A stretch of DNA of 64,000 nucleotides from Rhizophagus irregularis (taxonomy: Eukaryota > Glomeromycota > Glomeromycetes > Glomerales > Glomeraceae). Below are positions 1 to 64,000 of the stretch, piece by piece (positions within the stretch are counted from its first letter, which is position 1; every line of letters begins with the position of its first letter). The translations under genes were made by a program, and so were the position numbers. The DNA lies in NCBI RefSeq assembly GCF_026210795.1, contig NC_089429.1, forward strand, positions 2,046,001 through 2,110,000. Direction: 5' to 3'. The notes under the pieces are model-generated. The model made no database searches and was not told the origin of the DNA. It saw only the letters and a list, made by a program, of their open reading frames with translations.

Positions 1-101
1 GATCGCTTCCTGTCGATCTATTGACCAAAAATTTTCAGAAAGAAAATTTTATATCTTCGTACTAACAACTCTTATAATTTACCTAACTCATACCTTCTAA
101 C

Positions 102-2225
102 ATGTCTAGAAACCTTGCTAGAAGAGGTGGCGGCAGCTATAACCCTAATAGTAATAAGGCTGCTCATCAGGAAAAGAAAAATAACAAAAAACAACTCTCT
201 GACAACTCTGGCTCTGATAGTGATAGCACTACTCAAAAACGTTCCCGCATTATCACTGATAACACCATGGATGAAGATTTCGTTACCGACGTGCCGGCTG
301 ACGGTGGTTTAGTTGGTTCAACTTCGACCGCTATTCCTCAACAAAATAATTCCCGCAGCACCGCCCATGAAAATACTCAAGCTTCTACCCCGAATAATTC
401 TGCTGCGCCTACTGCGCCTGGCCAAGACGCGTCCTCTGGAGCTAACGCGTCTATTCATGCACCTCGAAACAAAGAAAATAACTCATCCCCTAACGCGTCC
501 CCTAATATGGACGTGAATGATGGTTCATCGCCCGATCAGGCTGTCGATCCCTCCCCAACTATTACCATTAATCGTCAAGATTATCTGGCTGCGGCTGCGC
601 CCAACTCTGCTCCCCAAACTCTTGAAAAACTTAAAACTAATAAGGCAATCATAGATGCCATTAACAACTTATTTTTAGAAACATACGAGTCGTATACCGG
701 TCGGGCTCGTATGACTGGTTCAGGGGACGCTAAGCGTCTTATCATTCACTTCCATACTGCGGAGGCTCGTGACATGTGTGTTGGTAGTACACACTCTGAA
801 TTTCCGGACCTACAATTCCACCTGTACGATCCCAAACAGCTCCGGTCAGATGAAGACCTCCGTGCAATTCAAGTAACAGATATCCCGTTCTTCATTACTA
901 AACCGCAACTCCAATCCTACTTCAAGAAATTCGGCAATCTCCTCGCTCTCCATCTTTACTCAAGGAAAGGTGCTAAAATGCAACAAGCTCGCATTGTCTA
1001 TGATCATGCCGATGCCATCTCCCGTTTCACAAATCAATGGGCAGTTTACTGCTTTTCTACCTGCTTACGTGTTACCCCTTGCCATTACTCTTTAGATCAA
1101 AAAGCTGCTCGAAGAGCATTTGTGGCTGTTCTTTCTGGACTTCCCGCTAATACTAAAGATATCCATTTCGCTCCTTTGGTCAAAGAACATGGAGCCAAAG
1201 CTATTAACATTCCCCTTTCCCTAAATTCTTATAAACCCAAACCTTGGGCTTATGTTACCTTCAACTCGCAAGAAACAATGGATGCCGCTATAGAGCAAAC
1301 TATTGGTTTCCAAGGTCGCACTCTTCGATGGGGAACATCCAATGATTCGAAAGCTCTTTGCCACCGATGTGGTAAACTCGGTTGTGCTCCTACCTCCTGT
1401 CCGCTTAATCAACGCCGTGGTCGTTCACGTACACGTGACCCCGTGGCTGCTCTTAAAGAACGTTTCAACATCGGCCAAAGACCCGCCCAACAAAGAACGC
1501 CGCGCAACAATTCTCGTTCTCGTTCTCATTCTAAATCTCGGGATCATTCTGCCTCTGCTCAACGTTCTAATTCCAACTCGAACCGCTCTAATAATAATAA
1601 TTATAGCCCTAACAATACTAAATCCTCTTCCTCTGGTCCAGTTAACTCCTCCTCAACTGCTCATGGACGCTCGCCTTCCAATAATCGGAAAGGCAAAGAT
1701 AGATCTGTTTCCTTTTCGTCCAATGCTCGTGCTCCACTCCCAGATCCGAATTCTCCTAATGCTCTTGAAGCTGCCCTTAAGATTCTTAATGTTTTAAAGA
1801 ATCTTCAACAAGATGTTGCTCGTGTGGAATCCCGCATTTCAAATCTTGAACTTAACAATCAACGGCTATCTGCTATTGAAGCCCATTTAGGCATCAATCC
1901 TCCCTCCGCTCCTGTCGTTAATTCTGAACCTGATCGAATGGAAGAAGACCCTCCTGAAAACACGGGCACCTTAATTCAACATCCCGATGCTCCTTCATCT
2001 TCTGGTCCAATGAAATCCTCTTCTCCTAAATCTCAACCCGACAAGACTATACACTCTGCTCCCACTTCCACCGCTAACCCTTCCCCGCAAGATGAATTGA
2101 ACTCAGTTATTCAAGATCAAAAAGCGATTAAAGACACCTTACAATCGCTCACTGGTTCCATCCAAGGTTTTATTGCTTCTCTTGGTGGTTCTCCCTCCGA
2201 TCGAGCTTCAGCTCCTTCGCAATAA
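102..2225 (+). CDS. LINE ORF1: Gag-like RNA-binding protein with zinc knuckle
   Basis: An intact 707-residue ORF1. The first 150 residues are low-complexity, rich in Asn, Ser, Ala and Pro. Residues about 250 to 330 look like an RNA-recognition fold (IQVTDIPFFITKPQLQSYF followed by a FGNLLALHLYSRKG segment), with a second similar segment to about 410. A zinc-knuckle-like motif, C-x2-C-x4-C-x4-C, starts near residue 420 (CHRCGKLGCAPTSC); the usual His of a CCHC knuckle is replaced by Cys in both copies. An Arg/Ser-rich stretch follows at about 460 to 560. A likely coiled-coil segment (NLQQDVARVESRISNLELNN) lies near residue 570. Such proteins coat LINE RNA to form the retrotransposition RNP. 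The first ATG is used; its start context is shared with the element B copy. Confidence 0.85.
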   Translation: MSRNLARRGGGSYNPNSNKAAHQEKKNNKKQLSDNSGSDSDSTTQKRSRIITDNTMDEDFVTDVPADGGLVGSTSTAIPQQNNSRSTAHENTQASTPNNSAAPTAPGQDASSGANASIHAPRNKENNSSPNASPNMDVNDGSSPDQAVDPSPTITINRQDYLAAAAPNSAPQTLEKLKTNKAIIDAINNLFLETYESYTGRARMTGSGDAKRLIIHFHTAEARDMCVGSTHSEFPDLQFHLYDPKQLRSDEDLRAIQVTDIPFFITKPQLQSYFKKFGNLLALHLYSRKGAKMQQARIVYDHADAISRFTNQWAVYCFSTCLRVTPCHYSLDQKAARRAFVAVLSGLPANTKDIHFAPLVKEHGAKAINIPLSLNSYKPKPWAYVTFNSQETMDAAIEQTIGFQGRTLRWGTSNDSKALCHRCGKLGCAPTSCPLNQRRGRSRTRDPVAALKERFNIGQRPAQQRTPRNNSRSRSHSKSRDHSASAQRSNSNSNRSNNNNYSPNNTKSSSSGPVNSSSTAHGRSPSNNRKGKDRSVSFSSNARAPLPDPNSPNALEAALKILNVLKNLQQDVARVESRISNLELNNQRLSAIEAHLGINPPSAPVVNSEPDRMEEDPPENTGTLIQHPDAPSSSGPMKSSSPKSQPDKTIHSAPTSTANPSPQDELNSVIQDQKAIKDTLQSLTGSIQGFIASLGGSPSDRASAPSQ

Positions 2226-2272
2226 CTGACTTCTCACCTCCTTTCCCCGTACTTTATTATCATTGTGTTCTA

Positions 2273-5200
2273 ATGTCAGACAATTTTAATTATGATACAT
2301 TTGTTCGTAACCCACCCAACCCCGTAGATACTTATATTTTTTCAGAACATGAATCTCTATTTACTACTCCAAATTCTTCCCCTATCCCTAATTCTTTTAA
2401 TATTTCATCTTTTAATGTTAATGGTCTTCGCCATAATAGTCAAGTTAAAATTGAACAAATTTCAAATTTTTTCAACCTTAAAAATATTTCTTTTGGAGGT
2501 ATCGTAGATACCCATTTATCCCCTAAACAAATCCATTATTTATCCAAACGCCTTCCTAATTATACTGTCTTTTCATCTGATATAGATAAAACCAAACAAG
2601 TTAAATCTACTGGTGGCGTTTCCCTTTTCGTTGCAAAATCCCTTGCTTCCCATGTACAAGATTTTATTTCACATTCCTCACGTATTTTATCTGTTGATCT
2701 TTACTTTAAAGGCAACGTTAAATCGCGCATTTTTGTTATTTATATTCCCCCTGTTTCTGATTCCAAATTACGATCCGAAACTATTGACCTTCTTTTACAA
2801 TTATTAGTGCACACTAAACAACAAAATTTTTATCACGCCATTTGTGGCGATTTCAATATGCATTTAGACACCTACTATCCTATTTATTTTAACCGCCCTT
2901 CTGTTGCTTCCCGACGAACTTATTGTTTGCTACATCATCTTTTATCTCATGGATATGAAGAAACTATTCCTGTTAATGCTTCTGATTCCTTAGGCACCTT
3001 TCACCGTGACGATCAAGTTACTCGTATAGACTATGTTTGGTCTTGTCCAATGTTGAAAAGTTTCACTCTCACCTCCTATATATTTGATGCTCAAGACACC
3101 TGCTCTTCTGATCACAATCCCATCATCACTTATTTTGATGATTCACTCTTGTTTGCATCGATCAAGGTTGCTCGCGCTAAACAACTTCAACGTCGAACTC
3201 GCCGCATATTCATATTTGATTCAGTTACTGATCAACAATGGGAATCTTTCTCTACTCATACTGATTCTTTATGCGACATACCACCGTCAACCTTTTCAAC
3301 ATGGCATATTAATCAACAATGTGAATATTTACATTCTCGTATAGTGAAAGCTGCTAATGCTTCGCTTCCATCTGTCACAGTTAGTAATCAGCATACACCC
3401 ACGATGCCCAAGGATTTGGAAGCCTTAACTCAACATTATCGTTTCCTCAGCCGTCTTTTGCATTCGATTCGTTTATTGCGAAAATATCCTTCCACTTATT
3501 ATAATAGATATGAACATACTTGGTCCACTCATTTCATTAGACTTCAAAAAATCCTTCATCTTTATAAGAAGGTTATTCCTTCTCCCCCTATTTTGCCTGT
3601 TTCTTTATCCATTTGTAGGCAAGACGATTTTAAATTTCTATTAGAATCATTAAAGATTATTTCTAGTGCCCTTTATGGCCTCCTCCTTCTTAAAGAAAAA
3701 GATTTTCAAGATTCTTCCATTCGTGCTAAATTGGATGATAGGGATAACAATTTCGAAACTGATATCTCTTCATTTATTGATTCCGCTCTCTCAAGAACTC
3801 GACGTCGTATTACCTTGGATCGTGTCTTTATTGACCACCCTACACATCCAAAATTATTGACGGACCCACACGATATTGACGATGTTATTATCAACCACTT
3901 TCAGAATTCCGTACCTATAAAATCATCTCCCCCGGATAACATTTCAGCTCTCCCTAAAAGATGGTCCTCTGTTTATCGCCCTATGGACGATGTGGATTCT
4001 TCTATTTATAATTCTTTACTGGATCCTCCTACTCTAGAAGAATGGTTGTCTACGGTCTCTTCTATGCCTAATGACAAAGCCCCCGGTCCTTCTATGATTA
4101 CTTATGAGATGCTTAAGCATCTGGGTTCCAACACTTCGGCTTTGGTCTTAATTCTGGTCCAATCATGCTTCCATACTGCAGATATTCCTGATTTATGGCG
4201 TCAAGCTATGGTCTTTCCTATCCCCAAACCTCACGAATGGAAATGTCAACTCAAGAATACAAGACCTATTACTTTACTTGAAGTAATTAGGAAATCCTTG
4301 GTCAAACTTTTTTATAATCGTCTAGCTTCCATTTTAGCTTCGAATGAAGTTCTCAAAGGAGGAAACTTCGCCGGTCTTCCTGGTGGTTCTTGTCGCGACC
4401 CTATTGTCGTCCTGGAATCTATTATCCATGATGCTCATGTCAACAAATCGCCGCTTTGGATCCTTTCACAAGATATTTCGAAGGCTTTCGACTCGGTTGA
4501 TCTCAAGATGTTGCATTTTGCCTTAGAACGCATCAAACTTTCTGCTTCTGTTATCAAATTTATCTTATCCCTTTTCATAAAACGCTCAAATCGCGTTTTC
4601 ACTGCTCATGGAACTACTCCTTCTTACCGTGTTCGCATTGGTATAGATCAAGGCGAAGTTATCTCTCCTTTACTTTGGGTTATATATATAGACCCTTTAT
4701 TGACTGTTCTTAAAAATGAAATGATGGATCCATATATACTTCATGCTCCTTCTTTATCTAATCCCTTGGCTGAGACAAGTCCCGATGGATTACGCATCAA
4801 CAACTTGGTCTTTATGGACGATTCCACTTTAATCTCGTCATCCAAATCTGAAATGGAATCGATGCTTTCTATTACGGAAGAATTTTATCAGATCAATAAT
4901 ACTTCCGCTAATCACAACAAATATGTTTTAATTACTAATTTGTTGCCTCCCACTTCAGCTCCTTCGCCTTCTCCAGTCGTGTTTGACTTGCAATTATCTG
5001 GACTGAACAAAGTTCCTTCCATTTCTATTGTGCCTATTTCCATGAATAGTTCTTTCCGCTTCCTGGGCGTCTGGTTCAATGTCGCTGGATCTCGTGATTT
5101 TGTCAGAAAGCAAGTCGCTCGAGAATGTAACTCTTTCGCTGCTACCGTTCGTCCTGCCAAATTATCTGCTAAACAAGTAGTTTATTTACACAACACTGTC

Positions 5201-7893
5201 CTTATTCCGAAATTGGAATATCGCATGCAAGTCACACACCTCTCTGAATCTGAATGTGCCTCGGCAACCAGCAGTATCCGTTCCTTGGTTAAACATAAGG
5301 CCAATTTTTCACGTGTACTCCCAGATTCTATTTTGTTTTTATCTCAAGGCTTGGGATTGATTAATTTATTTTTTCACCAATCACAAACACATTTAACTAA
5401 TTTGTTTTTATTAGCTAATTCTTCTTCTTTTTTTATGAAAAATTTATTTTTATATAGATTACATTTAATTCAATTTTCTTTTTTGATTCCCATTTCTCCA
5501 TTGTTAGTTAAAGATTGGACTTTATGGTCTAAACTTTTTGCTTTTGAACAGGATTATATCGCTTGCACTATTGCTCTCCTGACCACCACTCCTTTCACGT
5601 TGTCACGTTCTCGATTTTCAACCTCATCTGACCTCACCTTACCTGATGGTCACACGCCTTTATTTGAAGTGATGACTCCAAAAATTTTTATATCTTACTT
5701 CCGACGTCTAAGAAGTTTGCAACTTTATTACCTATCTCAATTCATCACGCCTCAAGGAACCCATATGATCACTTGGAATGTTTATTTATCCAATCTATCA
5801 AGTAGGAAAGGCCATCGAGTTCTCCCGCATAAATGGTTCAATGACATCCACCAATGCGTCACTGTTCCAAATTCCAATTCTCTGCTCTTGGATCAATTTT
5901 CTTCTGAAGCTATCCCTTCAAACATTGATTTGGCTCCAGCCTTTGGTTCCTCTAGAAAATCCATGAAATGGATCGTGACTTTAAATGAAGATGGCTCTCC
6001 TCTTTTTGGAAAACAACTTAGCAAACAACAATATTCCTGCAAGATTGTCCATTGGACCTCTGATTGTGTGACTCGACCTAATGATGTTATCACGCTTACT
6101 CCTTGTCCCGGTTGTTCTAAACATGTACCGGTTACCCATACTAAAAGCAACCCAACAGATGTTACTCCTCTATGTATCATCCCAAAACTTTCTCCTCTTA
6201 GATCTTTACTTCTCCCAACTACGCAGGAGCGTATTAGACATGACACCACCACTATTACTTCTCCTTTTACTTGGGCGGACCTTGACGAGGTTGTAAGATC
6301 CTATTATGGTCGCTTGGACATTCTACCTAATTTTTCACAAGAAAATGTGGTTATTCTCCCTTCTCCTTCTCCTTCTCCCTCCTTGGGCTCAACTGCCTCT
6401 CTTGCTTTTGCTGCTTCACCGTTAGCGACTCCTCCTGATAACCATTATTGTTTTTACACTGATGGTTCTTTAATTAACCTTGGCACTCCTGATGTTTCTA
6501 TGGGTTGGTCTTGGGTACAAGTTCTTGATGGCGCTGGTTTTTTCCAATCTATCGCTGCTCACGCTCATGGAATTATTCACAATTGGCCTTCTTCTACAAG
6601 AGCTGAAATCGCCGCTATACATGCTGCTCTTACTGTCACTCCTCTCTCTTCAACGGTCACTATTCATACTGACTCTCAATCTGCCATAGATGGTCTTCGT
6701 CTATGTGCTACTTTTTCTTATTCCAATAGTAGGCTTTATTACAAGACCACCAATTTTGAACTCTGGGCTATTATTGAACGTCTCATTTCCTCCAAATCTT
6801 TATCCGTCATGGCTGTTAAAGTGAAAGTCACTCTGGTAATTTTTATAATGATTACGCGGACTCTCTGGCCAACTCTGCGCATACTTCTTCTTTAGCAATT
6901 CTTCTTTCTGATCTGGATCAAGTATCTCCTCACGATTTCTTATTAAAATATGATGATATTTTATGCGAATCCAACCCACGACGCCTATTTAAGCAATATT
7001 CGCAAATGCTGTGGATGCATAGATTAACGCGTTTATCGCGTTTTAACTTTACCATTGCTTTATCCTCTGTCTCAGGTTTCGTGATTGATTGGGATCTTAC
7101 CTGGTTCTCGCTAAATTCTGAACCTCAGCATGATGCTTCATTTACTCGTGCTCATGCTTCCTTTCATCGCACCTTCAAATTCAAACTCTTTTTGGAAGAT
7201 TTGCCTACCTTGGAACATCTTAAAAGAATTTGCCCGGACTTGTATATTGACATCTTATTGTGTCGTTCGTGCCTCGACTCCAAGGAAGATTTCATGCACT
7301 TGTTTATGTGCAAATGTAGACGAATCGCTATGGAACAGATTCTCCTCTCCTACCAACATCACTTTATCAATAAACTTCAAGAAGCTGGTGATCTCGTTAA
7401 GAAAGATCTTTCTTTAATTATTAACAAATTTAAATCTCTTCCTTGTTGGTCCTTTTCTTCTTCAAATTGGACTTCATATAGCCTTGTCCGTGGCTGCCTT
7501 CCGAAATCCTTTGTTGAATTTTTTGAAGAACTTTCTATTCCACGTAACTCTGCGATGAAGGTTATCTCTGCTATCCACAATCACTTTATCCAAAAGATTA
7601 GAAAACGAATTTGGCTACCGCGCTCCTATGATAAATCTAAATGGGAAGACGTGATGAATATTACTCATAAACTCAAACTTTCTCGGCCTTCAAATTTGCC
7701 AAAGTCCACGTACTTACCTTTCTCAACTTTACCTCCTCCGACCCTTTCCGACGCCGCACGTGACTCCGACGTTGATTATTTAAAGAACTCGATGAAATAT
7801 GGTTTGCGTTGGTTTAATCACTATTCAGGTTTTATGGGTCGTCTAACGGTGCAACTTACTAACAGCTTTAGCAGGATGGTGTGTCGATTTTAA
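2273..7893 (+). pseudogene. LINE ORF2 polyprotein (EN-RT-RNase H-CCHC), broken by one frameshift
   Basis: Reads open from 2273 to 6895 (1540 residues). It then goes out of frame near 6828, where GAAAGTCAC replaces GAAAGGTCAC of the sister copy, a single lost G. The remaining C-terminal part is open at 7006-7893. The APE-like endonuclease (about residues 45 to 290) shows FNVNGLR, GDFNMHLD and SDHNPI; the usual catalytic ETH motif reads DTH. The reverse transcriptase (about 600 to 900) has FMDD at the active site near residue 847, where FADD or YADD is usual. RNase H begins near residue 1393 (FYTDGSL, then STRAEIAA and HTDSQSA). The lost frame removes the end of RNase H and the C-terminal C-x2-C-x8-H-x3-C motif. 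Otherwise this is the better preserved of the two ORF2 copies. Confidence 0.85.
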
Positions 7894-8198
7894 CAATGGG
7901 CGCATTGTTCGTTGGTTTGTTTGCATAGTTGCCTCTTCTTAGGTTGAAATATATTTAGGCGGGGGATCAGGATAGTTTTAGTGTTATGCGATTTTTTCCT
8001 TTTTGAATTAATTTTATAGCTTTATTACTATTTTGGAGACTATATAGTTTTGTTTTTAGTTAATTTTATTCTTCTTTTTTGTACTTTGAAAATTTTATTT
8101 TATTTTTGTAAGTTCGATAAATAAATTTAATAAAGATAAAGGCTACTATGCCATGTTTGCCTTGACAAGGACTGATGACGATGTCACTTGGTTATTGT

Positions 8199-8212
8199 AA
8201 ATTGAAGATAAC
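8199..8212 (+). promoter_or_regulatory. TTGAAGAT upstream box of the 2C-adaptor-like gene (A)
   Basis: AAATTGAAGATAAC lies about 35 to 45 bases before the ATG at 8246. The same core occurs before other genes of the Polinton: 16968 helicase, 19594 PolB as TTGAAGAC, 22104 as CTGAAGAT, 22686 F-box gene and 31747. Recurrence at a similar distance suggests a promoter element. Function is inferred. Confidence 0.5.
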
Positions 8213-8245
8213 AATTAGGTATGTAGACACGTACAGAAAAAAGAC

Positions 8246-8830
8246 ATGTCATACCCTTATATAACTAATCCTATAACCGGACGTCCAATCCGTGTTGGTG
8301 GAGATACCTTTAATCGAATAGTTATGGAATCCCATGATTATATCAATGGAAGGCTTATCCATAGACAAACCGCACTGCCTCCACCCCAGGAACAACCTGT
8401 ATATTTAAATACAGATACAGGACGCTATATTCAACACGGTACTAGAACGTATCATAGACTGGTTGAGAGTGACTACGAGGTAGTCGAGGACTACTACCTT
8501 GTTCATTCTGAAGAGGAGGAGCTTATAGAGGAAATCATCAATGAAACACGCTATAATGAGGAAAATCTTGATGGCCAGCGGTTAACTTTCAATGATATAC
8601 AACAAATCAGGGCCGCTATTCAGGCTGACCAAGATGAATATGATGATTTTATCTTACAGCAGGATACGACTAATGGGACACCTTCCTCCGGTCCTTCCGG
8701 TCGTCCACGAACTTTGGAGGACCATGCCCCGAGACTTGCAGAGCTTAATATTGAGTTGTGTAGAGAATGTCTCATGCCTGTAAGCCCGAGTGACTTAACG
8801 GACAAGTTGTGCAAGGACTGCGCTTCCTAA
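8246..8830 (+). CDS. Two-cysteine-adaptor-like protein with C-terminal zinc ribbon (A)
   Basis: A 194-residue protein. The N-terminus carries NPITGRPIRVGGDTFNRI (residues 8 to 25), and a second related segment, NTDTGRYIQHGTRTYHRL, lies near residues 54 to 71. This N-x2-TGR-x-I-x2-G-x-T-[FY] pattern is that of the '2-cysteine adaptor' segment found in many large DNA virus proteins, but here without the flanking cysteines. The middle is acidic. The C-terminus holds C-x2-C ... C-x2-C (CREC and CKDC), a likely zinc-binding end. In viruses such segments are thought to be protein-protein modules; the role here is unknown. It is the first Polinton gene after the LINE and has its own TTGAAGAT box. 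A T-run (8884-8897) follows the stop. Confidence 0.7.
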   Translation: MSYPYITNPITGRPIRVGGDTFNRIVMESHDYINGRLIHRQTALPPPQEQPVYLNTDTGRYIQHGTRTYHRLVESDYEVVEDYYLVHSEEEELIEEIINETRYNEENLDGQRLTFNDIQQIRAAIQADQDEYDDFILQQDTTNGTPSSGPSGRPRTLEDHAPRLAELNIELCRECLMPVSPSDLTDKLCKDCAS

Positions 8831-8983
8831 TGGTCAGTCCTCCGGTCTTCCGGTCTTTCCAACGGTTGATCCCTTAATGCCAGTTATTTTTTTTTTCTAC
8901 AAATGACAGGTATTTAAAGATAACAATATATAAAAAAGATTGTGAACGATACTAAGTGAGCGAATAATCAAAGAAAGATAGCC

Positions 8984-9544
8984 ATGTCAACATCAATCGT
9001 AATAAACCAGTGTCAGAACTGTGGAGTATTCTCTGCAAAAGCGGTATATAGAGGATTATCCAGCGTGTTGTATAGACAGATTATAAAGAAGATTGGCGAC
9101 GAGAGTGAACCTTTACAAGCCTTGGGACTTGCCAGGGATAAGTTGGTCCAGATTATTCGTCGGGCAAGTAATGCGGATTTTACACAATTATTCACACAAA
9201 GACTTGATATGAAAATTATGGACGGAGATTCATACGAGAATACTAGGAAGTGGCTTCTTGAACAGCTTATAGCCATTGGATGTGACAGTGGGGAAATTGC
9301 CTTATATCAGTTCTTACAGAATACATACCCAGATGGTATTGACGAACCCTTTACTACATTCTATGAGAACTATGTAAGTCATGTAAGAAATCCGATGACT
9401 AAGAACTTTGCTTCTCGAGCTTTAGGAGCTATTGGGTTAAAAGCTAGGATGCTACGGATTGACTTCGAAGGACGTAAAAAAAGCGCCATGATTCTTAGGG
9501 CTTCTGAGGAAGAACTTCACGAGATTCTTACAAAATACTATTGA
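8984..9544 (+). CDS. Uncharacterised Polinton protein, 186 aa (A)
   Basis: I do not recognise this protein. A C-x2-C pair (CQNC) lies at residues 9 to 12, with no second pair, so a full zinc finger is doubtful. The rest is predicted mainly helical. The C-terminal 45 residues (ASRALGAIGLKARMLRIDF and then a basic GRKKS segment) look like a small winged-helix-type fold, the sort seen at the end of viral primase-helicases; that likeness is weak. A box TTTAAAGATAAC lies 60 bases upstream. Its last 17 bases overlap the 3' end of the ATPase gene on the other strand, so the two genes converge. Only five residues differ from the element B copy, which suggests constraint or recency. Confidence 0.65.
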   Translation: MSTSIVINQCQNCGVFSAKAVYRGLSSVLYRQIIKKIGDESEPLQALGLARDKLVQIIRRASNADFTQLFTQRLDMKIMDGDSYENTRKWLLEQLIAIGCDSGEIALYQFLQNTYPDGIDEPFTTFYENYVSHVRNPMTKNFASRALGAIGLKARMLRIDFEGRKKSAMILRASEEELHEILTKYY

Positions 9545-10751
9545 TCCCTACTCGTAATGCTCGACGGTCCATATGACCCTTAGAAAAGATCTGTAAAAGG
9601 ACCCCGATGCCTTCTATTAATTTTTTATTATCCAAAGGGTAACTAGACTTCAGGACTTCATATCGGGAGAATAACTCCTTTACGGTCTCAGGTTTTGGAA
9701 TTTCAGCCTTTGTGGTCCTATCCCGTACTTTTGCTAAGAAGTTTTGGAAGTCTGATCCCAGGGTCTTACCAGATAGTCTGTAGGCTTCCCGAAAGACGTA
9801 CTTAATCCAGGTATCTGTGTCCTTAGCTATAACACCGGATACGAGGAGGTGTTTTCTCTCTTTAGGTGATGGATATTCCCGAGCAAACTCGATTAGCTGG
9901 GAGGACTTTTTTGCTTCAGCTACGGCTTTCTGGCCATAGGGACTAAACTTCGATCGAACTGGGTTCAAACTCGGATCGAACGGGGATCGAACTGGGTTCA
10001 AACTTGGATCAAACAGGGATTGAACTGGGTTCAAACTCGGATCGAACGGGGATTGACCAGTGATTGAACTGAGACTAGTATCCCATCTAACCCGAATAGA
10101 TAATGGATCGCTCTTGGATCTTCTAAGATCAAATACTATAAATTCGCGTTGTAGAGTAAGGTCATCGATTACTGGAGCTAGTGACTCCGATTCTTCTGTA
10201 TACTGGCGGATGATCCTCTTAGTATCGGTCAAACTTCCGTGACCTCCATGTAGGGAAATATAATTCACATTTTCACGAATAGCCTTGGGAATGGTAAAGA
10301 ATCTTTGGGCCACATAGATACATGAAATATTTTTGTGTCGTCCGTGTGTAAAAAATCCAGTGATGAGATCCTGGGTTTTTTTAGGCGCATCCATCAAATC
10401 CTCGAAGATTACCACAGTAGCCTGGGTGGAGTTGAAGTCCTTAACATTTGGAATCTCACTATGGGATACTGCGGTAAACGGAATTTCTTCTTCTTTGAAA
10501 AATTCACGTACAACTGCCCACTTTGGTTCATCGAGGTATCTGCCAACTAGAATTACTGCATCACATAATATGTACCTTTCGCCATCCTCCTTTGCCTTCT
10601 TGTCTCCCATTAACAAATTAATGATCATAGTTGTCTTACCCGAGTCAGAACTTCCTGCTACGGCAAGACGGAAAGGCCATGATGGGGCAAACTCATTACC
10701 CTGTCTCGAGTCGGTTGTGTACTCATCCAAATTGTATACATAAAGATCCAT
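9528..10751 (-). CDS. A32/FtsK-like genome-packaging ATPase (A), intact
   Basis: A 407-residue P-loop ATPase of the kind that pumps DNA into capsids in Polintons, virophages and NCLDVs. Walker A is GSSDSGKTT at residues 33 to 41. Walker B is VVIFEDLMD at 113 to 121, hydrophobics ending in acidic residues. A conserved Gln/Arg region follows (YVAQRFF near 146). Residues 233 to 267 are three tandem 11-residue repeats of the SPFDPSLNPVR type, absent from typical family members and encoded by a 33-bp DNA repeat. A roughly 140-residue helical tail follows. The start ATG is 31 bases from the start of the divergent coiled-coil gene, so the two must share a very short promoter region. This copy is full length; the element B copy is not. 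Confidence 0.85.
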   Translation of the reverse strand: MDLYVYNLDEYTTDSRQGNEFAPSWPFRLAVAGSSDSGKTTMIINLLMGDKKAKEDGERYILCDAVILVGRYLDEPKWAVVREFFKEEEIPFTAVSHSEIPNVKDFNSTQATVVIFEDLMDAPKKTQDLITGFFTHGRHKNISCIYVAQRFFTIPKAIRENVNYISLHGGHGSLTDTKRIIRQYTEESESLAPVIDDLTLQREFIVFDLRRSKSDPLSIRVRWDTSLSSITGQSPFDPSLNPVQSLFDPSLNPVRSPFDPSLNPVRSKFSPYGQKAVAEAKKSSQLIEFAREYPSPKERKHLLVSGVIAKDTDTWIKYVFREAYRLSGKTLGSDFQNFLAKVRDRTTKAEIPKPETVKELFSRYEVLKSSYPLDNKKLIEGIGVLLQIFSKGHMDRRALRVGINSIL

Positions 10752-10782
10752 TTGAATTTTATTCTAACTTAGTTTAAATACG

Positions 10783-11487
10783 ATGTCGACACCAATTGCA
10801 ATTTATACTCCTTCAGAGCCTACTGGACCGCCTCCTAGGGATTTGCGTGATATGAATAATATACCATTAGTTGCGGTAATTAAGGATCTAACAGATTTTT
10901 TAACTGTTAGTGATCGCATGGTTGTTAATCGAGATGTACAAAATGCAAACCATCGTCTTAAACATGCTCTTAATTTATTAATTCATCGCTGTAGAGAAAC
11001 ATACGAAGAACGCGATATATTAAAAGCAGAACGCGATCGATCTCGAAAAGAACGCGATGAATTACAAGATGAACTCGAGGTTCAAACAGGTTTGTTAGGT
11101 CTTACACAAGATGAGCTAAATATCGTACAAGATACTATTACTGGTTTGGAAGCTAATTTGGCTGAATTGGAACGTGAGTTTGGTGGTATGTGGATGACTA
11201 ATCGTCGTCTTCAGCAGCAATATAATCTTATGAGAGGAGAACGTAATAGAGCTATAGGTGAACGTAATAGAGCTATAGGCGAGCATGATGCGACACGAAA
11301 TCGGCTTGTATATGCCAATAATCGGGTTCTTTTTGGAATTCGGACATTGGGACGTCTTAGGAATCGACTTTTCCAACAAATAGCCGCTCTGCGTATCCAA
11401 GTACAATGGTTTCGGATTAGACAATTGAACCCTCCTCCACCTCCTCTCAACCATCCACAAAATACGATATGGCTGCCATTGGTATAG
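10783..11487 (+). CDS. Coiled-coil protein preceding Gag (A)
   Basis: A 234-residue protein. A Pro-rich N-terminus is followed by a long heptad-rich helix (about residues 60 to 150, e.g. ERDILKAERDRSRKERDEL). Two tandem copies of GERNRAI lie near residue 160, then a basic Arg-rich helix, and the tail is Pro-rich (NPPPPPLNHP). It overlaps the start of the Gag gene by 19 bases in another frame (the Gag ATG at 11469 lies before its stop at 11485). The pair could therefore be translated by termination-reinitiation or by frameshifting into one longer Gag. I see no slippery heptamer in the overlap. It probably works with Gag, for example in assembly, but this is inferred from position only. Confidence 0.7.
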   Translation: MSTPIAIYTPSEPTGPPPRDLRDMNNIPLVAVIKDLTDFLTVSDRMVVNRDVQNANHRLKHALNLLIHRCRETYEERDILKAERDRSRKERDELQDELEVQTGLLGLTQDELNIVQDTITGLEANLAELEREFGGMWMTNRRLQQQYNLMRGERNRAIGERNRAIGEHDATRNRLVYANNRVLFGIRTLGRLRNRLFQQIAALRIQVQWFRIRQLNPPPPPLNHPQNTIWLPLV

Positions 11488-12956
11488 CTGCCCCCATATT
11501 TCATGGTCGGGAAGATGAAGATCTTAATCTTTTTATTGATAACTTTTTAGGGTATATTAATACCGTTGGTATTGATCCATTGGACGATGCTGGTGCGCCT
11601 CCTGGTCGGGTGAGAGCGATGGGGGTTCTTCGTAGCTGTATGAGAGATGAAGCGGCGAGGTGGTTTGATGCAGAACTTACTGGAAAAAATTGGGAACTCT
11701 CGAATATTCGGTTAGTGGCTGCTGCAAATGGTGGAGCCGGTGCCACTCGCCGAGCATTCAGAGCTTTGGCTGTTCTTGAGGTTGCTAATGGATTACATGT
11801 TGGTACTTACTTACCCGGGTCTGATGCTGATGTATATTCAAGGATTGCAGGTAATGCGGCGGTAACTGTTGGAGATGCATTTTTCCCATCACGCGCTGAT
11901 ATCGTTAGATCAAATTTTAAAGTTGAAGAGCAGTGGAGGCGTGCGGGCGGACGTCCTACTCATCAACCCGTTAATGGGTTGGGAAATCATGGAGGTCCAT
12001 TTAATGCTGCTGTTCAGAATCAACCGATAGTCTTACAGGGGATTCTCCTGGATCAAGCATTTATGCATATGCGCACAAATTTTCCAACCGTCGTGGAAGA
12101 AAGACTTCAGATACGATTTAGTAACCTTTACCAGGAACAAGGCGAACCTGTTCGATCTTACTATAAGCGAGTTGAGAGGGCTGGGGATATTGTAAGATAT
12201 AATCGAATTATGGTTACTGACCAGTTCTATAGAGGACTTTTGCCGGAAAACGTTATTGAAGCTTCCAGAATCGGGGCGGCACCTCTTAATATATTAATCG
12301 ATAGATTGAGTGATCTTGAGCGACGAAAGGGCGAAATGTTCTATGGATTACAAAGGTGCCAGGGTATTGAAAAGGCTAAAAAAGAGGAATTGGCTGGCTA
12401 TACTCATCCTGTGACTCCACACGAAGGTGCTGTAATGCAAAGGTCGACAGACGTTATTACTCAAGAACGATTACAAGAATTGCTTAAGACACAGGCCGAG
12501 GAACTTACCAAGAATTTCCAGGCGCAATTTAAACAATTACAAGCATTTAAACCAGTTCGTAAACCACCGGTCTATAGACAACAGATTAAACCTGTTCGAC
12601 CAAAACCACAGAGACGTGTTGTTCAGGATCATCAGGATCCTGATTGGGATGATGGTTATGTAGATCATGATGTTGGTGATGACCCTGATGCTCCTGAATG
12701 GACTAGTGAGGATGATCAACATGTTATTGATCTTATTATGGGATATGAGACGTCTAAAAGATTTCCAAAGCGACTTCAGAAGGCTAAAGATAGACGCGAT
12801 GATCTGGAATTAGCCCGAGCAATGAGAAACCTCGATCTTAATGATGATGCTATGGATATTGATACTAATACCGCAAGTTTTGATGACTTGAAATTTGTTC
12901 CCGATGAGGAAGGTGGTTTTCGGATTTGTGCGGTTCGAAGTACAAAAAAAAAGTAA
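11469..12956 (+). CDS. Retrotransposon-type Gag (capsid-like) protein (A)
   Basis: A 495-residue protein with the organisation of a Ty3/Gypsy-type Gag. The start IFHGREDEDLNLFIDNFLGY matches the opening helix of Retrotrans_gag proteins. A central all-helical region (about 190 to 300, including EERLQIRFSNLYQEQGEPV and YYKRVERAGDIV) corresponds to the capsid-like core. A basic Lys/Pro/Arg linker lies near 365 to 390, followed by an acidic C-terminus. There is no CCHC knuckle. In retroelements this protein forms the particle shell. Here it sits in a Polinton between the packaging ATPase and the integrase, where a jelly-roll capsid gene might be expected. The stop codon is directly preceded by a slippery heptamer into the protease frame. 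Confidence 0.78.
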   Translation: MAAIGIAAPIFHGREDEDLNLFIDNFLGYINTVGIDPLDDAGAPPGRVRAMGVLRSCMRDEAARWFDAELTGKNWELSNIRLVAAANGGAGATRRAFRALAVLEVANGLHVGTYLPGSDADVYSRIAGNAAVTVGDAFFPSRADIVRSNFKVEEQWRRAGGRPTHQPVNGLGNHGGPFNAAVQNQPIVLQGILLDQAFMHMRTNFPTVVEERLQIRFSNLYQEQGEPVRSYYKRVERAGDIVRYNRIMVTDQFYRGLLPENVIEASRIGAAPLNILIDRLSDLERRKGEMFYGLQRCQGIEKAKKEELAGYTHPVTPHEGAVMQRSTDVITQERLQELLKTQAEELTKNFQAQFKQLQAFKPVRKPPVYRQQIKPVRPKPQRRVVQDHQDPDWDDGYVDHDVGDDPDAPEWTSEDDQHVIDLIMGYETSKRFPKRLQKAKDRRDDLELARAMRNLDLNDDAMDIDTNTASFDDLKFVPDEEGGFRICAVRSTKKK

Positions 12957-13675
12957 ACTCAGATAAGGGTGTAAGTATCTCGAAACTTCTTAAATCTGTT
13001 CCAAAAAAATCAGTTAAAATGACTCCTATTAAGATTCCTGTGAAGGTTACTAGTAGTAAGCCCACACTTATAAAAGCTGTCACCAAAAATGATTCATTAA
13101 GTTTATTAAGGTCTGCAGATTTTAGGAAATTACTCCGCGAGATTCTTCGGGAAGAATTAAAGTCTGTTCGTAAAAGTACAGAGATTCCGGAAGACCTAGT
13201 TGAGGAAAAACAAGAAGAGGATATCAGGGAAGATGACCCGATGGATATTGACATAGCTCGTTTGGAGAATACTAAAGATCTTTTAGCGCTAGATGGGGAG
13301 GTCAATGGGATAGCAATTTAGTGTTTAGCAGACACCTGTGCTAACGCGTCTTTTATTCAGAGAGAAGCCGCTGAGGAATTAGGGTTGGATATCGACAAGA
13401 GTATTACACATAACATATCCGGCGCTCCGGGTTCTGGTAGGACATTCGGCATAGTAAAAGGTGTGTTAATCAAACTAACCCCTGATTGTGTAATCACTGA
13501 GAATCTCGCGGTTTTAAGCGATTACAAGCATAGGGAGATTGGATTGAGCCGAACGTGTCTGAAACGTTACAATTATGATGTCCATGAATCACGTGAACAT
13601 ATCGCCCTTACTTGTAATGAGAAGAATGTTTTTATCCCGATAGTTTCTGACGTGAATCGAGGAGACAAAAAATAG
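12926..13675 (+). pseudogene. Retropepsin-like aspartic protease in -1 frame to Gag (A), nonsense-broken
   Basis: The frame entered by -1 shifting encodes a basic linker, an acidic stretch, then a retropepsin-like domain. A TAG at 13319-13321 interrupts it just before the active site; the element B copy has CAG there, so one C to T change explains the break. After the stop the frame stays open to 13675. The active-site segment reads LADTCANASFI, where retropepsins have D-[TS]-G-A: the Gly after Asp-Thr is Cys in both copies. A flap-like Gly-rich stretch (GAPGSGRTFG) follows. The 3' end is 14 bases from the 3' end of the integrase gene on the other strand, with an AT-rich T-run between. Confidence 0.72.
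12947..12953 (+). promoter_or_regulatory. Probable -1 ribosomal frameshift site, gag to pro (A)
   Basis: The Gag frame reads ACA AAA AAA AAG TAA, so the heptamer A AAA AAG sits exactly in the X XXY YYZ register immediately before the stop. The protease frame is -1 relative to Gag and is already open here. This is the standard layout for Gag-Pro synthesis in retroviruses and many retrotransposons. In element B the A-run has eight instead of nine A, which breaks the register. Confidence 0.65.
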
Positions 13676-13689
13676 GGAATATTTATTTT

Positions 13690-14780
13690 TTATTCCCAAA
13701 ATTTGCGAATTAAATCGGGAACATCCTCCTCCAACCGGTCAGCGGGTTCCCAAGTGGCTTCGGTATCTGGGTATCGTTCCCACTTGACTAGATACTGGTC
13801 TTGACCCTTCCTGATGCGATGCCAGAGTATCCGCTCAGGTACAAATCTTTCGGGTTGCCCTCTTATCACGGAGTCAGGTGGGGGATATTCATTTTCTGGA
13901 ACAATCTGCAACTCTTTTCGGGTGTACGCACATCTGGATACACCTAGACGCCCGTGTGGCCCATCAAGAAGATACGTAGGAGGCTGTTCGGGTGAGAGGA
14001 TCATTTTTTTGATGACACGGATATTGGGATTCCATCTTATGTCTCCTGTACGAAATTTTCCATGAAGTTTATTACCGAGTACTGAGATAGGTTCATCTAA
14101 CTTTACTCGGACACGCGTTCCTTCAGAAAGAAGTCCGTCTTTTTTGACACTTTGGGTGACCCAGTCAGAATGTCTGGGGGATTTCTTTGCCAGAGTTTAT
14201 CTATTTTATTAACTACATCACGGAAATCTTCTGACCATTCCACGGATGTCACCCCGGTCTTCAACTCCTGTGCCACCATTCGTTTGAGAAGAGGTTCTTG
14301 AATAGCTTGGATAGCTCGTTCAGCGTATGATTGCTGTTTATGTCTTCCTGGTTCTCCGAACCTCATCATCACCCCTAGGCTGTTCAGGAAAAAATCACGT
14401 ACCTGATCATTGGTGAATTCTGATTCAGAGTCTGTCTCTATTCGATGTGTTGGTGGCTTAATGCGATTTCTTCTGTAGATTTTGACAAATCCATTGAGAA
14501 CTCTATTTGCGGTTTTATTTTTTAGGAGTTCTGCGTCAACTCGTTTACTCGCGACTTCTACCACTACGAGGAAATAGTGGAATCCTTTGGGGTCGACTGG
14601 CATCTCTGCGACATCTGCCTGATGCGTCGCATTTGGTTTCCATACAACTACTCGTGGACGCTCTGATGACTTTTCCTTTAGGGGCTTTTTGTATAGATTG
14701 TAGTGCTCCTCACCTTTTAGAATTCGTGCTGGTACTCCGGAGAGATTGTAGTATTTGTAATAATTCTCTAAATGCGACAT
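13690..14780 (-). pseudogene. Polinton integrase (rve core plus chromodomain), frameshifted (A)
   Basis: The rve integrase core runs from the ATG at 14780. Its DDE residues appear as HQADVAEMP, ETDSESEF and SYAERAI, with about 36 residues between the second Asp and the Glu. The second motif normally reads DSGSEF, as in element B, so Gly is Glu here. Near 14133 one base is missing relative to B (AAGTCCGTC for AGTTCCGTC), and the frame runs into a TAA at 14103. The C-terminal part, open at 13690-14004, holds a chromodomain: YLVKWERYPDTEATWEP is its hallmark. Polinton integrases join element ends to target DNA, and a chromodomain can guide them to histone marks. The N-terminal HHCC zinc domain is not visible. 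Confidence 0.85.
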
Positions 14781-14824
14781 ATTATGACAAATTAAAGGAA
14801 AGATTTCGGACTTCAAATCTTAAG

Positions 14825-15144
14825 ATGACACGATTTTATTGCCTAAAGTGTAAGAAAGAAACCGAGACTGCTAGTGAAATACAAGATATGACCACAAATG
14901 GGCGTTACCGGCTGCATGGTGATTGCACAGTTTGTGGTATGCACAAGAATACTTTTACTGGGATAGACTGGGTTATCAAAAAGAAAACTAAGGAGAAGAA
15001 AAAAGAAACCACGGCTAAAGACATCAGACGGCGTACAATCGGCAATGCAAAAAACTTGGGCAGAAAATTTTAGAGGCCGATGATGCGTGTAAACAGTGTA
15101 TTGATAAATGCCTTAAGGAGGCAAAAAAGAGGAAGACGGATTAG
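14825..15144 (+). pseudogene. DUF5679-like small zinc protein, frameshifted (A)
   Basis: It begins MTRFYCLKCKKETET, with a second pair CTVCG about 40 residues on, and the middle contains MTTNGRYRLHGDC. This C-x2-C ... NGR ... G-x-C-x2-C layout is that of DUF5679, small proteins common in NCLDVs and Polinton-like elements. A Lys-rich stretch follows. One A is lost near 15017 (GCTAAAGACATC versus GCTAAAAGACATC in B), so the C-terminal Cys-containing segment is out of frame. The start lies 44 bases from the integrase start on the other strand. Function is unknown; a nucleic-acid-binding virion or transcription role is a guess. Confidence 0.7.
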
Positions 15145-15153
15145 TACTGCCTT

Positions 15154-15669
15154 CTAAAAGTATTCTTCATCATCTGAGTCATCGAGAGATATCTCTCCAT
15201 CATCTGATTCATCATCCGAGTCATCAAGAGTGCGACCTTCCTTAAGCAATTGGATGTTGTATGTTATTTGAGTCCATTTCTCCCAGTCGGACTCTTGCGT
15301 TATAAAGCCGCATCTGAGGAGTGCTCTTTCTATTACTACCATCCCTGCAAACCTGGTGTATTTTTTCTGATCGGCTTCATTGAAATTGTCAATGGCTTCC
15401 TTGTAGTAGTCTACTGCCTGTTTGTATACCTCTTCGGCTTCTTTATGCCGCTTCCACAACTCGGCTTTACAACAGTTATACCAGAGTCTGTTTATCTTGA
15501 GATGTTTTCCGAATTCTTTGATCGGAAGGTTTCTGACCATCTCTCTTACTATGTCTGGGTCGTTGAGAGGCGATGCCCGCATTTGGATCCATTTACGGAT
15601 TCCATAGATGTCTACAAGATCAAGTCCGAGGTCTTCGGCAAGAAAAGTGGCAGCGTGTAAGTTTATCAT
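15154..15669 (-). CDS. Terminal acidic helical protein, type-2 N-terminus (A)
   Basis: A 171-residue protein transcribed inward from the right TIR, with its promoter inside the TIR. The C-terminal 97 or so residues match the element B protein closely: helices with EEVYKQAVDYYKEAIDNF, then a Ser-Asp-Asp-Glu-rich acid tail. The first 75 or so residues share nothing I can align with B, so the N-terminal half belongs to another lineage. The family is not recognised. The divergent N-terminus sits next to a TIR that is also of a different type, which makes a TIR-related DNA-binding role a reasonable hypothesis. Confidence 0.65.
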   Translation of the reverse strand: MINLHAATFLAEDLGLDLVDIYGIRKWIQMRASPLNDPDIVREMVRNLPIKEFGKHLKINRLWYNCCKAELWKRHKEAEEVYKQAVDYYKEAIDNFNEADQKKYTRFAGMVVIERALLRCGFITQESDWEKWTQITYNIQLLKEGRTLDDSDDESDDGEISLDDSDDEEYF

Positions 15670-15671
15670 TG

Positions 15672-16280
15672 TATGTTACTTATAGTTACCTAATCTTCAA
15701 TTGCCGAATGTATTTTTTCCAAAGATCCGCGCTCCTATCCGGTTATCCTCCTGCGGTTCTACAGACCTTCTAGGGATTATACTTGCATGTCGGCGTAATA
15801 TGTTTACCTGAGTATGTTAGAAGTGCAGATTACCCGCTTACTTGCTCACTGCGTTCGCTTTACATAAAAGTAATCAACCCGCTAACCGAAGATATAAACC
15901 TACCCGCTGACCTACCTGTTATCAGTTCGAAAAGCCGATTGGAGGCTAAGAAATGTGGGACAGATTTTTTGGGACAGACGGGACCGATGGGACGCATTTT
16001 GGGGGTAAAAATAAAACTTTTTCTGGGGGGATGTCCTTTCCTATATTTCTGAAATATCTGTCCTATTTGTCCCATCTGTCCCTCCCCTCTTATTCTCTCT
16101 TCTTTTGCTTCCTTTTCTATTGTTTTCTGGTTTTTGGTTATATATTTATGGGACAGATATGGGGACAGATATGGACAGATATATGGGGAGTCATACCCCC
16201 ACGGAGGGGGGATGTAGGTACTGCGAGGCCGTGGCCGAGGTGGGGTGAGCGCTAGCGAGACACACAACCAGCCCGACGAC
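15672..16280 (-). repeat. Right terminal inverted repeat of element A (GGGAC type)
   Basis: The inner 100 bases (TTATAGTTACCTAATCTTC onward) are nearly the same as the right TIR of element B. The rest has the same plan but different sequence. It contains three clusters of a 9-bp motif: GGGACAGAT-like at 15957, 15971, 15980 and 15989; ATCTGTCCC-like at 16056, 16065 and 16074; GGGACAGAT-like at 16150, 16162 and 16172. In element B the same positions read GTAACAGAT or ATCTGTTAC. The terminus CCAGCCCGACGAC is shared with B. The partner left TIR of this element lies outside the window. Confidence 0.85.
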
Positions 16281-16511
16281 TCTTTGGGTTTTCGTTCTTC
16301 GGAAGCCTACCCGAACCTACCCTATAAAAAATATGCACACTGTTTATATACTATATATTCGCATCTTTGATACTGTTCGCAATTTTATATACTGCACATC
16401 AGTATTATGTATACTGTTCGCAAAATGCCAATAATAAAAAATGTAACAAAGTATACGGTTAATAGACTGTATGATACGGTATTTTAATTTCATACATTTG
16501 TAACGTATATT
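16281..16511. other. Host spacer between the two Polintons
   Basis: This is 231 bases of AT-rich DNA with no gene. It contains a dispersed host repeat (ATACTGTTCGCAAAATG near 16430 and GATACGGTATT near 16475). The same repeat also occurs to the right of element B and at the end of the window. The last five bases, ATATT (16507-16511), are one side of the target duplication of element B. Confidence 0.7.
16507..16511. repeat. Target-site duplication, left copy (ATATT)
   Basis: ATATT precedes the left TIR and recurs directly after the right TIR at 39751-39755. Polintons usually make 6-bp duplications. Counting the G at 16512 gives ATATTG on both sides. Confidence 0.65.
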
Positions 16512-17019
16512 GTCATCGGGCTGGTAGTGTAGTCACTACGTTCCTCCACCTCGGACTCACGTCCTCGCAGTACCTCCTTCCCCCATTCATGGGGGAGGGT
16601 TAACCAAGATCCGTTACTATCCGTTACTACATCTGTTACTAAAAATATACTAAAAAACAGATAAAATAAGGAAAAAGAGAGGAAAATACGATAGAATCAG
16701 AAGGGAGTAACAGATGTAACAGATGTAACAGATATTTCAGAATACTAGGAGAGGACACCCCTCAGAAAAAAGTTTTGATTTTACCCCCCCAGATCTGTTA
16801 CATTCGTTACGATCCGTTACTCTTTCAGGATTCCGTTCGTTATCTTATTGGAGGCAGTGAGATAACAAACCGAGTGAACAGGTAGGTCAATAGCCCCTAG
16901 AAGGTCTGGAAAACCACAGGAGGGTGACCAGGTAGGAGCGCGGATCTTTGGAAAAAATATATTCGGCAATTGAAGATTAGGTAACTATAAATTAGTACTC
17001 GATTTGATAGAATAAAAAA
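16512..17019 (+). repeat. Left terminal inverted repeat of element B (GTAAC type)
   Basis: This is the reverse complement of 39243-39750 with few differences, ending right at the helicase start codon. It carries three clusters of three 9-mers: ATCYGTTAC at 16609, 16619 and 16631; GTAACAGAT in perfect tandem at 16707, 16716 and 16725; ATYYGTTAC at 16793, 16802 and 16812. An outer hairpin-like GTAGTGACTAC lies about 20 bases in from the end. A C/T-G/A skewed segment and a short inverted repeat around CCCCCATTCATGGGGG (about 16580-16596) are also present. The inner end contains the promoter of the helicase gene. Confidence 0.9.
16968..16979 (+). promoter_or_regulatory. TTGAAGAT box in left TIR, helicase promoter
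   Basis: AATTGAAGATTA lies about 50 bases before the helicase ATG at 17020. Because the TIR is inverted at the other end, the terminal gene at 39242 has the same box in front of it, so both end genes share a promoter. Confidence 0.5.
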
Positions 17020-19533
17020 ATGGCCGCTCAAGCTCAAGTTATCCCTAAGTTCGGTGAACAAACGAAAGCCTTCAGTATCGATGAGCTTAAACGGCTTATT
17101 GTCGCTGCAAAGAGTATGAGTGACCTCGATCAAGCCAAGAGGTATCTTTGCAGTTATTTCATTCCCTGTGCAGATCCTCATGGGGTTTTCTGGTGGGACC
17201 CGGATAGTAAAAGTTTGAAACACGTTATTGACAAAAATATTGGTAAACTTATCCGTCCAATTACGAAGGCATTCTACACACAACCTGAACAAGGACCCTC
17301 TCAAAAGACCGAGTTTAACATCTACAAATGGTTTATGGTCGAGAATACCGATGTATGTAATGCAACCTGTGATCCCCATAAACAGCGAATCTTCAGATCC
17401 TTAACCGGCCAACTCTATCTAAATATCTTCCCGGGATTCCTCCACGTCTTACGTCCGATATCTACCTTTGAGTCTACAATTCACCTCGCGGTTAAATTTA
17501 TCTTCTCTCACATTCAGGATATCTGGTGTTCGGGTGATTGGAATCTCACTGAGTATATCATCAAGTGGTTGGCCGGTGTATCTGCTGGAAGGAAGATGTA
17601 CTCGATCCTTTACCTGAAATCTGGACAGGGTTGGGGCAAAGGTATTATAACAGATTTCATTCAGCGCAGCGTCCTAGGCACTCAACTCGTTTATAAGACC
17701 AGCGATCCTCAGACGATTCTTGGAAGTTTCAATGGGCAATTACAAGGTAAGATTCTTCTCCTTCTCGAGGAAATGCCCACAGAAAAAAGCCAGTGGAATT
17801 CTCTGTATCGCTCTTTGAAAGATAAAGTAACGAGTGATATAATGGAAATCCATGAAAAATACAAGACGCCAACACATTACAAAAACTTTATGTCAACTAT
17901 CGTCCTTACTAACGAAAATGCTCTCAGAGTGGAGAATGATGACAGGCGCACAGTATTCTTAGATGTGTCACCATCCCGCAAGGGAGACCTCAACTACTTC
18001 AAAAAACTCGGTGACGCTATGAAATACCCAGGCGCCAGTGAGGCATTCTATGCTTACTTGAGAGCCATCGCGGATTCTTACCCAGACTTCAATGGGAATC
18101 CACCACCCATGACAACATCCAAACAGGAACATATCATCTCAACTCTTCCACCGCTATTCCAATTTATAAAGGACACATACCTCGTAATGAAAAATTATAT
18201 GACTGACCTACCTGTTCAAGAATTTTATAGGGTATATACTTCATATTGCGAAACTCATTGCATTTCACCCTTATCAAAGATAAACGCTTCTAGAATCCTA
18301 TCAAATGAGTTAGCTATAAATAGCAAATTAGTTCGTAAAGATAAGAAACCAACCCGAGTCTATAGTATATCCAGGGAGGACCTCTACAAGAAATTCCTCG
18401 GCAAAAACTGGATACATGAAATAGATGAGATAAACATAGAAGGAATAGATGTAGATACTCCCGAGAAGCCCACGTCTGATCCCAAAGCCTTAAAGAAGTT
18501 CTTGGTAAATATATATAGCATTCCTGCTAACAATTCACAAGACGTACAAGAAAAACCCGTTGAGAAAAAATTCAAACCTGTTATCAAAGAGCAACCAGTT
18601 TCCAAAAGGGCGCCTCCACCGCTTCCACCCAAGCCTGACCACTTAAAAGAACGTTTACAAGAGTTAAGGGAAGAACAACCGGATCCCGATGAAGATAATA
18701 ATGAGTCAGGTACCGATGAACCTATAGATAGATTCTCAGATTGTTATCTATCTGACGAGGAACTTGACCAAGAAGAACCCACCCCCGAGCCAGATGACTA
18801 TGACGTTTTAGACGACTTGTTATCAGACTCGGATTCTACAACCGTGGACCCAGTTCTTGAGCAACCCGAGTCACCCGCAGAATCTTCCACAAAATCCGAA
18901 TCCCTCGCAGATTCTAAATTTTCTACAGAACCTGTAGTAGTACCGGCTCCCGAAGAGCAACTTATCCCAGAACCCGACACAGAACCAGAAGTCGACCGGG
19001 ATCCTGAACCAAAGGAAGGCACTCGAGCGCACTGGGCTTGGCATGAAAGACACCGATGGGATCGCAAACCGTGGGTTAAAAATTCAAAGAACCAGGCCTT
19101 CGATGATCTCTACAATACAGGTAAGGAATTATGGGCCAAGTACCAAGACGCGTCAGATGAATACGACTGGGAAATACTCACGTTTGAAGTAGAGGAATGT
19201 CCCACAACACGTATTGAGGACGAGTACCAGTACTACCTTAGGAAAGTAGTAGACCGCTTCAAGGACTGGATCGAATATAATGGATACTTATCTAAGACAC
19301 CTAGCCGTAAAGAACTCGCAGATTTAATAAGAGTATACAAGGATAATCGTGATGCCGAGATTATTCCCACCCCCTCTGGGTATGAAACTATGAGGGCAGA
19401 TAAGGGTAAAGCGCGAGAGATCCCAGAGGAACATCCAAAAACTGATATGGAACGTGAATGGGAGGCCGCCAATGGAATCATCGATGACTGGGACGAAGAG
19501 GATACTGAGGGTGCTATCAACGACATATTGTAA
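17020..19533 (+). CDS. SF3 (D5-like) replicative helicase
   Basis: An 837-residue protein. The N-terminal part includes a Cys-containing region and the segment RIFRSLTGQLYLNIFPGFL. The superfamily 3 helicase core is clear: Walker A GQGWGKG at residues 202 to 208, an acidic Walker B around LLLLEEMP (about 247 to 254), and motif C with sensor Asn in STIVLTNEN near 293. A helical region follows to about 480. The last 300 residues are highly acidic with Pro-rich linkers (PPPLPPKP), ending in a separate helical domain. SF3 helicases unwind viral and plasmid DNA during replication; D5-like ones occur in NCLDVs, virophages and Polinton-like viruses. The classic primase motifs were not identified. 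The ATG abuts the left TIR and the gene is followed 85 bases later by PolB. Confidence 0.85.
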   Translation: MAAQAQVIPKFGEQTKAFSIDELKRLIVAAKSMSDLDQAKRYLCSYFIPCADPHGVFWWDPDSKSLKHVIDKNIGKLIRPITKAFYTQPEQGPSQKTEFNIYKWFMVENTDVCNATCDPHKQRIFRSLTGQLYLNIFPGFLHVLRPISTFESTIHLAVKFIFSHIQDIWCSGDWNLTEYIIKWLAGVSAGRKMYSILYLKSGQGWGKGIITDFIQRSVLGTQLVYKTSDPQTILGSFNGQLQGKILLLLEEMPTEKSQWNSLYRSLKDKVTSDIMEIHEKYKTPTHYKNFMSTIVLTNENALRVENDDRRTVFLDVSPSRKGDLNYFKKLGDAMKYPGASEAFYAYLRAIADSYPDFNGNPPPMTTSKQEHIISTLPPLFQFIKDTYLVMKNYMTDLPVQEFYRVYTSYCETHCISPLSKINASRILSNELAINSKLVRKDKKPTRVYSISREDLYKKFLGKNWIHEIDEINIEGIDVDTPEKPTSDPKALKKFLVNIYSIPANNSQDVQEKPVEKKFKPVIKEQPVSKRAPPPLPPKPDHLKERLQELREEQPDPDEDNNESGTDEPIDRFSDCYLSDEELDQEEPTPEPDDYDVLDDLLSDSDSTTVDPVLEQPESPAESSTKSESLADSKFSTEPVVVPAPEEQLIPEPDTEPEVDRDPEPKEGTRAHWAWHERHRWDRKPWVKNSKNQAFDDLYNTGKELWAKYQDASDEYDWEILTFEVEECPTTRIEDEYQYYLRKVVDRFKDWIEYNGYLSKTPSRKELADLIRVYKDNRDAEIIPTPSGYETMRADKGKAREIPEEHPKTDMEREWEAANGIIDDWDEEDTEGAINDIL

Positions 19534-19593
19534 GCGCTATTTGAGATTATTTCTTTTTTTTTTCGTATATATATAGAAAGATATTATTTATAG

Positions 19594-19601
19594 TTGAAGA
19601 C
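19594..19601 (+). promoter_or_regulatory. TTGAAGAC box before PolB
   Basis: TTGAAGAC lies 25 bases before the PolB ATG, matching seven of eight positions of the element's common upstream box. Confidence 0.4.
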
Positions 19602-19618
19602 AAATCATATACATAAAA

Positions 19619-21472
19619 ATGCAATACTCAAGAATCGCCCGCACTTTACCAACACGACCTGACATCAAGGAACTTCAGTATTCCGGTGCCCGCTTTTCCA
19701 GAGGAGCTATCACCAGACTCGGTCAGACTCTCCAGGCGCGATTTCCAGATAGAAAGTTCCAGATCCTACTTCCCTATGAAAACTGGAAACCCGGTGGATG
19801 GACATCAGGAAACCAACCAGCTAGCCTTTTCTCACTCTTGGACCACTACGACGAAGCACAACTACCGGATGACGCAGACCCTGATTATTTTGAACGATTC
19901 ATAATTTATGTGAGAGATGCCCCACCGGTTGCAGGAGGTTGCAACGGGGAGCTAAATGATTGCCTGTATGAATGCCTGAAAAATATCTACGGCACATTCT
20001 CTAAAATGCCAAAGTCAATCGAAAAGCCCGAGTATATCAAAAAGGCATTAGGTCTCAATCGCGATGCTCCCATCCAAGTTTCCTACATGGATAAAGTTGA
20101 ACAACTCGCAAAAAGCCTCGCACTTAATATCGTGGGAGACATTACCCGAATCTCCAAGAGTAAGTCCGACAGACGGGCAACCCTCATCTTGTCTGAGGGT
20201 CACTACTCCCTCGCGTTAAATCCCGAAAGACTCCACCCCAGTAAAATAGATAGAAAGCGTAATTTACCCATTGTATACCATGAAGATGGGACCAATAATG
20301 TAGTCACAATATACAACGGCAAAACGGTTAAGTCTTGTACAATTGGGCAGTTTCAAAAAACTAAGAATTCCAAGAGTTCTTTCATCCCCGTCGAGAAAAA
20401 CCATAAGACTGGAGTATATGAAACTCTCGAAGAAGCGTACCAGAGAATTCACGAGGAGCGGGATACTTTCCTACAGGCGACAAAGAAGTTCGGTCTAGGA
20501 ATTGACTTATCATACCATAACTGGTCTTACAAAAGAACGGCTCTCTGGTTATTCGAACGATTAAGTGTAGGGGTACCTGCCAATGACCCTCTTGATCCAA
20601 TAGAAGCGGAGTGGATAAGTGATGCAATGATGGGAGGATTAATCTGGGCAGATAACGAGTGGAAGGGCTATGGAAGACAGTACGACGCAACAAGTTTATA
20701 CCCGAGTATCCAACAATCGAACGCGAACTTTCCAATCAGACGGGGTAAATTCCAGACACTTAATGACTTTGTTGACCACAGGGGTTATGCCTTGTATGGA
20801 TTATTCCGTGCTAAGGTAAATGGGAATAATATTCTCTTCCGACAGAATAAAAGGGGAATCTATACATTCATCGACTTACAACGAGCAAAAAAACTTGGTC
20901 TCAATATACAGTTAATACAGGATGGGAAGCCAAATGCATTGATATATGATAGAGAAGCGAGAATCCCTGGAACTGTAATATTCGGTGAGTATGTACACTT
21001 CCTCTTTAAAATTAAAAACCAGGGTGGCGTAGCTGGCCGCGTGGCAAAGCGAGTCCTCAACACATTATGGGGAGCATTATGCCAGAGGAAGCGTAATTAC
21101 AAGACACTCACCACAGATCAAACAGACCCATTTACATTTCCAGAGGGCCATACACTCGACTCTATCATACCAGTAGGATCTGACCAGTGGCGATTCCAGT
21201 TTACAAACCCAGGTAATCCCTTCAAAGGTGAGTATCCCAGGATCGCCCCATTCTTATTAGCACGTGAACGCAAAATCACATCTGAGGTAATTCAACCATA
21301 CAAGGATAAAGTACGACGTATCCATACAGACGGATTTATTTTAGAAGAGCAGCCAGATAGCCCCGCGCTTTTCACTTGTTCAGAGAATGCAGATACGACT
21401 CTAAAGACTTTCAAGTTTGAAACCGCGGGATACTGCCATGTGAAAAATGCAAACAAGGTTATCTGGACATGA
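19619..21472 (+). CDS. Family B DNA polymerase, compact protein-primed type
   Basis: A 617-residue polymerase that would copy the element, probably from a protein primer at the TIR ends. Motif A is YDATSLYP at residues 355 to 362. Motif B is the KRVLNTLWGALC region near 475 to 487. Motif C is IHTDGFIL at 568 to 575. Motif C normally reads DTDS; here the first Asp is His while the second Asp is kept. The ORF ends with a plausible palm/thumb end (CHVKNANKVIW), so it does not look truncated. It is nevertheless much shorter than usual Polinton polymerases of around 1000 residues, and no 3'-5' exonuclease motifs are evident in the first 350 residues. A segment GGCNGELNDCLYECL near residue 105 is unexplained. 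A T-run, TTTATTTTTT, follows at 21491-21500. Confidence 0.85.
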   Translation: MQYSRIARTLPTRPDIKELQYSGARFSRGAITRLGQTLQARFPDRKFQILLPYENWKPGGWTSGNQPASLFSLLDHYDEAQLPDDADPDYFERFIIYVRDAPPVAGGCNGELNDCLYECLKNIYGTFSKMPKSIEKPEYIKKALGLNRDAPIQVSYMDKVEQLAKSLALNIVGDITRISKSKSDRRATLILSEGHYSLALNPERLHPSKIDRKRNLPIVYHEDGTNNVVTIYNGKTVKSCTIGQFQKTKNSKSSFIPVEKNHKTGVYETLEEAYQRIHEERDTFLQATKKFGLGIDLSYHNWSYKRTALWLFERLSVGVPANDPLDPIEAEWISDAMMGGLIWADNEWKGYGRQYDATSLYPSIQQSNANFPIRRGKFQTLNDFVDHRGYALYGLFRAKVNGNNILFRQNKRGIYTFIDLQRAKKLGLNIQLIQDGKPNALIYDREARIPGTVIFGEYVHFLFKIKNQGGVAGRVAKRVLNTLWGALCQRKRNYKTLTTDQTDPFTFPEGHTLDSIIPVGSDQWRFQFTNPGNPFKGEYPRIAPFLLARERKITSEVIQPYKDKVRRIHTDGFILEEQPDSPALFTCSENADTTLKTFKFETAGYCHVKNANKVIWT

Positions 21473-21565
21473 TTGCTAAGAACTGGTAGGTTTATTTTTT
21501 ACCAACATACCGTGATAGCATAATTGAATAAACCTATAGAACATGTAATCTTACAAGATACCCAA

Positions 21566-22060
21566 ATGCAAAACACCGACGGATTAGGTAGACAAGACGA
21601 CGAAAGTTTCCACACGTGGGCTAAGCGCATTCAGAATGCTGTGCAATATTATGAGACTTGTAGTAGAATAGGTTTTCATAGGCGGCTACCTTATCCAAGG
21701 TCTCGTCAAGCTGTATATGCTTATATTGTGCACATTAGGAGAATAGTATCACGACTACCAAATAGGTGGTACTGTACCTACTGTAAATCTTTTATTGATC
21801 GCGGATGGGGAGCCGACGCTTCCATGGATCAAGCGGTACGACTACATTTATATAGTTGCCCGAAGCATTTTAATTTCGACTATTATACTCATTATGCTGA
21901 AATGATCCAGAATGCCTTTAGGAGATATATAGAAAGAAGGAACAATAAAGCGGCTAGGATCATCCAGAAAGTCGCTATCCCCTGGTTATATAGACCAGGC
22001 TCTCCATTGATGCAAAAGGCCGAGCAACGCTTCTACTGCCTTGCAGTATCCCAAGTGTAA
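21566..22060 (+). CDS. Small zinc-binding protein with IQ-like helix
   Basis: A 164-residue protein starting at the first in-frame ATG (MQNTDGLG). Upstream codons are open back to a TTG, but the TTGAA sequence there resembles the promoter box rather than coding sequence. A C-x2-C pair (YCTYC) near residue 72 and a later His/Cys pair (HLYSC) about 30 residues on suggest a C2HC zinc finger. The C-terminal helix AFRRYIERRNNKAARIIQK resembles IQ motifs in basic and aromatic spacing. Not recognised as a named Polinton family. It follows PolB by 93 bases on the same strand and is followed by a T-run at 22073-22084. Confidence 0.65.
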   Translation: MQNTDGLGRQDDESFHTWAKRIQNAVQYYETCSRIGFHRRLPYPRSRQAVYAYIVHIRRIVSRLPNRWYCTYCKSFIDRGWGADASMDQAVRLHLYSCPKHFNFDYYTHYAEMIQNAFRRYIERRNNKAARIIQKVAIPWLYRPGSPLMQKAEQRFYCLAVSQV

Positions 22061-22103
22061 ACCCGAGGTTCATATTTATTTTTTCTCATTCGAATGAACA
22101 GGT

Positions 22104-22116
22104 AACTGAAGATTTA
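22104..22116 (+). promoter_or_regulatory. CTGAAGAT box before the 156-aa gene
   Basis: AACTGAAGATTTA lies about 30 bases before the ATG at 22142. It matches the element's common box at all but one core position. Confidence 0.42.
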
Positions 22117-22141
22117 TATTTTTTACAAAGTACAAAGAATC

Positions 22142-22612
22142 ATGTCAACATATACCGAATTCGCAAGCATTGTTAACAGCACTGACAGCACTAGTGAGGA
22201 GGTTATTTATGAGGCATCGCGCATTCAGCCTAATGTTGTCTCTGACGAAACTGTCTCCAAGATTATCCGCGCATTAAAAGATACTATAGTAGTCGCATTA
22301 GTATCTGGATTTAGCAAAACCAGTTACCTCGTCCATGATCACGTGAAGTATATCAAGCGAATCCAAACGGCAAATTCTCCTGTATCATATGTGAAGTTCG
22401 TGGCCAGAAAACTCTTCCCAGATAATGCGGCATATACTGCTAAGATAGCAAAAATCCGCGAATCATACAAGAATAAACAAGCTCTCCTAGATAAGCTTGA
22501 GGCCCTCTTCGAATTGTATTATAATGCGACTAAGGACTCATCAACCGGTTCCCCAAAGCGAGCTATTACTAAAAACGAGGCTGAGAAAACCTTAGCAGAA
22601 CTTCTTGCATAA
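22142..22612 (+). CDS. Uncharacterised Polinton protein, 156 aa
   Basis: No family is recognised. The protein is Ser/Thr-rich at the start and then mostly helical, with a Val/Ala-rich hydrophobic stretch (TIVVALVSGF, about residues 50 to 60) that is too short and broken for a confident membrane segment. The C-terminal half is a charged helix pair (AKIAKIRESYKNKQALLDKL). It stands alone with its own upstream box and T-run (22652-22661), like its neighbours, so it is probably a real gene of the element. No copy from element A is visible for comparison. Confidence 0.55.
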   Translation: MSTYTEFASIVNSTDSTSEEVIYEASRIQPNVVSDETVSKIIRALKDTIVVALVSGFSKTSYLVHDHVKYIKRIQTANSPVSYVKFVARKLFPDNAAYTAKIAKIRESYKNKQALLDKLEALFELYYNATKDSSTGSPKRAITKNEAEKTLAELLA

Positions 22613-22685
22613 GCGGCTCCTGTGGTCCTACGATCCTGTACGAATTTAGTCTATATTTTTTATCCATGTGTAATAGGCATACAGT

Positions 22686-22698
22686 AATTGAAGATAGC
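22686..22698 (+). promoter_or_regulatory. TTGAAGAT box before the F-box-like gene
   Basis: AATTGAAGATAGC lies about 34 bases before the ATG at 22722. It is a perfect copy of the core box. Confidence 0.5.
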
Positions 22699-22721
22699 TA
22701 TAGTATAAGTAACATAACATC

Positions 22722-23069
22722 ATGTTGGACCGATTACCAGTAGAAATAGTCGAACGCATTGTCGCAAATATCCCGGATACTGACCTTATTGCAGCGAGTA
22801 AGGTAGATAGAGTGTGGTGGCAGGAAGTTCGTCGAGAGACATATAAGAGGTGGAAAAATTATGCCACTATGATCGGGGATGTGTACTGTGAAATCCGAGC
22901 TCTCGGAAAGCATTATATAAAGAGGGAAATTGACTGGATAACGTTTGAAGATGTAAACGACCTCTATAAAAGATGGATAAACCGCCTTACCGAGGATCAG
23001 CTTTATATTATGGAGAAAATGCTTAGGAATGGGATGGTCGATGGACCCCCCAAGAGAGGGAAACCATAG
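22722..23069 (+). CDS. F-box-like protein
   Basis: A 115-residue protein whose N-terminus, LPVEIVERIVANIPDTDLI followed by AASKVDRVWWQEV, fits the F-box pattern LPxEIxxxIxxxLxxxDLxxxxxVxxxW. F-box proteins bind Skp1 and recruit substrates to SCF ubiquitin ligases. The remaining 70 residues are helical and could be the substrate-binding part, but carry no known repeat. If the call is right, the element may steer host protein turnover, as poxviral F-box proteins do. It could instead have been picked up from the host, where such genes are numerous. It is the last gene before the LINE. Confidence 0.65.
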   Translation: MLDRLPVEIVERIVANIPDTDLIAASKVDRVWWQEVRRETYKRWKNYATMIGDVYCEIRALGKHYIKREIDWITFEDVNDLYKRWINRLTEDQLYIMEKMLRNGMVDGPPKRGKP

Positions 23070-23535
23070 AGTATGCATTAAGTGAACAAAGATGGGGAGG
23101 CGATCCTTGGGGACTGGGAGTGGTATGAATGGACTCAACAGGAGTAAGCATTTTGTACTTGACTTTCGTAGGAATTACCCTGCAGAGTCATATTTTTTAG
23201 ATCCGGCCGGCATTACCGCGTAATCCCGAATTACCGAAAAAGGAAATTTATGTTACACAAGGTTCCAAACGCATTCTTACCAAATCGATTTTTTGTGGAA
23301 CGGGTATCGCCCAAAAAGGAAATGATCTACATACCGCATGAAGTCACGTGACACCAATGTTGTGAGACCCTGAACTCGGTTCAGGTACTCAATTTTATGC
23401 ATATATATAATTCCACAGTTTTTCCATGAATGTATTCTAGGCCAATAATCCAATAACTTATTTATCAGGTATCCTCGTATTTCTCGACAAGGACTGATGA
23501 CCATGTAACCTTATCATCAGGCATCCTCGCATTTT
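23070..23535. other. Polinton intergenic region before the LINE
   Basis: There is no convincing gene here. It contains a T-run (23191-23198), a GC-richer patch around CCGGCCGGCATTACCGCG, and two copies of ACAAGGACTGAT (near 23489 and 23539). The same string occurs again just after the LINE at 31713, which marks this as the insertion target. Confidence 0.6.
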
Positions 23536-23550
23536 TTGACAAGGACTGAT
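23536..23550 (+). repeat. Probable LINE target-site duplication, 5' copy
   Basis: TTGACAAGGACTGAT occurs here and at 31710-31724 directly after the LINE. The element A LINE is followed by the same string at 8162-8176. A longer but imperfect alternative starts near 23487, so the exact junction is uncertain. Confidence 0.6.
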
Positions 23551-23653
23551 AAGGACTGATACCGCTGATCTATTAACCAAAAATTTTCAGAAAGAAAATT
23601 TTATATCTTCGTACTAACAACTCTTATATTTTACCCAACTCATACCTTCTAAC

Positions 23654-25786
23654 ATGTCTAGAAACCTTGCTAGAAGAGGTGGCGGCAGCTATAACCCTAA
23701 CAGTAATAAGGCTGCTCGTCAAGAAAAGAAAAATAACAAAAAACAACTCTCTGACAACTCTGGTTCCGATAGTAATAACACTTCCCAAAAACGTTCCCGT
23801 ACTATTACAAAAGACTCCATGGATGAAGACTATGAAGATTTCGTTGCCGACGCGCTGGCTGATGGTGGTTTAGTTGGTTCAACTTCGACCGCTATTCCTC
23901 AACAAAATAATTCCCGCAGCACCGCCCAAGAAAATACTCAAGCATCTACCCCGAATAATTCTGCTGCGCCTTCTGCGCCTGGCCAAGACGCGTCCTCTGG
24001 AACTAACGCGTCAATTCATGCACCTCGAAACAAAGAAAATAACTCATCCCCTAACGCGTCCCCTAATATGGACGAGACTGATGGTACATCACCCGATCAG
24101 GCTGTTGATCCCTCCCCTACTATTACCATTAATCGTCAAGATTTCCTGGCTGCGGCTGCGCCCAACTCCGCTCCCCAAACTCTAGAGAAACTTAAAACTA
24201 ATAAGGCAATTATAGATGCCGTTAACAATTTATTTTTAGAAACTTACGAATCATATACCGGTCGGGCTCGTATGACTGGTTCAGGGGACGCTAAGCGTCT
24301 CATCATACATTTTCATACTGCGGAGGCTCGTGATTTGTGTGTTGGAAGCACACACTCCGACTTTCCGGACCTACAATTCCACCTGTACGATCCCAAACAG
24401 CTCCGGTCCGATGAAGACCTCCGTGCAATTCAAGTCACGGATATACCGTTCTTCATTACTAAACCGCAACTCCAATCCTACTTCAAGAAATTCGGCAATC
24501 TCCTTGCTCTTCATCTCTACTCAAGGAAAGGTGCTAAGATGCAACAAGCTCGCATTGTCTATGATCATGCCGATGCCATCTCCCGTTTCACAACTCAATG
24601 GGCAGTTTACTGCTTTTCCACCTGCTTACGTGTTACCTCATGTCATTACTCTTTGGATCAAAAAGCTGCTCGTAGAGCGTTCGTAGCTGTTCTCTCTGGA
24701 CTTCCCGCTAATACCAAAGATATCCATCTCGCTCCTTTGGTCAAAGAACATGGAGCAAAAGCTATTAACATTCCCCTTTCCCTCAATTCTTATAAACCCA
24801 AGCCTTGGGCTTATGTTACCTTCAACTCGCAAGAGACAATGGATGCCGCTATGGAGCAGACTATTGGTTTCCAAGGTCGTACTCTTCGATGGGGAACATC
24901 CAATGATTCGAAAGCTCTTTGTCACCGTTGTGGTAAACTCGGTTGTGCTCCTACTTCCTGTCCACTTAATCAACGCCGTGGTCGTTCACGTACACGTGAC
25001 CCTGTAGCTGCTCTTAAAGAACGCTTCAACATTGGCCAAAGGCCCGCCCAATAAAGAATGCTGCGCAATAATTCTCGTTCTCGATCTCGATCTAAATCTC
25101 GGGATCGTTCTGCCTCAGCTCATCGTTCTAATTCCAACTCCACTAGATCTAATAATAATAATTCCAATATCAATGCTAAGCCCTCCTCCTCCTCTGGCTC
25201 AACTAACTCCTCCTCAACTGCTCATGGACGTACACCTTCCAACAACCGTAAAGGCAAAGATAGATCTGTTTCCTTTTCGTCCAATGCTCGTGCTCTGCTC
25301 CCCGATCCAAATTCTTCTAGTGCCCTTGAGGCTGCTCTCAACATTCTCAATGTTTTGAAGGACCTTCAGCTAGATGTTGCTCGTGTGGAATCCCGCATCT
25401 CATCCCTTGAACTTAACAACCAACGGCTCTCTGCTATAGAAGCCCATTTAGGCATTAATCCTCCCTCTGCACCTGTCGTTATTACTGAACCTGATCGAAT
25501 GGAAGAAGACCCTCCTGAAACCACTGGCACCTTAATCCAGCATCCCAATGCTCCTTTATCTGCTGGTTCAATGAAATCCTCTTCCCCTACATCTACATCC
25601 AACAAAGCCCCACACTCTGCTTCTGCATCCACTTCTAACCCTTCCCCGCAAGACGAATTGAACTCCATTATTCAAGATCAAAAAGCGATTAAAGATACTT
25701 TACAATCGCTCACTGGTTCCATCCAAGGTTTTATTGCTTCTCTTGGTGGTTTTCCCTCCGATCGAGCTTCTGCTCCTTCGCAATAA
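23654..25786 (+). pseudogene. LINE ORF1, one nonsense codon (B)
   Basis: The same protein as the ORF1 at 102-2225, including the CHRCGKLGCAPTSC zinc motif. A TAA at 25052-25054 stands where copy A has CAA, a single C to T change. The frame then continues open from 25058 to 25786. The break lies between the zinc motif and the Arg/Ser-rich tail, so the truncated product would keep the RNA-recognition and zinc parts but lose the coiled-coil segment. Three extra codons (an acidic Tyr-Glu-Asp insertion near residue 60) distinguish it from copy A. Confidence 0.85.
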
Positions 25787-25832
25787 CTGATTTCTCACTT
25801 CCTTCTCCCGTACTTATTATCATTGTGTTCTA

Positions 25833-28800
25833 ATGACTGACAATTTTAATTATGATACATTTGTTCGCAACCCACCCAACCCCGTAGATATTTATAATTT
25901 TTCAGAACATGAATCTTTATTCACTACTTTAAATTCTTCTCCTATCCCCAATTCGTTTAATATTTCATCTTTTAATGTTAATGGTCTTCGACATAATAGC
26001 CAAGTTAAAATTGAACAAATTTCAAACTTTTTCAACCTTAAACATATTTCCTTTGGTGGTATCGTAGATACCCATTTATCCCCCAAGCAAATTCACTTTT
26101 TATCTAAACGCCTTCCTAATTATACTGTCTTTTCATCTGACATAGATAAAACTAAACAAGTTAAATCTACTGGTGGCGTTTCCCTTTTTATTGAAAAAAC
26201 CCTTGCTTCTCATGTACAAGATTTTGTTTCACATTCTTCGCGAATTTTATCTGTTGACCTTTATTTTAAAGGCAACGTTAAATTGCGCATTTTTGTTATT
26301 TATATTCCTCCTGTTTCTGATTCTAAATTACGATCAGAAACCATTGACCTTCTTTTACAATTATTAGTGCAAACTAAACAAAAAAATTTTTATCACGTCA
26401 TTTGTGGCGATTTCAATATGCATTTAGATGCCTATTATCCTATTTATTTTAACCGCCCCTCTGTTGCTTCCCAACGAACTTATCGTTTGCTACATCATCT
26501 TTTATCTCATGGATATGAAGAAACTATTCCTGTTAACGCTTCTGATTCCTTAGGCACTTTTCACCGTGACGATCAAGTTACTCGTATTGACTATGTTTGG
26601 TCTTGTCCAATGCTTAAAAGCTTTGCTCTCACCTCCTATATATTTAACGCCCAAGACACCTGCTCTTCCGATCACAATCCCATCATCACTTATTTCGATG
26701 ATTCACTCTTGTTTGCGTCTGTCAAGGTTGCTCGCGCTAAACAACTTCAACGTCGAAATCGCCGCATATTCAAATTGATTCAGTTACTGATCAACAATGG
26801 GAATTTTTCTCTGCTCATACTGACTCTTTATGCGACGTACCGCCATCAACCTTCTCAACATGGCATATTAATCAACAATGCGAATATTTACATTCACGTA
26901 TATTGAAAGCTGCTAATGCTTCCCTTCCATCTGTTACAGTTGGTAATCAGCATACACCCACGATGCCCAAGGATTTGGAAGCCTTAACTCAACATTATCG
27001 TTTCCTCAGCCGTCTTTTGCATTCGATACGTTTATTGCGAAAATATCCTTCTACTTATTATAATAGATATGAACGTACTTGGTCCACCCATTTCATTAGA
27101 CTTCAAAATATTCTACATCTTTATAAGAAGGCTATTCCTTCTCCCCCTACTTTGCCTGTTTCTTTATCCATTTGTAGGCAAGACGATTTTAAATTTCTAT
27201 TAGACTCTTTAAAGATTATTTCTTCCGCCCTTTATGGCCTTCTTCTCCTTAAAGAAAAAGATTTTCAAGATTCTTCCATTCATGCTAAACTGGATGATAG
27301 GGATAACAATTTTGAAACTGACATCTCCTCATTCATTGATTCTGCTCTCTCAAGAACTCGACGTCATATTACCTTGGATCGTGTGTTTATTGACCACCCT
27401 ACACATCCAAAGTTATTGACAGACCCACATGATATTGACGATGCCGTTATCGACCACTTCCAGAATTCCGTTCCTATGAAATCATCACCCCCAGAAAACA
27501 TTTCAGCTCTCCCTGAACGATGGTCTTCTGCTTATCACCCTATGGACAATTTAGATCCCTCTATTTATAATTTTTTATTGGATCCTCCTACTCTTGAAGA
27601 ATGGTTGTCTACGGTCTCTTCTATGCCTAATGACAAAGCTCCTGGTCCTTCTATGATTACTTATGAGATGCTTAAGCATCTGGGTTCAAACGCTTCTGCT
27701 TTGGTTTTAATCCTTGTCCAATCATGTCTTCGCACCGCAGATATTCCTGATTTATGGCGTCAGGCTATGGTCTTTCCTATCCCTAAACCTCACGAATGGA
27801 AATGTCAACTAAAGAATACAAGACCTATTACTCTGCTTGAAGTAATTTGGTCAAACTTTTTTATAATCGTCTCGCTTCCATTTTGGCTTCAAATGAAGTT
27901 CTCAAAGGAGGTAACTTCGCCGGTCTCCCAGGTGGTTCTTGTCGCGACCCTATTGTCGTTCTTGAATCTATTATCCATGATGCTCATGTCAACAAATCAC
28001 CGCTTTGGATCCTTTCGCAAGATATTTCGAAGGCTTTCGACTCAGTTGATCTCAAGATGTTGCGTTTCGCTCTAGAACGCATTAAACTTCCTGCTTCTGC
28101 TATCAAGTTTATTTTATCCCTCTTCATGAAACGCTCTAATCGCATTTTTACTGCTCATGGAACTACTCCTTCTTACCGTGTTCGCATTGGTATAGATCAA
28201 GGCGAAGTTATCTCTCCTTTACTCTGGGTCATATATATAGACCCTTTATTGACTGTTCTCAAAAATGAAATGATGGATCCATATACGCTTCATGCTCCCT
28301 CTTTAATTAATCCTTTGGCTCAGGCTAATTCAGGTGGATTACGAATCAACAATTTGGTCTTCATGGATGACTCTACTCTAATTTCGTCATCCAAATCTGG
28401 AATGGAATCAATGCTCTCTATTACGGAAGAATTTTATCAAATCAATAATACTTCCGCTAATCACAACAAATATGTTTCAATTACTAATTCGTTGCCTCCC
28501 ACTTCAGTTTTATCACCTTCTCCAGTCGTGTTTGACTTGCAATTATCCGGATTGAACAAAGTTCCTTCCATTTCTATTGTGCCTATCTCCATGAATAGCT
28601 CTTTCCGCTTCCTGGGCGTGTGGTTCAATGTCGCTGGTTCTCGTGATTTTGTCGAAGCAAGTTGCTAGAGAATGTAACTCCTTCGCCACTACCGTACGCC
28701 CTGCCAAATTATCTGCTAAACAAATAGTTTATTTACACAACACCGTCCTTATCCCGAAATTGGAATATCGCATGCAAGTCACTCACCTCTCCGAATCTGA

Positions 28801-31441
28801 ATGTGCCTCGGCAACCAGCAGTATCCGTTCCTTGGTTAAACACAAGGCCAACTTTTCACGAGTACTCCCTGATTCTATTTTGTTTTTGTCTCAAGGCTTG
28901 GGATTGATTAATTTATTTTTTCATCAATCACAAACACATTTAACTAATTTATTTTTGTTAGCTAATTCTTCTTCTTCTTTTATGAAAAATTTATTTTTAT
29001 ATAGATTACGTTTAATTCAATTTTCTTTTTTAATTCCTATTTCCCTATTGTTAGTTAAAGATTGGACTATATGGTCTAAACTTTTTGCTTTTAAACAGGA
29101 TTATATCGCTTGCACTATTGCTCTCCTGACCACCACTCCCTTCATGTTGTTGCGTTCACAACTTTCAACTTTGCCTGACCTTACTATGTCTAATGGTCAT
29201 ACACCTTTATATGATGTTATGACTCCAAAAATTTTTATTTCTTACTTCCGACGTCTTAGAAGTTTGCAACTTTATTACCTATCACAATTTATTACGCCTC
29301 AAGGAACCCATATGATTACTTGGAACGTTTATCTATCCAATTTATCGAGCAGGAAAGGTCATCGTGTCCTCCCACACAAATGGTTCAATGACATTCACCA
29401 ATGCGTCACTGTTCCAGGTTCCAACTCTCTCCTTTTGGATCGGTTCTCTTCTGACGCTATTCCTTCCAATATCGACTTGGTTCCCGCCTTTGGTTCCTCT
29501 CGAAAATCCATGAAATGGATCGTAACTTTGGATGATGATGGCTCTCCTCTTTTTGGAAAACAGCTCAGTAAACAGCAATATTCCTGCAAGATTGTCCATT
29601 GGACTTCTGATTGTGTGACTCGACCTAATGATGTTATCACGCTCACTCCTTATCCTGGTTGTTCTAAACATGTACCGGTTACCCATACTAAAAGTAATCT
29701 AACAGATGTTACTCCTTTATGTATCATCCCAAAACTCTCTCCTCTTCGATCTTTACTTCTCCCAACAACGCAGGAGCGTATTAGACATGACACCACCACT
29801 ATCGCTTCTCCTTTTACTTGGGCGGACCTTGACGAGACTGTAAGATCCTATTATGGTCGTTTGGACATTCAACCTAATTTTTCACAAGAAGATGTGGTTA
29901 CTCTCCCCTCTCCTTCTCCTCCTCCCTCTTTGGGTTCGGCTGCCCCTCTTGCTTTTGCTGCCTCACCGTTAGCGACTCCTCCTGATAACCATTATTGTTT
30001 TTATACCGATGGTTCTTTAATTAACCTTGGCACTCCTAATGTTTCTATGGGTTGGTCTTGGGTTCAAGTCCTCGATGGCGCTGGCTTTTTCCAATCTATC
30101 GCTGCTCACGCTCATGGAATTATTCACAATTGGCCTTCTTCTACAAGGGCTGAAATTGCCGCTATACATGCTGCTCTTACAGTTACTCCTCCCTTTTCAA
30201 CGGTCACTATTCATACTGACTCTCAATCTGCCATAGATGGTCTTCGTCTATGTGCTACGTTTTCTTATTCCAATAGTAGGCTTTATTACAAGACCACCAA
30301 TTTTGAACTTTGGGCTATTATTGAACATCTCATTTCATCCAAATCTTTGTCCGTCACAGCCGTTAAAGTGAAAGGTCACTCTGGTAATTTCTACAATGAC
30401 TACGCGGACTCATTAGCCAACTCAGCGCATACTTCCTCTTCAGCAATTCTTCTTTCTGATCTGGATCAAGTATCTCCTCACGATTTCGTATTAAAATATG
30501 ATGACATTTTATGCGAATCTAACCCACGACGCCTATTCAAGCAATATTCACAAATGCTATGGATGCATAGTCTAACGCGTTTATCGCGATTTAACTTTAC
30601 CATTGCTTTATCTTCCATCTCAGACTTCGTAATCGATTGGGATCTTACCTGGTTCACGTTAAATGCTGAACCTCAGCATGATGCTTCTTTTACTTGTGCT
30701 CATGCTTCCTCTCATCGAACCTTCAAATTCAAACTCTTTTTGGAAGATTTACCTACCTTGGAACATCTTAAAAGAATCCGCCCGGACTTGTATATCGACA
30801 TCTTATTATGTCGTTCATGCCTCGACTCCAAGGAAGATTTCATGCACTTATTTATGTGCAAATGTAGACGAATCGCTATGGAACAGATTCTCCTCTCCTA
30901 CCAACATCACTTTATCAACAAACTTCAAGAAGCTGGTGATCTCGTTAAGAAAGATCCCTCTTTAATTATTAACAAATTTAAATCTCTTTCTTGTTGGTCC
31001 TTTTCCTCTTCAAATTGGACTTCATATAGTCTTGTCCGTGGCTGTCTTCCGAAATCCTTTGTCGCATTTTTTGAAGAACTTTCTATTCCACGAAATTCTG
31101 CGATGAAGGTTATCTCTGCTATCCACAATCACTTTATCCAAAAGATCAGAAAACGAATTTGGCTACCGCGCTCCTATGATAAATCTAAATGGGAAGACGC
31201 GATGAATATTACTCATAAACTCAAACTTTCTCGGCCTTCAAATTTGCCAAAGTCCACGTACTTACCTTTCTCAACTTTACCTCCTCCGACCCTTTCCGAC
31301 GCCGCACGTGACTCCGACGTTGATTATTTAAAGAACTCGATGAAATATGGTTTGCCTTGGTTTAATCACTATTCAGGTTTTATGGGTCGTCTAACGGTGC
31401 AACTTACTTACAGCTGTAGCAGGGTGGTGTGTCGATTTTAA
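25833..31441 (+). pseudogene. LINE ORF2 with three frameshifting indels (B)
   Basis: The same EN-RT-RNase H polyprotein as in copy A. Relative to A, one base is lost near 26773 (end of the endonuclease region), ten bases near 27848 (start of the RT core) and two bases near 28653 (after the RT core). The open pieces are 25833-26906, 26903-28075, 27847-28668 and 28628-31441. The FMDD active site is intact in the third piece. The fourth piece keeps the complete RNase H end (VKVKGHSGNFYNDYADSLAN) that copy A has lost, and the C-terminal zinc motif CRSCLDSKEDFMHLFMC. Each copy thus preserves what the other has broken. Confidence 0.87.
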
Positions 31442-31746
31442 CAATGGGCGCATTGTTCGTTGGTTTGTTTGCATAGTTGCTTCTTCTTAGGTTGGAATAT
31501 ATCTAGGCGGGGGATCAGGATAGTTTTAGTGTTATGCGATTTTTTCCTTTTCGAATTAATTTTATAGCTTTATTACTGTTTTGGAGACTATATAGTTTTG
31601 TTTTTAGTTAATTTTATTTTTCTTTTTTGTACTTTGAAAATTTTATTTTATTTTTGTAAGTTCGTTAAATAAATTTAATAAAGATAAAGGCTACTATGCC
31701 ATGTTTGCCTTGACAAGGACTGATGACGATGTCACTTGGTTATTGT

Positions 31747-31760
31747 AAATTGAAGATAAC
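31747..31760 (+). promoter_or_regulatory. TTGAAGAT upstream box of the 2C-adaptor-like gene (B)
   Basis: AAATTGAAGATAAC, identical to the element A box at 8199, about 35 to 45 bases before the ATG at 31794. Confidence 0.5.
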
Positions 31761-31793
31761 AATTAGGTATGTAGACACGTACAGAAAAAAGAC

Positions 31794-32378
31794 ATGTCAT
31801 ACCCTTATATAACTAATCCTATAACCGGACATCCAATCCGTGTTGGTGGAGATACCTTTAATCGAATAGTTATGGAATCCCATGATTATATCGATGGAAG
31901 GCTTGTCCGTAGACAAACCGCACCGCCTCCACCCCAGGAACAACCTGTATATTTAAATACAGATACAGGACGCTATATTCAACACGGTACTAGAACGTAT
32001 CATAGACTGGTTGAGAGTGACTACGAGGTAGTCGAGGACTACTACCTTGTCCATTATGAAGAAGAGGCACTTATAGAGGAAATCATCAATGAAACACGCT
32101 ATAATGAGGAAAATCTTGATGGCCAGCGGTTAACTTTCAATGATATACAACAAATCAGGGCCGCTATTCAGGCTGACCAAGATGAATATGATGATTTTAT
32201 CTTACAGCAAGATACGACTAACGGGACACCTTCCTCCGGTCCTTCTGGTCATCCACGAACTTTGGAGGACCATGCCCCGAGACTTGCAGAGCTTAATATC
32301 GAGTTGTGTAGGGAATGTCTCATGCCTGTAAGCCCAAGTGACTTAACGGACAAGTTATGCAAGAACTGCGCTTCCTAA
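31794..32378 (+). CDS. Two-cysteine-adaptor-like protein with C-terminal zinc ribbon (B)
   Basis: A 194-residue copy of the gene at 8246, with nine residue differences. Both NxxTGRxI-type segments are present, though the first reads TGHPI, so its Arg is lost here. Both C-terminal Cys pairs (CREC, CKNC) are kept, which supports a structural zinc. The LINE separates it from the left-half genes, but its own upstream box is intact, so the insertion probably does not silence it. Downstream, a short direct repeat of GGTCCTCC (about 32394-32415) is longer than in element A. Confidence 0.7.
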   Translation: MSYPYITNPITGHPIRVGGDTFNRIVMESHDYIDGRLVRRQTAPPPPQEQPVYLNTDTGRYIQHGTRTYHRLVESDYEVVEDYYLVHYEEEALIEEIINETRYNEENLDGQRLTFNDIQQIRAAIQADQDEYDDFILQQDTTNGTPSSGPSGHPRTLEDHAPRLAELNIELCRECLMPVSPSDLTDKLCKNCAS

Positions 32379-32546
32379 TGGTTAGTCCTCCGGTCCTCCG
32401 GTCCTCCGGTCTTCCGGTCTTTCCAACGGTTGATCCCTTAATGCCAGTTATTTTTTTTTCTACAAATGACAGGTATTTAAAGATAACAATATATAAAAAA
32501 GATTGTGAAGGATACTAAGTGAGCGAATAATCAAAGAAAGATAGCC

Positions 32547-33107
32547 ATGTCAACATCAATCGTAATAAACCAATGTCAGAACTGTGGAGTATTCTCTGCA
32601 AAAGCGGCATATAGAGGATTATCCAGCGTGTTGTATAGACAGATTATAAAGAAGATTGGCGACGAGAGTGAACCTTTACAAGCCTTGGGACTTGCCAGGG
32701 ATAAGTTGGTCCAGATTATTCATCGGGCAAGTAATGCGGATTTTACACAATTATTCATACAAAGACTGGATATGAAAATTATGGACGGAGATTCATACGA
32801 GGATACTAGAAAGTGGCTTCTTGAACAGCTTATAGCCATTGGATGTGACAGTGGGGAAATTGCCTTATATCAGTTCTTACAGAATACATACCCGGATGGT
32901 ATTGACGAACCCTTTACTACATTCTATGAGAACTATGTAAGTCATGTAAGAAATCCGATGACTAAGAACTTTGCTTCTCGAGCCTTAGGAGCTATTGGGT
33001 TAAAAGCTAGGATGCTACGGATTGACTTCGAAGGACGTAAAAAAAGCGCCATGATTCTTAGGGCTTCTGAGGAAGAACTTCGCGAGATTCTTACAAAATA
33101 CTATTGA
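32547..33107 (+). CDS. Uncharacterised Polinton protein, 186 aa (B)
   Basis: The copy of the gene at 8984 with five residue differences, none in the CQNC pair. The C-terminal ASRALGAIGLKARMLRIDF segment is unchanged. The family is not recognised. The last 17 bases overlap the remnant 3' end of the ATPase gene on the other strand. Confidence 0.65.
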   Translation: MSTSIVINQCQNCGVFSAKAAYRGLSSVLYRQIIKKIGDESEPLQALGLARDKLVQIIHRASNADFTQLFIQRLDMKIMDGDSYEDTRKWLLEQLIAIGCDSGEIALYQFLQNTYPDGIDEPFTTFYENYVSHVRNPMTKNFASRALGAIGLKARMLRIDFEGRKKSAMILRASEEELREILTKYY

Positions 33108-34314
33108 TCCCTACTCGTAATGCTCGACGGTCCATATGACCCTTAGAAAAGATCTGTAAAAGGACCCCGATGCCTTCTATTATTTTTTTATTATCCAAAG
33201 GGTGACTAGACTTCAGGACTTCATATCGGGAGAATAACTCCTTTACGGTCTCAGGTTTTGGAATTTCAGTCTTTGTGGTCCTATCCCGTACTTTTGCTAA
33301 GAAGTTTTGGAAGTCTGATCCCAGGGTCTTACCAGATAGTCCGTAGGCTTCCCGAAAGATGTACTTAATCCAGGTATCTGCGTTCTTAGCTATAACACCG
33401 GATACGAGGAGGTGTTTTCTCTCTTTAGGTGATGGATATTCCCGAGCAAACTCGATTAGCTGGGAGGACTTTTTTGCTTCAGCTACGGCTTTCTGGCCAT
33501 AGGGACTAAACTTCGATCAAACTGGGTTCAAACTTGGATCGAACGGGGATCGAACTGGGTTCAAACTTGGATCGAACGGGGATTGAACTGAGATCGAACT
33601 AGGATCGAACGGGGATTGATCAGTGATTGAACTGAGACTAGTATCCCATCTAACCCGAATAGATAATGGATCGCTCTTGGATCTTCTAAGATCAAATACT
33701 ATAAATTCGCGTTGTAGAGTAAGGTCATCGATTACTGGAGCTAGTGACTCCGATTCTTCTGTATACTGGCAGATGATCCTCTTAGTATCGGTCAAACTTC
33801 CGTGACCTCCATGTAGGGAAATATAATTCACATTTTCACGAATAGCCTTGGGAATGGTAAAGAATCTTTGGGCCACATAGATACATGAAATATTTTTGTG
33901 TCGTCCGTGTGTAAAAAATCCAGTGATGAGATCCTGGGTTTTTTTAGGCGCATCCATCAAATCCTCGAAGATTACCACAGTAGCCTGGGTGGAGTTGAAG
34001 TCCTTAACATTTGGAATCTCACTATGGGATACTGCGGTAAACGGAATTTCTTCTTCTTTGAAAAAATCACGTACGACTGCCCACTTCGGTTCATCGAGGT
34101 ATCTGCCAACTAGAATTACCGCATCACATAATATGTACCTTTCGCCATCCTCCTTTGCCTTTTTGTCTCCCATTAACAAATTAATGATCATAGTTGTCTT
34201 ACCCGAGTCAGAACTTCCTGCTACGGCAAGACGGAAAGGCCATGATGGGGCAAACTCATTACCCTGTCTCGAGTCGGTCGTGTACTCATCCAAATTGTAT
34301 ACATAAAGATCCAT
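33091..34314 (-). pseudogene. A32/FtsK-like packaging ATPase, nonsense-broken (B)
   Basis: Walker A (GSSDSGKTT) and Walker B (VVIFEDLMD) are intact and the first 265 residues are open. A TGA at 33517-33519 stands where copy A has CGA, again one C to T change at a CpG. It falls within the 11-residue repeat region, so the ATPase core would still be made without the C-terminal 140 residues. The repeat block differs from copy A in sequence (SPFDPSSISVQ then two SPFDPSLNPV units), which shows that the minisatellite is evolving quickly. The downstream frame to 33091 is otherwise preserved. Confidence 0.85.
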
Positions 34315-34345
34315 TTGAATTTTATTCTAACTTAGTTTAAATACG

Positions 34346-35050
34346 ATGTCGACACCAATTGCAATTTATACTCCTTCAGAGCCTACTGGACCGCCTCCTA
34401 GGGATTTGCGTGATATGAATAATATACCATTAGTTGCGGTAATTAAGGATCTAACAGATTTTTTAACTGTCAGTGATCGCATGGTTGTTAATCGAGATGT
34501 ACAAAATGCAAACCATCGTCTTAAACATGCTCTTAATTTATTAATTCATCGCTGTAGAGAAACATACGAAGAACGCGATATATTAAAAGCAGAACGCGAT
34601 CGATCTCGAAAAGAACGCGATGAATTACAAGACGAACTCGAGGTTCAAACAGGTTTGTTAGGTCTTACACAAGATGAGCTAAATATCGTACAAGATACTA
34701 TTACTGGTTTAGAAGCTAATTTGGCTGAATTGGAACGTGAGTTTGGTGGTATGCGGATGACTAATCGTCGTCTTCAGCAGCAATATAATCTTATGAGAGG
34801 AGAACGTAATAGAGCTATAGGTGAACGTAATAGAGCTATAGGCGAGCGTGATGTGGCACGAAATCGGCTTGTATATGCCAATAATCGGGTTCTTTTTGGA
34901 ATTCGGACATTGGGACGTCTTAGGAATCGACTTTTCCAACAAATAGCCGCTCTGCGTATCCAAGTACAATGGTTTCGGATTAGACAATTGAACCCTCCTC
35001 CACCTCCTCTCAACCATCCACAAAATACGATATGGCTGCCGTTGGTATAG
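34346..35050 (+). CDS. Coiled-coil protein preceding Gag (B)
   Basis: 234 residues, nearly identical to the copy at 10783, including the tandem GERNRAI heptads and the Pro-rich tail. It starts 31 bases from the ATPase start on the other strand and overlaps the Gag start by 19 bases, as in element A. The conserved overlap in both copies argues that the arrangement matters for expression. Confidence 0.7.
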   Translation: MSTPIAIYTPSEPTGPPPRDLRDMNNIPLVAVIKDLTDFLTVSDRMVVNRDVQNANHRLKHALNLLIHRCRETYEERDILKAERDRSRKERDELQDELEVQTGLLGLTQDELNIVQDTITGLEANLAELEREFGGMRMTNRRLQQQYNLMRGERNRAIGERNRAIGERDVARNRLVYANNRVLFGIRTLGRLRNRLFQQIAALRIQVQWFRIRQLNPPPPPLNHPQNTIWLPLV

Positions 35051-36528
35051 CTGCCCCCATATTTCATGGTCGGGAAGATGAAGATCTTAATCTTTTTATT
35101 GATAACTTTTTAGGGTATATTAATACCGTTGGTATTGATCCATTGGACGATGCCGGTGCGCCTCCTGGTCGGGTGAGAGCGATGGGGGTTCTTCGTAGCT
35201 GTATGAGAGATGAAGCGGCGAGGTGGTTTGATGCAGAACTTACTGGAAAAAATTGGGAACTCTCGAATATTCGGTTAGTGGCTGCTGCAAATGGTGGAGC
35301 CGGTGCCACTCGCCGAGCATTCAGAGCTTTGGCTGTTCCTGAGGTTGCTAATGGATTACATGTTGGTACTTACTTACCCGGGTCTGATGCTGATGTATAT
35401 TCAAGGATTGTAGGTAATGCGGCGAGAACCGTTGGAGACGCATTTTTCCCGTCACGCGCTGATATCGTTAGAACGAATTTTAAAGTTGAAGAGCAGTGGA
35501 GGCGTGCGGGCGGACGTCCTACTCATCAACCCGTTAATGGGTTGGGAAATCATGGAGGTCCATTCAATGCTGCTGCCCAGAATCAACCGATAGTCTTACA
35601 GGGGATTCTCCTGGATCAAGCATTTATGCATATGCGCACAAATTTTCCAACTGTCGTGGAAGAAAGACTTCAGATACGATTTAGTAACCTTTATCAGGAA
35701 CAAGGCGAACCTGTTCGATCTTACTATAAGCGAGTTGAGAGGGCTGGGGATATTGTAGGATATAATCGAATTATGGTTACTGACCAGTTCTATAGAGGAC
35801 TTTTGCCGGAAAACGTTATTGAAGCTTCCAGAATCGGGGCGGCACCTCTTAATATATTAATCGATAGATTGAGTGATCTTGAGCGACGAAAGGGCGAAAT
35901 GTTCTATGGATTACAAAGGCGCCAGGGTATTGAAAAGGCTAAAAAAGAGGAATTGGCTGGCTATACTCATCCCGTGACTCCACACGAAGGTGCTGTAATG
36001 CAAAGGTCGACAGACGTTATTACTCAAGAAAAATTACAAGAATTGCTTAAGACACAAGCCGAGGAACTTACCAAGAATTTCCAGGCGCAATTTAAACAAT
36101 TACAAGCATCTAAGCCAGTTCGTAAACCACCGGTCTATAGACAACAGATTAAACCTGTTCGACCAAAACCACAGAGACGCGTTGTTCAGGATCCTCAGGA
36201 TCCCGATTGGGATGATGGTTATATAGATCATGATGTTGGTGATGACCCTGATGCTCCTGAATGGACTAGTGAAGATGATCAACATGTTATTGATCTTATT
36301 ATGGGATATGAGACGTCTAAAAGATTTCCAAAGCGACTTCAGAAGGCTAAAGATAGACGCGATGATTTGGAATTAGCCCGAGCAATGAGAAACCTCGATC
36401 TTAATGATGATGCTATGGATATTGATACTAATACCACGAGTTTTGATGACTTGAAAATTGTTCCCGATGAGGAAGGTGGTTTTCGGATTTGTGCGGTTCG
36501 AAGTACAAAAAAAAGTAAACTCGGATAA
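35032..36528 (+). CDS. Retrotransposon-type Gag (capsid-like) protein (B)
   Basis: A 498-residue copy of the Gag at 11469. Most differences from A are single substitutions outside the helical core. The A-run near the end has eight A, so the Gag frame reads three codons past the copy A stop and ends ...KKSKLG. The protease frame is then +1 (or -2) relative to Gag rather than -1, so the frameshift signal seen in A is not in register here. Either this copy is impaired for Gag-Pro production or the run length is unstable. Confidence 0.78.
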   Translation: MAAVGIAAPIFHGREDEDLNLFIDNFLGYINTVGIDPLDDAGAPPGRVRAMGVLRSCMRDEAARWFDAELTGKNWELSNIRLVAAANGGAGATRRAFRALAVPEVANGLHVGTYLPGSDADVYSRIVGNAARTVGDAFFPSRADIVRTNFKVEEQWRRAGGRPTHQPVNGLGNHGGPFNAAAQNQPIVLQGILLDQAFMHMRTNFPTVVEERLQIRFSNLYQEQGEPVRSYYKRVERAGDIVGYNRIMVTDQFYRGLLPENVIEASRIGAAPLNILIDRLSDLERRKGEMFYGLQRRQGIEKAKKEELAGYTHPVTPHEGAVMQRSTDVITQEKLQELLKTQAEELTKNFQAQFKQLQASKPVRKPPVYRQQIKPVRPKPQRRVVQDPQDPDWDDGYIDHDVGDDPDAPEWTSEDDQHVIDLIMGYETSKRFPKRLQKAKDRRDDLELARAMRNLDLNDDAMDIDTNTTSFDDLKIVPDEEGGFRICAVRSTKKSKLG

Positions 36529-37237
36529 GGGTGTAAGTATCTCGAAACTTCTTAAATCTGTTCCAAAAAAATCAGTTAAAATGACTCCTATTAAGATTCC
36601 TGTGAAGGTTACTAGTAGTAAGCCCACACTTATAAAAGCCGTCACCAAACATGATTCATTAAGTTTATTAAGGTCTGCAGATTTTAGGAAATTACTCCGC
36701 GAGATTCTTCGGGAAGAATTAAAGTCTGCTCATAAAAGTACGGAGATTCCGGAAGACCTAGTTGAGGAAAAACAAGAAGAGGATATCAGGGAAGATGACC
36801 CGATGGATATTGACATAGTTCGTTTGGAGAATACTAAAGATCTTTTAGCGCTGGATGGGGAGGTCAATGGGATAGCAATTCAGTGTTTAGCAGACACTTG
36901 TGCTAACGCGTCTTTTATTCAGAGAGAAGCCGCTGAGGAATTAGGGTTGGATATCGACAAGAGTATTACACATAACATATCCGGCGCTCCGGGTTCTGGT
37001 AGGACATTCGGCATGGTAAAAGGTGTGTCAATCAAACTAACCCCTGATTGTGTAATCACTGAGAATCTTGCGGTTTTAAGCGATTACAAGCATAGGGAGA
37101 TTGGATTGAGCCGGACGTGTCTGAAACGTTACAATTATGATGTCCATGAATCACGTGAACATATCGCCTTTACTTGTAATGAGAAGAATGTTTTTATCCC
37201 GATAGTTTCTGACGTGAATCGAGGAGACAAAAAATAG
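36458..37237 (+). CDS. Retropepsin-like aspartic protease (B), uninterrupted
   Basis: 259 residues open through the active site. The linker is basic, then acidic (DDPMDIDIV). The core begins at GEVNGIAIQCLADTC, with the catalytic Asp in LADTCANASFI and Cys where Gly is usual. GAPGSGRTFG is a plausible flap. Retropepsins act as dimers to cut Gag; one Asp per chain, as here, fits that. The domain overlaps the Gag 3' end by 71 bases in another frame, so it probably has no start of its own and depends on frameshifting. Confidence 0.72.
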   Translation: MFPMRKVVFGFVRFEVQKKVNSDKGVSISKLLKSVPKKSVKMTPIKIPVKVTSSKPTLIKAVTKHDSLSLLRSADFRKLLREILREELKSAHKSTEIPEDLVEEKQEEDIREDDPMDIDIVRLENTKDLLALDGEVNGIAIQCLADTCANASFIQREAAEELGLDIDKSITHNISGAPGSGRTFGMVKGVSIKLTPDCVITENLAVLSDYKHREIGLSRTCLKRYNYDVHESREHIAFTCNEKNVFIPIVSDVNRGDKK

Positions 37238-37251
37238 GAAATATTCATTTT

Positions 37252-38343
37252 TTATTCCCAAAACTTGCGGATTAAGGCGGGGACATCCTCCTCCAACCGG
37301 TCAGCGGGTTCCCAAGTGGCTTCGGTATCTGGGTATCGTTCCCACTTGACTAGATACTGGTCTTGACCCTTCCTAATGCGATGCCGGAGTATCCGCTCAG
37401 GTACAAATCTTTCAGGTTGCCCTCTTATCACGGAGTCAGGTGGGGGATATTCATTTTCTGGAACAATTTGCAACTCTTTTCGGGTGTACGCACATCTGGA
37501 TACACCTAGTCGCCCGTGTGGTCCATCAAGAAGATACGTAGGAGGTTGTTCGGGTGAGAGTATCATTTTTTTGATGACACGGATATTGGGATTCCATCTT
37601 ATGTCTCCTGTACGAAATTTTCCATGGAGTTTATTACCGAGTACTGAGATAGGTTCATCTAACTTTACTCAGACACGCGTTCCTTCAGAGAGAAGTTCCG
37701 TCTTTTTTGACACTTTGGGTGACCCAGTCGGAATATCTGGAGAATTTCTTTGCCAGATTTCATCTATTTTATTAACTACATCATGGAAATCTTCTGACCA
37801 TTCCACGGATGTCACCCCGGTCTTCAACTCCTGTGCCACCATTCGTTTTAGGAGAGGCTCCTGGATCGCTTGGATAGCTCGTTCAGCGTATGATTGCTGT
37901 TTGTGTCTTCCCGGCTCTCCAAACCTCATCATCACCCCTAGGCTGTTCAGGAAAAAATCACGTACCTGATCATTGGTGAATTCTGATCCGGAGTCTGTCT
38001 CCATTCGATGTGTTGGTGGCTTAATGCGATTTCTTCTGTAGATTTTAACAAATCCATTGAGAACCCTATTTGCAGTCTTATCCTTTAGGGGTTCTGCGTC
38101 AACTCGTTTACCCGCGACTTCTACCACTACGAGAAAATAGTGGAATCCTTTGGGGTCGACTGGCATCTCTGCGAGATCTGCCTGATGCGTCGCATTTGGT
38201 TTCCATACAACTACTCGTGGACGCTCTGATGACTTTTCCTTTAGGGGCTTTTTGTATAGGTTGTAGTGCTCCTCACCTTTTAGAATTCGTGCTGGTACTC
38301 CGGAGAGATTGTAGTATTTGTAGTAATTCTCTAAATGCGACAT
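37252..38343 (-). pseudogene. Polinton integrase (rve core plus chromodomain), nonsense-broken (B)
   Basis: The ATG at 38343 starts MSHLENYYKYYNLSG. DDE residues appear in HQADLAEMP, ETDSGSEFTN and SYAERAI, all intact. An in-frame TGA near 37669 follows the core, where copy A has CGA, a C to T change. The same frame then stays open through an SH3-like linker to the chromodomain (YLVKWERYPDTEATWEP) at the C-terminus. A truncated core without chromodomain could in principle be made. The start is 44 bases from the DUF5679-like start on the other strand; the 3' end converges on the protease gene. Confidence 0.86.
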
Positions 38344-38387
38344 ATTATGACAAATTAAAGGAAAGATTTCGGACTTCAAATCTTAAA

Positions 38388-38708
38388 ATGACACGATTTT
38401 ACTGCCTAAAGTGTAAGAAGGAAACCGAGACTGCTAGTGAAATACAAGATATGACCACAAATGGGCGTTACCGGCTGCATGGTGATTGCACAGTTTGTGG
38501 TATGCATAAGAATACTTTTACTGGGATAGACTGGGTTATCAAAAAGAAAACTAAGGAGAAGAAAAAAGAAATCGCGGCTAAAAGACATCAGACGGCGTAC
38601 AATCGGCAATGCAAAAAACTCGGGCAGAAAATCTTAGATTCTGATGACACGTGTAAGCAGTGTATTGATAAATGCCTTAAGGAGGCAAAAAAGAGGAAGA
38701 CGGATTAG
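38388..38708 (+). CDS. DUF5679-like small zinc protein (B), intact
   Basis: 106 residues. Cys pairs are CLKC (residues 6 to 9) and CTVC (near 42), with MTTNGRYRLHGDC between, as in DUF5679 proteins of large DNA viruses and Polintons. A third pair (CKQC) and further Cys follow a Lys-rich middle, so a second zinc site is possible at the C-terminus. This is the intact version of the frameshifted copy in element A. Confidence 0.72.
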   Translation: MTRFYCLKCKKETETASEIQDMTTNGRYRLHGDCTVCGMHKNTFTGIDWVIKKKTKEKKKEIAAKRHQTAYNRQCKKLGQKILDSDDTCKQCIDKCLKEAKKRKTD

Positions 38709-38717
38709 TACCGCCTT

Positions 38718-39242
38718 CTAAAAGTATTCCTCATCATCTGAGTCATCGAGAGATACCTCTCCATTATCTGATTCATCATCCGAGTCGTCAGGAGTGCGAC
38801 CTTCCTTAAGCAATTGGATGTTGTACGTTATTTGAGTCCATTTCTCCCAGTCGGACTCTTGCATTATAAAGCTGCATCTGAGGAGAGCTTTTTCTACTGC
38901 CACCATTCCTGCGAACCTAGTGTATTTTTTCTGATCGGCTTCAATGAAATTGTCAATGGCCTCCCTGTAGTAGTCTACCGCCCTGTCGTATTCCTCCTTG
39001 GCTTCTTTATATCGCTTCCAGAGTACTCGTTCAGCTTCGGCACTCCAGATTGGGTTGACTTCTAGAAGATGTGGTCCAAAATTGCTACTTGGAATACATT
39101 CCAGGATATGGCATACAAGTTTGGGAATTACTGATACTGCGTGCGGGTTTTGGTGGCTTTTTAGGATCTCCCTATTGATACCCGTAAGATCGGGGACTGT
39201 GTAGCTAAAGATTCCTGCCAACTTTTCTACGGTATATGTCAT
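38718..39242 (-). CDS. Terminal acidic helical protein, type-1 N-terminus (B)
   Basis: 174 residues. The C-terminal half (from LWKRYKEAKEEY onward) matches the element A protein and ends in a Ser-Asp-Asp-Glu tail. The N-terminal 77 or so residues (MTYTVEKLAGIFSYTVPDL...) are unrelated to those in A. The ATG is the last codon before the right TIR, so its promoter is the TIR itself and is the same as that of the helicase at the other end. Not recognised. Confidence 0.65.
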   Translation of the reverse strand: MTYTVEKLAGIFSYTVPDLTGINREILKSHQNPHAVSVIPKLVCHILECIPSSNFGPHLLEVNPIWSAEAERVLWKRYKEAKEEYDRAVDYYREAIDNFIEADQKKYTRFAGMVAVEKALLRCSFIMQESDWEKWTQITYNIQLLKEGRTPDDSDDESDNGEVSLDDSDDEEYF

Positions 39243-39750
39243 TTTTTCGTTCTATTAAATCGAGTACTAATTTATAGTTACCTAATCTTCAATTGCCGAA
39301 TGTATTTTTTCCAAAGATCCGCGCTCCTACCTGGTCACCCTCCTGTGGTTTTCCAGACCTTCTAGGGGCTATTGACCTACCTGTTCACTCGGTTTGTTAT
39401 CTCACTGCCTCCAATAAGATAATGAACGGAATCCTGAAAGAGTAACGGATCGTAACGAATGTAACAGATCTGGGGGGGTAAAATCAAAACTTTTTTCTGA
39501 GGGGTGTCCTCTCCTAGTATTCTGAAATATCTGTTACATCTGTTACATCTATTACTCCCTTCTGATTCTATCGTATTTTCCTCTCTTTTTCCTTATTTTA
39601 TCTGTTTTTTAGTATATTTTTAGTAACAGATGTAGTAACGGATAGTAACGGATCTTGGTTAACCCTCCCCCATGAATGGGGGAAGGAGGTACTGCGAGGA
39701 CGTGAGTCCGAGGTGGAGGAACGTAGTGACTACACTACCAGCCCGACGAC
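39243..39750 (-). repeat. Right terminal inverted repeat of element B (GTAAC type)
   Basis: The inverted partner of 16512-17019. The 9-mer clusters are GTAACGGAT, GTAACGAAT and GTAACAGAT at 39442, 39452 and 39461; ATCTGTTAC, ATCTGTTAC and ATCTATTAC at 39529, 39538 and 39547; GTAACAGAT, GTAACGGAT and GTAACGGAT at 39623, 39635 and 39645. The terminus CCAGCCCGACGAC ends at 39750. Confidence 0.9.
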
Positions 39751-39755
39751 ATATT
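39751..39755. repeat. Target-site duplication, right copy (ATATT)
   Basis: ATATT (ATATTG with the next base) directly follows the right TIR and matches 16507-16511. Confidence 0.65.
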
Positions 39756-40130
39756 GTATAAATATCTTTCTACTGTATATCAGTATTTTGTATACTGTTC
39801 GCAAAATATGGATACGGTATATTAAATTCATACGTCTATAACGTATCATTCATTTCTGCTATAGATACGGTATATTAAATCATACGTTTATAACGTATTT
39901 TACTGTGAATAATAGATACGGTATATTAAAATCCTTATATTCTACTACTTGATCTACCATTACGCGAACTTTTCTTGCTATTGTTCGAAGTAGTCATCAG
40001 CAAATTTAATCGGGCATAATATTACGTAAGTTACGATGTCCGTAAATTTACGGAGTAAATATACATAAGTTTACGGGTATCGTAAACTTCCAGAATATTA
40101 TAGCATATACTTTTGCAAATTTTACGTACT
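39756..40130. other. AT-rich flank with dispersed host repeats
   Basis: There is no gene. The short repeat GATACGGTATATTAAA recurs three times (39800-39935), alternating with CATACGTTTATAACGTAT-like strings. The segment ATACTGTTCGCAAAAT matches the flank on the other side of element B and the end of the window. An inverted pair around GTAAATTTACGGAG lies near 40050. Confidence 0.6.
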
Positions 40131-40460
40131 GTAATCGTTGCGGAATATTACGCTCGAAATCCTTTGAAAATTTACGTACCGGAATCGTTATGAAATATTA
40201 CGCTCGAAATCCTTCAAAAATTTACGTACCGTAATCATTGCGAAATATTATGCTCGAAATCCTTCGAAAATTTATGTACCAGAATCATTACAAAATATTA
40301 CGCTCGAAATCCTTCGTACCGGAATCGTTACGAAATATTACGCTCGAAATCCTTCGAAAATGTACGTACCAGAATCATTACGAAATATTACGCTCGAAAT
40401 CCTTCGAAAATGTACGTACCGGAATCGTTACGAAATATTACGCTCGAAATCCTTCGCACC
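40130..40460. repeat. Minisatellite, about 50-bp unit, about seven copies
   Basis: Copies of a unit containing AATATTACGCTCGAAATCC and TTACGTACCGGAATCGTTA start near 40142, 40193, 40242, 40293, 40331, 40380 and 40431. One unit is shortened. A reading frame across it encodes only the repeat and is not considered a gene. Confidence 0.8.
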
Positions 40461-40734
40461 TAGAGTTTCAAACCGGATTTATTTTTAAATCCGGATTAGA
40501 TATGAATAAACCGGATGCCTTCGGATTTTTCAAAAAGGTTGGGACACTTAGCAAAATTTAAAGAACTCGGAAATATTTGGTAAAGTTAAAATTATACGCT
40601 AATTCTGCGGCTTATATGAAAAGTGTTATGCTCAGTTATACATGCGCCATGTTGTGCGCATAAATCGGGTATAGTTCATGATAATCTTAATCTTTGAATC
40701 TTACCTGTCTTTACTAATAAAAAAATTTTTTTTT
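40461..40734. other. Non-coding, dispersed repeat fragments
   Basis: A short palindrome (AATCCGGATTTA-like, near 40475-40500) is present. The string TTAAAGAACTCGGAAATATT, followed by TGGTAA, recurs at 49757-49790. No gene is seen. Confidence 0.5.
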
Positions 40735-41020
40735 CAGCGAGACTTTTCCCAATTTAACATCTAAAAAGCTTTCTGCAAGATATAAAGAACGTTTTTGTTA
40801 ATGCTCCTACATGAAGATGTACACAGTTCACTTAAAAGAACATGGAATTGCATCACCACGTAAAATTCCGTTACCTAATGCAACACGGTGGAATTCTTAG
40901 TTTCGACTGATTTTTTATGCTAAAGATTATATGAAGCTGAATTGCGAGTTAATACCAGAAATGAAAAAAATAGCGAAAATTCATGCTATTTTACAAGATA
41001 ATCAACAAAGGGGTAATTAC
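40735..41020 (+). pseudogene. hAT-like transposase remnant
   Basis: Two short frames give LTSKKLSARYKERF and then VHLKEHGIASPRKIPLPNA followed by TRWNS and an aromatic Tyr-Ala-Lys-Asp segment. The NATRWNS core is typical of hAT transposases in the region before the dimerisation domain. A TAA, a frame change and a TAG (where a Trp codon would fit) interrupt it. Only about 90 codons remain, and no terminal inverted repeats are visible. The call rests on one motif and general resemblance. Confidence 0.45.
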
Positions 41021-41500
41021 CATCAGGGTAGTAATTACTACCATTTTTCATTTTATTTCACCTTTTTCAAAAGAATTTGTTCATACTCTCGATTTTTTTC
41101 AACAAAAAAATTCGCCTATTTTCCCCTTTATTGACCACGACTTCAGCATCTTGATTCTTACTTACAGCTAGTTTTTTGTTAATTTAGTTTTTTTTTCATA
41201 TTTTTTGCTTTATTAAGCTAATAACCAACAAAATATCACCAATAAACAAAATCAAAATACTAGTTTATTACAAACATATTTTATAAATTTTATCACAACA
41301 AAAAATCATCGTCCCTGGTACGTATATGTGATATCTGCTTCGAATTTTACTGAATAACTACATATGTATACTTTTTTAGTATTCGCATCAGGATTTAATC
41401 AGATTTATCAAAAAATTTGCCGACGGGCTTTAATTTATTGGTTTTTATATTTTATGTTTATTTTACTGAAAATTTTTGGATACTTTTAAAATATATCGTG
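41021..41500. other. AT-rich, no gene
   Basis: Low-complexity AT-rich DNA. The last part (AATTTGCCGACGGGCTTTAA near 41415) is repeated at 41888, so it belongs to the neighbouring repeat region. Confidence 0.5.
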
Positions 41501-42440
41501 TTTTTCTGTGGTTTCGATCTTTGTTCTACGTACCATTTTAGACCCTGATCGATATTTGTTTCACGTACTATTTTAGACCCTGATCGATATTTGTTTCACG
41601 TACTATTTTAGATTCTAATCCACATACATTGATATTGGTTCCACGTAGATACATTTATAATAACCCGAGTATGATTAATACTTTTTCTTAGATTTTTTTT
41701 ATATCCACATATGTAGACCCAAATCCACGTGTTCTTCTCCACATACATCGATATTGGTTTCACGTAGGTACATTTATAATAACCCGAGTATGATTAATAC
41801 TTTTTCTTAGATTTTTTTTATATCCACATATGTAGACCCAAATCCACGTGTCCTTCTCCACATACATCGATTTGATTCCACGTAGGTACAAAAAATTTGC
41901 TGACGGGCTTTAATTTATTGGTTTTTATATATTATGTTTATTTTACTGAAAATTTTTGGATACTTTTTAAATATATCGTATTTTTCTGGAGTTTCGATCT
42001 TTGTTCCACGTACTATTTTAGACCCTGATCCACATACATTGATATTAGTTCCACGTAGGCACATTTAATAACTTCTGGGTATGATTTATACTTCTTCTTA
42101 GATTTTTTTATATCCACATATATATTTAATAATTCGTAACCATTAGTATTGATTGAGCTCAGGGGATTTGTTTTTATTTTTTATATTGGCATTAACAGGT
42201 CGCAGGAAAAATGAAAATTTTCGTATATTTTCAAAATTTATCATTTTTTCCGACTTTTACAGTACTATTTTAGTCCCTGATCCACGTATGTACATTCATA
42301 ATAATTCATAACCATTAAATATTATTAAGCTTTTCCACATACATCGATATTGGTTCCACGTGGATACATTTATAGCAACTTCTAAGTTTTTCCTAATTTA
42401 GATTTTTTTATATCCACGTATGTACATTTAATATTCATAA
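41400..42440. repeat. Tandem and interspersed repeats with CCACGTA motif
   Basis: An approximately 118-bp unit (CCACGTAGGTACATTTATAA ... TATATCCACATATGTAGACC) occurs in near-perfect tandem from about 41640 to 41880, with decayed further copies to 42440. A larger block (GCCGACGGGCTTTAATTTAT onward) at 41418 recurs at 41890. CCACGTA and TACGTGG-like strings appear throughout. No coding signal is seen. Confidence 0.7.
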
Positions 42441-42537
42441 ATACCGTAAAATAAAGACTTGCTCAATATTTTTTTTCGTGAGGATTCTTACCTTATCATA
42501 AATTTTATAATTCTCTATTATCATCAACATTACAAAC

Positions 42538-43610
42538 ATGTCCGGAGATAGATCAGAATTTCGAAATAAAATTCAAAAACTTCTATCGGCGGGTGAAGAA
42601 ACATCAAACAAACGCCGAGGTATTGAAAGTAGTATGAGTAGCACGAGTAGCATGAGCGAAAATAGCTATGAAGTTTTTAATGGTATGCAAATATTTGAAT
42701 ATTATCATTTTTTAAAATTATGATAATTTATATTTTATAACAAAAATTTATTTTATTAGAACAACTCATAAAACTCAACAAAAAGGTTGATAATATGATA
42801 GAACAAAATAAACAGTTCAACACTAAATTAATCGAAGAGAACGTAAAAACCAATAAACATTTGGAATTTTTATGCAATAGAATGAAGCATATTGAGGAGA
42901 TGGTTGAATCTGATAATTCCGGTGATAATAACTTCATAAAGGTTAGTCTAGCTTTTTTAAATTTTAAAGTCATATACATGTTATAACTCAAATTATATTT
43001 CTTTAGACCATAATAAAAGATGTTGCTAAAGCAACATTTAATATAAGTATATACCCTACCAAAGAAGAATTACGAGAAGCAACTGAGGAATTTCTCAAAA
43101 TTTGACATCAAGACTTTTACAACAAATTCACTACTAAAACGCAGTGGATTTCATATTTTAACAACAAAATTTGTCCAGAAGTAAATTTTTTATATTTAAT
43201 ATTTACGTTTTAGAAAACTAATAAATAATAATAATCTTTTTTTTTAATAAAAGCTTCTATCAAAACAAAGATCCCTACGAAGTTGCTTGACAACTAAAGC
43301 TAGAGATGCTTTATTCAGCTATTTTGGAGAAGTAATTTTGCCACCCATCAATACTAACACTTCATCAGCAGGGATAATTGAATGGAAAAATCATCCTGCA
43401 GTGGCTGAATGTTACAATAAACTTTTTAATCAAAATGGAAGTTTGGGCATGCTTACGCGAATACTTGAAAGAGTACTCGCTAGAGAATATCCATCTTCTT
43501 TGCATCTCGCCTTCGTAACAGCCACGTTCGCAGTATTATTGGACCCAAAGTCTAAAACAATACAAACAAATGAAAATACAATGAAAAATAAAATAGAATA
43601 TTATATGGTA
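42538..43610 (+). pseudogene. Spliced lineage-specific gene with coiled coil, one nonsense codon
   Basis: Four exons are visible. Exon 1 (42538-42682) starts MSGDRSEFRNKIQKLL and is Ser-rich. The intron at 42683-42759 has GTATGC...TTAG. Exon 2 (42760-42941) is a Lys/Glu/Asn-rich coiled coil. The intron at 42942-43006 is GTTAGT...TTTAG. Exon 3 (from 43007) reads IIKDVAKATFNISIYP and hits a TGA near 43103. The frame continues (HQDFYNKFTTKTQWISYF) to a splice site near 43182. Exon 4 (about 43252-43603) encodes GEVILPPINTNTSSAGIIEW and a helical end. Exon phases agree across the introns. The family is not recognised. Confidence 0.6.
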
Positions 43611-44402
43611 AATTTCATAATTTTGAACTTAAATTGTAATAATGGTATCTATTTATTAACTAATTTATTTAAATTATTAACGGTCAGAATTTATTAGATG
43701 ATGATAGAACAGACGGCAAAAACTAAAAAATATATTGATTCCGTAAGTAAAAAAATTCTTCTTTTTCGATAATATTATATCCTTTTTCCTTTAAAGGTTC
43801 TGACTAATTAATATAATTCTTTTCTATATTACTAAATTTAACAAGTGTGCATGTTTTTCAATTTTGAATGGGGGAGGTGCTGATGGAAATATGTTTTTTT
43901 TAAAGTAAAGGCTTAGCAAGAATTTTATATATAAAAATTTGCAAATTTTTTGTAACAAACCAAATAAAATTTTCAATTCAATAATAAATTTAAGGCAAAT
44001 TTGACTTTTTACTTCATGTGCCGATCTCTGGAAATAATCAAAATATGATCGGCTTTTATCAGCCGATCATTTATCCAATTCTAGTAAAATTTTATTCAAT
44101 TCGGCTGATCTGGGACCAAAGATTTTTAAAGAAAACTTCAATAAAATAAAAACAATAAAATAAAAACGTATTTTGTGGTGAAAAAACATATTTTTTATTA
44201 ATTACGTGCAAAAAAAAGATCAAAGTAACAAATTTTTGTGGATCGGCTGATCTTAATGAGATTCACGGCTGTATGATAAATAATTTTATATGTAAATATG
44301 GCCATTTTTACTGAAGGAAATAAAAATTTGCGTATAAATACGGTCATTTTTACCAAAGGCAATAGCAAGTAAATAATTCAAATCCTATACAAATACCTTA
44401 AA
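43611..44402. other. AT-rich, no gene; CGGCTGATC repeats
   Basis: A 22-bp palindrome built from GATCGGCT and AGCCGATC lies near 44049-44071. Further GCCGATC/GATCGGC strings occur at 44017, 44099 and 44240, suggesting the ends of a small transposon. A short stretch (ATACGGTCATTTTTAC) repeats near 44310-44350. No coding sequence is supported. Confidence 0.5.
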
Positions 44403-44546
44403 ATGATACCCCAGGAATGCCCATATTGCTCAAGAACATTTTCCTCCAAATCTGGATATACTCAACATGTTAAACATTGTGTTCCTCCTGTAATTGTTAG
44501 TGATAGTGAATCGAATCTCGTAACTGATATTAATATGTTTATTTAA
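44403..44546 (+). pseudogene. N-terminal fragment of a zinc-finger (transposase-type) protein
   Basis: A 47-codon ORF, MIPQECPYCSRTFSSKSGYT followed by QHVKHC, giving C-x2-C-x12-H with further His/Cys. Such fingers often begin CACTA/Plavaka-type transposases in fungi. The frame ends precisely where the palindromic array starts (ATTTAAAGCAATTGATTAAA), so the rest of the gene was probably displaced by the repeat. The link to a transposase is inferred. Confidence 0.45.
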
Positions 44547-45735
44547 AGCAATTGATTAAACAATGGTAAGAAAATTTCGAGCAAATTTTTCTTGCCATTG
44601 TTCAAAGTATACAATTGTTTATTTTTAAAGCAATTGATTAAACAATGGCAAGAAAAGTTCGCTCGAAATTTTCTTGCCATTGTTTAATCAATTGCTTTAA
44701 AAATAAACAATTGTATACTTTGAACAATGGCAAGAAAAATTCGCTCGAACATTTCTTGCCATTGTTTAACTCAAGTCTATTGTTTTTTTTTAAAGCAATC
44801 GATTAAACAATGGCAAGAAAAATTTGCGCGAATTTTTCTTGCCATTGTTCGAAGTATATCATTGTTTATTTTTAAAGCAATTGATTAAACAATGGCAAGA
44901 AAATTTTGCTCGAACTTTTCTTGTCATTGTTCAAAGTATACCATTGTTTTTTTTTTCAAAGTAATTGATTAAACAATGGCAAGAAAAATTCGCTCGAACA
45001 TTTCTTGCCATTGTTTAACTCAAGTCTATTGTTTTTTTTAAAGCAATCGATTAAACAATGGCAAGAAAAATTTGCACGAATTTTTCTTGCCATTGTTCAA
45101 AGTATATCATTGTTTATTTTTAAAGCAATTGATTAAACAATGGCAAGAAAATTTTGCTCGAACTTTTCTTGTCATTGTTCAAAGTATACCATTGTTTTTT
45201 TTTTCAAAGTAATTGATTAAACAATGGCAAGAAAAATTCGCTCGAACATTTCTTGCCATTGTTTAACTCAAGTCTATTATTGTTTTTTTTTAAAGCAATT
45301 GATTAAACAATGGCAAGAAAAATTCTCGTGAACTTTTCTTGCTATTGTTCAAAGTATACCATTGTTTTTTTTAAAGCAATTGATTAAACAATGGTAAGAA
45401 AATTTCGCTTGAACTTTTCTTCTTGCTATTGTTCAAAGTATATCATTGTTTTTTTTTAAAGCAATTGATTAAACAATGGCAAGAAAAGTTCACGCGAACT
45501 TTTCTTGCCATTGTTCAAAGTATACCATTGTTTATTTTTAAAGCAATTGATTAAACAATGACAAAGAAATATTTATTGAATAAATAAAACATAAATTTGT
45601 TAACAAGATATCCATGAACTTTTCTTGCCATTGTTCAAAGTATACCATTGTTTATTTTTAAAGCAATTGATTAAACAATGACAAAGAAATATTTATTGAA
45701 TAAATAAAACATAAATTTGTTAACAAAATATCCAT
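44545..45735. repeat. Palindromic minisatellite array 1
   Basis: About 14 units of 80 to 90 bp. Each has AAAGCAATTGATTAAACAAT, then an inverted repeat whose arms are CAATGGCAAGAAAA and TTTTCTTGCCATTG around a TTCGCTCGAA centre, then a variable T-run. A roughly 250-bp higher-order unit repeats at about 44745-44990 and 45000-45250. The last two units (45500-45735) carry a different right half (ACAAAGAAATATTTATTGAA) and repeat with a period of about 118 bp. Short reading frames here only translate the repeat. Confidence 0.85.
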
Positions 45736-46165
45736 TATCTCAATTAATTTAACGAAATTTGGCCAAAAACCAAAATTTTTACCATTATCAGACACGCAAA
45801 TTTAATGATTACATATTTATATCTGTGTACCCACCGTAACGTATACCTATATGTATAAAATCGATAACATTTAACCGTAGTACTGATCACGTGTATGTTT
45901 ATCGCAACTGGTTCAATTACGTCAAAAAAATTATTATTTTACGACAAAAAAAAATTTGAAATTCTCGTTTATTTATTATGAAACCAATATAAAGATTTAT
46001 TGAACTCGAAAATATTAGCGATTGAAACTTAATTTTCCTTAAATTTAGGCCTTTATAAAGTTAAAAGTAAATTGACATTCCCGATCATCAAAATAAATAA
46101 AAATTTACGAAAACTTTATTCTTATAAAGATGAAAAAATGTTATTTTATTATCAGCTTGCAGTTA
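45736..46165. other. AT-rich, no gene
   Basis: Nothing is recognised beyond AT-rich DNA. It lies beyond the 3' end of the transposase pseudogene on the other strand. Confidence 0.5.
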
Positions 46166-49100
46166 TTACCAGTTTGCATATTTGTCTATTATATAATAAT
46201 TTTTTTTATCATACACTTCAAAAAATCCAACAGTTCTATCAATACCAATTACTTCCACATATTGTAGAGGACCGAAGCAATCAAAAAATTTTAAATTTCC
46301 AATATTTTTCTCAAATTTTTTGATTTTTCGAATATATGCAAACATTCGTTCTTGATTTTGCATATTATGGAGCATGAAATATTCAACTTGTCCAAAAGTC
46401 TCCTCTTCTTGTTCATCAATAGTTAAGTTAATCTATAATAAAATTTTCTGTTTAATATTTGAATGATATTTATAATAATTATAAAATCTAATTATCAATT
46501 TCTTACAGCGACACAATAATCATTTCGACTACTATCATTTTCTTTTTTCCACCATTTAGAAGATACAATATTGCCATCTTTTGTACGAAGTTTCCCATAC
46601 TTCATATAACTTTCTTCAATGTCCTAATAATAAATAATGATATTACATCTGTAAAAGTATTCAAAAATAAATAAATATACAATGCAAAGTAGTTATAATT
46701 AAAAATTACTCTAATATCCCTGGCGTTTTTTTGGAATATAGCTGCATAGCATTGCTTTAATTTTATAGCCTCATTTTTTGTTAGTTTACAATTAACACAC
46801 GGAGAATAAAATTCATACTGATTATCATATACAATACTAGACTTTACTCTATGCGATGGCCATGTTTTTTCCTTTTCTTTGAAATTGGAAAAAACTTTTT
46901 CATCATACGTTGGTAAAAATTGTAGATACTTAAACCTTTCTTGCAGCAACACATTATTAATTAAATTCACATATGGAAGTTTTCGAGAGCTAATAAGTGG
47001 AATTAACATTCCACAATACCTTTCCATCGGAAATTGCCAAAATCCACGACAAGGACCAAGATCTTCAATACAATCTCCTATATGCAGAGAGTAATGAAAA
47101 GAAATTAAATACACCGGCAATCTTTCTCCTTCTAACCCGTATGAACTATTATTATAAAAAGACATGTTAATTAATGTATAAAATATTATTATATAATTCC
47201 ATAAAGATGATACCTTGCATAATGATTATAAAATTGTATCAATAAATTTCGGATTTTATTTAGATCTTCAAAATCTATTCGAGGTTGAATACATAACTGA
47301 ACAGCTTCAACAAAATTTGACTATCCTAAGAAGTAACTATTATTTTAAATTATTTAAATAAGCTTTCCTATATTATCAATTTTTTAACAATTAACTCTTT
47401 TTATTTATTATTACCTTTGTGGCAGCCTTCCTTTTAATAATGGTAAAGAAAATAAAATAATCCAATTTGCCCATTCCACAGCTTTAAACCCAGCCGAATG
47501 TTTAATGATATTGCGTGGAGGACGTCCAATATCAGATGGCATATTAGATCTATTTTTTTCCATGATTTCACCAATTTCAATCCATGTTTTAGAACTTATT
47601 GTATAATTATTTGAATTCCGTTTATCATTTTTTGGATAGAATTTTCCTATCCAATGTTGAAACATGTGAGGTGCAATGTTTTCAAAAAAAAGGTGCATTA
47701 TATCCACTGGAAATGAACGCGGAAATTTTATAGAAGATAACTCAAATAATATACTCTTTCCTTTAATTCCTAATTTTTTTTATTAAACAAGAATTTTAAA
47801 AATTCAGAAAATATATTAATCAATTTTACTATGAGTTTATTTAAAATATTGAACTAACCGCAGTTACGTATATAAGTTTCTCTACGATCTCTTTTCAGAT
47901 GTTCTATTTGATTTATGCTAGTCAGCATCTTATCATGTGTTCGAATTGGTAATCGTATAGGATCAATATTTTGTTGTAATGGATAATATACATGTCTATT
48001 CATTTCATTTAAAGTTCCTCGAAGATTACAGAATCTGCAACCTGAATATGAATTATGTCCCGTTAAATATAAAATTTTTGAAAGAGCAGAAAGATCTCCA
48101 GTCCAAGCTAATATGTGAGCACGTAAAGTAAAATATTCTTTTTTGTTTCCATCATAACATAATATTCCATCTGTAAATACAAAAATATGATTAATAAATA
48201 TTATATTAATTATTATTTTTCATATTTTTTAATATACCTTGTAACATTTTCATCTCTTGAATTAATGGATAGAGAAATGAATTAAAATCTTGAGGTTGTT
48301 TGGCCCTGGGATTATTAATGTTACCATTAAATTTTCTTTTTTTACCCTTAATTCTTGAGGCAAATTATTATTTATAAAAAGAAATACCCAACAGTCATCA
48401 GTTTTTTGTCGAAATATTTGATAACCGTCACAAGATGCAGTAAATGCAACATCTCTAGGATCGGGAAAATATGCATCATTTAATAACTCTTTATAAATCA
48501 GCCCATCAAAAATATCACCTATGTCCCTATGAACAAGATCTCCTATATTATTAGTATAGTTATGCCTATATAATAATTCTTTGGATCTTTTAGAGTTTTT
48601 AAATTGAAGCTTTAAACGCTCAATTATAGAGACAAAAGGTAAATTTTTTCTTGATTTACCATTACTATAATATCGGTCCTCTTTACAAAATTTACACTTT
48701 CTTTCATTTCTAAAACTCCTACGAACGCACAACATGAATTGACACACATATCGTATATTTTTGGTTCAATTCCTACTATCGAACCAAGTATTTTTTTTAT
48801 TTTATTTAAGCTCATTTTATTTCTATTGAAAGCTTTATATATATTATTAAATGCAGCTTCAGAAAAATTAAAATTTGATTTCACATATAAAAGCCTTAAT
48901 CCTTCAAGTAATTCATCAGAAATAATTGTATTATCTAAAAAATTTATCATTATTGTTAATAAATAGTTAATGTATTTAAATACTATTAATAATTTATTTT
49001 GGAATTCACATTCTTCATTATCAGCATTAGAATTTATGTTATCAGATTCTGATTCATTTTGAGAATCAGAAATTGAATCATCATTTTCATAATAATAATA

Positions 49101-49490
49101 ATGATCATTTTCATAATTATTAGTTTTCTCATTTTCTTCATTTTGGAAACTAAAATCATCATTAGTTTCTTCTGGAATTTCTTCATTATCACACATTTCC
49201 ATATATGATCGTTCATTTTCTTCTTCATTATCACTTGTCACCATAAATGATCGTTCATTTTCTTCATACAAGTCTTCTTCACGTAAGTTTTCTTCACGTA
49301 AGTTTTCTTCGTATAAATTTTCCTCTTCAGAATGATAAAAATTTTCTTCAAGATGAAGTCTTTGGTATTCATCTTCTAGAGCTTGTGCCTCTTTTTCTTC
49401 TAATAAATGTCGAGCTACTGTTGTCCTATGAAGTACTCTTCCCTTACCATTTGATAAATTTAAACAATGTTTACATTCACACTTAGGCAT
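46166..49490 (-). pseudogene. CACTA/Plavaka-type transposase with introns, frameshifted
   Basis: Reads leftward from MPKCECKHCLNLSNGKGR at 49490. An acidic Glu/Asn-rich N-terminus is followed by the tnp2-like segment: CKFCKEDRYYSNGKSRK, later FTASCDGYQIFRQKTDDCW and LPQELRVKKENLMVTLIIPG. Beyond GT-AG introns at about 48171-48237 and 47770-47858 come SFPVDIMHLFFENIAPH and then FHYSLHIGDCIEDLGPC with FPMERYCGML, the hallmarks of the downstream domain of this superfamily. C-terminal exons end in VEVIGIDRTVGFFEVYD. Frame changes near 48720 and near 48305 each need a one-base correction, so the gene is dead. No CACTA-like terminal repeats were identified. Confidence 0.75.
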
Positions 49491-50212
49491 AATTTCAATT
49501 AGGAAAAAAATATATTTATTTAATGGTTTTTTAATTTAATAAAGTTTATTATATGTATTTGGAGAGTTTTATCACATATAATTTGTTAGTACTTTCTTTG
49601 AATTCGCTTTCTTTATATATATATTCGAGGGTTTGGTATATTATCCCGACACTCTAAATCCCGACATTTCATAAGCCCGACACTTAATAAGCTCGAAATA
49701 CAAATATCGAAATGAAAAATCTTGAAATTTATTATAACTGATTTCATAATGTACGGGACTTAGCAAATTTTAAAGAACTCGAAAATATTTGGTAATATTC
49801 GGTAAAGCTCAAAATAAACTCTAAAATTAACGTATAACATAATTACATTATATAGTATATACAATTATACTTTATACTACGCCATCATATATATGTGTAT
49901 ATATATCCCGTGTTATATATCTTTTCTACAATAACCCGACTAGCCGAGTAACCTGAGTACCCGATAATCCCGACAATAAATGATGGGCTGAGATCCGTCC
50001 TTTTAAAGTGTTTGTGCCCCTATGATCGCTACATATAGGCAGGTCATGTTTCACATTGTTTCACGTATCTGTTTACACGGGGGACGTACGCGATTTTAAT
50101 TTATCACCTGATGTTAATAAACCCCAGTCATCATAAAAATCCACGTATTTTTCCTACTTTTTTCTCTTTAACATTTATACATTTACGATACGTTCGATAC
50201 TTTTACGTGACT
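49491..50212. other. AT-rich region with small repeat fragments
   Basis: TATTATCCCGACACTCTAAA and neighbouring CCCGACA/CCCGAC strings (49645-49695, again 49930-49975) look like ends of a short inverted-repeat transposon. The segment around 49757-49790 is shared with 40555-40580. No gene is seen before the ATG at 50213. Confidence 0.45.
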
Positions 50213-52222
50213 ATGAGCAATAATAATGATCTCCAAGAACAATTGGACCTTATCAAGAAACAAAATGAAGCTTTATTGGAAAAAATAAAGTATGTGTATG
50301 AAAAATAAGGATTTTTATGCAACTCTTCATAAATTTTATTAAAAAAAAATTTATTTTCAGTTCTCTGGATAGTACTTTTTCGTTTCCCACAACAATAACA
50401 AGTTATAATAGACCTTTTATAGCGTTAAGTTTCCAAAGGCCTTCCTCCACAGCGAGTACGCGAAGACCCTCCACGTCATTCACAGCGAGTATGCGAAGAC
50501 CCTTCACGTCGTCGTCCATAACTTCTGTTGCTGTAAGCCCTTCCACATCATTCACAGCGAGTACACGAAGACCCTCCACGTCATCGTCCATAACTTCTGT
50601 TGTTGTGAGCCCTTATTATTATTACTGTATTTAATTATTTAAGTTATTTATTTATTTTTTAAATATATCATTAAAAGACACATAGTTTTATACAAAAGCC
50701 AAAAAAGAAGTATATTTCAAAAGCTGATATGTTAAATGCGTTAAATATTTCGAATGAAGTGTATATGACATGTGTGGTGCGTATATACATAAATAATTTG
50801 GTTATACAAAACAAGACTTTAATAATCAATAAAACTAGGCTGCAATGCGCATATGCGCTGATTATCAGCTTGAATACAATTATGCCTATAAAGACATTCC
50901 TAAGAACATTTTATTCAAAATAATCGAAAAGGTAATTTTTATTTGTTTTATAGATTTTTTTTTATAAATATAATGAAATAATAACCTTTTCTTAGTTTAA
51001 ATTAAGAATGAAAGACTTACATATACCGTTCGGCTTTAATGATTGGTTTGCGTATGAATTGTTAAAAAAACACGTCCAACATGTCCGTGAGTATATTTGT
51101 TTTTTTCTTTTTTTTTTAAAAAAAAAAAGAAAAGATCAAAAATCTAATTTATATTTAATTTATATTAATGAAAGGCGATCATAAAGCCAAGAATAGAAAC
51201 GGATATTTTAAGAAAAGGAATCAAGACGAGGAAGAAGAAGAAGTTAGAAATGAGGAACAAGAAGAAGAGGAAGAAGTTAGAAATGAGGAACAAGAAGTAG
51301 AGGAAGAGGAAGAAGTTAGAAATGAGGAACAAGAAGAAGAGGAAGAGGAAGAAGTTAGAAATGAGGAACAAGAAGAAGAGGAAGAGGAAGAAGTTAGAAA
51401 TGAGGAACAAGAAGAAGAGAAAGAGGAAGTTAGGAATGAGGAACAAGAAGAGGAGATTAGAACTGTAATAATCAGAATTGAAGGAAACGAAGAAATCCGA
51501 AATAGAAATGAAGAAAATGATGTTGAAGACGAAGATCAAGGTATAATTATATTGTAACTAAGGTTGCTTGTCTAAACCTCTTCAAAATCCTACGATTAGT
51601 TTCGTCAAAATTTTACTATAGATTTATTATAGTTTCGGCAAAGTTTCGGCAGTTTCGGCATTTATAATAAGTTTCGGCAGTTTCGCCTTTCTCCAAAGTT
51701 TCACCAGTTTTTTAATATAACTTTAATATAGTTTCGGCAGAATTTCACTTTTCGGCGAAACGCCATCTTGCCTAAACCCCTAGGTTTCGGCAAGCAACCT
51801 TAATTGTAACAAATCAACCATAGAAAATGACTTAATTTAATGTTTGTGATTAATGTTTGTGATTTTTATTATTTAGCAAAAAAATGAACCGGAGAACCTA
51901 TGAAAAGTAAAATTTTTTTTTTATAAAATGATTATATTTTAATTTAAATAAAAATAATTAAATGTATTTTTTTTTTCTATTAATAGAGGATTCAAACAAC
52001 AAACGATTGAAAGTTACAAGTAAAATTACAAGTAAAAAAATTTTTTATAATTAATTAATTTAAATAAAATAACTTCTAATATTTTTTCTTACTTATTACA
52101 TTAGACGGACAAAGCCTGCGTAGAAGACCTATGGCCGTTAATAAAGAAGAGGTCAATCGTAGTGCCAGTGGGGTTGTTAGTACCAGTAATAAGAACAATA
52201 AAAAGAAAACCAAGAAAAAATA
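50213..52222 (+). CDS. Candidate spliced lineage-specific gene with repeat-rich exons
   Basis: Exon 1 (50213-50289) encodes MSNNNDLQEQLDLIKKQNEA, a helix. The intron at 50290-50360 is GTATGT...TTCAG. Exon 2 (50361 on) encodes Ser/Thr/Arg repeats (two copies of a roughly 33-residue unit with RRPSTS and SSSITSV) and is open to a TAA at 50634. Further exon-like pieces follow: a segment ending YAYKDIPKNILFKIIEK before a splice site near 50930, MKDLHIPFGFNDWFAYELLK at about 51008, a Glu-rich repeat exon (51168-51540), and a final piece with RRRPMAVNKEEVNRS ending in TAA at 52222. Whether these form one transcript or several broken copies is not certain. No known family. Confidence 0.4.
51225..51460 (+). 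repeat. Coding minisatellite (Glu-rich EEEEVRNEEQ repeat)
   Basis: Six or seven tandem units of about 36 to 42 bp encode variations of EEEEVRNEEQEEE. Unit length varies by multiples of three, so the frame is kept. This is a sign of selection on, or at least tolerance within, a coding exon. Confidence 0.7.
51559..51802. mobile_element. MITE with 8-bp target duplication (hAT-type)
   Basis: A 244-bp element. The left end is TAAGGTTGCTTGTCTAAACC; the right end is the inverted TAGGTTTCGGCAAGCAACCT plus TA. ATTGTAAC lies on both sides (51551-51558 and 51803-51810), an exact 8-bp duplication typical of hAT transposons. The interior repeats GTTTCGGCA several times. It sits in what looks like an intron after the Glu-rich exon. 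No coding capacity. Confidence 0.85.
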
Positions 52223-52610
52223 ATCATTTACTTTTTTTTATAAACTAAAATAAAAAATGTTTTAAATTTGTAATGTTCGCAAATAATCACCAGCCTCTAT
52301 AAAAAATTTCATACGTTATAGCGTATTTTCTATAGATACGGTATTTTTTTATATTATTTTTATTATAAATTTTACAACTTTATGAACTTTATATTAAATA
52401 CTACATTTTAAACCCATATGTTTATAATGTATACTTCGACACTAGTATGCACTACCCAAAAATTTACTGATGTAAAGAAAAATTCACAAGAATTTTCATT
52501 AATACTGTTTAATTTTTAAGTTCAAAGTCCGATTGATAATACTGTTATACTGTTTAATTTTTAAAGCTCAATTATAAATCAAATTTAATAATAAATTAGT
52601 ATTAAGATTT
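52223..52610. other. AT-rich spacer with dispersed host repeat
   Basis: The string ATGTTCGCAAATAATCACCAG (first 20 bases, near 52272) and TAGATACGGTATTTTTTTAT match the repeat flanking the Polintons and the minisatellite at the end of the window. No gene is seen. Confidence 0.5.
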
Positions 52611-53760
52611 TAATTTAAAGATTAAGCAGTATCAAGGAATATTCTCGCGAATTTTTCTTGATACTGCTCAATTCTAATTAGCTAATTTAGTACTAGTACT
52701 AATGTTTTAATTTAAAAATTAAGCAGTATCAAGAAAAATTCGCTCGAACTTTTCTTGCTATTGTTTGAAGTATATCATTTATTTAAAGCAATCGATTAAA
52801 CAATGGCAAGAAAAATTCGCTCGAACTTTTCTTGCCATTGTTTGAAGTATACCATTGTTTTTTTTTAAAGCAACTGATTAAACAATGGCAAGAAAAATTC
52901 GCTCGAACTTTCTTGCTATTGTTCAAAGTATATCATTGTTTTTTTTAAAAGCAATTGATTAAATAATGGCAAGAAAAATTTGCGCGAACTTTTCTTGCTA
53001 TTGTTCAAAGTATATCATTGTTTATTTAAAGCAATTGATTAAACAATGGTAAGAAAAATTCGCTCGAACTTTTCTTGCTATTGTTCAAAGTATACCATTG
53101 TTTTTTTTCAAAGTAATTGATTAAACAATGGCAAGAAAAATTAGTTTGAATATTTCTTGCCATTGTTTAACTCAAGTCTATTATTGTTTTTTTTAAAGCA
53201 ATTAATTAAACAATGGCAAGAAAAATTCGCTCGAACTTTTCTTGTTATTGTTCAAAGTATATCATTGTTTTTTTTTAAAAGCAATTGATTAAATAATGGC
53301 AAGAAAAATTTGCGCGAACTTTTCTTGCTATTGTTCAAAGTATATCATTGTTTATTTAAAGCAATTGATTAAACAATGGTAAGAAAAATTCGCTCGAACT
53401 TTTCTTGCTATTGTTCAAAGTATACCATTGTTTTTTTTCAAAGTAATTGATTAAACAATGGCAAGAAAAATTCGCTCGAACATTTCTTGCCATTGTTTAA
53501 CTCAAGTCTATTATTGTTTTTTTTAAAGCAATTGATTAAACAATGGCAAGAAAAATTCGCTCGAACTTTTCTTGCCATTTTTCAAAGTAGCATTTTTTTT
53601 TTAAAGCAATTGATTAAACAATGGCAAGAAAAGTTCACGGCTCGAACTTTTCTTGCTATTGTTCGAAGTATAGCATTGTTTTTTTTAAAGCAATTGATTA
53701 AACAATGGCAAGAAAAATTCGCTCGAATTTTTCTTGCCATTGTTCAAAGTATATTTTTTG
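52610..53760. repeat. Palindromic minisatellite array 2
   Basis: About 13 units of the same family as array 1. The first units have different arms, AAGCAGTATCAAG paired with CTTGATACTGCT, but keep the central TTCGCGAA-like core. A roughly 340-bp higher-order block recurs at about 52930 and 53270. Reading frames over the array translate only the repeat. Confidence 0.85.
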
Positions 53761-54285
53761 CAAAAACCGAAGCCCTTTAAAATGAAATATAGCCAAAGCG
53801 CAATTAATCTGCAGTACTGTGATATCACAATTAATTGCATTATTGCGGAATTGTGAATATCTGATATATGAACTTTAAACTCCGTAATATCTGCAATCAA
53901 TACCCAGAACAAATGTTATGCCAATTACTGTAAGCCAAAGATACCGCGGTTCTATATGATCACGTGAAATTTATTTTTGAAATTTATTTATACATACAGT
54001 TTACAGTAGGATCGGGGAATTAGAAACCGTACCCAGAAAACGGGGCTGCTTAAAAATCGTGCCCAGAAAACGGGGCTGCTTCTTTTGTGCCATTAATTTG
54101 AGGCTGCTTAAAAACCACCCCAGAAACGGAGCTGCTTAAAAGGAAACCTATTACATCATGATTTAAACAAATTATGTATATATATATTCTTTGTGCCATT
54201 AAAAATTAATAACAACTTTCGAACAATACATACGCTCAATACAATACATTCTTTTGCTATTTAAACTGTCTTCCTGGAAATAATT
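53761..54285. other. AT-rich, no gene; short GGGGCTGCTT repeat
   Basis: Four copies of a unit like CCCAGAAAACGGGGCTGCTT occur between 54030 and 54140. The rest is unremarkable. Confidence 0.5.
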
Positions 54286-54612
54286 AAATAATTTTCTTTT
54301 TTCATAATTTTTCATAAATTTTCCTCTATCATAAAATTTTCCTCCATCATAATCATAAATTTTCCTCTATCATAATCATAAATTTCCCTCGTTCATAAAT
54401 TTTCCTCCATCATAATCATAAATTTTCCTCTATCATAATCATAAATTTTCCTCTATCATAAATATAAATTTTCCTCTATCATAAATTTTCCCCTTTCATA
54501 AATTTTCCCCTTCATAAATTTTCCTCTTTCATAAATAAATTTTCCTTTTTCATAAATTTTTCTCTTTCATAAATAAATTTTCCTCTTTCATAAATTTTCT
54601 TCTGAACATAAA
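54286..54612. repeat. Microsatellite-like array (ATAAATTTTCCTC unit)
   Basis: About fifteen imperfect copies of CATAAATTTTCCTCTATCAT-like units of 15 to 24 bp. Confidence 0.8.
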
Positions 54613-54640
54613 TTTTCTTCCGAACATTCTTACTTACAAA

Positions 54641-54736
54641 TGATGAATGTTAATCAAGAAGTCGATCAAGAAGTAGCAACAAGTTAACATCAAGAGGTGA
54701 ATGTTCAAGAAGTAACATCAAGTCAAAATAGTATGT
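54641..54736 (+). pseudogene. Possible decayed first exon
   Basis: ATGATGAATGTTAATCAAGA opens a Gln/Glu/Val-rich frame (NQEVDQEVATS) that meets a TAA after 16 codons. A GTATGT lies near 54731 and an AAG acceptor at 54784. It may be the start of the gene at 54857. Confidence 0.3.
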
Positions 54737-54856
54737 AGAATCATATATATAATTTTTATAATTATTAAATAAAATTTTTATTAAGAATAAACGTTTATTT
54801 CTGTTTCAATTCTAGAATCGAACATTGTAAAATTTGTTGTAGATATAAATAAAAAT

Positions 54857-55984
54857 ATGGAAAGCCTTGGTATAAATTCTCTTAATATATCATCAAACCA
54901 AGAAGCAATTTTAGATAGTAAAGAATTCAGAATTTTTAAAATACTTTTCAATAAAGAAGAAAATACAATTTTACAAGCAGCAAATGTAGCCCCGGGATCT
55001 AGTTCAGTAAGTTCATCAACAGCAAGAACCACTGATTTAAGATCATTCTTAACCGCGCCGGCAATCGAAATGGCAAAAAATCTACACAAACTCCTATTAT
55101 ATTTTGATAATCTACCAACTATTCCTCCTACAATGAATCCAAACAATATTGACGTTAAATTGTATATTAAAAAGTTGTTAGAAAAGTTAAGTACTTTAAC
55201 AAAGGAGGAGTTTGAAGCTGAAATTGAGAATCAAAATAACAAGGATTTTTTAAAAGTTTATTATTCAGAGGAGGAAGAAGAGAAAGTAGTAATTGATTTT
55301 TAGAATGAACTAAATTTTCCTGAAATCATTTCAGAAACAAACCTCTTAAAGCTTGATTCAGATTTTGATATTATAAAAGAAAATACTATAAAAACGTTAG
55401 TTAATCATTTAATAAAAGTTTATGACAAGATTCTTGAAGAGCATATCGAAACGGAAATAAGAAGAAGAAGAAAGTTTAGGGGATATGTAAATTTTCTTAT
55501 GATATATCAAAAAATAGAGGTTTATTGTAATTTATATAAGACTAGAGCTAGGGGAGAGACGATTAAAAATCAAACAAATAAAAAAATAATTGAATATAGC
55601 AGTTCTAGCAAATTTAAAACTCAAGATATATCAATTTTTATAAAAACAGGAAAGAGAATTGAAAAGTTAATTAGTCTTTCAAATCGTAAATGGGGAATTA
55701 TTGACGCTTTTCCAAATTTAGACATAAATTTTTTCAAATCTACAACAAGTAATGCCGCGTATGAAGTTTGGCTCAAACTCATTGAGACTGGACTCATTAT
55801 GACCAAAGAAGAGGGACAAACAATTTATAATTATAAAAAAATTGAAGAGAATTATTTAAGGGAATATAAGCTTCAGAGAATATATAAATCGATTCAAGCG
55901 AGCGATCATGATGATACTGGTTTTCCGAGATACTACTTCAACGAAGATGATGACGGTGATAATGATGAAATGATGATTGATTAG
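54857..55984 (+). pseudogene. Uncharacterised 375-codon gene with a single TAG
   Basis: Two open stretches, 54857-55303 and 55499-55984, are in the same frame. The 195 bases between them are also open, so one TAG at 55301-55303 is the only interruption. The frame is open upstream for several codons before the ATG. The protein is Lys/Glu/Ile-rich and helical; a Ser/Thr patch (GSSSVSSSTARTTDL) lies near residue 55, a basic RRRRKF patch before the second half, and the C-terminus is acidic (DDDGDNDEMMID). No family is recognised. A nonsense mutation is the simplest reading; stop readthrough is possible but unsupported. Confidence 0.6.
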
Positions 55985-56897
55985 TGATTTCATTTTTTTT
56001 TCTTCTATTTTCATTTTTTTTTGGTTTTTTGAATATCTCTATCTATTAGAGATCCTTTTTTTTTTATAATTCTAATAATTTCAACTGGGTTTTGTCGGGC
56101 GATTTTTTTTTTGGAAAAATCTATTGTGTTATAGTTAAGGTCAGTGTGCGTTGGCATTATAATTGCGTTTAGGGACAGTACGTTGAATTATAATTACGTT
56201 AGGATTAGGGTCAAGATGTTAGGTTTATGGGATTATGTAATAAAATCATTGTATTTTAACAGTTAGATAATTTCTTTATTAATATATAATAAAATACATT
56301 GCTATAGTTGAAATTTTATAGTGACAAATAGTTATTCATCACCATCTGATTATGGTGATAAATGGTAATTTATATAAATGACGTGATATAGAATTTGTTT
56401 ATTTTATTTTATTTTATTTTAAGGATTTTAAGGTAAGCCAGGAGAATACATTGATAATTTTAAGCTAATAAATTATAAAAACACACAATGTAGAATCGTC
56501 GCCCAATAAATCGAGCCCTGACTAGAATTATATAAAAACTATTCTAAAACCCAACCGAAGTAGAATAGGTAATAAAAAAGTAATAAAACGCACAAATAAA
56601 CAATCGAATAACAAGTGCAGACCCATATTTTCCTTTCAACCCATAAGATAAGGTTGCCATCTGTGAATACTGTAAAAGGTGGAGTGGTTAACGCTATTTT
56701 AAGTTGTTAAATTTGTAAAAACAAAAAGTGAACAAATCACATAATAGTGAAAAAAAGAAAAACCTAAGTTATTATATAACTATAATACTATATATATAAA
56801 AATACGAAAAATTTCAATACTATAAAGTGGTGAAAAAAGAGGACCAATATATCTATAAATATAAAAAAGAGGGAGAGCATCTAATAAAATGAAATTA
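55985..56897. other. AT-rich, no gene seen
   Basis: Poly-T tracts and a short repeat (ATTATAATTGCGTTTAGG / ATTATAATTACGTTAGG near 56156-56205). Nothing coding is supported. Confidence 0.5.
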
Positions 56898-57892
56898 TTA
56901 GTTCGAACAAAAATTAGTAACCAAGGCTGAATCTTCAGTAAAATGATGAAACCTTTTCCTCATATGGAGATTGTAATGCAAGTCCAAATTAAAATTCCTA
57001 GTGGCTGACCGTTTAAGTTGACGAGGCGCCTGATGAGTAACATATTCCGGTTCATATAGTTTATTATGCCGTACTGTGAGAGCAAGATGGAGACCGCTTT
57101 CGTCCATTGTTTCTTCTAAAATTTGTAACTGTTTGATATTGAAATCAGGATCGGTAGCGCGACCTTTTTGTTTCTTTTTTCCTTTTGTCGGAGGTAAGGA
57201 AGATGATGCAATAGGAGAATGTTGTCGTCTCAAGTATGTGTGATAATCATAACAAACGTTTTGATAATGAGTAAGAGCGATAGTCAAATTATCGCGATAG
57301 AGAGCGATTTCAGTAGTAGTCTTCCCATTGAACTTTCAAATCATCGATGCGTGTCGCAAGTTGAGTTTCGCGATCTCGTGTAGCTTTATAGCTCTTATTG
57401 CAGCAATCCACTGTTTACTACCCACTGTTTACTACCCACTTGTCTTGTAAGGGTCGAAGGGTTTTCTTTTCATTATGAGATAACGAAAAATGTAGCTTGC
57501 CATCCTTATAGATGGGCTCTTCAGGAACAAACGGATAGGAACGGGATTAGAAACCGTATTAGCTTTATCCGATTTTTTTTAGATTTCTTGGTCGTGGCGA
57601 CTTTAATGGCCTCAATTTCAATAATCCACTGTTTGCTACCAACTTTCAACGGTTGAAGATTTTTCTTATCTTTCTTAGATAATTTAGAATATGTAAGACC
57701 ACCCTTGTAGATAGGTTCATCAGGGATAAATGGGATAAGATGGAGGGGAAATTGACCATCTTTCGAAGTAGTATTAGATGAAGAAGAACTAGAGGGATCA
57801 GCAAAAGCAACTGAAGTATTGACGACAGGTGTTGAATTATTGTCGTCTGTTGGAGATTTAATAATGTTGTCTTCGATCAATGATGATGCCAT
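56898..57892 (-). pseudogene. Broken lineage-specific gene with internally duplicated segment
   Basis: From MASSLIEDNIIKSPTDDN at 57892 the frame runs through FIPDEPIYKGGLTYSKLSKK and ends in a stop at 57521. The DNA that follows (57300-57520) encodes a diverged second version of the same segment (EPIYKDGKLHFSLSHNEKK), broken by stops; GTAAACAGTGGGTAGTAAAC is a local tandem. The last part is open from 57287 to 56898 (LTIALTHYQNVCYDYHTYLR and a Lys-rich tail). A partial internal duplication plus frameshifts best explains this. Function unknown. Confidence 0.5.
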
Positions 57893-57970
57893 TTTGTTAT
57901 CTCATAAGACGGATCAAATATAGATCCATGGACATTTGAATCGAAGTATTTAGCAATATAGTAGTACTTC

Positions 57971-58282
57971 TCATTGCACTTCGGGTAGTGTTGAGGATTC
58001 AAGGAACGGTAGCTGAAAAGTATAGTAACGCTGTAGTGGAACCTGAAATTTCTTCTTATATTTCAAATGCATAATCGGCTTTCTGAAATTTTGTGATTGT
58101 TGAAATAGGAAACCTTTTCTTTTTGACGCTAAAAGTTTATCTTCAAGTGAGGCGTCAGCTGTAAGATCAGACTTATGAAAAACTTGCTTACATTTGCGTT
58201 CAAATCGTGCTTGTTGTCTTTTCCGGACATTTGGATTGTCGCTGTTTTGAAGATTAAAGTTGAAAAAATGACCTTTTTTCAT
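57971..58282 (-). CDS. Small basic protein ORF, uncharacterised
   Basis: 103 codons from MKKGHFFNFNLQNSDNP, rich in Lys, Arg, Gln and Phe (RKRQQARFERKCKQVFHKSD). It lies upstream of, and on the same strand as, the broken gene at 56898-57892, and may be part of it or a separate small gene. No motif is recognised; coding status is uncertain. Confidence 0.3.
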   Translation of the reverse strand: MKKGHFFNFNLQNSDNPNVRKRQQARFERKCKQVFHKSDLTADASLEDKLLASKRKGFLFQQSQNFRKPIMHLKYKKKFQVPLQRYYTFQLPFLESSTLPEVQ

Positions 58283-58785
58283 GATATTGTCGATACTGTT
58301 AGCGCAATATTGCGATTGAAAAGAAATAAAATCCTTTTAACTCCATAATGTCCGTATTCGTTTCATTTTCCACATCTGCTATTTCTTCTCTAGTTTCTCG
58401 ATTGATTGTACCCTTATTTCACTTTATTTTATATTGAATACCTTCGAGTAATTTTTGAATTTATGAATTGTACAATTGTACAATCGTTATTTTCGTTCGT
58501 TTCTCTCTTTTCTATCTTCTCTTTTGCATAATGCAAGGTCGCCTCGTCCTTGAAACATAAAAACATTCTATCTATTGTAATGATTTAATAAAACTATATA
58601 TTTTTGTGAAAATTTTACTATTACGTTTCGAATCAGCTCTAACGTTCTTTATACTCGGCATTTTTGATCACATGTTTTATTGTTGGTGTAACCCGATCAG
58701 CAAATCAATCAATCAATTCACTCCACTCCGCCACAATGCATATAGGCGCTGTGAAACAAAAATAGCCATTTGCTTACATGCATCA
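58283..58785. other. AT-rich, no gene seen
   Basis: No coding sequence or repeat of note, apart from CAATCAATCAATTCACTCCA near 58708. Confidence 0.4.
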
Positions 58786-58995
58786 CCCCCAACTTCTGGC
58801 GCAACATATCATTTAAAAGAGCAGTAAAAGGCTTATGCATATTCTTATGCTTCGACCCAACATATCATTATTCTCGACCTAACATATCATTTAAAAGAGC
58901 AGTAAAAGGCATATTCTTATGCATATTCTTATGCTTCGACCCAACATATCATTATGCTCGACCCAACATATCATTTAAAAGAGCAGTAAAAGGAG
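58786..58995. repeat. Tandem repeat, about 66-bp unit, three copies
   Basis: AACATATCATTTAAAAGAGC then AGTAAAAGG occurs at about 58804, 58880 and 58968, separated by ATTCTTATGCTTCGACCC strings. It lies just upstream of the gene at 59076. Confidence 0.75.
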
Positions 58996-59075
58996 CTTCG
59001 GTGACTTTTAATTGTTTACTGTATTCATATTGTATATCTTATATATCAATACGTTTTTCTCTAATAGTTTTTATA

Positions 59076-61133
59076 ATGTCATGTTTAGTAACAGCTAAGG
59101 TTGAAAAACTTTTACTAGAAGGACCTCTTGATGCTATATGTTCTGCTACCGTTATATACCAGACAATGAACAGAAATGACTTACTTCCATATGAAGAAGT
59201 TATAAAAATAGTAGAAAGTGCGGTTAAATCATCATTAGAAAGAATAAGAGATTTCCAACGAAAAGAAAGTGTGATGGAGGTTTTAACGGAGGTTAGTAAT
59301 AATAGGCGCATTAATATTTGTTATTGTGCAAATTGATGAATTTACGGCAGTGTAATGTGTTATAGTAGTTTTGGTTGTCACTGCTGAAGGTTGGGGGATG
59401 CCGGCCCAGAAGAGCGATGTTGTTAGGAACAAATCCTTTAGATGTCGAGGGTTTCTGCTCTCCTCTAGCTGTGCGTGACTATCTTAGCTATTACATGATT
59501 GTGCACGTGCAGCAAAATTTAATATTCATAAAATTAATGTGGTCACTAACTTATATTATATCGATATTTGCTAATTAACTGTCGTAGATGAAAAGCGGAT
59601 ATAAAAGCATATTAGGATTAAATAAGATCAAGGTGTTGGATACGGTACAGTATTTCTTAATATATATATATATATGGATTGGAAAATCTTATCACGATCT
59701 AATCAATCATAATTTCAGAATAAGGAATCAACGCCAGATACTACGGAGGAAGAAATAAAGAAAAATATTGAGATGTTAAATGAAAAGCTTAAAGTATGTG
59801 TTTTTCTATTTTTTATAATCATACGTACCAATACTTATAAAGGTATTCTCTATATAGCATCCTTTGGGTGATGATGATGGGCCTCTCTATAGCGCCCTTA
59901 AGAAAACAGTTGAGAATATCGTTCTTTCAGATCTTACGTGGCGAGATCCTGTAGCAAACATGGTTCTAAGCGATAACTCGTATATAGTAACAGGATTACA
60001 TCGCAAATTAAAACCAATCTTTATGGTGAGAAGCAATTTAGTGTTATTGGATGAATTGCATTCATATACTCATTCTTTTTCATTATAACAACAGGAACCA
60101 TGCAATAAAATGAAATGTACTCCCCCCAAATTAGTTGTAAAAAAATGTGAGGATTTCTTAGAAAATTTTGAAGTATTGTCTACTCATAAAATCGTGGAAA
60201 ATGCCAAACACGATAATAAATGGAAAGAAGATGATTCTGATCTATTAAAAATAACAGGTCGAATTTTAGATGTACTGTAAGTTTTTCAATAATAACTTCA
60301 TTATATAAATAGTAATTGTATGATAACATTTTCCGATATTTATTTTACCTAGTGGCGAAATATGGAGTAGTCCAATTTATGCGACAAGTACTTCCCGTAA
60401 TAAACAGAGCGAAGGAACTTATATTACCGATGTTATAGTCCCTTTACTTCGTGCAAGCCTGGCGAACCTACCAAATGGTTATATCTGTACAAGCATGTAA
60501 GTAGTCACGTGATTACTATTTTAACCATGGCTCAGATACTTAGTGTGTATTTTTATCAAATTTCAGTGCAGAACGTCAGAGTATTGCAAGCAAGATTCGA
60601 AAAAATAAAGGGATCGATGGAGAACGAATCGGTAAAAAACCCGATATTATAGGAATAATGAAGCAAGACACAAATGATATCGAGTTGATTTATGTTGAAA
60701 GCTCTCGCATTACATGTAGCGAAAAAAAAAAGATGATGATGATGTAAAATTGTGGAGAGAAATGATAGATGGGACAAGTGCTATAAACGCATTATGTAAA
60801 CCGGCCGGTAATGAATTTGGAGTTGTTGGTATTCAAATTGCTGGTTTAGATATGTGATTAAATGTTTTGGTAAAGGATCTAGGTGGTATACCACGATATT
60901 TCCATCTTGATCATGCTGAAATCCCAATATCGCCACATTTAACAAACACTAAATCCCTTATATGTGTTTTATTGAACCTAAGGAACATTATGATTGTAAA
61001 TAAAAGTTTAATAACGCAGGCGTTATTAGAAAACCCACCTCGTAATACTAGTCAAAGTACTACTGTCAGTACACCAGATAATTCCATGTATTATAATAGT
61101 AATTTCATGTATTATAATAGTAATAATAACTAG
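59076..61133 (+). pseudogene. Six-exon lineage-specific gene, possibly nuclease-like, with late frame breaks
   Basis: Exons: 59076-59291, 59719-59793, 59858-60025, 60095-60276, 60353-60496 and 60567 onward. All introns are GT-AG and the phases join correctly. Exon 1 starts MSCLVTAKVEKLLLEGPL; exon 4 reads LVVKKCEDFLENFEVLSTHK; exon 6 contains GKKPDIIGIMKQDTNDIEL, then IYVESSRITC, then a KLWREMIDGTS segment. A PD...E-x-S pattern before LW resembles PD-(D/E)XK nuclease-like families, but the catalytic Lys is not evident. In exon 6 a run of ten A near 60721-60730 throws the frame (a one-base indel is needed). A TGA at about 60855 precedes an open tail to 61133 with a duplicated MYYNSN end. Whether it is functional is doubtful. 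Confidence 0.6.
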
Positions 61134-61690
61134 TATTAAACCTTAATTAATAAATGAAAATCACATTACATACAATGCTGGTATATATGAAATGAGTAAA
61201 AAAGTCTCAATAAACTTCCTTTTAGGTTTTTTTTTCGTTTTATTTCTTTTAGAATAAAATACACTAAGCCATCGTGTCCTGATGTCAAATGTTTGATTGA
61301 CGTCGAATCAACGCTCGTCCGATGTCATCTCGATTCGCATAATGTTTGTGTAATGTCAAATAGACACCTGTTCGATGTCATTTCGATGTTTACTTAATGT
61401 ACACAAGGCAGGAAAAATAAACATTTTTCGACATTAACTTAATATTGAAACAATGTAAGTGTGATGTTATTATTCGATGTCTATTCGTTTACTAATCGTA
61501 GTTATTCAATGTCGAATCGATATCACTACGATTAATAAACGAATAGACATCGAATCAACGTATTTAAGTTCAACTTAAAGATGTCGAATCGATTTTCATC
61601 ACGACATCATGGTGACGTCTGATCAATATAGAATCGACATTGATTTTATATCGACCGTAACTCTAACTGAAATTTCTGTAAAGTAATTTA
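61134..61690. other. GATGTC/GACATC repeat region
   Basis: There is no gene. CGATGTC and its complement GACATCG occur many times, in both orientations, within 450 bases. A strong hairpin lies inside (separate entry). This looks like the body or end of a non-autonomous inverted-repeat transposon. Confidence 0.5.
61472..61555. repeat. Inverted repeat with 30-bp arms
   Basis: The left arm at 61472-61501 begins ATTCGATGTCTATTCGTTTA. The right arm at 61526-61555 is its reverse complement with one mismatch. The loop is 24 bases. Confidence 0.85.
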
Positions 61691-62560
61691 CTAAGGTTTT
61701 AATTTAAAGATTAAGCGGTATCAAGAAAAATTCGCGCGAACTTTTCTTGCCATTGTTCAAAGTATATCATTGTTTTTTTTAAAGCAATTGATTAAACAAT
61801 GGCAAGAAAAGTTCGCTCGAACTTTTCTTGCCATTGTTCAAAGTAGCATTTTTTTTTTTAAAGCAATTGATTAAACAATGGCAAGAAAAATTCGCGCGAA
61901 CTTTTCTTGCTATTGTTCGAAGCATACCATTGTTTTTTTTTAAAGCAATTGATTAAACAATGGCAAGAAAAATTCGCTCGAACTTTTCTTGCTATTGTTC
62001 GAAGCATACCATTGTTTTTTTTTAAAGCAATCGATTAAACAATGACAAGAAAAATTCGCGCGAACTTTTCTTGCTATTGTTCAAAGTATATCATTGTTTT
62101 TTTAAAGCAATTGATTAAACAATGGCAAGAAAAATTCGCTCGAACTTTTTTTGCTATTGTTCGAAGCATACCATTGTTTTTTAAAGCAATTGATTAAACA
62201 ATAGCAAGTAAAATTCGCGCGAACTTTTCTTGCTATTATTCGAAGTATATCATTGTTTATTTAAAGCAATCAATTAAACAATGGCAAGAAAAATTCGCTC
62301 AAACTTTTCTTATTGCTATTATTCAAAGTATACCATTGTTTTTTTTTTTTAAAGCAATTGATTAAACAATGGCAAGAAAAATTCGCACGAACTTTTCTTG
62401 GATTGTTCAAAGTATACCATTGTTTTTTTCAAAGCAATCGATTAAACAATGACAAGAAAAGTTCGCGAATTTTCTTGATACTGCTTAAAAATTAAAAAAA
62501 TTAAGCAGTACCAAGGAAAATTCGCGAACTTTTCTTGTCATTGTTTAATTTATCGATCAT
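61690..62560. repeat. Palindromic minisatellite array 3
   Basis: About ten units of the CAATGGCAAGAAAA / TTTTCTTGCCATTG family. The first and last units show the variant left arm AAGCAGTATCAAG or AAGCAGTACCAAG seen in array 2. Central bases vary (TTCGCGCGAA, TTCGCTCGAA). Confidence 0.85.
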
Positions 62561-63560
62561 GCTTTCAACTATACAGTTAAAAAGTTAAACTGTTAAAGTT
62601 GAGCGGTATCTTAACAATCGTAATTATCGGACTTAGAACTTTTTAATCATATTTCTGATCAAATTATGCACATTTGTGGTTATTGTATAGATTATTGTAT
62701 AGGACTATAGGCTATTTACCGTCTCTTTCTGGGTTAATTAAATCTATAATGTAAGAACAAAATTATTGGCTGATCAGTGTTGATTACCACGTGAAAATTA
62801 GCCAATAGATGATTGCAGATCATTCGTTTTTGTAACGTGAATAATATAAGTTTGAAAAATACAAACTCTTTCTTTTATTTTGTTTTTACTTTTTTAGTTA
62901 TTATTATCTCAGATATTACATTTATTTGTTTCTTTTTATCATTGCTTTTTTACTCAAGTTATTATTATTTCAGATATTACATTTATTTGTTTTATTTTTA
63001 TTATTTAAGAAGAATTGTGAAGTTATAATAGTTTTTTATATTGGTTAACTTTCAGTTATTACTAATTATTTATTTTGACTTCTTGAACTTTTCTAATATA
63101 GACATGTTTATATACTTAATAAAGTAGGTACAGTCATTTATTTTCTTTTCTTTTTTTTGTCTTTATTTATCCTTTTCTTTTATTACTACTAGTTTTGTCT
63201 TCTTTTAATCATTACTAATTTTATTTTACTAATTTTATCTTTTTATTACTACTAATTGTATCTCCTTTTTATTGCTACTAATTTTATCGCTACTAATCTA
63301 ATCTTTAATAATTTCATTTTTTTGTTACTACTAATTCATCTTTAATTACTACTAACTACATCTTTTTATTACTACTAATTTCATCTTTTATTAATTTTTT
63401 ATTACTACTAATTTTATTTTTTTATCTTTTTTATCACTATTAAAATTGTACCTTCTAACTTTTCTATATCTGATTATAGTATTTTTAATTTAATAATAAA
63501 ATTTAATAATTATAATGACAAATTTTCATGTTAAATATATAAATATATAAATATATATTA
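62561..63560. other. Very AT-rich region with degenerate TACTACTAATTT repeat
   Basis: From about 63180 to 63430 the string TTATTACTACTAATTTTATC recurs with variation. Elsewhere TTATTATTTCAGATATTACA repeats near 62905 and 62965. No gene is seen. Confidence 0.55.
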
Positions 63561-63574
63561 TATATAAAAATACC

Positions 63575-64000
63575 GTAGTAATAATACATACGTTGTACAC
63601 TGAGACATAATACTGTTCGCAAATAACCACCAGTGTAAAACATACGTTATTCGCAAATAACAACAAGTATAAAACATACGTTATAAGCTGAGGTATAATA
63701 CTGTTCGCAAATAATAACAAGTATAAAACATACGCTATAAACTGAGGCATCATGCTGTTCGCAAATAACAACAAGTATAAAACGTACGTTATAAACTGAG
63801 GCATAATACTGTTCGCAAATAACCACCAGTGTAAAACATACGCTATAAACTGAGGCATCATGCTGTTCGCAAATAACAACAAGTATAAAACGTACGTTAT
63901 AAACTGAGACATAATACTGTTCGCAAATAACCATCATGCTGTTTGTAAATAACCACCAGTATAAAACATACGTTATAAGCTGAGGTATAATACTGTTCGC
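63575..64000. repeat. 54-bp minisatellite, about seven copies, running off the window
   Basis: The unit contains CTGTTCGCAAATAACAACAA, then GTATAAAACATACGTTATAA, then ACTGAGGCATAATA. Reverse-strand frames read an 18-residue repeat only because the unit is a multiple of three. The same strings occur next to both Polinton ends and at 52272. Confidence 0.85.

Follow-up and report, generated by a model that had tools for sequence, protein, structure and literature searches.

The Rhizophagus irregularis genome contains a large, multicopy DNA transposon, a 23.2-kb Polinton, which carries a coiled coil-Gag-protease module of retrotransposon type next to its packaging ATPase and in which neither a jelly-roll capsid gene nor an adenain-type protease gene was found. 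We consider it likely, with a probability of roughly 0.6, that this module builds and matures a DNA-loaded particle.

Structure and gene content of the element

The element occupies positions 16511-39751 of the window, that is, the whole 64-kb stretch of DNA analysed (Table 1). Its terminal inverted repeats (TIRs) are 512 nt long and 99% complementary. The target duplication ATATT (six bases long if a one-base ambiguity is allowed) lies at 16507-16511 and 39751-39755, which places the element proper at 16512-39750. TIRs and 5-6-bp target duplications are present in all three copies whose ends were read, the duplications of the two further copies being ATAGG and TGACA (by eye). Reading of the ends, Pfam scans and structure prediction confirm the first-pass annotation of a bounded element encoding PolB, a helicase, an rve-chromodomain integrase, an A32-type ATPase and the coiled coil-Gag-protease module. 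The gene set is thus present, but in this copy (copy 2) the ATPase is truncated and the integrase is split by a stop. Similarly, the module had been said to keep its place in both copies in the window; the gene order is indeed retained in copy 1, but the protease frame of that copy is interrupted.

Table 1. Features of the Polinton (copy 2, unless stated otherwise) and of copy 1, in window coordinates
Feature	Positions	Strand	Remarks
Left TIR	16511-17022	+	duplication ATATT at 16507-16511
Primase/helicase ORF	17011-19533	+	840 aa; Pfam DUF5906, 2.2e-17
Family B DNA polymerase (PolB)	19598-21472	+	624 aa; DNA_pol_B_2, 1.2e-6
178-aa ORF	21524-22060	+	no family (Pfam scan)
168-aa ORF	22106-22612	+	no family (Pfam scan)
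F-box-like ORF	22713-23069	+	0.0038, below Pfam cut-off
Inserted LINE	23551-31709 (approximate)	+	RRM, endonuclease, RT, RNase H
203-aa ORF	31767-32378	+	NPxTG-like repeat seen twice by eye; resembles 2C_adapt, below cut-off
194-aa ORF	32523-33107	+	model helical, C-terminus winged-helix-like, not jelly roll
ATPase, in-frame continuation past stop	33091-33516	-	single frame of ~411 aa in many copies
A32-type packaging ATPase	33517-34326	-	Pox_A32, 4.4e-11; stops at 269 aa
Coiled-coil ORF	34331-35050	+	fused to Gag in public gene models
Gag	34984-36528	+	predicted capsid domain ~residues 1-286 of 35029-36525; charged tail
Retropepsin-type aspartic protease	36455-37237	+	Pfam aspartyl protease, 4.8e-8; triad D-T-C
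Integrase, chromodomain part	37252-37668	-	chromo, 2.3e-18; separated from rve core by a stop
Integrase, rve core	37669-38382	-	Pfam rve, 3.4e-9
DUF5679 ORF	38388-38708	+	zinc-ribbon-like by eye
177-aa ORF	38718-39251	-	no family over cut-off
Right TIR	39240-39751	-	duplication at 39751-39755
Copy 1 ATPase	9531-10763	-	411 aa, open
Copy 1 coiled-coil ORF	10768-11484	+	
Copy 1 Gag	11421-12953	+	511 aa, open
Copy 1 protease frame	12908-13318	+	interrupted; 137 aa versus 260
Copy 1 integrase pieces	13693-14819	-	

The primase/helicase ORF, labelled SF3 in the first-pass annotation, also matches a primase in the PDB (5.8e-6). For PolB, 71 loci of 259 candidates in the genome were scored. The ATPase frame reaches at least 400 aa in 47 of the first 59 loci listed, and its dN/dS of 0.06 between subfamilies indicates strong constraint; scans of IMG/VR with the ATPase and PolB recovered no relative.

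The LINE is a separate, later insertion outside the capsid module and is missing from three of eight copies (L005-L007 of L001-L008). It did not bring in the Gag module, which the three LINE-free copies retain, nor did it displace a capsid gene, given that no ORF of at least 60 aa spans the empty site in L005.

The coiled coil-Gag-protease module

The Gag protein of the window has no Pfam match at 1e-3, although some of its relatives pass the Retrotrans_gag cut-off; its identity is therefore taken from structure and relatives. Structure prediction assigns the ORF a retroviral capsid fold and no jelly roll, the model matching C-terminal capsid domains of retroviruses, PEG10 and Arc in all 50 matches listed. 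By phmmer, Gag gave only chance matches to PDB sequences, and the best Foldseek match in BFVD, to a fragment of HIV Gag, had an uninformative E of 0.096. With profile A2, it was the protease part that matched Ddi1-type retropepsins (best 3.9e-6), and no capsid was matched. The aspartic protease matches its family over the cut-off, yet in the window's element kind its triad is D-T-C rather than D-T-G, retropepsins of retroviruses and LTR retrotransposons having D-T/S-G.

In the element kind to which the window's copies belong, the module adjoins the ATPase at all 30 ATPase-centred loci inspected. Comparison of dN/dS between copies shows that it evolves under purifying selection, with codons containing stops or gaps skipped and partial rows left out (o194 of L002 and L048, ATPase of L008, coiled coil and Gag tail of L048, Gag capsid of L002, intN of L007, and DUF5679 of L004 and L006). 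The DUF5679 ORF of L002 has a dN/dS of 1.01, calculated from five changes. No LTR-like direct repeat of at least 40 nt flanks the module within 32400-39200, where the only repeat family found in the direct-repeat search is an 11-bp unit arrayed in tandem within the ATPase tail, and the sole reverse transcriptase (RT) match in the Pfam scans is that of the LINE. Flanking LTRs and relatives devoid of the module, which together would have spoken against a resident Gag, were thus not seen in that interval and at the 30 loci, respectively.

Search for a jelly-roll capsid and an adenain-type protease

An adenain/Ulp1-type protease and a double jelly-roll major capsid protein are common but not universal in Polintons. 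No jelly-roll family was matched when three overlapping sets of ORFs and ORF parts (10, 9 and 10 in number) were scanned with Pfam, and none of the scanned ORFs matched an adenain/Ulp1-type cysteine protease. Among stop-to-stop, unspliced ORFs outside the LINE, only three are longer than 270 aa, namely those of the helicase, PolB and Gag, in line with the earlier observation that no ORF other than Gag is long enough for a double jelly-roll capsid; each of those of at least 100 aa overlaps a listed gene on either strand. The annotation had likewise noted no candidate penton or cysteine protease, and none emerged from Pfam; the sole candidate penton folded, the 194-aa ORF (one of seven small ORFs), is predicted to be helical with a winged-helix-like end. 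The weak match of this ORF to Gag_p24_C (about 0.05) was judged, after folding, to be due to chance. Overall, no jelly-roll fold was seen in the element's proteins by Pfam scans or in the models of Gag and the 194-aa ORF. A PF21738 jelly-roll search of the fungus's own genome also found nothing, but its control was silent in every genome too, and the search is thus not counted as proof of jelly-roll absence.

A related module in a second kind of element

A related module accompanies a homologous ATPase in elements of a second kind, which encode an asfarvirus-type polymerase. An A32-type ATPase lies within 20 kb of 24 of the 37 asfarvirus-type polB loci, and Gag accompanies 15 of the 37. Six places of this kind were read, each in part, with polymerase sequence read in two, and comparison of the fetched pieces with one another revealed no TIR. 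One 6-kb piece (L049) contains the coiled coil, integrase and ATPase, and another (L050) only the ATPase and an end of the integrase. Neither piece yielded a Gag, but it may fall outside them, since Gag lies ~3-4 kb from the ATPase in these elements. Gag relatives are encoded in several genera of Glomeromycotina, as shown by public proteins from Rhizophagus, Funneliformis, Glomus, Gigaspora and further genera, and 33 of 102 Gag loci have no ATPase detected within a 10-kb radius. In the one piece of group three that was read, L053, no RT was recognised in the 2.1 kb past the Gag-protease frame. Given that the related module goes with two kinds of DNA polymerase, Gag, protease, ATPase and integrase probably constitute an exchangeable morphogenesis cassette.

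A proposed Gag-type shell for a DNA element

These data are best accounted for if Gag stands in for the jelly-roll shell: the substitution proposed in the first-pass annotation is supported by the fold prediction, by the lack of any match to a jelly roll or LTR in the regions searched and by the presence of the module at 30/30 loci. The coiled coil, Gag and protease, which public gene models join, would be made as a single polyprotein, whose coiled coil would drive assembly together with the C-terminal domain of the capsid. The protease would trim Gag, taking the place of the adenain-type protease, and the ATPase would bring linear DNA into or onto the resulting Gag shell; the rve-chromodomain integrase would then insert the delivered DNA, generating the 5-6-bp duplication.

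Some of the deepest splits among viruses follow the type of capsid, with jelly-roll shells going with packaging ATPases and Gag shells with reverse transcription. If our reading is correct, a Gag shell, a DNA polymerase and a packaging ATPase in one element would cross this divide, and structural modules might pass as a cassette from one replication module to another. A Gag shell would also explain why two papers report that no major capsid protein (MCP) was found in R. irregularis Polintons or genomes, including the asfarvirus-like sequences. More tentatively, and at somewhat less than even odds, arbuscular mycorrhizal fungi might harbour DNA viruses, or transposons resembling viruses, of a new class, in which an A32-type motor packs dsDNA into a shell derived from Gag and trimmed by the retropepsin. 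The cassette of Gag, protease, ATPase and integrase would then have been fitted to both Polinton PolB and asfarvirus-type PolB, and the jelly-roll capsid would be fully displaced in this fungal lineage. The question is directly testable, by looking for particles formed from the fungal Gag with DNA inside.

Particle formation is predicted here from gene content, and the protease has a D-T-C triad; the captured Gag and protease might serve another step, such as tethering to chromatin, the making of a replication compartment or a transfer of RNA like that by Arc, in an element that moves as a naked transposon. We regard this as rather unlikely, because a naked transposon would have no evident need of the packaging ATPase, which is strongly constrained and neighbours the module. 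Moreover, nine MCP-less Polintons are reported to have lost ATPase and protease together (PMC4028283), and no such concerted loss is seen here. Polinton ATPases are normally paired with double jelly-roll capsids (PMC4028283, PMC11071308), and the silent PF21738 control leaves genome-wide absence of jelly rolls unproven, so that the element could be a satellite whose ATPase packs DNA into a shell from another virus or from a too-divergent capsid gene. This appears improbable, considering that published tBLASTn and HMM searches found no MCP in five R. irregularis strains (PMC10640383) and that a conserved Gag-protease would be left without a role.

Gag and retropepsin are LTR-retrotransposon genes, and 29 Gag loci are found away from a detected ATPase, as would be expected if the module were an LTR retrotransposon, nested or degenerate, or else a host gene carried along within a single family. 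The fixed place of the module in all 30 inspected copies, the lack of LTR-like repeats around it within 32400-39200 and of RT matches outside the LINE, the 2.1 kb of L053 (one piece) in which no RT was recognised and the related module in the second element kind make such an origin very improbable. Least credible is that sharing with the second kind reflects chimeric assembly or chance nesting: few second-kind places were read, and in part, but polymerase and ATPase are linked at 24 of the 37 loci, on many contigs, and Gag is found in public proteins of several genera.

Comparison with known systems

With Polintons/Mavericks (Polintoviricetes), the element shares TIRs, the 5-6-bp duplication, PolB, rve integrase, primase/helicase and an A32/FtsK-type ATPase, but it carries Gag and an aspartic protease, and jelly-roll major and minor capsid proteins and an Ulp1/adenain protease were not found. 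Ty3/Gypsy-type LTR retrotransposons (Metaviridae) combine the Gag capsid fold, CCHC, retropepsin, rve-chromodomain integrase, LTRs and RT. The predicted capsid fold, a retropepsin-type protease (here with a D-T-C triad) and the integrase are common to both, as is CCHC in distant Gag relatives, whereas our element, in which neither an LTR around the module nor an RT other than that of the LINE was found, encodes a DNA polymerase B and a packaging ATPase. Arc and PEG10 share the predicted fold of the capsid C-terminal domain but are host genes without ATPase or polymerase.

The Polinton listed without an MCP for Glomus intraradices (PMC7805220) very likely belongs to the same family, being a Polinton of the same fungus; Gag or an aspartic protease is not mentioned for it in the passages and listings consulted. 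A precedent is provided by Bidnaviridae, in which a Polinton-derived polymerase is joined to an unrelated capsid (PMC11071308); those are parvovirus-derived ssDNA viruses, whereas here Gag resides in an integrating dsDNA element. The asfarvirus-like sequences of R. irregularis resemble the second element kind in having polB on multiple chromosomes, which was interpreted as possible repeated infection, with no MCP and no A32 found (PMC10640383). By contrast, of the 37 polB loci analysed here, 24 lie no more than 20 kb from an A32-type ATPase, and 15 are accompanied by Gag.

Structure of the window element and its Gag module

The host genome comprises 146.7 Mb in 32 contigs. Copy 2, one of the two Polintons in the window, has TIRs of 512 nt that are 99% complementary, and a 5-6-bp target duplication was seen by eye in all three copies in which both ends were read (ATATT in the window, ATAGG and TGACA). 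The first-pass annotation described a TIR- and TSD-bounded element with PolB, helicase, integrase and ATPase together with a Gag module of coiled coil, Gag and aspartic protease; all of these were found in copy 2, the module lying beside the A32-type ATPase gene. The ATPase stop of this copy falls inside the tandem repeats of the gene tail.

The protease matches Asp_protease_2 (4.8e-8) and gag-asp_proteas (2.7e-6), both over the cut-off. Coiled coil, Gag and protease are fused in the public gene models P0001, P0011 and P0014 (~810-870 aa), and a single open frame covers coiled coil and Gag in L039, a distant element. Each of the 120 Gag relatives listed, from a total of 185, is named Rhizophagus irregularis. 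Among these 120 proteins of the window's kind, DTCANAS is present in 102 and D-T/S-G-A in none. Because the triad is D-T-C, not D-T/S-G, protease activity in the window's kind is uncertain.

Coordinates of features in the window and in other loci of the genome
Feature	Position	Detail
Copy 2	window 16511-39751	Polinton
Copy 2 genes, left to right		helicase, PolB, 3 small ORFs, LINE, 2 small ORFs
Copy 2 genes, continued		ATPase (-), coiled coil, Gag, protease, integrase (-), DUF5679 ORF, last small ORF (-)
Copy 1, end	window ~16280 (seen at 16001-16280)	~230 bp before copy 2 start; near-tandem elements
11-bp tandem repeats, ATPase gene tail	window 33482-33677, 9919-10114	GATCGAACT-like
~82-bp satellite arrays	window 44498-45700, 52600-53759, 61653-62473	inverted units between and within arrays
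F-box-like ORF	window 22713-23069	Pfam, below cut-off
F-box-like ORF	L053:1627-2160	by eye
Asfarvirus-type DNA polymerase	L051:3935-5998	PF00136 2.8e-44
Asfarvirus-type DNA polymerase	L052:3-3455	exonuclease part and PF00136
Second-kind integrases	L042:3327-4988, L040:4071-4715	long C-terminal extension, small-endonuclease-domain-like by eye

Search for a jelly-roll capsid

All unspliced ORFs of at least 100 aa outside the LINE overlap a listed gene, be it on the same or the opposite strand, and those of copy 2 exceeding 270 aa are the helicase, PolB and Gag, which is consistent with the first-pass remark that no ORF but Gag is long enough for a double jelly-roll, helicase and PolB being set aside. 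Pfam scans of the element ORFs returned no capsid families. Of seven small ORFs (178, 168, 194, 203, 106 and 177 aa and the F-box-like one), the 194-aa ORF was picked as penton candidate and folded; its model (pLDDT 87) consists of helices and a winged-helix-like end, not a jelly roll. The published record agrees: the MCP was not detected in the Glomus intraradices Polinton (PMC7805220), nor did tBLASTn and HMM searches of five R. irregularis strains recover one (PMC10640383).

A capsid gene might have been displaced by the LINE. Among eight copies (L001-L008, L001 being the window copy), three (L005, L006 and L007) are LINE-free, with window position 23550 joined straight to 31710; the other five, L001 included, have LINE sequence at this site, and TTGACAAGGACTGAT, 15 bases, stands at both insertion ends. 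Displacement is ruled out in L005, since no ORF of at least 60 aa crosses its empty site. The module is kept in all three LINE-free elements and is independent of the LINE. It is likewise not bounded by LTRs: the sole family of direct repeats of at least 40 nt in window 32400-39200 is the 11-bp tandem repeat of the ATPase tail.

Linkage and conservation of the module

The ATPase has at least 145 matches in the genome (143 of 397 candidates scored). Related elements lacking Gag were sought as a refutation. The 30 top-scoring ATPase loci, every one belonging to the window's own kind, were inspected, and each has coiled coil and Gag alongside in the same orientation, the Gag alignment in one (L018) spanning only 64 residues. 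At least 71 Polinton PolB loci were found (71 of 259 candidates scored); an ATPase lies within 16 kb of 61 of the 71, against 2.3% expected at uniform density, and within 25 kb of 65.

Comparisons with the window copy gave dN/dS values of 0.15-0.44 (Gag capsid part, 6/7 copies), 0.22-0.39 (protease, 7/7), 0.17-0.41 (coiled coil, 7/7) and 0.06-0.29 (ATPase, 6/7), derived from few substitutions among copies with shared history. The between-copy ratio proposed at first pass is below 1 for both Gag capsid part and protease. Against subfamily B (L048), dN/dS is 0.06 for the ATPase, 0.16 for the protease and 0.36 for the Gag capsid part (dS 1.4).

DNA identity to L048, taken per 200 bases of window, is 78-91% over 33001-34400, 40-62% across most of 34401-36000 (one block 76%), 86-90% over 36001-36400, 64% at 36401-36600, the Gag-protease junction, and 82-92% over 36601-38600. 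The coiled coil and Gag capsid part (34401-36000) are thus far more diverged than either flank. This pattern may reflect either a recombination swap of the block or fast divergence, as is often the case in shell proteins.

A second element kind with an asfarvirus-type polymerase

Distant elements (L039-L042, L051, L052) form a second kind. In L039, L041 and L042, ATPases 36-42% identical to that of the window lie near Gag, itself 28-38% identical over aligned parts; in L040 no capsid part was picked up by tblastn, the pieces recognized being a coiled coil, a zinc knuckle (by eye) and a protease. Protease matches come from L040, L041 and L042, and the L039 element has its match in L051. An rve integrase was recognized in L042 (Pfam 1.7e-8), with similar frames seen by eye in L039-L041. 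Relatives of this Gag, searched among proteins only, number 59 and come, besides R. irregularis, from R. clarus, R. diaphanus, Funneliformis geosporum, Glomus cerebriforme, Dentiscutata erythropus, Gigaspora margarita, G. rosea and Cetraspora pellucida, all Glomeromycotina.

As a query, second-kind Gag gave 116 matches, merged into 102 loci. By the ATPase positions listed, which are partly those of the matches listed and may miss some, at least 69 loci have an ATPase within 10 kb and 33 have none detected, namely 4 of 15 second-kind loci and a separate group of 29 (L053 and 28 others; 36-41% identical to L039). L053, the one locus of this third group that was read (3.5 kb), has a single frame that encodes both a zinc knuckle and a D-T-G protease, followed by small ORFs, with no RT recognized in that stretch; the terminal motif of one small ORF resembles, by eye, the window 203-aa ORF. 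Proteases of the second kind and third group have D-S-G, D-P-G or D-T-G.

A different DNA polymerase lies ~4-6 kb from second-kind Gag. Its top PDB match is 8ywg (576 bits), a 1206-aa DNA polymerase, presumably that of African swine fever virus. The 79 matches to this second-kind polymerase merge into 37 loci. A distant-kind ATPase lies within 20 kb of 24 of them, versus 1.6% at uniform density, and Gag (47 second-kind or third-group positions) within 20 kb of 15, versus 1.3%. Two papers (PMC5294986, PMC10640383) group DNA polymerases of R. irregularis within Asfarviridae or close to it, and PMC10640383 takes the scattered asfarvirus-type polB as a sign of widespread infection. Given their linkage to ATPase, integrase and Gag-protease, these loci may for the most part represent a mobile element with an integrase, present in many copies, rather than separate infections.

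Comparison with known Polintons

The simplest account is that Gag would supply the shell, the aspartic protease would stand in place of the adenain-type protease and the ATPase would feed in DNA, with assembly, cleavage and packaging predicted from these genes. Gag in a Polinton is described in no title or abstract start found in a search covering neither most subscription journals nor bioRxiv preprints. Nine capsid-less Polintons reported in PMC4028283 have lost the ATPase and protease as well, whereas the window element keeps a strongly constrained ATPase whose neighbours are Gag and a protease.
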